From assembly GCA_027057985.1 (NCBI GenBank), contig JALUTJ010000526.1:1-19176 (forward strand): a stretch of 19,176 nucleotides of DNA. Direction: 5' to 3'. A program made the translations under genes and the position numbers. The notes beneath the pieces are model-generated. The model was not told the origin of the DNA. It did no database searches and saw nothing but the letters and a program-made list of their open reading frames with translations. Below, piece by piece: positions 1 through 19,176 of this stretch (positions are counted from its first letter, which is position 1; each line of letters opens with the position of its first letter). This DNA is from Chromatiales bacterium. Lineage in GTDB: Bacteria > Pseudomonadota > Gammaproteobacteria > UBA6429 > Thiohalophilaceae.

Positions 1-2207
1 ATGAAGAAGCCCTGATGTCACGCTGCCATAAGGTTGAAGGTCATGAAGGCAAGGGTCCGATCTCCATTGTTATCTGGACTACCACACCGTGGACCTTGCC
101 CGCCAATCAGGCGGTGGCGGTTAATCCTGAGTATGAATATGCCGTGGTGCAGTGTGATGGTGTTGCCGCGCATGTGCCGGAGCGGCTGATCATTGCCCAG
201 GATCTGCTTACCGATACCATGGGGCGTTATGACGTGGATGATTATCATGTCGTTGCCTATTGCAAGGGCGAAGATCTTGAAGGTCTTAAAGTCATGCACC
301 CGTTCTATGATCGTGAAGTACCGATTATTTGTGGTGACCATGTCACGCTGGATGCCGGTACCGGTGCGGTGCACACTGCGCCGGGTCATGGCCAGGAAGA
401 CTATGCAGTAGGCCTGAAATACCATCTTAAAGTCGATAACCCGGTTGATACCGATGGCAAGTTTATCGAAGGTACGCCACTGTTTGCCGGGCAACATGTG
501 TTCAAGGCCAATGAAAGTGTGCTCGAAGTGCTCAAAGCCCGCAATAAGCTGGTACAGGAAGAAAGCATCCGCCACAGTTACCCGCATTGCTGGCGGCATA
601 AGAGCCCGATTATTTTCCGCGCTACACCGCAGTGGTTTATCAGTATGGAGCAGAATAACCTGCGCAATGACTGTATCGATGCCATCCGGCAAACAAAGTG
701 GATGCCATCATGGGGTGAAGCACGAATCGTTGGTATGGTCGAAAACAGCCCGGACTGGTGTATCTCGCGGCAGCGTAGCTGGGGGGTGCCCATTCCGTTG
801 TTCGTCAACAAAAAAACCGGCAAGCTGCATGAAAACACCGAGGCCATTTTGCAAAAGGTGGCGGATGATATCGAAGAGAAGGGTATCAATGCCTGGTTTG
901 AATCGGCGGCAGAAAAATACCTGGGCGAAGAAGCGGATCAGTATGAAAAGTCCAGTGATATTCTCGATGTCTGGTTTGACTCGGGTGTATCGCACCATGT
1001 TGTGCTGCATGAACGTGAAGGACTAAAAGACTATCCGGTAGCAGATCTGTATCTTGAAGGATCGGATCAGCATCGTGGCTGGTTCCAGTCTTCACTGAAA
1101 ACTGCCATTGCCATGTATAAAAAGCCACCTTATAAGTCGGTGCTGACGCATGGCTTTACCGTGGATGCGAAAGGACAGAAGATGTCCAAGTCAAAAGGAA
1201 ACGTCGTCGCCCCGCAGAAACTGATTAAAAGTCTGGGTGCCGATATCCTGCGCCTGTGGGTTGCTTCAACAGACTACAGTGGCGAGATGACTGTTTCCGA
1301 TGAAATCGTCAAGCGTACCGCCGATGCCTATCGCCGTATCCGTAACACGGCTCGATTCCTGTTATCCAACCTGCATGGCTTTGATCCGGCAAGGGACAGT
1401 GTTGCCGAAGAGAAGATGCTGTCACTGGATAAATGGGCGGTTGCCTATAGTGAACAGTTACAGCAAAAGCTGGTAGAAACCTATGGCACTTATGAGTTCC
1501 ATCAGATATATCAGCAGTTACATAACTTCTGTGCTGGTGAAATGGGCAGTTTCTATCTCGATATTATCAAGGATCGTCAGTACACCACCCAAGCGGATTC
1601 ACTGGCACGTCGCTCCTGTCAGACCGCGATGTACCATATTCTCGAGGCCATGGTACGCTGGCTGGCACCAATTTGCAGTTTTACCGCGGATGAAATCTGG
1701 TCCTTTATGCCGGGAGATCGTAATGAGTCGGTCTTCCTCAATAGCTGGTATGCATTGCCACAGGTGTTTGAAAATAAAGATAGCCTGGATAGCAGTATGA
1801 CATTCTGGAAGCAGGTCACCGAGGTGCGTGAGTATGTCAACAAGGAACTCGAAGCACTGCGAGTCGCTGGTGAAATCGGCTCAGGTCTTGCTGCGGAAGT
1901 CGAGCTGTATTGTGGTCGTGAAATTTATGATCTACTGGCACAACTCGGTGATGAGCTGCGCTTTGTACTGATTACCTCGGAAGCACGCATCGAACTGGTA
2001 AAAGAAGAACCGCCCAAAGAAGCGCAACATTACACACTTTCCAGTAATGATGAAATCTGGGTTGCGGTTTCCGCTTCGCCACATGAAAAGTGTGTACGCT
2101 GCTGGCATCATCGTGAAGATGTCGGCAAGGATGCAAAACATCCTGAACTCTGTGGCCGCTGCATCGAAAATATCGAGGGTAAAGGTGAAAAGCGTTTATA
2201 CGCTTAA
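1..2207 (+). CDS. ileS: Isoleucine--tRNA ligase, 3' part (5' end outside window)
   Basis: Class Ia aminoacyl-tRNA synthetase that charges tRNA-Ile in the cytoplasm and edits mischarged valine. The reading frame is open from the left edge (first whole codon at 3), so the ATG at 15 is internal. About 734 residues are visible; the family is usually about 930-940, so roughly 200 N-terminal residues with the HIGH motif are missing. Visible parts in order: the CP1 editing domain with the threonine-rich TTTPWTLPANQA and the GTGAVHTAPGHGQEDY motif; the catalytic-core segments WGVPIPLF and DVWFDSGVSH; the KMSKS loop at 1179-1193; the anticodon-binding helical domain; and a C-terminal zinc finger with two CxxC pairs (cysteine codons at 2091, 2100, 2151 and 2160). 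It ends 18 bases before lspA, as expected for the ileS-lspA operon. The identification is secure. Confidence 0.97.
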   Translation, partial: EEALMSRCHKVEGHEGKGPISIVIWTTTPWTLPANQAVAVNPEYEYAVVQCDGVAAHVPERLIIAQDLLTDTMGRYDVDDYHVVAYCKGEDLEGLKVMHPFYDREVPIICGDHVTLDAGTGAVHTAPGHGQEDYAVGLKYHLKVDNPVDTDGKFIEGTPLFAGQHVFKANESVLEVLKARNKLVQEESIRHSYPHCWRHKSPIIFRATPQWFISMEQNNLRNDCIDAIRQTKWMPSWGEARIVGMVENSPDWCISRQRSWGVPIPLFVNKKTGKLHENTEAILQKVADDIEEKGINAWFESAAEKYLGEEADQYEKSSDILDVWFDSGVSHHVVLHEREGLKDYPVADLYLEGSDQHRGWFQSSLKTAIAMYKKPPYKSVLTHGFTVDAKGQKMSKSKGNVVAPQKLIKSLGADILRLWVASTDYSGEMTVSDEIVKRTADAYRRIRNTARFLLSNLHGFDPARDSVAEEKMLSLDKWAVAYSEQLQQKLVETYGTYEFHQIYQQLHNFCAGEMGSFYLDIIKDRQYTTQADSLARRSCQTAMYHILEAMVRWLAPICSFTADEIWSFMPGDRNESVFLNSWYALPQVFENKDSLDSSMTFWKQVTEVREYVNKELEALRVAGEIGSGLAAEVELYCGREIYDLLAQLGDELRFVLITSEARIELVKEEPPKEAQHYTLSSNDEIWVAVSASPHEKCVRCWHHREDVGKDAKHPELCGRCIENIEGKGEKRLYA

Positions 2208-2225
2208 GGCCGGGGTAAAAATCTC

Positions 2226-2702
2226 ATGTTGAAATGGACCTGGCTGAGTGTGATCGTTGTCATACTGGATCAGCTGACAAAAAATATTGCGCTCAATGTT
2301 CTGGAACCGTATCAGCCGGTTGCGGTGATGCCGGTGTTCAACTGGACTTTAATGTTCAATACCGGTGCTGCTTTTAGTTTTTTGCATGATGCCGGAGGCT
2401 GGCAACGCTGGTTCTTTGCCCTGGTCGCGGTTATAGTGAGTATCGTTATTATTGCCTGGATGAAACGCCTGCAGGACAATGAAAAAGGTCAGGCGATTGC
2501 GCTGGCCATGATTCTCGGTGGGGCCGTGGGTAACGTGATTGATCGTCTTTATCTCGGCCATGTTATCGACTTTATCGATGTGTATTACAAAAATGCACAC
2601 TGGCCGGCCTTTAATCTTGCCGACTCGGCAATCAGTCTTGGCGTGGCGATTATTGTTATTGATAGCCTGCGGCAAATGCGTGCAGAGAAAAAACAGGATT
2701 GA
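2226..2702 (+). CDS. lspA: Lipoprotein signal peptidase (signal peptidase II)
   Basis: Inner-membrane aspartyl protease that removes the signal peptide of diacylglyceryl-modified prolipoproteins. The 158-residue length is normal. There are four hydrophobic segments (about 5-22, 62-80, 90-105 and 132-147). The family motifs are present: DQLTK near residue 15, FNTGAAFS at 44-51, GNVIDR at 102-107, VIDF with catalytic Asp115, and FNLAD with catalytic Asp133. The 18-residue spacing of the two aspartates matches E. coli LspA. The ATG lies 18 bases after the ileS stop, with a purine-rich GGGG stretch upstream, so translation within one operon transcript is likely. The stop codon comes 3 bases before the fkpB start. 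Confidence 0.97.
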   Translation: MLKWTWLSVIVVILDQLTKNIALNVLEPYQPVAVMPVFNWTLMFNTGAAFSFLHDAGGWQRWFFALVAVIVSIVIIAWMKRLQDNEKGQAIALAMILGGAVGNVIDRLYLGHVIDFIDVYYKNAHWPAFNLADSAISLGVAIIVIDSLRQMRAEKKQD

Positions 2703-2705
2703 TTC

Positions 2706-3158
2706 ATGGGTGATGTAGAAGCATTGACAATCGGACATGGTAGTGAAGTGACCATGCATTTTTCCCTTACACTGGAAGACGGTACCGTGGCCGATGCGAC
2801 TGTTGATGGCGAACCCATGACCTTTACCATGGGCGATGGCACCATGGTAGAAGGCCTGGAGATGGTATTGTATGGTCTGAAGGTGGGTGACAAGCAAAGC
2901 CTTTCTATCGAACCACGTGATACCTTTGGTTTCCCGGATGAAGAAAATATACATACTCTGCCTCGCTCCGAGTTCAGTGATGAGATGAAGATCGAAGAAG
3001 GTATGATAATTGGCTTTTCAACCCCGTCGGGTGAAGAAATTCCCGGTGCCATTCTTGAAATTGGTGATGACGAGGTGAAGGTAGATTTCAATCATCCGCT
3101 CGCGGGTCACGAAGTGGTCTTTACCGTTGAAATTCTTGATATCAAACCTGCTGTCTGA
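2706..3158 (+). CDS. fkpB: FKBP-type peptidyl-prolyl isomerase, SlpA-like
   Basis: Cytoplasmic prolyl cis-trans isomerase and chaperone of the SlyD/FkpB group. At 150 residues it matches FkpB, and it lacks the histidine-rich tail of SlyD. The FKBP half-domain at the N-terminus (GSEVTMHFSLTLEDGTVAD), the MVEGLEMVLYGLKVGDK segment, and the insert-in-flap region beginning DTFGFPDEENIHTLPRSEF are all recognisable, followed by the returning FKBP strand ending VEILDI. The ATG starts 3 bases after the lspA stop, with AGGA at 2695-2698 as ribosome binding site, so translational coupling is likely. The ileS-lspA-fkpB-ispH order is the standard gammaproteobacterial one and supports fkpB over slyD. Confidence 0.93.
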   Translation: MGDVEALTIGHGSEVTMHFSLTLEDGTVADATVDGEPMTFTMGDGTMVEGLEMVLYGLKVGDKQSLSIEPRDTFGFPDEENIHTLPRSEFSDEMKIEEGMIIGFSTPSGEEIPGAILEIGDDEVKVDFNHPLAGHEVVFTVEILDIKPAV

Positions 3159-3177
3159 AAAGTAAAGCGAGACTATC

Positions 3178-4134
3178 GTGTCAGATTCTGAATTTCCACA
3201 ACAGGTTATCCTGGCTAATCCACGCGGTTTTTGCGCCGGTGTCGATCGCGCCATTGATATTGTGCAGCGTGCACTGGAAATCTATGGAGCACCGATTTAT
3301 GTACGGCATGAAGTGGTACACAACCGCTTTGTGGTGGATGAATTACGCAACAAGGGTGCTATCTTCGTCGATGAACTGGATGAGGTACCGGATAATGCCA
3401 CGGTGATCTTCAGTGCCCACGGGGTATCACAGCAGGTAAGAAAAGAAGCCGAACGGCGCAAGCTAAAAGTTTTTGATGCCACCTGTCCACTGGTGACCAA
3501 GGTGCACCTGGAAGTAGTGCGTTTCAGCAAGGCCGGGCAGGAATGTATTCTAATTGGGCATGTTGGTCATCCAGAAGTGGAAGGCACCATGGGGCAGTTC
3601 GATGAAAGTGCCGGGGGTAAAATGTACCTGGTTGAAAATATCGAAGACGTACAACGGCTTGAGGTCAGAAATCCACAACAGCTCAGTTATGTTACCCAGA
3701 CAACCCTGTCGATGGACGATACGGCCGGTATTATCGATGCTCTAAGGCAACGCTTCCCGGCAATCCAGGGCCCAAAAAAAGATGATATCTGTTATGCCAC
3801 TCAGAACCGGCAGGATGCAGTAAAAAATCTGGCTGCAGAAACCGAGCTGGTGCTGGTGGTTGGCTCACCCAACAGCTCTAATTCCAATCGCCTGCGGGAA
3901 GTGGCCGAGCGCATGGGCACTGAAGCCTACCTGGTGGATAACGAATCAGAAATCGATAAAGCGTGGCTACAGGGCAAGACACGTATTGGGCTGACAGCCG
4001 GTGCCTCAGCCCCTGCTGAACTGGTGGAGAATGTGATCAGCCGCCTCAGAGAATGGGGAGTGGAGTGTGTAATTAATCAGCAGGGCAGGGAAGAAAACAT
4101 TATTTTCTCCCTGCCCAGAGCATTACAGAAATAA
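3178..4134 (+). CDS. ispH: 4-hydroxy-3-methylbut-2-enyl diphosphate reductase
   Basis: Last enzyme of the MEP isoprenoid pathway; a cytoplasmic iron-sulfur reductase that turns HMBPP into IPP and DMAPP. The 318-residue length is standard. The three cluster cysteines are Cys19 ([11 protein letters not shown]), Cys103 ([11 protein letters not shown]) and Cys205 ([11 protein letters not shown]). Substrate-binding His48, His81 and His131, catalytic Glu133 (GHPEVEGT) and the [10 protein letters not shown] loop are present, with offsets consistent with E. coli numbering. The start is a GTG 19 bases after the fkpB stop; the purine-rich GCGAGA upstream is only a weak ribosome binding site. The final codons form a strong inverted repeat (see the 4083-4116 entry). 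The gene converges on the small minus-strand gene that ends 7 bases away. Confidence 0.97.
4083..4116. terminator. Long hairpin in the 3' end of ispH, possible bidirectional stop for converging operons
   Basis: GGGCAGGGAAGAAAA (4083-4097) faces TTTTCTCCCTGCCC (4103-4116) across a 5-base loop: about 14 paired bases with a single bulged A. It lies inside the last codons of ispH and just downstream of the stop of the converging minus-strand operon (4142). No clear run of T follows on either strand, so it is not a textbook intrinsic terminator. Its place between two converging operons is what suggests the role. Confidence 0.35.
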
Positions 4135-4141
4135 AATTTAT

Positions 4142-4441
4142 TTAGTGAGTATTTTTTAAGAAATTTAGGGCGTTCTTATTACCTTTCATACTGGCTTGCT
4201 TGATATAGTTGAATCCCTTTTTCTTGTCACGTTTTACAGCCTTGCCTTCCAAATATAACAGTCCCATATAATATTCTGCACAGGCATTACCTTTAAGTGC
4301 ATCAGCCCACACCAGTGATTTTACCAGTGAATACTTTTTGTTTTTATAATAATAAGCGGCTTCCTCACAGTTGCCGGCATGGACTCCGGTAGATGTAATA
4401 AGCAGACTCAGGCTAAATATACTAAAGATAAGTTTTTTCAT
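4142..4441 (-). CDS. Small exported Sel1-repeat protein at the end of the pilin operon
   Basis: A 99-residue protein I cannot name. It has a clear signal peptide (MKKL, hydrophobic core 5-18, likely cleavage after VHA at residue 22), so the mature protein of about 77 residues should be periplasmic or secreted. The mature part has two cysteines (25 and 54), which could form a disulfide. Residues 53-95 match one Sel1-type tetratricopeptide repeat (AEYYMGLLYLEGKAVKRD, then KGFNYIKQASMKGNKNAL), a helical-hairpin protein-binding module; residues 24-50 could be a degenerate first repeat. It starts 18 bases after pilE with a good ribosome binding site (CGAGGAAAA), so it is probably transcribed with the pilin operon. 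It is strongly basic (many Lys). A role in pilus assembly or adhesion is only a guess from position. Confidence 0.75.
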   Translation of the reverse strand: MKKLIFSIFSLSLLITSTGVHAGNCEEAAYYYKNKKYSLVKSLVWADALKGNACAEYYMGLLYLEGKAVKRDKKKGFNYIKQASMKGNKNALNFLKNTH

Positions 4442-4459
4442 GATTTTTTTCCTCGAGAA

Positions 4460-4879
4460 TTAATTGCTCCAGCAGCGGTTCAGTGTACCATTTCCACTCG
4501 TGGTAAAGCCTTTCTGTCCCAGATGATCCAGTGTCAGCGTAGTACACTCGGTATCATCAGCCTGTGCTCCTTTAGGGCTCGCTGTCAGGGTAAAGGTATC
4601 GGTTGTTAGCACGGAAGTAATGTTGTAATACTTCTTTTCAGATTCAGCAATATGGGTGCAGTCATTACCATTTTTATCGATATAACCACCGACATCTGAG
4701 TAACACTGCTGCAGCTCTTTACTGGCATTCAATAGCGCAGCGATACCATCACTGCGGCGGTTTTTGGTCATTTGCCGTTCATAGGCAGGCCAGGCGACCG
4801 CCGCGAGTATGGCAATAATGCCAATCGTGACCATCAGCTCGATTAAGGAAAAGCCAGTCTGTCTGTTTACGTTTTTCAT
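4460..4879 (-). CDS. pilE: Minor type IV pilin PilE
   Basis: A type IV pilin-like protein of 139 residues, inserted in the inner membrane before assembly into the pilus. A 9-residue leader ends in Gly before the PilD cleavage site, giving mature FSLIELMVTIGIIAILAAVA with Glu5, followed by the usual hydrophobic helix and a charged KNRRSDG stretch. Cysteines at 59 and 69, and a second pair enclosing the C-terminal loop (DTECTTLTLDHLGQKG ... NRCWSN), fit minor pilin PilE, as does its position directly downstream of pilY1. It starts 22 bases after the pilY1 stop, with AGAGGA upstream at somewhat long spacing. With FimU/FimT, PilV, PilW and PilX it should form the priming tip complex. The adjacent gene pilY2 of P. 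aeruginosa is absent here. Confidence 0.9.
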   Translation of the reverse strand: MKNVNRQTGFSLIELMVTIGIIAILAAVAWPAYERQMTKNRRSDGIAALLNASKELQQCYSDVGGYIDKNGNDCTHIAESEKKYYNITSVLTTDTFTLTASPKGAQADDTECTTLTLDHLGQKGFTTSGNGTLNRCWSN

Positions 4880-4901
4880 ACTTTAATACGGTCCTCTTAC
4901 A

Positions 4902-7900
4902 TTAAAGATCATCGGCATAGATTTCCTTCCATGACATCCGACCTTCACGCTGGTTCTTACCAATATTAACCATGCGGACATTGATATTACCTTCTGAGTC
5001 CGGGGTGTACTGTTTTTCACCGAGGAAGGTGGATTCTGCCGGTATGGCAAAGACCTTAACTCCCACAGGATTATTGCCATTTTGCTGATCCTGGACATTG
5101 ATAACACCGTCATTATTCAGGTCGAATACCTGTTTGTCAGGCTCACCACCATTGATCAGGTTAACCGACATCAGCCAGCCATTACCACCGGCATAGCATT
5201 TGCGGCTATCCGGTATCATGGTATTGAAGAATACGATATCACTACGAATCTTTGGATTAACCACGATACGTTCCCCATCGCTGCCTGTTACATCCAGATC
5301 AATATACCAGCCATTATCATTGCTGTTCAGGGTAGCGACAGGTGTTGCGATTCTTCTTACCAGTCCGGTACAGCCTGCAGCAGCACAGGTCTCTTCTACC
5401 AGGCTTTGCTGTTTAAATTTATCGGCATTTTTACGCGGATCCAGGCCCCAATTACTACGGCCATTGCTCAGGGCATTATAGTCTCTTACTCCGTAGAGTG
5501 TCTGTACCTGGGTATCCGTAATATCATTAGCCGTTAAGTATTGCCCTGTGCCAAATACCACCAGCAGGTCATCCCTTCCGGTTGATGCAGGGTCGCGTGA
5601 TACCACTGGCTTGACGGTAATAGGCTGACGAACAGCTGGACTTGCATTATCTTTCGTGGTCATGATGGGTGAGGCATTGGCCAGACCCCAGTTGGTAGTC
5701 ACGGTATTGCAGAGCCCTGTACCTGACTGATAGTCACAGAGATCAAAGGCCCACAGATTACCATAGAGGTCACCGGCATAAACACGGTCGGCCACCTTGT
5801 CACTATTTAAATCAACCACGGCTGGGCTGGAAAGACCATTACAGTCTGTTGTTGAACCGACACCGGTATCAAACTCAAGATAGTCGGTGCCTGCAGTCCA
5901 GGTGCCATCGATACCCCCGTCGAGAAAGACCACGAATAGCTTTGCCTTACAGTCTCCCGGGGTTGGGTTATCACTACTGTTATAACCATTGCCAAAGATG
6001 GCAGCAAAACGGCCATTATTCATCATGGCAATAACGGGCTTACTAAAAGTTTTACCCAGGTTGGGATGGGTAAATTCCCATTCAACCAGTTCTTTGGCAT
6101 TGGCTTCAGAAAAACGACTCGGGTCGGTTACATCCAGCATATACATGGTATTACCACCGGCACCCTGGCCACCGACCAGTACAGTACGCCATTCTTTACT
6201 TGAGGTTGCAACACCCGAGGAATCCTTATGATAGATATAAACATCACTGAGGGAAGGATTCAGGTCAACATAAAAGCGATGCTGGTAATTGGGATCGGCC
6301 AGGTAATGCAGCCCCTGGGTATTTGCCGAAGAGAATGTACCAGTTGGAATATAGGCCAGTACTTCTTCACCGGCATCAGCAGAGTTGTTTACCGGATCGG
6401 TTTGCATGGTACGGAAACCATGCAGCATGCCATCATTGGCAGCTACATATACAACAGGCATTCTGTCCTTGATGGAAGACATTGCCCAGGTGGAATAGGT
6501 GTTGTCGGGGTCAGCGGTGGTAGCTGGTGGTTCCGGGAATGGTGCAGTAATTGGCCAGCCAAGGGAAGGTTTACCAACATAAATCGGGCTGGAGTTGACA
6601 ATATCACCAAGAACATTAGTACGAATCCGGAAATCGATACTACTGGTTTTATTCTCATGGGTTCGATCGCCACGCAGATAGGCAATCAGCGTTTCGATAT
6701 AGGTCTGATTTTCACTTTTTTTGCTGCTGTCTGCTGCGGTAGTGGCATCACAGGGCCAGGGAATGGCATGGCTGGCACAGAGGTCGTCAACCAGATCCTT
6801 GGGAATTTCATAACTATTGGTTGTTGAGGTTATCGTGGTGTAATCTGCTGGTGCTTCAAAAGCGATACCGGATTGCTTCACCGGGTTGAAGGTCAGGATA
6901 TTACGTGAAGAAGGACTCTGGTTGTCCAGCATATCTTCTGCACGCCAGCAGTTATCATCACCTAAAGTACAGCCAGTAAGAATTTCACCGGTAAAGCCAT
7001 CCAGCGGAATGGAATGGAGTTTACCACTCCAGCGCTGGGTATTGAATAGTGCCTGGTAAACTGCACTCTGACTACTCAGGGTACTGGAGTTAAAGGTTAC
7101 TGCCGCCGCAGTTCCAGACTGGGCATCAACGCTGGCCTGAATATTGGCCAGTACGGACTGTAATTCCGTAGTTGAAGAGGCATAGTAGCTTTCACCACCA
7201 CCCTGTCGTCCTGCATCCTTGATTAGTTGCAGATTCTGGATTTGCTGGTCGGCAAAACCAATGGTGTAGGTAATCAGGTTATTTTTGTATGCCTGACCTT
7301 TTTTATCATTGAGATCCGGGCGCAGATCGACCTCATAAAGTGCCTGGGCCACATCATCCCAGTAATCTGAGTCCGGGCCAGGATCATAATCTTTGGTATC
7401 ACGAATACCACAGTTGTAGCTACCGGCTGCCTGGGCAGCAGCGGTACAGTCCTGATCATAATCTCTCAGGTGGACATCAACATTACGATCCCATGTTGGG
7501 AAGCCATCGGTGAGCATAACTACAAAGTTTTTCTGGCAGTAATATTTGATTGGCCCAGCCAGGGTAATACGATTTGCCAGCAGGGTGGTACAGGCGATAT
7601 CTTCTCTCAGCCCCGCTGGAGTATCGGTAGGCAGATTATCATCTGGATGAATGGTGATATTGGTATTGGAGAGTCCACCACAGGTACCTGAACTGCTGCC
7701 ATTGGTACCATCCCCATTTGAAAAATAACGGCCAAGGTCACGCAGGGTTTCCGAAAGTGGTGTACTACCATTTGCTACAATATTATTTACTGCATTTTTT
7801 AGTGTGGTCTGGAAGGCTGAGGTAATCGGTTGAATGGCAACATCGATTTGTGCCCCTAGATCCCCGTCAAACTCTGACAGACCGACATTGATATTCTTGA

Positions 7901-8465
7901 GAGTATCGATAAGACCATTGAGTGAAACCTGTGCTACTTCGATCCGGTTACGAGCTCCTGGTTTATAGCCTTTACCGGCCCAGGTATCTGTACCAGAATC
8001 AGTGGTGGTATCAAAATACCAGTTTAAGTAAGCCCCGCTATAGGGAACACTTGGCCAGCCCCATCTAATATCCAGAAGAGTATTCAGGTTGGCGTTATAG
8101 GTCAGAGCTGGGTCAAAACACCAGGTACTATTTCCACTATTGCCCAGAGGCCTGACATCACCATTGAAATCAATTTCAGGCAGGCCGCCAACGATATTAA
8201 GCTCAACTTCATTACCTCCTGGAATAAGTGAATTTGAATTACTACAGGTATAACTATAGCTGGTAGGGACAGGCTCTGGAGAAATAATATTCATTGAACC
8301 GGAGGAGTCGATAACAAACATGACATTGGAAGGCGCACTGGCCGATGTCTGCAGGGGTTCACTGGAGATAACACCCGGGGCAGCAGAGAGCAAACCCGGT
8401 AAGGTCAATAACAGGACTGAGCCGATAAGCCATTGTGTTTTCTTGAAGAGTTGATGCTTGTTCAT
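4902..8465 (-). CDS. pilY1: Type IV pilus tip adhesin and biogenesis protein PilY1
   Basis: Large exported pilus-tip protein needed for pilus extension, adhesion and, in P. aeruginosa, surface sensing. At 1187 residues its length is normal. Signal peptide 1-29 (KKTQWLIGSVLLLTLPGLLSAA). A von Willebrand A domain follows: FVIDSSGSMNI with MIDAS residues Asp53, Ser55 and Ser57, then VVMLTDGFP (316-323) and ITYTIGFAD (398-406). Residues from about 610 onward form the PilC-type beta-propeller, starting LGDIVNSSPIYVG and VVYVAANDGMLHGF. The calcium loop is DLNSDKVAD (885-893) followed by RVYAGDLYGNLWAFDL. A second EF-hand or dockerin-like loop, DLNNDGVINVQD, lies at 1115-1126. The C-terminus GRMSWKEI is typical. 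AAGGAG (8472-8477, complement) is a strong ribosome binding site and overlaps the pilX stop. The many aromatic and Asn/Gly/Ser residues fit an extracellular protein. Confidence 0.96.
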   Translation of the reverse strand: MNKHQLFKKTQWLIGSVLLLTLPGLLSAAPGVISSEPLQTSASAPSNVMFVIDSSGSMNIISPEPVPTSYSYTCSNSNSLIPGGNEVELNIVGGLPEIDFNGDVRPLGNSGNSTWCFDPALTYNANLNTLLDIRWGWPSVPYSGAYLNWYFDTTTDSGTDTWAGKGYKPGARNRIEVAQVSLNGLIDTLKNINVGLSEFDGDLGAQIDVAIQPITSAFQTTLKNAVNNIVANGSTPLSETLRDLGRYFSNGDGTNGSSSGTCGGLSNTNITIHPDDNLPTDTPAGLREDIACTTLLANRITLAGPIKYYCQKNFVVMLTDGFPTWDRNVDVHLRDYDQDCTAAAQAAGSYNCGIRDTKDYDPGPDSDYWDDVAQALYEVDLRPDLNDKKGQAYKNNLITYTIGFADQQIQNLQLIKDAGRQGGGESYYASSTTELQSVLANIQASVDAQSGTAAAVTFNSSTLSSQSAVYQALFNTQRWSGKLHSIPLDGFTGEILTGCTLGDDNCWRAEDMLDNQSPSSRNILTFNPVKQSGIAFEAPADYTTITSTTNSYEIPKDLVDDLCASHAIPWPCDATTAADSSKKSENQTYIETLIAYLRGDRTHENKTSSIDFRIRTNVLGDIVNSSPIYVGKPSLGWPITAPFPEPPATTADPDNTYSTWAMSSIKDRMPVVYVAANDGMLHGFRTMQTDPVNNSADAGEEVLAYIPTGTFSSANTQGLHYLADPNYQHRFYVDLNPSLSDVYIYHKDSSGVATSSKEWRTVLVGGQGAGGNTMYMLDVTDPSRFSEANAKELVEWEFTHPNLGKTFSKPVIAMMNNGRFAAIFGNGYNSSDNPTPGDCKAKLFVVFLDGGIDGTWTAGTDYLEFDTGVGSTTDCNGLSSPAVVDLNSDKVADRVYAGDLYGNLWAFDLCDYQSGTGLCNTVTTNWGLANASPIMTTKDNASPAVRQPITVKPVVSRDPASTGRDDLLVVFGTGQYLTANDITDTQVQTLYGVRDYNALSNGRSNWGLDPRKNADKFKQQSLVEETCAAAGCTGLVRRIATPVATLNSNDNGWYIDLDVTGSDGERIVVNPKIRSDIVFFNTMIPDSRKCYAGGNGWLMSVNLINGGEPDKQVFDLNNDGVINVQDQQNGNNPVGVKVFAIPAESTFLGEKQYTPDSEGNINVRMVNIGKNQREGRMSWKEIYADDL

Positions 8466-8475
8466 AATAAGCTCC

Positions 8476-9024
8476 TTAGTTCAGTCGCTTGCCATAATTG
8501 GACTGTAATATCACTACTGTATTGTCAGAGAGACCGGTGGCATAAACGGTGACGCGGAAGTTCGAGATCTGGCCACCGGTCGAGGTATCTCCATAACCAC
8601 CAAGATTGACCGAAGTACCTTCTTCCTCACCGGTATCACCACGGTATTCAATGGTAAAGCGTGGCTGGGTGCGAACTTCGTCAATCGTCGTTGGCATGAC
8701 TTTTGAGTTCGTTCCTGTCCACCAGCTGGTAGTAAAGGCATTTTGCGAGGTCGGGCCATTGTACTGACTATAAAGACCGTTGGTATCATTGAAAACAGAT
8801 GTGGAGATAATATTGTTACGGGCATAGTCTTCGGCATAAGCCAGAGTCATTTCTGCAGCCTGGAAGGCAATCTGGCGATCCCGGAAGTTACCGGCCATAC
8901 GCTCCTGCAGGCTGGAAGAACCCATGCTACTGACACCGATAATGGTCAGTACTACCAGTATCAGTAGACTGATAACCAGTATGGTACCCTTTTGCTTATG
9001 TATGTATGTCAGTTTCCTGTTCAT
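8476..9024 (-). CDS. pilX: Minor type IV pilin assembly protein PilX
   Basis: A 182-residue minor pilin of the PilX/GspK kind. The 13-residue leader (ending HKQKG) precedes TILVISLLILVVLTIIGVSSMG, the N-terminal helix. As in other PilX proteins, the usual Glu at mature position 5 is missing, which is taken to fit a protein at the very tip. The PilX N-terminal signature SSLQERMAGNFRDRQIAFQAAEMTLAYAE follows (read as two parts around residues 36-65). The C-terminal part is a variable globular domain with no cysteine. It lies 20 bases after pilW and 10 bases before pilY1, and PilX and PilY1 are thought to bind each other. An AGGTAG ribosome binding site lies about 10 bases upstream. Confidence 0.9.
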   Translation of the reverse strand: MNRKLTYIHKQKGTILVISLLILVVLTIIGVSSMGSSSLQERMAGNFRDRQIAFQAAEMTLAYAEDYARNNIISTSVFNDTNGLYSQYNGPTSQNAFTTSWWTGTNSKVMPTTIDEVRTQPRFTIEYRGDTGEEEGTSVNLGGYGDTSTGGQISNFRVTVYATGLSDNTVVILQSNYGKRLN

Positions 9025-9044
9025 TCGTTTTAACTACCTGTAAG

Positions 9045-10238
9045 TTATAAACTAAAGGCGCGATTTCGTACCTTGATCGTGGTGGTCATTACCTTGCGAA
9101 TACGCTTATCGGCAGGTGAGGTAACGGTAACTGCGGTTGCCGCATCGGAACCACCCAGTAAATAGGTTTTTGCCTGTGCTGTACGCCATGGTAATTCTTT
9201 TACCGAGCGTAAGAGAAGTGAAACTCTTACCGCGACAACATTGGCAAAATCGAGTACCTTGTTAGCAGCGACATAACGGTTGGGGATATTATCTGGCGTA
9301 GCGTCGGTATCTTCACCATAAAGTACCTGCATGGTTTCTACACCTTCAACTAGCTCGACTGCAGCACCATTACCCTGGCGCATAAACAGTGCTGGGCCGT
9401 TAGTGCCCATGCCGATATAGAAAACCTTGGTAGATACCCGCATTACCTCGTCACCAATTCGCAGTACCATAGGTAAAATGGGATCGGCATTACCGGGGCC
9501 ACCATGCGCGGCCATGTTGGCATTCGAGTGTACAAGGTTGACCTTACCACCAGCGGCAGTGATATTGGTGGTTTGCAATACCACGGCTTCCTGGCAGTTA
9601 GAAATCATCAGGATATCACCAGTGCATATACCGCTATAACTGGTAGTACCATCTGGGCAGGTACCGGTATTGCCATCTTTGATAAAGACCTGGCCACTGG
9701 TACTGTCGGCAAAAACCTCAACCCCGGCACCATCGGCTGTGCGTGAAATCAGGATATCGGTATTCTGAACCGGCGAATAACTGTAACCCAGTAGATCTGC
9801 AGTTGTTGGTAGCGAAACACTGGCTGTTGTTGTTTCCCAGCTGGCTTCTGTGCCGGTTGCCTGAGCAGTTGGAGTAGCTGAGAGTGTTACTGCCTGATTA
9901 GGTTCGGTACCGATATATTCATAGCCTTCGATGCCGGTAGCAAAGTTCCAGGCATTATAGTCCGGGTTATTGAGATTATTGCTGATTTTATTCAGTCCGG
10001 AAGCACAGCCGGAATAGCCGGCACCACGAACAAAGCGAGTAATATGGTTAATGGCAAAACGACCATTTTCCTGCAGGCGGGAATATTCTTCCTGCAACTT
10101 GAAGCTTCTTTTACTGCTGGTGTAAACCGAACTGATACCAAGGGCAATAATGCCACTGATGGCAATAGCGATCATCAGTTCGACCAGGGTAACCCCCCGG
10201 CTATAGTGAATTTTGTGCTGTGTTTGATATTTTTTCAT
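9045..10238 (-). CDS. pilW: Minor type IV pilin PilW
   Basis: A 397-residue pilin-like protein. A 15-residue leader ending SRG precedes VTLVELMIAIAISGIIALGI, with Glu at mature position 5. The conserved post-helix segment (QEEYSRLQENGRFAINHITRFVRGAGYSGCAS, residues about 53-84) is diagnostic of PilW-type prepilins. The large C-terminal region contains two further cysteine-bearing loops (TCPDGTTSYSGICTGD and SNCQEAV), likely disulfide-bonded, and ends with a PilW C-terminal segment (ANVVAVRVSLLLRSVKELP). The ATG comes 9 bases after the pilV stop and the ribosome binding site is weak, so translation probably depends on the upstream gene. PilW is a structural member of the tip complex with PilV, PilX and FimU. 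Confidence 0.93.
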   Translation of the reverse strand: MKKYQTQHKIHYSRGVTLVELMIAIAISGIIALGISSVYTSSKRSFKLQEEYSRLQENGRFAINHITRFVRGAGYSGCASGLNKISNNLNNPDYNAWNFATGIEGYEYIGTEPNQAVTLSATPTAQATGTEASWETTTASVSLPTTADLLGYSYSPVQNTDILISRTADGAGVEVFADSTSGQVFIKDGNTGTCPDGTTSYSGICTGDILMISNCQEAVVLQTTNITAAGGKVNLVHSNANMAAHGGPGNADPILPMVLRIGDEVMRVSTKVFYIGMGTNGPALFMRQGNGAAVELVEGVETMQVLYGEDTDATPDNIPNRYVAANKVLDFANVVAVRVSLLLRSVKELPWRTAQAKTYLLGGSDAATAVTVTSPADKRIRKVMTTTIKVRNRAFSL

Positions 10239-10247
10239 AATTCAGCT

Positions 10248-10772
10248 TCAGGTCTGTATATGTAATTTATAGCACTTGAGATCGGTCGCACTGTTGCCAC
10301 TGCAGTTTTCTCCGGTGGCACCGGTGCCATCTTCATCCCACATAATGGTAATTTCATAAACACCGCCATTATTGACGATGGTGGCGCGTCCAGATGGTAG
10401 CGTGTCCTGGATCTGCTTTTTCCAGTGGTAAAGATCAAAGGCTGCCATTTGTGATGTCGTACAGTCAGGTGTGCCACCTGTAGCCGCCTGTATACAACTT
10501 GTTGGTGCTGAACCCACTGATGAAGTGACATTGTCGAAGGTACTATCAACATTACCGGCATCATCGGTATTGGCTCGAATCAGATCGCTGATGTTATAGG
10601 CGTGTTGCATGGCGATGGTGCGCAGGTAGGCGGTATTATTACTTTGAATACCTTCTGCCTGGATACCGGCCAGGCCAAGCATGCCAATGGAAAAAATCAC
10701 CAGCGCCACCATGACTTCCAGCAGGGTAAAGCCAGATTCTGTTCGAGATCGATGTGGTGTGATTATGGACAT
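10248..10772 (-). CDS. pilV: Minor type IV pilin PilV
   Basis: A 174-residue minor pilin. The leader of 14 residues ends ESG before FTLLEVMVALVIFSIGMLGLAGIQ, with Glu at mature position 5; the run VALVIFSIGMLGLAG is characteristic of PilV/GspI prepilins. The following helix continues QSNNTAYLRTIAMQHAYNISDLIRAN. Cysteine pairs CIQAATGGTPDC and the C-terminal ENCSGNSATDLKC are candidates for disulfides. The start ATG overlaps the last 10 bases of the fimT-like gene, so the two are probably translationally coupled. Alternative readings such as a GspI pseudopilin are unlikely because pilW, pilX and pilY1 follow. Confidence 0.92.
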   Translation of the reverse strand: MSIITPHRSRTESGFTLLEVMVALVIFSIGMLGLAGIQAEGIQSNNTAYLRTIAMQHAYNISDLIRANTDDAGNVDSTFDNVTSSVGSAPTSCIQAATGGTPDCTTSQMAAFDLYHWKKQIQDTLPSGRATIVNNGGVYEITIMWDEDGTGATGENCSGNSATDLKCYKLHIQT

Positions 10773-11356
10773 GTCACATTATTCCCGTTGATATCATTTA
10801 CAATCTTGTCTTTAGTGGTATCCGTATCCTCTGCCAGGCTGACTCGCCCCATAATATTGACATTGATAGCTTTTGCTTTGGTAGCATCGGCATCCTTGTC
10901 GCACAGGGTAAAGGTGCCTTTATCGGTATTGGTGGCATCGGCATTCAGATCCCGCAGCGCACCGCTGGATTTGTAGCGCATCATACCGGCATTGTCCGAC
11001 TGTGATAGTCGCAGGGTAATATCCCCGGGCAGTTGGTTTTCAGCCTTGAGCAGGACATCGGTACCATTGATAGTGCCGCTGTTATCCGCATCGGTAAAGA
11101 CGATCCAGCCTTCTTCCCAGTTACTGGTATTGCAGGTGGTGCCATCATTACTGCCACAGAGTGTAATCGAGCTACCGCGACGAATGGCTTCACTCCGTGC
11201 CAGCACCAGGCTGCCGGAGATACTGTTGACATGGGCACTCAGCCGATTACTGCCGACCATGCTGTTCAGGGCAGGAATACCAGTCAGAAGCACGATGGCA
11301 ATTACTGCCACCGTGACAATGAGTTCAATTAATGTAAAGCCGTGGTTTTTAGTCAT
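10763..11356 (-). CDS. fimT: GspH/FimT-family minor pilin (FimU/FimT-like)
   Basis: First gene of the minor-pilin operon, in the place of fimU/fimT of P. aeruginosa. From the ATG at 11356 the protein has 197 residues: leader MTKNHG, then FTLIELIVTVAVIAIVLLTGIPAL with Glu at mature position 5. A GspH/FimT beta domain follows (SGSLVLARSEAIRRGSSITLCGS, WEEGWIVFTDADNSGTI). Cysteines at CGSNDGTTCN and near the C-terminus could be bridged. A TTG at 11374 would add six residues and give a 12-residue leader; the ATG is preferred because its short leader is typical for FimT. Neither start has a clear ribosome binding site. Whether it equals FimT or FimU cannot be settled by eye. It is divergent from thiO, as fimT is from the oxidase gene in P. 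aeruginosa as I remember it. Confidence 0.88.
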   Translation of the reverse strand: MTKNHGFTLIELIVTVAVIAIVLLTGIPALNSMVGSNRLSAHVNSISGSLVLARSEAIRRGSSITLCGSNDGTTCNTSNWEEGWIVFTDADNSGTINGTDVLLKAENQLPGDITLRLSQSDNAGMMRYKSSGALRDLNADATNTDKGTFTLCDKDADATKAKAINVNIMGRVSLAEDTDTTKDKIVNDINGNNVTCP

Positions 11357-11504
11357 GTGAATGTTATAGTCCAATATGAGTTACAAGTCAGTCACTGACA
11401 GGATAACCGGATTGGAATCACGGATAAATGGTTCCTGATAAATGAATTTGTGAAGCAGGCACGGTTTGCTGAAAATGTCCCTGCTGGAGGTATTTTAAAA
11501 GTAA
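11357..11504. promoter_or_regulatory. Divergent control region of the pilin operon and thiO
   Basis: This 148-base AT-rich spacer must hold the promoters of both divergent units. On the plus strand TTGGAA (11412-11417) lies 19 bases before GATAAA (11437-11442), a weak sigma70-like pair. The motif GATAAATG occurs twice (11423-11430 and 11437-11444), and GGATAA twice. On the minus strand TATAAC (11363-11368, complement) could be a -10 box, but I see no good -35 at 17 bases. No confident operator was found. Confidence 0.3.
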
Positions 11505-12608
11505 ATGACTGATATTCTGATAATTGGTGGCGGTGTTATCGGCATGTTGACGGCGCGGGAGCTGCTGCAGGCCGGATGCACGGTGACTGTGCTGGATCGG
11601 CAGCAACCTGGGCGGGAATCTTCCTGGGCGGGGGGGGGAATTGTTTCTCCTCTCTACCCGTGGCGTTACCCGGCGGCGGTGACGCGGCTGGCGAGCTGGA
11701 GTCAGCAGGCCTATCCGGCACTGGTGGAGGAGATTGAACAGGAAACCGGGCTAGAGGCTGAGCTGCTGCAAAGTGGCCTCTTAATCCTGGATCATGATGA
11801 AATTCATGCCGCTCAGGAATGGGCAAAAGATTACCAGCAGAATTTGCAACTTATTGATAAAAAAGAAGTTTTAGAACTAGAGGCCAATCTCTCGCCACAG
11901 AGAATGGAGGCGGAAGAGGCCATCTGGATGCCCGAGGTACGACAGGTTAGAAACCCGCGCTTCGTCGCGGCCCTTAAACAGTACCTGTTACAAAAAGGGG
12001 TAACTTTCATTGAAAATCAGGAAGTGAGTGAATTTATTATTGAAGATGGGCAGGTTCGCGGGGTACTGAGTGGCAATCAGGCTTTTACAGCAGACAGGGT
12101 GTTGCTGGCCGCGGGTGCCTGGAGTGCCGGCCTGGCGGAAAAACTGGGGCTTTCGCTCTCGGTGCAGCCAGTAAAAGGGCAAATGCTGCTGTTTCGCACC
12201 CCAGTGGGAACCGTGCAGCATATCGTATTGAGCCGTGATCGTTATGTGATTCCACGCCGGGATGGCCGGGTGCTGGTGGGGAGTACCCTGGAATTTGAGG
12301 GTTTTGACAAGCACACCACGGAGGCGGCGCACCAGGAACTGTACCGTGAAGCCAGCGGGATTATTCCGGCACTGGCGCAATGCGACATTGAACATCACTG
12401 GGCAGGACTGCGCCCCGGCTCGGAAGACAGTATACCTTATATATATGCAGTTTCGGATTTGCCCGGTCTGTACATCAATACCGGGCATTTCAGAAACGGA
12501 ATCGTGCTGGGGCCGGCTTCGGCAAGACTGATGGCGGATTTGATGCTGGACAGGCCCACCAGCCTCGACCCGGGGGACTATGGGCTACAGCGGGATGGCC
12601 TTATTTGA
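11505..12608 (+). CDS. thiO: Glycine/D-amino-acid oxidase, FAD-dependent (ThiO type)
   Basis: A 367-residue flavoprotein of the DAO family. ThiO oxidises glycine to the imine used for the thiazole part of thiamin; relatives oxidise other D-amino acids. The N-terminal Rossmann dinucleotide fold is clear: ILIIGGGVIGMLTARELL with GGGVIG at 8-13 and an acidic end (VLDRQ). SSWAGGGIVSPLYPWRYP is the typical flavin-contact segment of glycine oxidases. Further on are WMPEVRQVRNPRFVAAL, GAWSAGLAEKLGL, PVKGQMLLF, YVIPRRDGRVLVGST and the C-terminal GLRPGSEDSIPYI and NTGHFRNGIVLGP. The frame has a stop codon just upstream of the ATG at 11505, fixing the start; GGAGG (11486-11490) lies 14 bases upstream, rather far. 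No thiG or thiS is nearby. The codons for AGGG contain nine consecutive G (11630-11638). Confidence 0.88.
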   Translation: MTDILIIGGGVIGMLTARELLQAGCTVTVLDRQQPGRESSWAGGGIVSPLYPWRYPAAVTRLASWSQQAYPALVEEIEQETGLEAELLQSGLLILDHDEIHAAQEWAKDYQQNLQLIDKKEVLELEANLSPQRMEAEEAIWMPEVRQVRNPRFVAALKQYLLQKGVTFIENQEVSEFIIEDGQVRGVLSGNQAFTADRVLLAAGAWSAGLAEKLGLSLSVQPVKGQMLLFRTPVGTVQHIVLSRDRYVIPRRDGRVLVGSTLEFEGFDKHTTEAAHQELYREASGIIPALAQCDIEHHWAGLRPGSEDSIPYIYAVSDLPGLYINTGHFRNGIVLGPASARLMADLMLDRPTSLDPGDYGLQRDGLI

Positions 12609-12633
12609 AGCCCCTAATATATTCATACGTGTT

Positions 12634-12663
12634 CTGGCAAAGTGGGAAATGCTATCTTATAAT
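12634..12663 (+). promoter_or_regulatory. Probable sigma70 promoter of the Fur-family gene
   Basis: A perfect TATAAT (-10) at 12658-12663 is preceded by CTGGCA (-35, four of six consensus bases) at 12634-12639, with an 18-base spacer. Transcription would start near 12670, about 27 bases before the ATG at 12697. No inverted repeat resembling a Fur box was seen around it. Confidence 0.5.
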
Positions 12664-12696
12664 GCCTTTGAGATTACTATTTAATGGAATGCTGAT

Positions 12697-13104
12697 ATGC
12701 AGGACAATGACGACGCACTGATAGATTTACTGAAATTACATGATATTTCGCCGACTTCGCAGCGGCTTGAAATTGCGCGTATCCTGCTTGCCCGTCCGCA
12801 ACATCTTTCTGCCGACCAGGTGCTGGCATCGGTCAATGCCTCCCTGCCCGTGGTTTCCAAGGCAACGGTCTATAACACACTGGGTCTGTTTGCGAAAAAA
12901 GGCCTGGTGCGCGAAGTCATCGTTGATCCGAGTAAGGTTTTTTACGATTCCAATGTCGAACCGCATTTTCATTTTTATAATAGCGACAGTGGCGAGTTGA
13001 CCGACATCCCGAATGACTCGATAACGCTCAGCCAGATACCTGAACTGCCACAAGGTTGTTCACTCGACAGCGTTGATGTGATCGTTCGTATCCGCGAGGA
13101 CTAG
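12697..13104 (+). CDS. Fur-family transcriptional regulator lacking the CxxC zinc site
   Basis: A 135-residue DNA-binding protein of the Fur superfamily. Residues 12-75 form the winged helix: ISPTSQRLEIARILL, LSADQVLASVNASLPVVSKATVYNTLGLFAKKGLVREV. The dimerisation part begins VFYDSNVEPHFHFYN. In Fur, Zur and PerR this is followed by CxxC for a structural zinc; here the aligned residues are Asn95 and Ser98, and the single cysteine of the whole protein is Cys121. His90 and His92 remain as possible metal ligands. The sequence GELTDIP after this point resembles the Irr branch (iron/haem or peroxide response), but I cannot place it firmly. It has its own likely promoter, 88 bases after thiO. Target genes are unknown; the adjacent spacers show no obvious operator. 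Confidence 0.85.
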   Translation: MQDNDDALIDLLKLHDISPTSQRLEIARILLARPQHLSADQVLASVNASLPVVSKATVYNTLGLFAKKGLVREVIVDPSKVFYDSNVEPHFHFYNSDSGELTDIPNDSITLSQIPELPQGCSLDSVDVIVRIRED

Positions 13105-13171
13105 TTTTAACTCCCCGTCCCTCACGTTTTATCCTGTAAGCCAGGTGCAGGCTGTTGCGATACTGGGTTAT

Positions 13172-13200
13172 TTGAACCACTTTGGTTTTTAGCATACAGT
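13172..13200 (+). promoter_or_regulatory. Possible promoter of the PilZ-like gene
   Basis: TTGAAC (13172-13177) and TACAGT (13195-13200) are separated by 17 bases, each matching four of six consensus positions. They lie in the 133-base spacer between the Fur-family gene and the next start. Nothing else notable is visible in this spacer. Confidence 0.35.
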
Positions 13201-13237
13201 TAAAGCCTTAACTTAACTTTCAGTCAGAAAAAATGTG

Positions 13238-15001
13238 ATGGGTTTATTTTCAAGCGCCGGAACTGGAAAGGATATTCCCCTGATAAGGAAAAAAATCCGT
13301 ATTCCTCAGGAAATGGGAAATCTTGCCGGCCTGACCCTGCCATTTAAACCTGTCGAGAAAAGACTGGTTGATAAAAATAATATCAAGCAGAAACTGGAAA
13401 TCCACCGCAGGATGCCGGTACGTCTGCTTGAAACCGCAACTCAGGAAATGCAGAAAATCAATCGTCTTCTGCTGGGGGAAAAGGAAAGAAGGGAGCTGGC
13501 AGAATTATTTACTTCATATATATACAGTATCGTCCTGCTCTGGTATGAGAAATATCAGAAAGAAGAAAACAACCTGCCAGAAAGCCGTGAAAGAAAGCAT
13601 GCCCTGGTTGCGAGTATTGATGCTATTTCACAACTGTCAACTGCTTATAAACTGTTATTTCGTGAACTATATTCAAACAGTAAGCGTGAGTTTAAAAAAA
13701 ATGCAAAACAACTGTATCTTTATGCTGCACGCTCATTAGAACTGCTTAGGGTTGAACAACGGCTGCGGGCTTTGCGTTATCAGAAGTTGCCTCGGGTTGC
13801 CTGGCAACACTGTAATCAGTTGTTTTTTTCACTGGCTTATCACAACCAGCTGGATAACGAGTATAAGTTGATTGGCTTGCTTGGTGTGCGTAAATCTTCA
13901 GACCGATTACGTGCCGGTAGTGTACCGGATAGCACGGTAAGAAGGCTTTATCTTTCCATTCAGCTTTTTGGCCTGCTCGATGTCACCACCTGGCCCACCC
14001 GTATGTTTCATGTTCCCGATGCCTATCTTGATTTTCTTAAAGGAGAGGGGTTAAAACTGCTCGCGGATGATGACACTGAACTCCATCCTGGACTACTGGT
14101 GACCTACTGCAATAATGATGGCCCACCTCGGTTCAGGGTTACCAGGAACACACCATCTCTCAGGATAAGACTGGATTACACCGCTCTCTACAATATCCTG
14201 GTAAAAGATCACAAGGAAATTGGCAAGCAACAGTTCCTCGATGTTTTCGATGAGTCTGCAATTAGCCGGCCATTACTGCATATCCCTGAAGCCGACAGGG
14301 TACCGGTGATTGAAATGATGATCATGGGTCTGACCGAACGTGAAAGAAGACAGAAGCGACATGCTTCGTTTGATAATAGTAGATTACGGGTTTATTTTGG
14401 TTTTCATGATGTGAATAAGTTATTAACGGATCTGAATGAAACTGACCAGGAAACTATTCGCAGTTCGCGCCAGTTTATCGATACCCTGGCCATGTCTTCG
14501 GCGTTACTGGCGGAAGAAGAAAAACATTATATGAACGCCTCCTGGAAGATTATCAACTTCAGTGCTGGTGGCGTATTAATAAGTACCGAGGAAACAGATT
14601 TCAGTAACCCGATACATATCGACATGCTAATGGCATTTACCATGCCGGATAATGAAAAACATCCGATTCTTGGTTTCGTGCGCCGTCTTAACCGACCTAA
14701 TGCGAAAGAAGTGGAAATTGCAGTGGTACGCTTATCGAACTATGCTGAAGCAGCCGGGGTACAGGCACTGGATGAAATGGATAGCTCGGTCGCAAAGGCG
14801 GCTATCCTGATTAAAAATATTCGTAATGACTGGAACCTGATTATCAAGACAGGGATGCATTATTCAAAAGGAGATCCAATGAAGCTGATTCGTGCCAATG
14901 GTTTACACCTGCCGGTACGCCTGGGGGAAGTGATTTACACTAAAAAAGATTTCAGGGTATTTGAATTGCGTTCACCCAATCTGACACCAGAAAGCCAGTA
15001 A
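13238..15001 (+). CDS. Large protein with C-terminal PilZ-like (c-di-GMP receptor) region
   Basis: A 587-residue, probably cytoplasmic protein without signal peptide or membrane segments. Residue numbers below count from the GTG at 13235, which just precedes the preferred ATG at 13238. The N-terminal 280 residues look helical and strongly basic, with coiled-coil-like heptads around 60-90 and 165-185. A middle region (280-365) is mixed. The sequence LTERERRQKRHASF gives RxxxR at 371-375, and WKIINFSAGGVLI gives [D/N]xSxxG at 441-446, followed by GFVRRLNRPNAKEVEIAVVRL, a pattern of PilZ domains that bind c-di-GMP. The roughly 66-residue distance between the two motifs is unusually long, so an insertion would have to be assumed. 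The tail 535-583 (TGMHYSKGDPMKLI ... VFELR) could be a second small beta barrel. The ribosome binding site is weak. It lies alone on its transcript. The PilZ reading is moderately supported. Confidence 0.6.
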   Translation: MGLFSSAGTGKDIPLIRKKIRIPQEMGNLAGLTLPFKPVEKRLVDKNNIKQKLEIHRRMPVRLLETATQEMQKINRLLLGEKERRELAELFTSYIYSIVLLWYEKYQKEENNLPESRERKHALVASIDAISQLSTAYKLLFRELYSNSKREFKKNAKQLYLYAARSLELLRVEQRLRALRYQKLPRVAWQHCNQLFFSLAYHNQLDNEYKLIGLLGVRKSSDRLRAGSVPDSTVRRLYLSIQLFGLLDVTTWPTRMFHVPDAYLDFLKGEGLKLLADDDTELHPGLLVTYCNNDGPPRFRVTRNTPSLRIRLDYTALYNILVKDHKEIGKQQFLDVFDESAISRPLLHIPEADRVPVIEMMIMGLTERERRQKRHASFDNSRLRVYFGFHDVNKLLTDLNETDQETIRSSRQFIDTLAMSSALLAEEEKHYMNASWKIINFSAGGVLISTEETDFSNPIHIDMLMAFTMPDNEKHPILGFVRRLNRPNAKEVEIAVVRLSNYAEAAGVQALDEMDSSVAKAAILIKNIRNDWNLIIKTGMHYSKGDPMKLIRANGLHLPVRLGEVIYTKKDFRVFELRSPNLTPESQ

Positions 15002-15020
15002 TCTTGTTGTATATTTACCT

Positions 15021-15058
15021 GTAGGTCTGTTCAAGGAGTAAAGCGACGGAACCGACAA
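15021..15058 (+). repeat. REP-like palindrome 1, possibly also the terminator of the upstream gene
   Basis: Starts GTAGGTCTGTTCAAGG and ends GGAACCGACAA. GTCTGTTC (15025-15032) pairs with GAACCGAC (15049-15056) with one mismatch. Its head, GTAGGTC, and tail, CCGACA, are the form of widely scattered repetitive extragenic palindromes in proteobacteria as I remember them. Six T follow at 15059-15064, so on the plus strand it could act as an intrinsic terminator for the PilZ-like gene ending at 15001. Confidence 0.55.
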
Positions 15059-15062
15059 TTTT

Positions 15063-15092
15063 TTCACCGCAAAGACACAGAGTTCGCAGAGG
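15063..15092. repeat. CACCGCAAAGACACAGAG-type dispersed repeat
   Basis: The stretch CACCGCAAAGACACAGAG (15065-15082) followed by TTCGCAGAGG has the internal near-repetition AAAGACACAGAG / TTCGCAGAG. Very similar strings (ACCGCAAAGACGCAGAG) occur between genes in many unrelated bacterial genomes in my experience; copy number here was not measured. No ORF or hairpin goes with it. Confidence 0.45.
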
Positions 15093-15112
15093 TTTATTTA
15101 TTTCTCATAACA

Positions 15113-15135
15113 GGATTTTTTGCGAAAAAATATCC
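15113..15135. other. AT-rich hairpin between the repeats
   Basis: GGATTTTTT (15113-15121), loop GCG, then AAAAAA (15125-15130) and TATCC. It is an AT-rich inverted repeat with a short GC end; it could be a weak bidirectional terminator or part of the composite repeat. Confidence 0.3.
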
Positions 15136-15149
15136 GTAGAAAATATTCT

Positions 15150-15184
15150 AATTTGTCGGCTTCGCTCAGCTTGAGCCGACCTGC
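15150..15184 (-). repeat. REP-like palindrome 2, inverted relative to copy 1
   Basis: Read on the minus strand it begins GCAGGTCGGCTCAAGC and ends AAGCCGACAAAT. GTCGGCT and AGCCGAC (15155-15161 with 15174-15180) form a perfect 7-base stem. It aligns with copy 1 base for base at both ends (GxAGGTCxGxTCAAG ... CCGACAA). It lies 5-10 bases after the nadC stop, so its hairpin could also end or protect the nadC mRNA, although only a weak T-rich stretch follows. The two copies face each other across about 90 bases, as in REP doublets. Confidence 0.55.
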
Positions 15185-15188
15185 TGAC

Positions 15189-16067
15189 TTACTTGAAACG
15201 CAATGAAAAATCAATTGCCTGGATATGCTTGGTGATAGCACCGGTGGAAATATAATCGACGCCGGTTTCTGCAATACTGGCGATGGTTTGCAGGTCGATA
15301 TTTCCCGAGGCCTCAAGATCAATCTGGCCAGCCGTAATGGCAACGGCTTTTTTCAATGTTGTGATATCCATGTTATCCAGCAGGATACGATCAACCTGAG
15401 CCGTGATCGCCTGTTCAAGCTCATCAAGGGTTTCAACTTCCACTTCTATTTTTAATCCAGGGAACTTTAGCCGTGCTGTGGCAACGGCCTGTTGAATTGA
15501 ACCGGCTGCCTGGATATGGTTTTCCTTGATTAAGACCATGTCATACAGGCCGATACGATGATTAACACCACCCCCACAGGCAACGGCATATTTTTGTGCC
15601 AGTCGCAGGCCGGGAATGGTTTTGCGTGTGTCCAGTATACGGCAATGGGTATGCTGTATTTTTTCTGTAAAGCGAGCAGTAATGCTGGCAGTGGCCGAAA
15701 GGGTTTGCAGAAAATTCAGCGCGGTGCGTTCCGCAGTCAGTATTTGCCGTGCCGGGCCGGTTATCTTGCATATTACTTCATTTACTTTAATTCGCTCGCC
15801 ATCATTTTTAAGCCAGTTAAGCTGGATAGTTTTATCGAGCAGTTCAAAGGTGGCATTGAACCAGGCATGGCCACAGAGCACGGCTTCTTCTCGACAAAGT
15901 AATTCTGCCGTGGCCTGTTGTTTTTCATCTATCAGCAGGGCAGAGACATCTTTACCGGCATGAGGCTGGCCACTCGTGGTTCCCAGGTCTTCATCCAGTG
16001 CCTGTTGCACCTGTTTCTGGATATCTTCAATGGCGGGAAGCGGGTTTTCTTCAGGATTGAATGTCAT
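15189..16067 (-). CDS. nadC: Nicotinate-nucleotide pyrophosphorylase (carboxylating)
   Basis: Quinolinate phosphoribosyltransferase: makes nicotinate mononucleotide, CO2 and pyrophosphate from quinolinate and PRPP in de novo NAD synthesis; cytoplasmic. The 292 residues match the family. Signature motifs in order: EDLG (26-29), AERTALNFLQTLSATAS (112-128), DTRKTIPGLR (146-155) with catalytic-site Arg and Lys, KYAVACGGGVNHRIGLYD (159-176), IKENHI (180-185), EVEVETLDE (208-216), LLDNM (229-233), LEASGNI (251-257) and the terminal GVDYISTGAITK. A slightly long linker follows EDLG (TTSGQPHAG). The ATG at 16067 has no good ribosome binding site. In E. coli nadC is divergent from ampD-ampE; here a four-gene operon lies between them. 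Confidence 0.96.
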   Translation of the reverse strand: MTFNPEENPLPAIEDIQKQVQQALDEDLGTTSGQPHAGKDVSALLIDEKQQATAELLCREEAVLCGHAWFNATFELLDKTIQLNWLKNDGERIKVNEVICKITGPARQILTAERTALNFLQTLSATASITARFTEKIQHTHCRILDTRKTIPGLRLAQKYAVACGGGVNHRIGLYDMVLIKENHIQAAGSIQQAVATARLKFPGLKIEVEVETLDELEQAITAQVDRILLDNMDITTLKKAVAITAGQIDLEASGNIDLQTIASIAETGVDYISTGAITKHIQAIDFSLRFK

Positions 16068-16172
16068 GGCTATTCACAGTAAAGTGTCATCTAAGCTTGT
16101 TGAATTGTAACAATTGCCTGAACAGCTTTCGAGTTATTTCTCACCAGTCTGTTCAGAATAAACGATAACGGT
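16068..16172. promoter_or_regulatory. Divergent spacer with two inverted repeats upstream of the DUF1538 operon
   Basis: Two inverted repeats stand out in this 105-base spacer. AATTGT-A-ACAATT at 16103-16115 is a 13-base perfect palindrome about its central base, of operator size. CTGAACAG (16118-16125) and CTGTTCAG (16149-16156) are exact reverse complements 23 bases apart, and could form a hairpin in the leader RNA or bind a dimeric regulator at two half sites. I found no convincing sigma70 promoter for either direction. Confidence 0.35.
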
Positions 16173-16907
16173 ATGCTGCCAAAACTCAAAAAGATTCTGC
16201 ATCCCCTGTGGCAAAGCACCAGTGATCTACTTCCTATTCTGGTGGTGATCGCCTTTTTCCAGCTGGTGGTGCTGCAGAAACCCATTCCCAACCTGGATCA
16301 GCTTTTTATTGGGACAGTCTTCGTTGTTATCGGCCTGAGCCTGTTTGTAAAGGGACTGGAAATCGGGCTTTTTCCCATTGGCGAGAGCATGGCCTATGCC
16401 TTCGCCCGCAAGGGCAGTGTCATCTGGTTACTGATTTTCGCCTTTTCACTGGGATTCGGTACTACCATTGCAGAACCTGCCTTAATCGCGGTGGCCGATA
16501 AGGCTGCGGAAGTCGCTGCTGCCGGTCATGTCATCGCTAATACCGCCGAATCAAGGGCATCTTATGCTTCTGGTTTACGCCTCACGGTGGCCATTTCAGT
16601 AGGACTTGCCATTGTTATCGGTGTATTGCGCATCCTCAAAGGCTGGCCAATCCATTATCTGATAATTGGTGGATACATGGGGGTGGTGATTATGACCATT
16701 TTCGCTCCCGAGGAAATTATTGGTATCGCCTATGATTCTGGTGGAGTAACAACATCCACCATTACCGTACCGCTGGTTACTGCACTGGGTGTGGGACTGG
16801 CATCGAGTATCAAGGGGCGGAACCCGATGATCGATGGCTTTGGACTGATTGCTTTTGCCTCGTTAACTCCAATGATATTTGTTATGGCGTACGGGATGAT
16901 CATATGA
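16173..16907 (+). CDS. DUF1538 integral membrane protein, first paralogue
   Basis: A 244-residue polytopic inner-membrane protein of the DUF1538 family, function unknown. It has about six hydrophobic segments (near 18-35, 44-62, 83-100, 136-153, 162-178 and 225-243). Two polar motifs lie in or beside membrane segments: TTIAEP (97-102) and [10 protein letters not shown] (187-196) followed by [10 protein letters not shown]. The small and hydroxyl residues and the acidic Glu101 and Asp188 suggest a pore or ion-coupling site; this is inference. The next gene is a clear homologue carrying the same motifs, and their ends overlap (ATGA at 16904-16907), so they are translationally coupled and probably assemble together. 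Related families have the two halves fused in one chain, as I recall. The ribosome binding site is weak (AACGG). Confidence 0.85.
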
Positions 16908-17701
16908 ACAAGCTATTAACTGACATTTTTCATGTAACGATGGGTACCGTACTGGACGTATTGCCGATCGTGGTGATTATTTTTGGTTTCCAGTTCCTTG
17001 TGATAAGAAAGCCCGTTCCTAACCCGGGTAAAGTTATTCTGGGTTTCTTTTATGTGCTGATTGGCCTGGCCCTGTTCCTGGTTGGGCTGGAAGAAGCGCT
17101 GTTCCCGCTGGGTGAGCTGATGGCAAAACAGCTCACCAACCCGGAATTTATCTATGGTGCTGGTAAGGTTGCCGAGGTTGTCCACTGGCAGGATTACAAG
17201 TGGGTTTACCTGTTTGCACTGGCCATCGGTTTTTCAACTACCATCGCCGAGCCTTCGCTGCTGGCAGTGGCGATCAAGGCGAATGAGGTATCCGGTGGTG
17301 TCATCGGTATTAATGGCCTGCGTATTGCGGTAGCGTTAGGGGTAGCCATCGGTATTGGTTTGGGTACCTTTCGCATTGTGACCGGGACTAACCTTGAATA
17401 CTACATTATTACCGGCTATGTGATCGTGATAATCCAGACCCTGTTTGCGCCGAAAATGATTATCGCCCTGGCCTATGATTCGGGTGGAGTAACAACATCA
17501 ACCGTGACCGTACCACTGGTTACCGCGCTGGGGCTGGGACTGGCAACTACCATTCCCGGCCGTAGTGCAGTGCTGGATGGTTTTGGTTTGATCGCGTTTG
17601 CTAGTTTATGTCCTATTATTTCAGTAATGGCATACGCACAGTTAAGTGAGTGGAAAAATAAAAGGGCCGCACATAAGGCGGCAGTACAACAGGCGGAGTA
17701 A
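16904..17701 (+). CDS. DUF1538 integral membrane protein, second paralogue
   Basis: A 265-residue homologue of the preceding protein along its whole length: [14 protein letters not shown] with [41 protein letters not shown] (TTIAEP at 112-117), [20 protein letters not shown] (191-200), [12 protein letters not shown] and [20 protein letters not shown]. Differences are a longer loop after the second helix (residues 72-98) and a basic, hydrophilic tail ([18 protein letters not shown]) that should lie on the cytoplasmic side and could touch the soluble partners encoded next. It begins inside the stop of gene one (4-base overlap) and ends 10 bases before the PII-like start. The gene pair probably arose by duplication. 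No transported substrate can be inferred. Confidence 0.85.
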
Positions 17702-17711
17702 GGAGAGACAG

Positions 17712-18062
17712 ATGCATTTTAAATTGATTATTGCACTGATCGAGGATGATAAGACCGATGCAGTCATGGCGGCAGCACGAGAAGAAGGTGCAACCGGGAT
17801 GACTGTAATTAATCATGCGCGAGGGGAAGGGCTGAAGGCGAGTAAAACATTTTTTGGCCTGACACTGGAAACGCAACGTGACATGTTGTTAATGCTGGTT
17901 GAAGAACACCTGTCACGAAAAATTCTTGAACGCATTGCCTCGCAGGGGGAGTTTGATAGTAAACCCGGCACCGGCATTGCTTTTCAGATTGATGTTGAAG
18001 ATGCAGTAGGCGTGGCACACCAGGTAGAAAAACTGACAGAAGTGGTGGAGGAAGAAATATGA
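17712..18062 (+). CDS. PII-like signalling protein
   Basis: A 116-residue cytoplasmic protein of the PII fold (trimeric, ferredoxin-like; PII proteins bind nucleotides and control transporters and enzymes). Start chosen at the ATG at 17712 because AGGAGAG (17701-17707) lies just upstream; a longer open frame reaching to 17646 overlaps the previous gene and has no good signal. The first strand and helix (MHFKLIIALIEDDKTDAVMAA), the turn GATGMTVINHARGEG, and the last part FDSKPGTGIAFQIDVEDAVGV correspond to the beta-alpha-beta, T-loop base and B-loop/C-terminal strand of PII. The T-loop is short and lacks the uridylylated tyrosine of GlnB/GlnK, so control by GlnD is unlikely. It overlaps the CBS gene by 4 bases. 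Location suggests it gates the DUF1538 proteins, as GlnK gates AmtB; this is inference. Confidence 0.82.
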   Translation: MHFKLIIALIEDDKTDAVMAAAREEGATGMTVINHARGEGLKASKTFFGLTLETQRDMLLMLVEEHLSRKILERIASQGEFDSKPGTGIAFQIDVEDAVGVAHQVEKLTEVVEEEI

Positions 18063-18472
18063 CAGAGAGAAATATCGTTCGCGTGCGCGACGTAATGAAA
18101 AAGAACTTTGATGTTATCGATGGTATGACAACGGTTTCAGATGCCTTAAGCAAGATGCAGCATGTTGAAACAAAGTCACTGATCGTAGATAAACGCCATG
18201 ATGACGATGAGTATGGCATCGTGCTGATCTCGGATATTGCCAAGCAGGTGCTGGCACGTGATCGTTCTCCTGATCGGGTTAATGTTTACGAAGTCATGGC
18301 CAAGCCGGTGATTTCGGTTGACCCTGATATGGATATTCGTTATTGCGCACGCCTGTTTGAAAACTTTGGTCTTTCTCGTGCCCCGGTTATCGAGTGTGGC
18401 AAGATGATTGGCATTATCAGTTTTACCGACATGGTGCTACGTGGCATGCTGAACCACCCGGGCAAGAACTGA
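18059..18472 (+). CDS. Two-CBS-domain protein
   Basis: A 137-residue protein made almost only of a CBS pair, the module that binds adenosyl ligands (AMP, ATP, SAM or, in some families, c-di-AMP). CBS1 spans about 7-65 (VRDVMKKNFDVIDGMTTVSDAL ... SLIVDKRHDDDEYGIVLISDI) and CBS2 about 74-133 (VYEVMAKPVISVDPDMDIRYCARLF ... APVIECGKMIGIISFTDM). CBS2 retains the ribose/phosphate pattern S-x-x-D (Ser121, Asp124), while CBS1 keeps only the Asp (59) with Leu in the Ser/Thr position, so ligand binding may be asymmetric. The ATG lies inside the stop of the PII-like gene (ATGA, 18059-18062), a sign of strict coupling. Ligand and effect are unknown; the setting suggests an energy or nucleotide input to the membrane proteins. 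Confidence 0.88.
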   Translation: MTERNIVRVRDVMKKNFDVIDGMTTVSDALSKMQHVETKSLIVDKRHDDDEYGIVLISDIAKQVLARDRSPDRVNVYEVMAKPVISVDPDMDIRYCARLFENFGLSRAPVIECGKMIGIISFTDMVLRGMLNHPGKN

Positions 18473-18484
18473 AGCGGTCTTTTG

Positions 18485-19045
18485 ATGCATATCGACAAGA
18501 GTAATGGCCTGGTCAAGGAAGCACGTCAGCAGCCTTCGCCCAATTTCGACCTGCGCCCGGATGAAACCGATATTTCATTGCTGGTGATTCACGGCATCAG
18601 CCTGCCCCCGGGTGAGTTTGGTGGTGATTTTATCGACCAGCTTTTCTGTAACCAGCTCGATGCCTCGGCCCATCCTTATTTCAGGGAGATTGCAGGGCTG
18701 AAAGTTTCCTCTCACTTCCTGATCCGCCGTGATGGTGAGCTGGTGCAGTATGTCCCGATACACCGGCGAGCCTGGCATGCCGGTGTTTCCCGCTACAAGG
18801 GACGGGAAAAATGTAATGATTTTTCTATTGGTATCGAGCTGGAAGGGGAAGACAGCACGCCCTATACCGAAATTCAGTACCAGGTACTGTCAGACCTGAT
18901 TCATATCCTGCTGGAAACTTATCCCGGCCTGGATATCAGCGATATTACTGGTCACAGTGATATCGCCCCCGGGCGCAAGACCGATCCCGGTCCTGCCTTT
19001 GACTGGGAAAAGCTGGATAAACTGCTTCTGGCATCGTCACGTTAA
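18485..19045 (+). CDS. ampD: 1,6-anhydro-N-acetylmuramyl-L-alanine amidase AmpD
   Basis: Cytoplasmic zinc amidase (amidase_2 fold) that splits the lactyl-Ala bond of anhydro-muropeptides during cell-wall recycling; its loss derepresses AmpR-controlled beta-lactamases in other species. 186 residues from the ATG at 18485. Zinc ligands His36 (LLVIHGISLPPG), His157 and Asp167 (GHSDIAPGRKTDPGP), catalytic Glu118 (IGIELEGED) and Lys165 fit the known AmpD residues H34, H154, D164, E116 and K162 with a constant small offset. SSHFLIRRDGELVQYVP, RRAWHAGVS and the R-rich NDFS context are typical. A TTG at 18482 would extend by one residue and is not preferred. It follows the CBS gene by 12 bases, so it may be read from the same transcript. 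It lacks a signal peptide, which separates it from AmiD. Confidence 0.96.
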   Translation: MHIDKSNGLVKEARQQPSPNFDLRPDETDISLLVIHGISLPPGEFGGDFIDQLFCNQLDASAHPYFREIAGLKVSSHFLIRRDGELVQYVPIHRRAWHAGVSRYKGREKCNDFSIGIELEGEDSTPYTEIQYQVLSDLIHILLETYPGLDISDITGHSDIAPGRKTDPGPAFDWEKLDKLLLASSR

Positions 19046-19144
19046 CACTTTCATCGCAGTCAGCTAGCAACTATGGTGATTCCGAATAAGCATTAAGCTC
19101 TTTTCAGACTTGCATTTAGGCGGCATTAGCTGGAAACTATCGCC

Positions 19145-19176
19145 ATGAGTCTACTAAGCGTCATTTTCGCCCTGCT
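19145..19176 (+). CDS. Start of next gene, probably AmpE-like membrane protein (cut by window edge)
   Basis: Only ten codons are visible: ATG at 19145 gives MSLLSVIFAL, a hydrophobic N-terminus. AmpE follows ampD in E. coli and P. aeruginosa and begins with such a segment, which makes it the best guess. The spacing after ampD is 99 bases, with no strong ribosome binding site and no obvious terminator in between. Related CobD/CbiB-like proteins look alike at the N-terminus, so the call is tentative. Confidence 0.4.
   Translation, partial: MSLLSVIFAL

Follow-up and report, generated by a model that had tools for sequence, protein, structure and literature searches.

A DUF1538 operon with its own PII-like gene: a probable UmpAB-type cation/proton antiporter under proposed PII-like control

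Gene content of the operon

The window, by which we mean the whole 19,176-nucleotide stretch of Chromatiales DNA analysed here, carries four genes on one strand that encode two homologous DUF1538 membrane proteins, a PII-like protein and a CBS-pair protein. The initial annotation had described these genes, their 4-base overlaps, a 10-base gap and the motifs common to both membrane proteins; open reading frames, Pfam searches and alignment confirmed all of this, the four reading frames, both overlaps and the gap lying exactly where they had been placed. The features are as follows.

16173..16907, + strand: umpA-like gene, DUF1538 membrane protein 1, 244 aa (PF07556, E 1.8e-70)
16461-16478, + strand: TTIAEP in the umpA-like gene
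16731-16760, + strand: second 10-residue motif in the umpA-like gene
16904..17701, + strand: umpB-like gene, DUF1538 membrane protein 2, 265 aa (PF07556, E 3.9e-66)
17237-17254, + strand: TTIAEP in the umpB-like gene
17474-17503, + strand: second 10-residue motif in the umpB-like gene
17702..17711, + strand: GGAGAGACAG, between the umpB-like and PII-like genes, probable ribosome-binding site (read directly)
17712..18062, + strand: PII-like gene, 116 aa, ATG at 17712 (PF00543 P-II, E 4.5e-13)
18059..18472, + strand: CBS-pair gene, 137 aa (PF00571, two stretches, E 1.8e-18)
18486..19045, + strand: ampD (NF008758 AmpD, 286.4 bits against a cut-off of 143)

Both overlaps, umpA-like/umpB-like at 16904-16907 and PII-like/CBS at 18059-18062, read ATGA, and the 10 bases between the umpB-like stop and the PII-like ATG place GGAGAG before the start. 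The upstream neighbour of the operon is nadC, which is divergent, and 13 bases separate the CBS gene from ampD downstream. Each of these neighbours recurs in 9 of 25 loci, in close relatives of the window; ampD, which only some close relatives have next to the operon, is probably outside the system. Terminator-like sites numbered 3 against 2.9 expected by chance, promoter-like sites showed no excess over chance, and no RNA families were found at 15000-19176.

Both membrane proteins belong to DUF1538 (PF07556 scores of 237 and 222.8 bits against a gathering score of 22.6), and the umpA-like and umpB-like products are 53% identical, sharing TTIAEP and the second 10-residue motif. In an AlphaFold2 model of the umpB-like protein (pLDDT 86.7, pTM 0.78) helices are interrupted inside both motifs. 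The initial annotation knew of no assigned function for DUF1538, a statement overtaken by UmpAB of Halomonas zhaodongensis, a DUF1538 member with an experimental test, which is reported to act as a heterodimer and to exchange Na+ (Li+, K+) for H+ (PMC5484666). Like the window proteins, UmpA and UmpB are homologous DUF1538 membrane proteins with overlapping genes, and in family f11, to which Halomonas probably belongs, proteins related to UmpA reach 448.5 bits and have a PII gene directly downstream. The window homologues differ in scoring below the NCBI equivalog cut-offs (384.7 bits against 490 for UmpA, NF041627; 349.5 against 500 for UmpB, NF041628), the UmpA cut-off being passed by none of 370 gammaproteobacterial and none of 151 f11 genomes. 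From the Halomonas member we infer that the window operon encodes an UmpAB-type monovalent cation/proton antiporter.

An alternative accepts that the PII-like protein controls DUF1538 but holds that exchange of Na+ or K+ for H+ is a side activity, the true substrate being another ion or metabolite. A single assay was found, a heterologous experiment in E. coli KNabc with the proteins of one species, although the paper describes antiport and its pH profile, has a section on K0.5 values and reports co-immunoprecipitation (PMC5484666). Fold searches gave no confident relative among known transporters, the window's genome also encodes NhaA and three Na_H_Exchanger proteins, and clostridial fused DUF1538 forms share just 26-29% identity with their halomonad counterpart, all of which would suit another substrate. 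A machine-learning study (PMC13255231) nevertheless lists DUF1538 in its table of the 20 top genes for growth pH, and the names of hosts with a fused form, among them Marinospirillum alkaliphilum, Nitrincola alkalilacustris and many Marinobacter, fit a life in salt and alkali. We regard a different substrate as unlikely, and retain cation/proton exchange as the preferred activity.

The third product belongs to the PII superfamily (PF00543, 49.9 bits against a gathering score of 25; the PII accompanying a fused-type DUF1538 in locus L061 falls just below this score, at 24.5 bits). PII signal proteins occur widely in bacteria and are known above all for nitrogen control; canonical GlnB/GlnK carry Tyr51 in the T-loop and the ATP/2-oxoglutarate residues Lys90, Arg101 and Arg103. 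Alignment with the two canonical PIIs that the genome also encodes shows, for the PII-like protein, a 5-residue gap and no tyrosine in the T-loop, PGTGIAF where these have IGDGKIF, and AVGV in place of VRIR or ARIR-type ends, differences that set it apart from canonical GlnB/GlnK. Sensing of ATP/2-oxoglutarate is unlikely on this sequence evidence, because the T-loop is short and the canonical ligand residues are missing. A canonical PII gene of the same genome adjoins an ammonium transporter gene on contig C446, which gives the pairing of PII with a transporter a precedent within this genome.

The nearest solved chain to the CBS protein is CBS-CP12 (5nmu, E 8.8e-26), its best solved relative, although the 137-aa window protein aligns to residues 4-127 only of the 208-aa chain. 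CBS-CP12 binds AMP, and G-h-h-[ST]-x-x-D is the ribose motif of CBS proteins that bind adenosyl ligands. Among 74 CBS sequences, kept at more than 120 bits and at least 110 aa, the ribose-motif positions of CBS2 hold S/T in 67 and D in 57; in CBS1 the S/T position is mostly L or V (60/74) and the D is kept in 67. The c-di-AMP synthase domain (DAC, PF02457) was not found in the window's genome, which is 94.85% complete, and the same search was positive in 11 of 14 control genomes; the missing domain makes c-di-AMP, the ligand of receptors of the PstA/CBS type, an unlikely ligand in this genome. Several of the ligands initially suggested have thus become less likely, since the canonical PII residues and a c-di-AMP synthase domain are both missing.

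Linkage of DUF1538 with PII-like and CBS genes

The initial annotation had set recurring linkage of DUF1538 with PII-like or CBS genes beforehand as the test of its reading. Across 397 Pseudomonadota genomes, a PII-like protein was found in 87 of 88 DUF1538 genomes (the window's included) against 4 of 309 without DUF1538, with a Fisher p of about 1e-81, uncorrected for relatedness, in an uneven sample where 35 of the 88 represent one family and about a dozen of the 91 PII-like genomes match at only 1e-7 to 1e-9. G026 is the only DUF1538 genome lacking a PII-like match at E <= 1e-6; genomes of the same genus (G018, G030 and G061) have matches of 1e-8 to 2e-7. DUF1538 was found in none of 14 well-known control genomes, 13 of which have P-II. 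Viral contigs as a source of DUF1538 were dropped, having yielded one partial relative at a contig end and none for UmpB.

Gene order gave the same picture. Among the matches listed, which define 75 DUF1538 places (L057-L131), a PII-like gene lay within the DUF1538 operon in 72 of these 75 fetched loci, and conversely a DUF1538 operon was present at 91 of 109 PII-like places. This linkage was seen in 22 of the 23 taxonomic families with DUF1538. Fourteen DUF1538 genomes have no listed DUF1538 place (G005, G013, G018, G026, G030, G060, G061, G081, G096, G120, G135, G138, G156 and G380), and all except G026 were reached via their PII-like places. PII was present in 29 of the best 30 gammaproteobacterial loci, window included, and in all 30 loci fetched from f11 (G050 and G086 being counted both in the 397-genome survey and in the 151-genome f11 survey). 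Within f11, the PII type tracks the DUF1538 type, mean PII identity being 73-76% within a DUF1538 type and 29% between types. All five clostridial plasmid loci that were opened, which constitute the Bacillota evidence beside the Pseudomonadota genomes, encode a fused DUF1538 followed by a tandem double-PII protein, and another subfamily has two adjacent PII genes. Seven of nine plasmid records were opened, the other two being H4 and H6, of the same species as H3 and H2.

The CBS gene follows PII directly in 52 of the 75 loci among the matches listed, and with 1.5-kb flanks it was counted in at least 27 of the 30 gammaproteobacterial and at least 24 of the 30 f11 loci. It is missing from all seven opened plasmid loci, and 20 of the 75 loci have PII and no CBS, two of these (L087 and L099) ending at contig ends. 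The expected linkage was thus strongly borne out for PII, which is near-universal, whereas CBS is an accessory, optional second sensor.

Three of the 75 DUF1538 loci lack PII: L113, from G089, and L114 and L127, both from family f68. The f68 loci without PII are those of G084 and G116, and in the f68 genomes G084, G116 and G138 PII followed by CBS lies on another contig (L163-L165); the PII-CBS pair is retained in this family though unlinked to DUF1538. For L113 a partner kept elsewhere is a weak account: G089 has a single PII-like match (L166), which adjoins a bacterial-SH3 protein gene, and SH3-neighbour copies occur in other genomes in addition to the adjacent copy. The 18 PII-like places outside DUF1538 operons have no DUF1538 in the fetched stretch (L174 being cut on its upstream side) or, at L172, have it on the opposite strand 3.5 kb off. 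Part of the PII-like family may have other targets, since these 18 of 109 places lack DUF1538 and many of them adjoin a bacterial-SH3 protein gene.

These distributions bear on whether the neighbourhood is simply inherited as a block, with no functional link. Close relatives can keep operons, as the recurrence of nadC and ampD illustrates, but neither of those genes occurs in any of the 75 loci L057-L131, whereas the PII linkage is found in Alpha- and Gammaproteobacteria as well as in Clostridia and outlasts fusion and duplication. With f68 keeping its PII-CBS pair apart from DUF1538, and with the near-complete co-occurrence, operon inertia is already largely refuted and we give it next to no weight.

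A proposed scheme for control of the antiporter

We consider it probable that the operon encodes an UmpAB-type cation/proton antiporter together with a PII-like protein dedicated to its regulation and, as an accessory, a CBS sensor. The single membrane system with two sensors that was first proposed thus survives in part, its PII-like member as the antiporter's own regulator; the two sensors are unequal, the CBS protein being optional. In this scheme the heterodimer would exchange cytoplasmic Na+, Li+ or K+ for external H+, an activity demonstrated with the Halomonas proteins, and the likely ion and proton site would be formed by conserved acids within AEP and YDSGG, the motifs where helices break. 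The PII-like protein, probably trimeric like other PIIs, would dock on the cytoplasmic face through the short T-loop stretch TFFGLTLE and, by analogy with GlnK on AmtB and SbtB on SbtA, slow or stop exchange. The canonical ATP/2-oxoglutarate residues being gone, it would read another small ligand, and the CBS protein, where present, may supply an input of adenine-nucleotide type. Gene linkage, co-occurrence and the matching of types are the observations here, whereas contact, the ligands and the direction of control are inferred.

Control need not involve contact at all: the PII-like and CBS proteins might detect the same stress but exert their effect on transcription or enzymes, the operon serving co-expression only. 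Halomonas UmpAB was active in E. coli without PII or CBS (PMC5484666), so neither is needed for antiport activity; the main text of this 2017 paper contains neither 'P-II' nor 'CBS', and the sections consulted mention no regulator. None of 209 loci has DUF1538, PII or CBS genes fused to one another, and the PII-like copies located elsewhere, many beside a bacterial-SH3 gene, also suit independent action. Yet none of the four operon products has a DNA-binding domain over the Pfam cut-off, the matching of PII type to transporter type in f11 is what contacting partners would show, and GlnK-AmtB and SbtB-SbtA are reported to act by direct binding (PMC10710835). Action without contact is improbable in our judgement, and direct control of the antiporter by its PII-like protein remains our preferred reading.

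A broader proposal, to which we give somewhat less than an even chance, is that a separate ancient PII branch serves ion and pH homeostasis, not nitrogen. PII-like proteins without the ATP/2-oxoglutarate site would accompany DUF1538 cation/proton antiporters almost obligately, in Pseudomonadota as in Clostridia, and the mismatch between a 3-fold PII ring and a pseudo-dimeric transporter may have been met in some lineages by doubling PII, as tandem domains in Clostridia and as two adjacent genes in the other subfamily.

Comparison with known PII-transporter systems

Searches of one literature collection yielded no paper linking DUF1538 with PII-like proteins. The near-constant association of the PII-like protein with the pump across the genomes surveyed suggests that a sensor family known above all for nitrogen control is also a switch for ion/pH pumps. 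If this PII-like subfamily is tied to cation/proton antiporters in two phyla, PII control would extend to salt, potassium and pH homeostasis, DUF1538 would gain a regulated role, and many 'P-II family nitrogen regulator' labels may not denote nitrogen regulators.

The transporters that a review names as PII targets include those for ammonium, nitrate/nitrite, urea and bicarbonate, with ABC importers among them (PMC10710835). According to the same source, PII control is apparently restricted to transporters able to be trimers (PMC10710835); the reported heterodimeric state of UmpAB counts against the regulated-antiporter reading in this respect.

The window operon resembles GlnK-AmtB in that a PII gene adjoins the gene of the transporter it would control, as in the pair on contig C446. 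It differs in that AmtB is a trimeric ammonium transporter (PMC10710835), and in that canonical PIIs have the longer T-loop and the ligand residues, both of which the window protein lacks. SbtB-SbtA is similar in that a PII-family protein directly controls an ion-coupled transporter (PMC10710835); SbtA, however, is a trimeric bicarbonate transporter and not a DUF1538 protein.

A four-gene operon of DUF1538, PII-like and CBS genes

By direct reading of the sequence, the operon at 16173-18472 on the forward strand consists of four genes that overlap or nearly touch:

16173-16907, +, DUF1538 membrane protein 1 (umpA-like), 244 aa, Pfam-confirmed
16904-17701, +, DUF1538 membrane protein 2 (umpB-like), 265 aa, Pfam-confirmed
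17712-18062, +, PII-like protein, 116 aa, Pfam-confirmed, starting 10 bases 3' of umpB with GGAGAG ahead of the start
18059-18472, +, CBS pair, 137 aa, Pfam-confirmed

The stop/start overlaps are ATGA at 16904-16907 and at 18059-18062, and both the reading frames and Pfam bear out the block with 4-base overlaps and a 10-base gap described in the initial annotation. Terminator-like sites around the operon were in no excess over chance, and no Rfam family matched in 15000-19176. The host genome (2.44 Mb, 94.85% complete), in which the window is on contig C526, holds a single DUF1538 pair, and the closest named relatives of the window are gammaproteobacterial MAGs.

Elsewhere in the window the reverse strand carries a type IV pilus minor pilin cluster at 4460-11374 (PilE-like, PilY1, PilX-like, PilW, PilV-like and FimT-like), in which Pfam supports PilY1 (1187 aa, PF05567) and PilW (PF16074), the other pilin names being given by eye, and at 4142-4441 a gene for a 99-aa protein with one Sel1 repeat (Pfam) and a signal-like N-terminus (by eye). 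A Fur-family regulator gene (12697-13104) adjoins that of a 588-aa protein (13235-15001, +), which had zero Pfam matches at E <= 0.001.

Linkage of DUF1538 to PII across genomes

The initial annotation had made its proposal depend on DUF1538 recurring beside PII-like or CBS genes in other genomes, and for PII this linkage was found. Of 397 Pseudomonadota genomes, 88 have DUF1538, the window's among them; the sample is uneven, as 35 of the 88 belong to one family, f48. A search of 14 well-known controls found DUF1538 in none. The window's PII-like protein was matched at E <= 1e-6 in 91 of the same 397, about a dozen of these resting on matches of only 1e-7 to 1e-9. Both are present in 87 genomes (Fisher p ~1e-81, a statistic that ignores kinship); DUF1538 occurs without a PII-like match in G026 only, and the converse holds for G022, G105, G109 and G211. 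At the genus level, 41 (DUF1538) and 43 (PII-like) of 232 genera are positive.

Same-strand PII genes stand in 72 of 75 loci fetched around listed DUF1538 places, and in 68 of those 72 at most 150 bases separate them from the DUF1538 frame; in the farther cases (L081, L097, L123 and L130) PII and CBS sit ahead of a fused DUF1538 gene, which encodes both halves. The reverse search placed 91 of 109 PII-like places in a DUF1538 operon and 18 outside one (hand count on the listing). A separate Gammaproteobacteria draw gave PII in 29 and CBS in 27 of the best 30 loci (window included, flanks of 1.5 kb), and a scan of close relatives gave PII in 24 of 25, the 25th (L024) stopping inside umpB. DUF1538 lies beside PII in 22 of the 23 taxonomic families that have it, the exception being f68. 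Two of the three loci without PII (L114 and L127, in G084 and G116) belong to f68, and these genomes and G138 hold PII then CBS on another contig (L163-L165); that the pair persists although separated from DUF1538 speaks for a functional link. The third, L113 of G089, is a weak instance of a PII partner kept elsewhere, as the sole PII-like copy of that genome adjoins a bacterial-SH3 gene (L166). Locus L090 carries two full cassettes in tandem, fused DUF1538-PII-CBS then PII-DUF1538-DUF1538, and G784:C5:470575-475467 holds split (two-gene) and fused DUF1538 genes inside 5 kb.

We take family f11 to be the Halomonas family, since G050 has a fused protein with 97% identity to a protein from Halomonas sp. 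SpR1. Some f11 genomes have split genes and others a fused gene, and genus g13 has both. PII was present at all 30 fetched f11 loci (34 of 151 f11 genomes have a match). Mean PII identity is 76% (63-90) within the split type and 73% (55-100) within the fused type, but 29% (24-36) between types; the DUF1538 halves are 81-84% identical within a type and 50-51% between, and the window PII is 63% identical to split-type and 32% to fused-type f11 PIIs. PII goes with transporter type, not with host.

A DUF1538 relative occurs in nine plasmid records, seven of which were inspected. In the two alphaproteobacterial ones, from Chelativorans and Methylocystis, a pair of DUF1538 genes precedes an annotated 'P-II family nitrogen regulator'. 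Those of Paraclostridium, Vescimonas and Peptoclostridium (genes from annotation) and of Subdoligranulum and Acetoanaerobium (from an ORF scan) carry a fused DUF1538 followed by a protein with two PII stretches by family profile, the first being weak in Vescimonas; Pfam, given two of these proteins, found both stretches in Peptoclostridium and the second only in Paraclostridium. A Pseudomonadota subfamily also pairs fused DUF1538 (open frames of ~570-630 aa) with PII, and 10 of its 16 loci (L143, L144, L147, L149-L153, L158 and L159) have a second, highly diverged PII gene (16-28 bits) next to the first, an echo of the clostridial tandem. According to a review, control by PII seems to be limited to transporters able to form trimers (PMC10710835), whereas UmpAB is reported as a heterodimer. 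We speculate that a double PII beside fused DUF1538 may be a way to accommodate a pseudo-dimer.

DUF1538 proteins and the UmpAB antiporter

Contrary to the initial annotation, which knew of no assigned function for DUF1538, UmpAB of Halomonas zhaodongensis is an assayed antiporter: the 2017 paper describes its isolation through complementation of E. coli KNabc, from a 4.2-kb clone with four ORFs (umpA, ORF3; umpB, ORF4), and reports a heterodimer whose Na+(Li+,K+)/H+ exchange depends on pH; its main text mentions neither P-II nor CBS (PMC5484666). DUF1538 also appears in a top-20 gene table for growth pH in an independent study (PMC13255231). NCBI's UmpA model gives the first window protein 384.7 bits and the UmpB model gives the second 349.5 bits, both short of the curated thresholds for an equivalog (490 and 500). 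On score, the label 'UmpA equivalog' is barred for the window protein; falling short says little on function, since none of 370 Gammaproteobacteria and 151 f11 genomes passes the UmpA cut-off. Those f11 split loci that come nearest to the assayed UmpA, with scores of up to 448.5 bits, also carry PII, so the tested Halomonas antiporter probably has a PII partner.

In the AlphaFold2 model of the window UmpB (pLDDT 86.7, pTM 0.78), TTIAEP (residues 112-117) forms a helix break between H95-114 and H117-129, and the second motif shared by both membrane proteins, [10 protein letters not shown] (191-200), a break in the second half between H184-196 and H202-216. Glu116 and Asp192 are invariant across 44 aligned sequences. 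Ten fused proteins drawn from Pseudomonadota and Clostridia, with 26-85% identity to the first of the set, all have the AEP Glu and the second-motif Asp in each half. Broken helices with invariant acids are what an ion site formed by two interrupted helices would look like. Fold searches with UmpB and a natural fused protein returned no confident relative.

PII-like and CBS proteins as candidate regulators

Canonical PIIs have Tyr51 in the T-loop and Lys90, Arg101 and Arg103 as ATP/2-oxoglutarate residues. An alignment with the genome's three other PIIs shows that the window PII-like protein has lost canonical ligand residues. Its T-loop is five residues shorter than those of the two canonical ones and has no tyrosine, PGTGIAF stands at the place of IGDGKIF, and AVGV is found where the canonical proteins have VVRI or AVRI plus R. 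FFGL is at least 90% conserved in an alignment of 99 family members, as would be expected of a constant binding partner; clostridial domains differ there. No DAC domain was found in the window's genome, making c-di-AMP an unlikely ligand in it. The third PII (G000:C386:22024-22311) is also short in the T-loop (GYGEYANFY), on a contig without DUF1538. A textbook PII adjoins an ammonium transporter gene on contig C446, and the same genome encodes NhaA and three Na_H_Exchanger proteins, so nitrogen control and basic antiport need not depend on the operon.

PII-like copies without DUF1538 at L155, L160, L162, L166, L168, L169, L171, L172, L175 and L176 lie in stretches with a related neighbour in common, which in both of those tested (L166 and L172) is a bacterial-SH3 protein; G022 (L160) has this kind of copy only. 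In several DUF1538-free stretches there is also an amino acid kinase, as tested in L172, or an oxidoreductase of ETF-QO-like type, as tested in L167. The SH3-side neighbourhood is possibly another target of the same PII subfamily.

The best solved relative of the CBS protein is CBS-CP12 (5nmu). CBS domains have a ribose-binding motif, which over 74 CBS sequences is mostly retained in CBS2 and half in CBS1. CBS directly follows PII in 52 of the 75 loci and was not found in 23, among them three without PII and two that run off the end of a contig; the seven plasmid stretches yielded no CBS relative. The CBS protein is an accessory of the DUF1538-PII system.

The most likely account joins these parts: UmpAB would trade Na+ or K+ from the cytoplasm against H+, the PII-like protein would dock on its cytoplasmic side and throttle exchange, as set by a ligand other than the ATP/2-oxoglutarate pair, and the CBS protein would contribute an adenine-nucleotide-type input. 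UmpAB is active by itself in E. coli, according to the 2017 paper (PMC5484666), so regulators must tune, not build, activity. We found no paper connecting DUF1538/UmpAB to PII in the open-licence literature, which does not prove absence; public annotation places the neighbours side by side, without interpretation. Beside the PII targets AmtB (via GlnK) and SbtA (via SbtB), what would be new here is a putatively PII-controlled transporter of a new transporter class, with a distinct PII subfamily.
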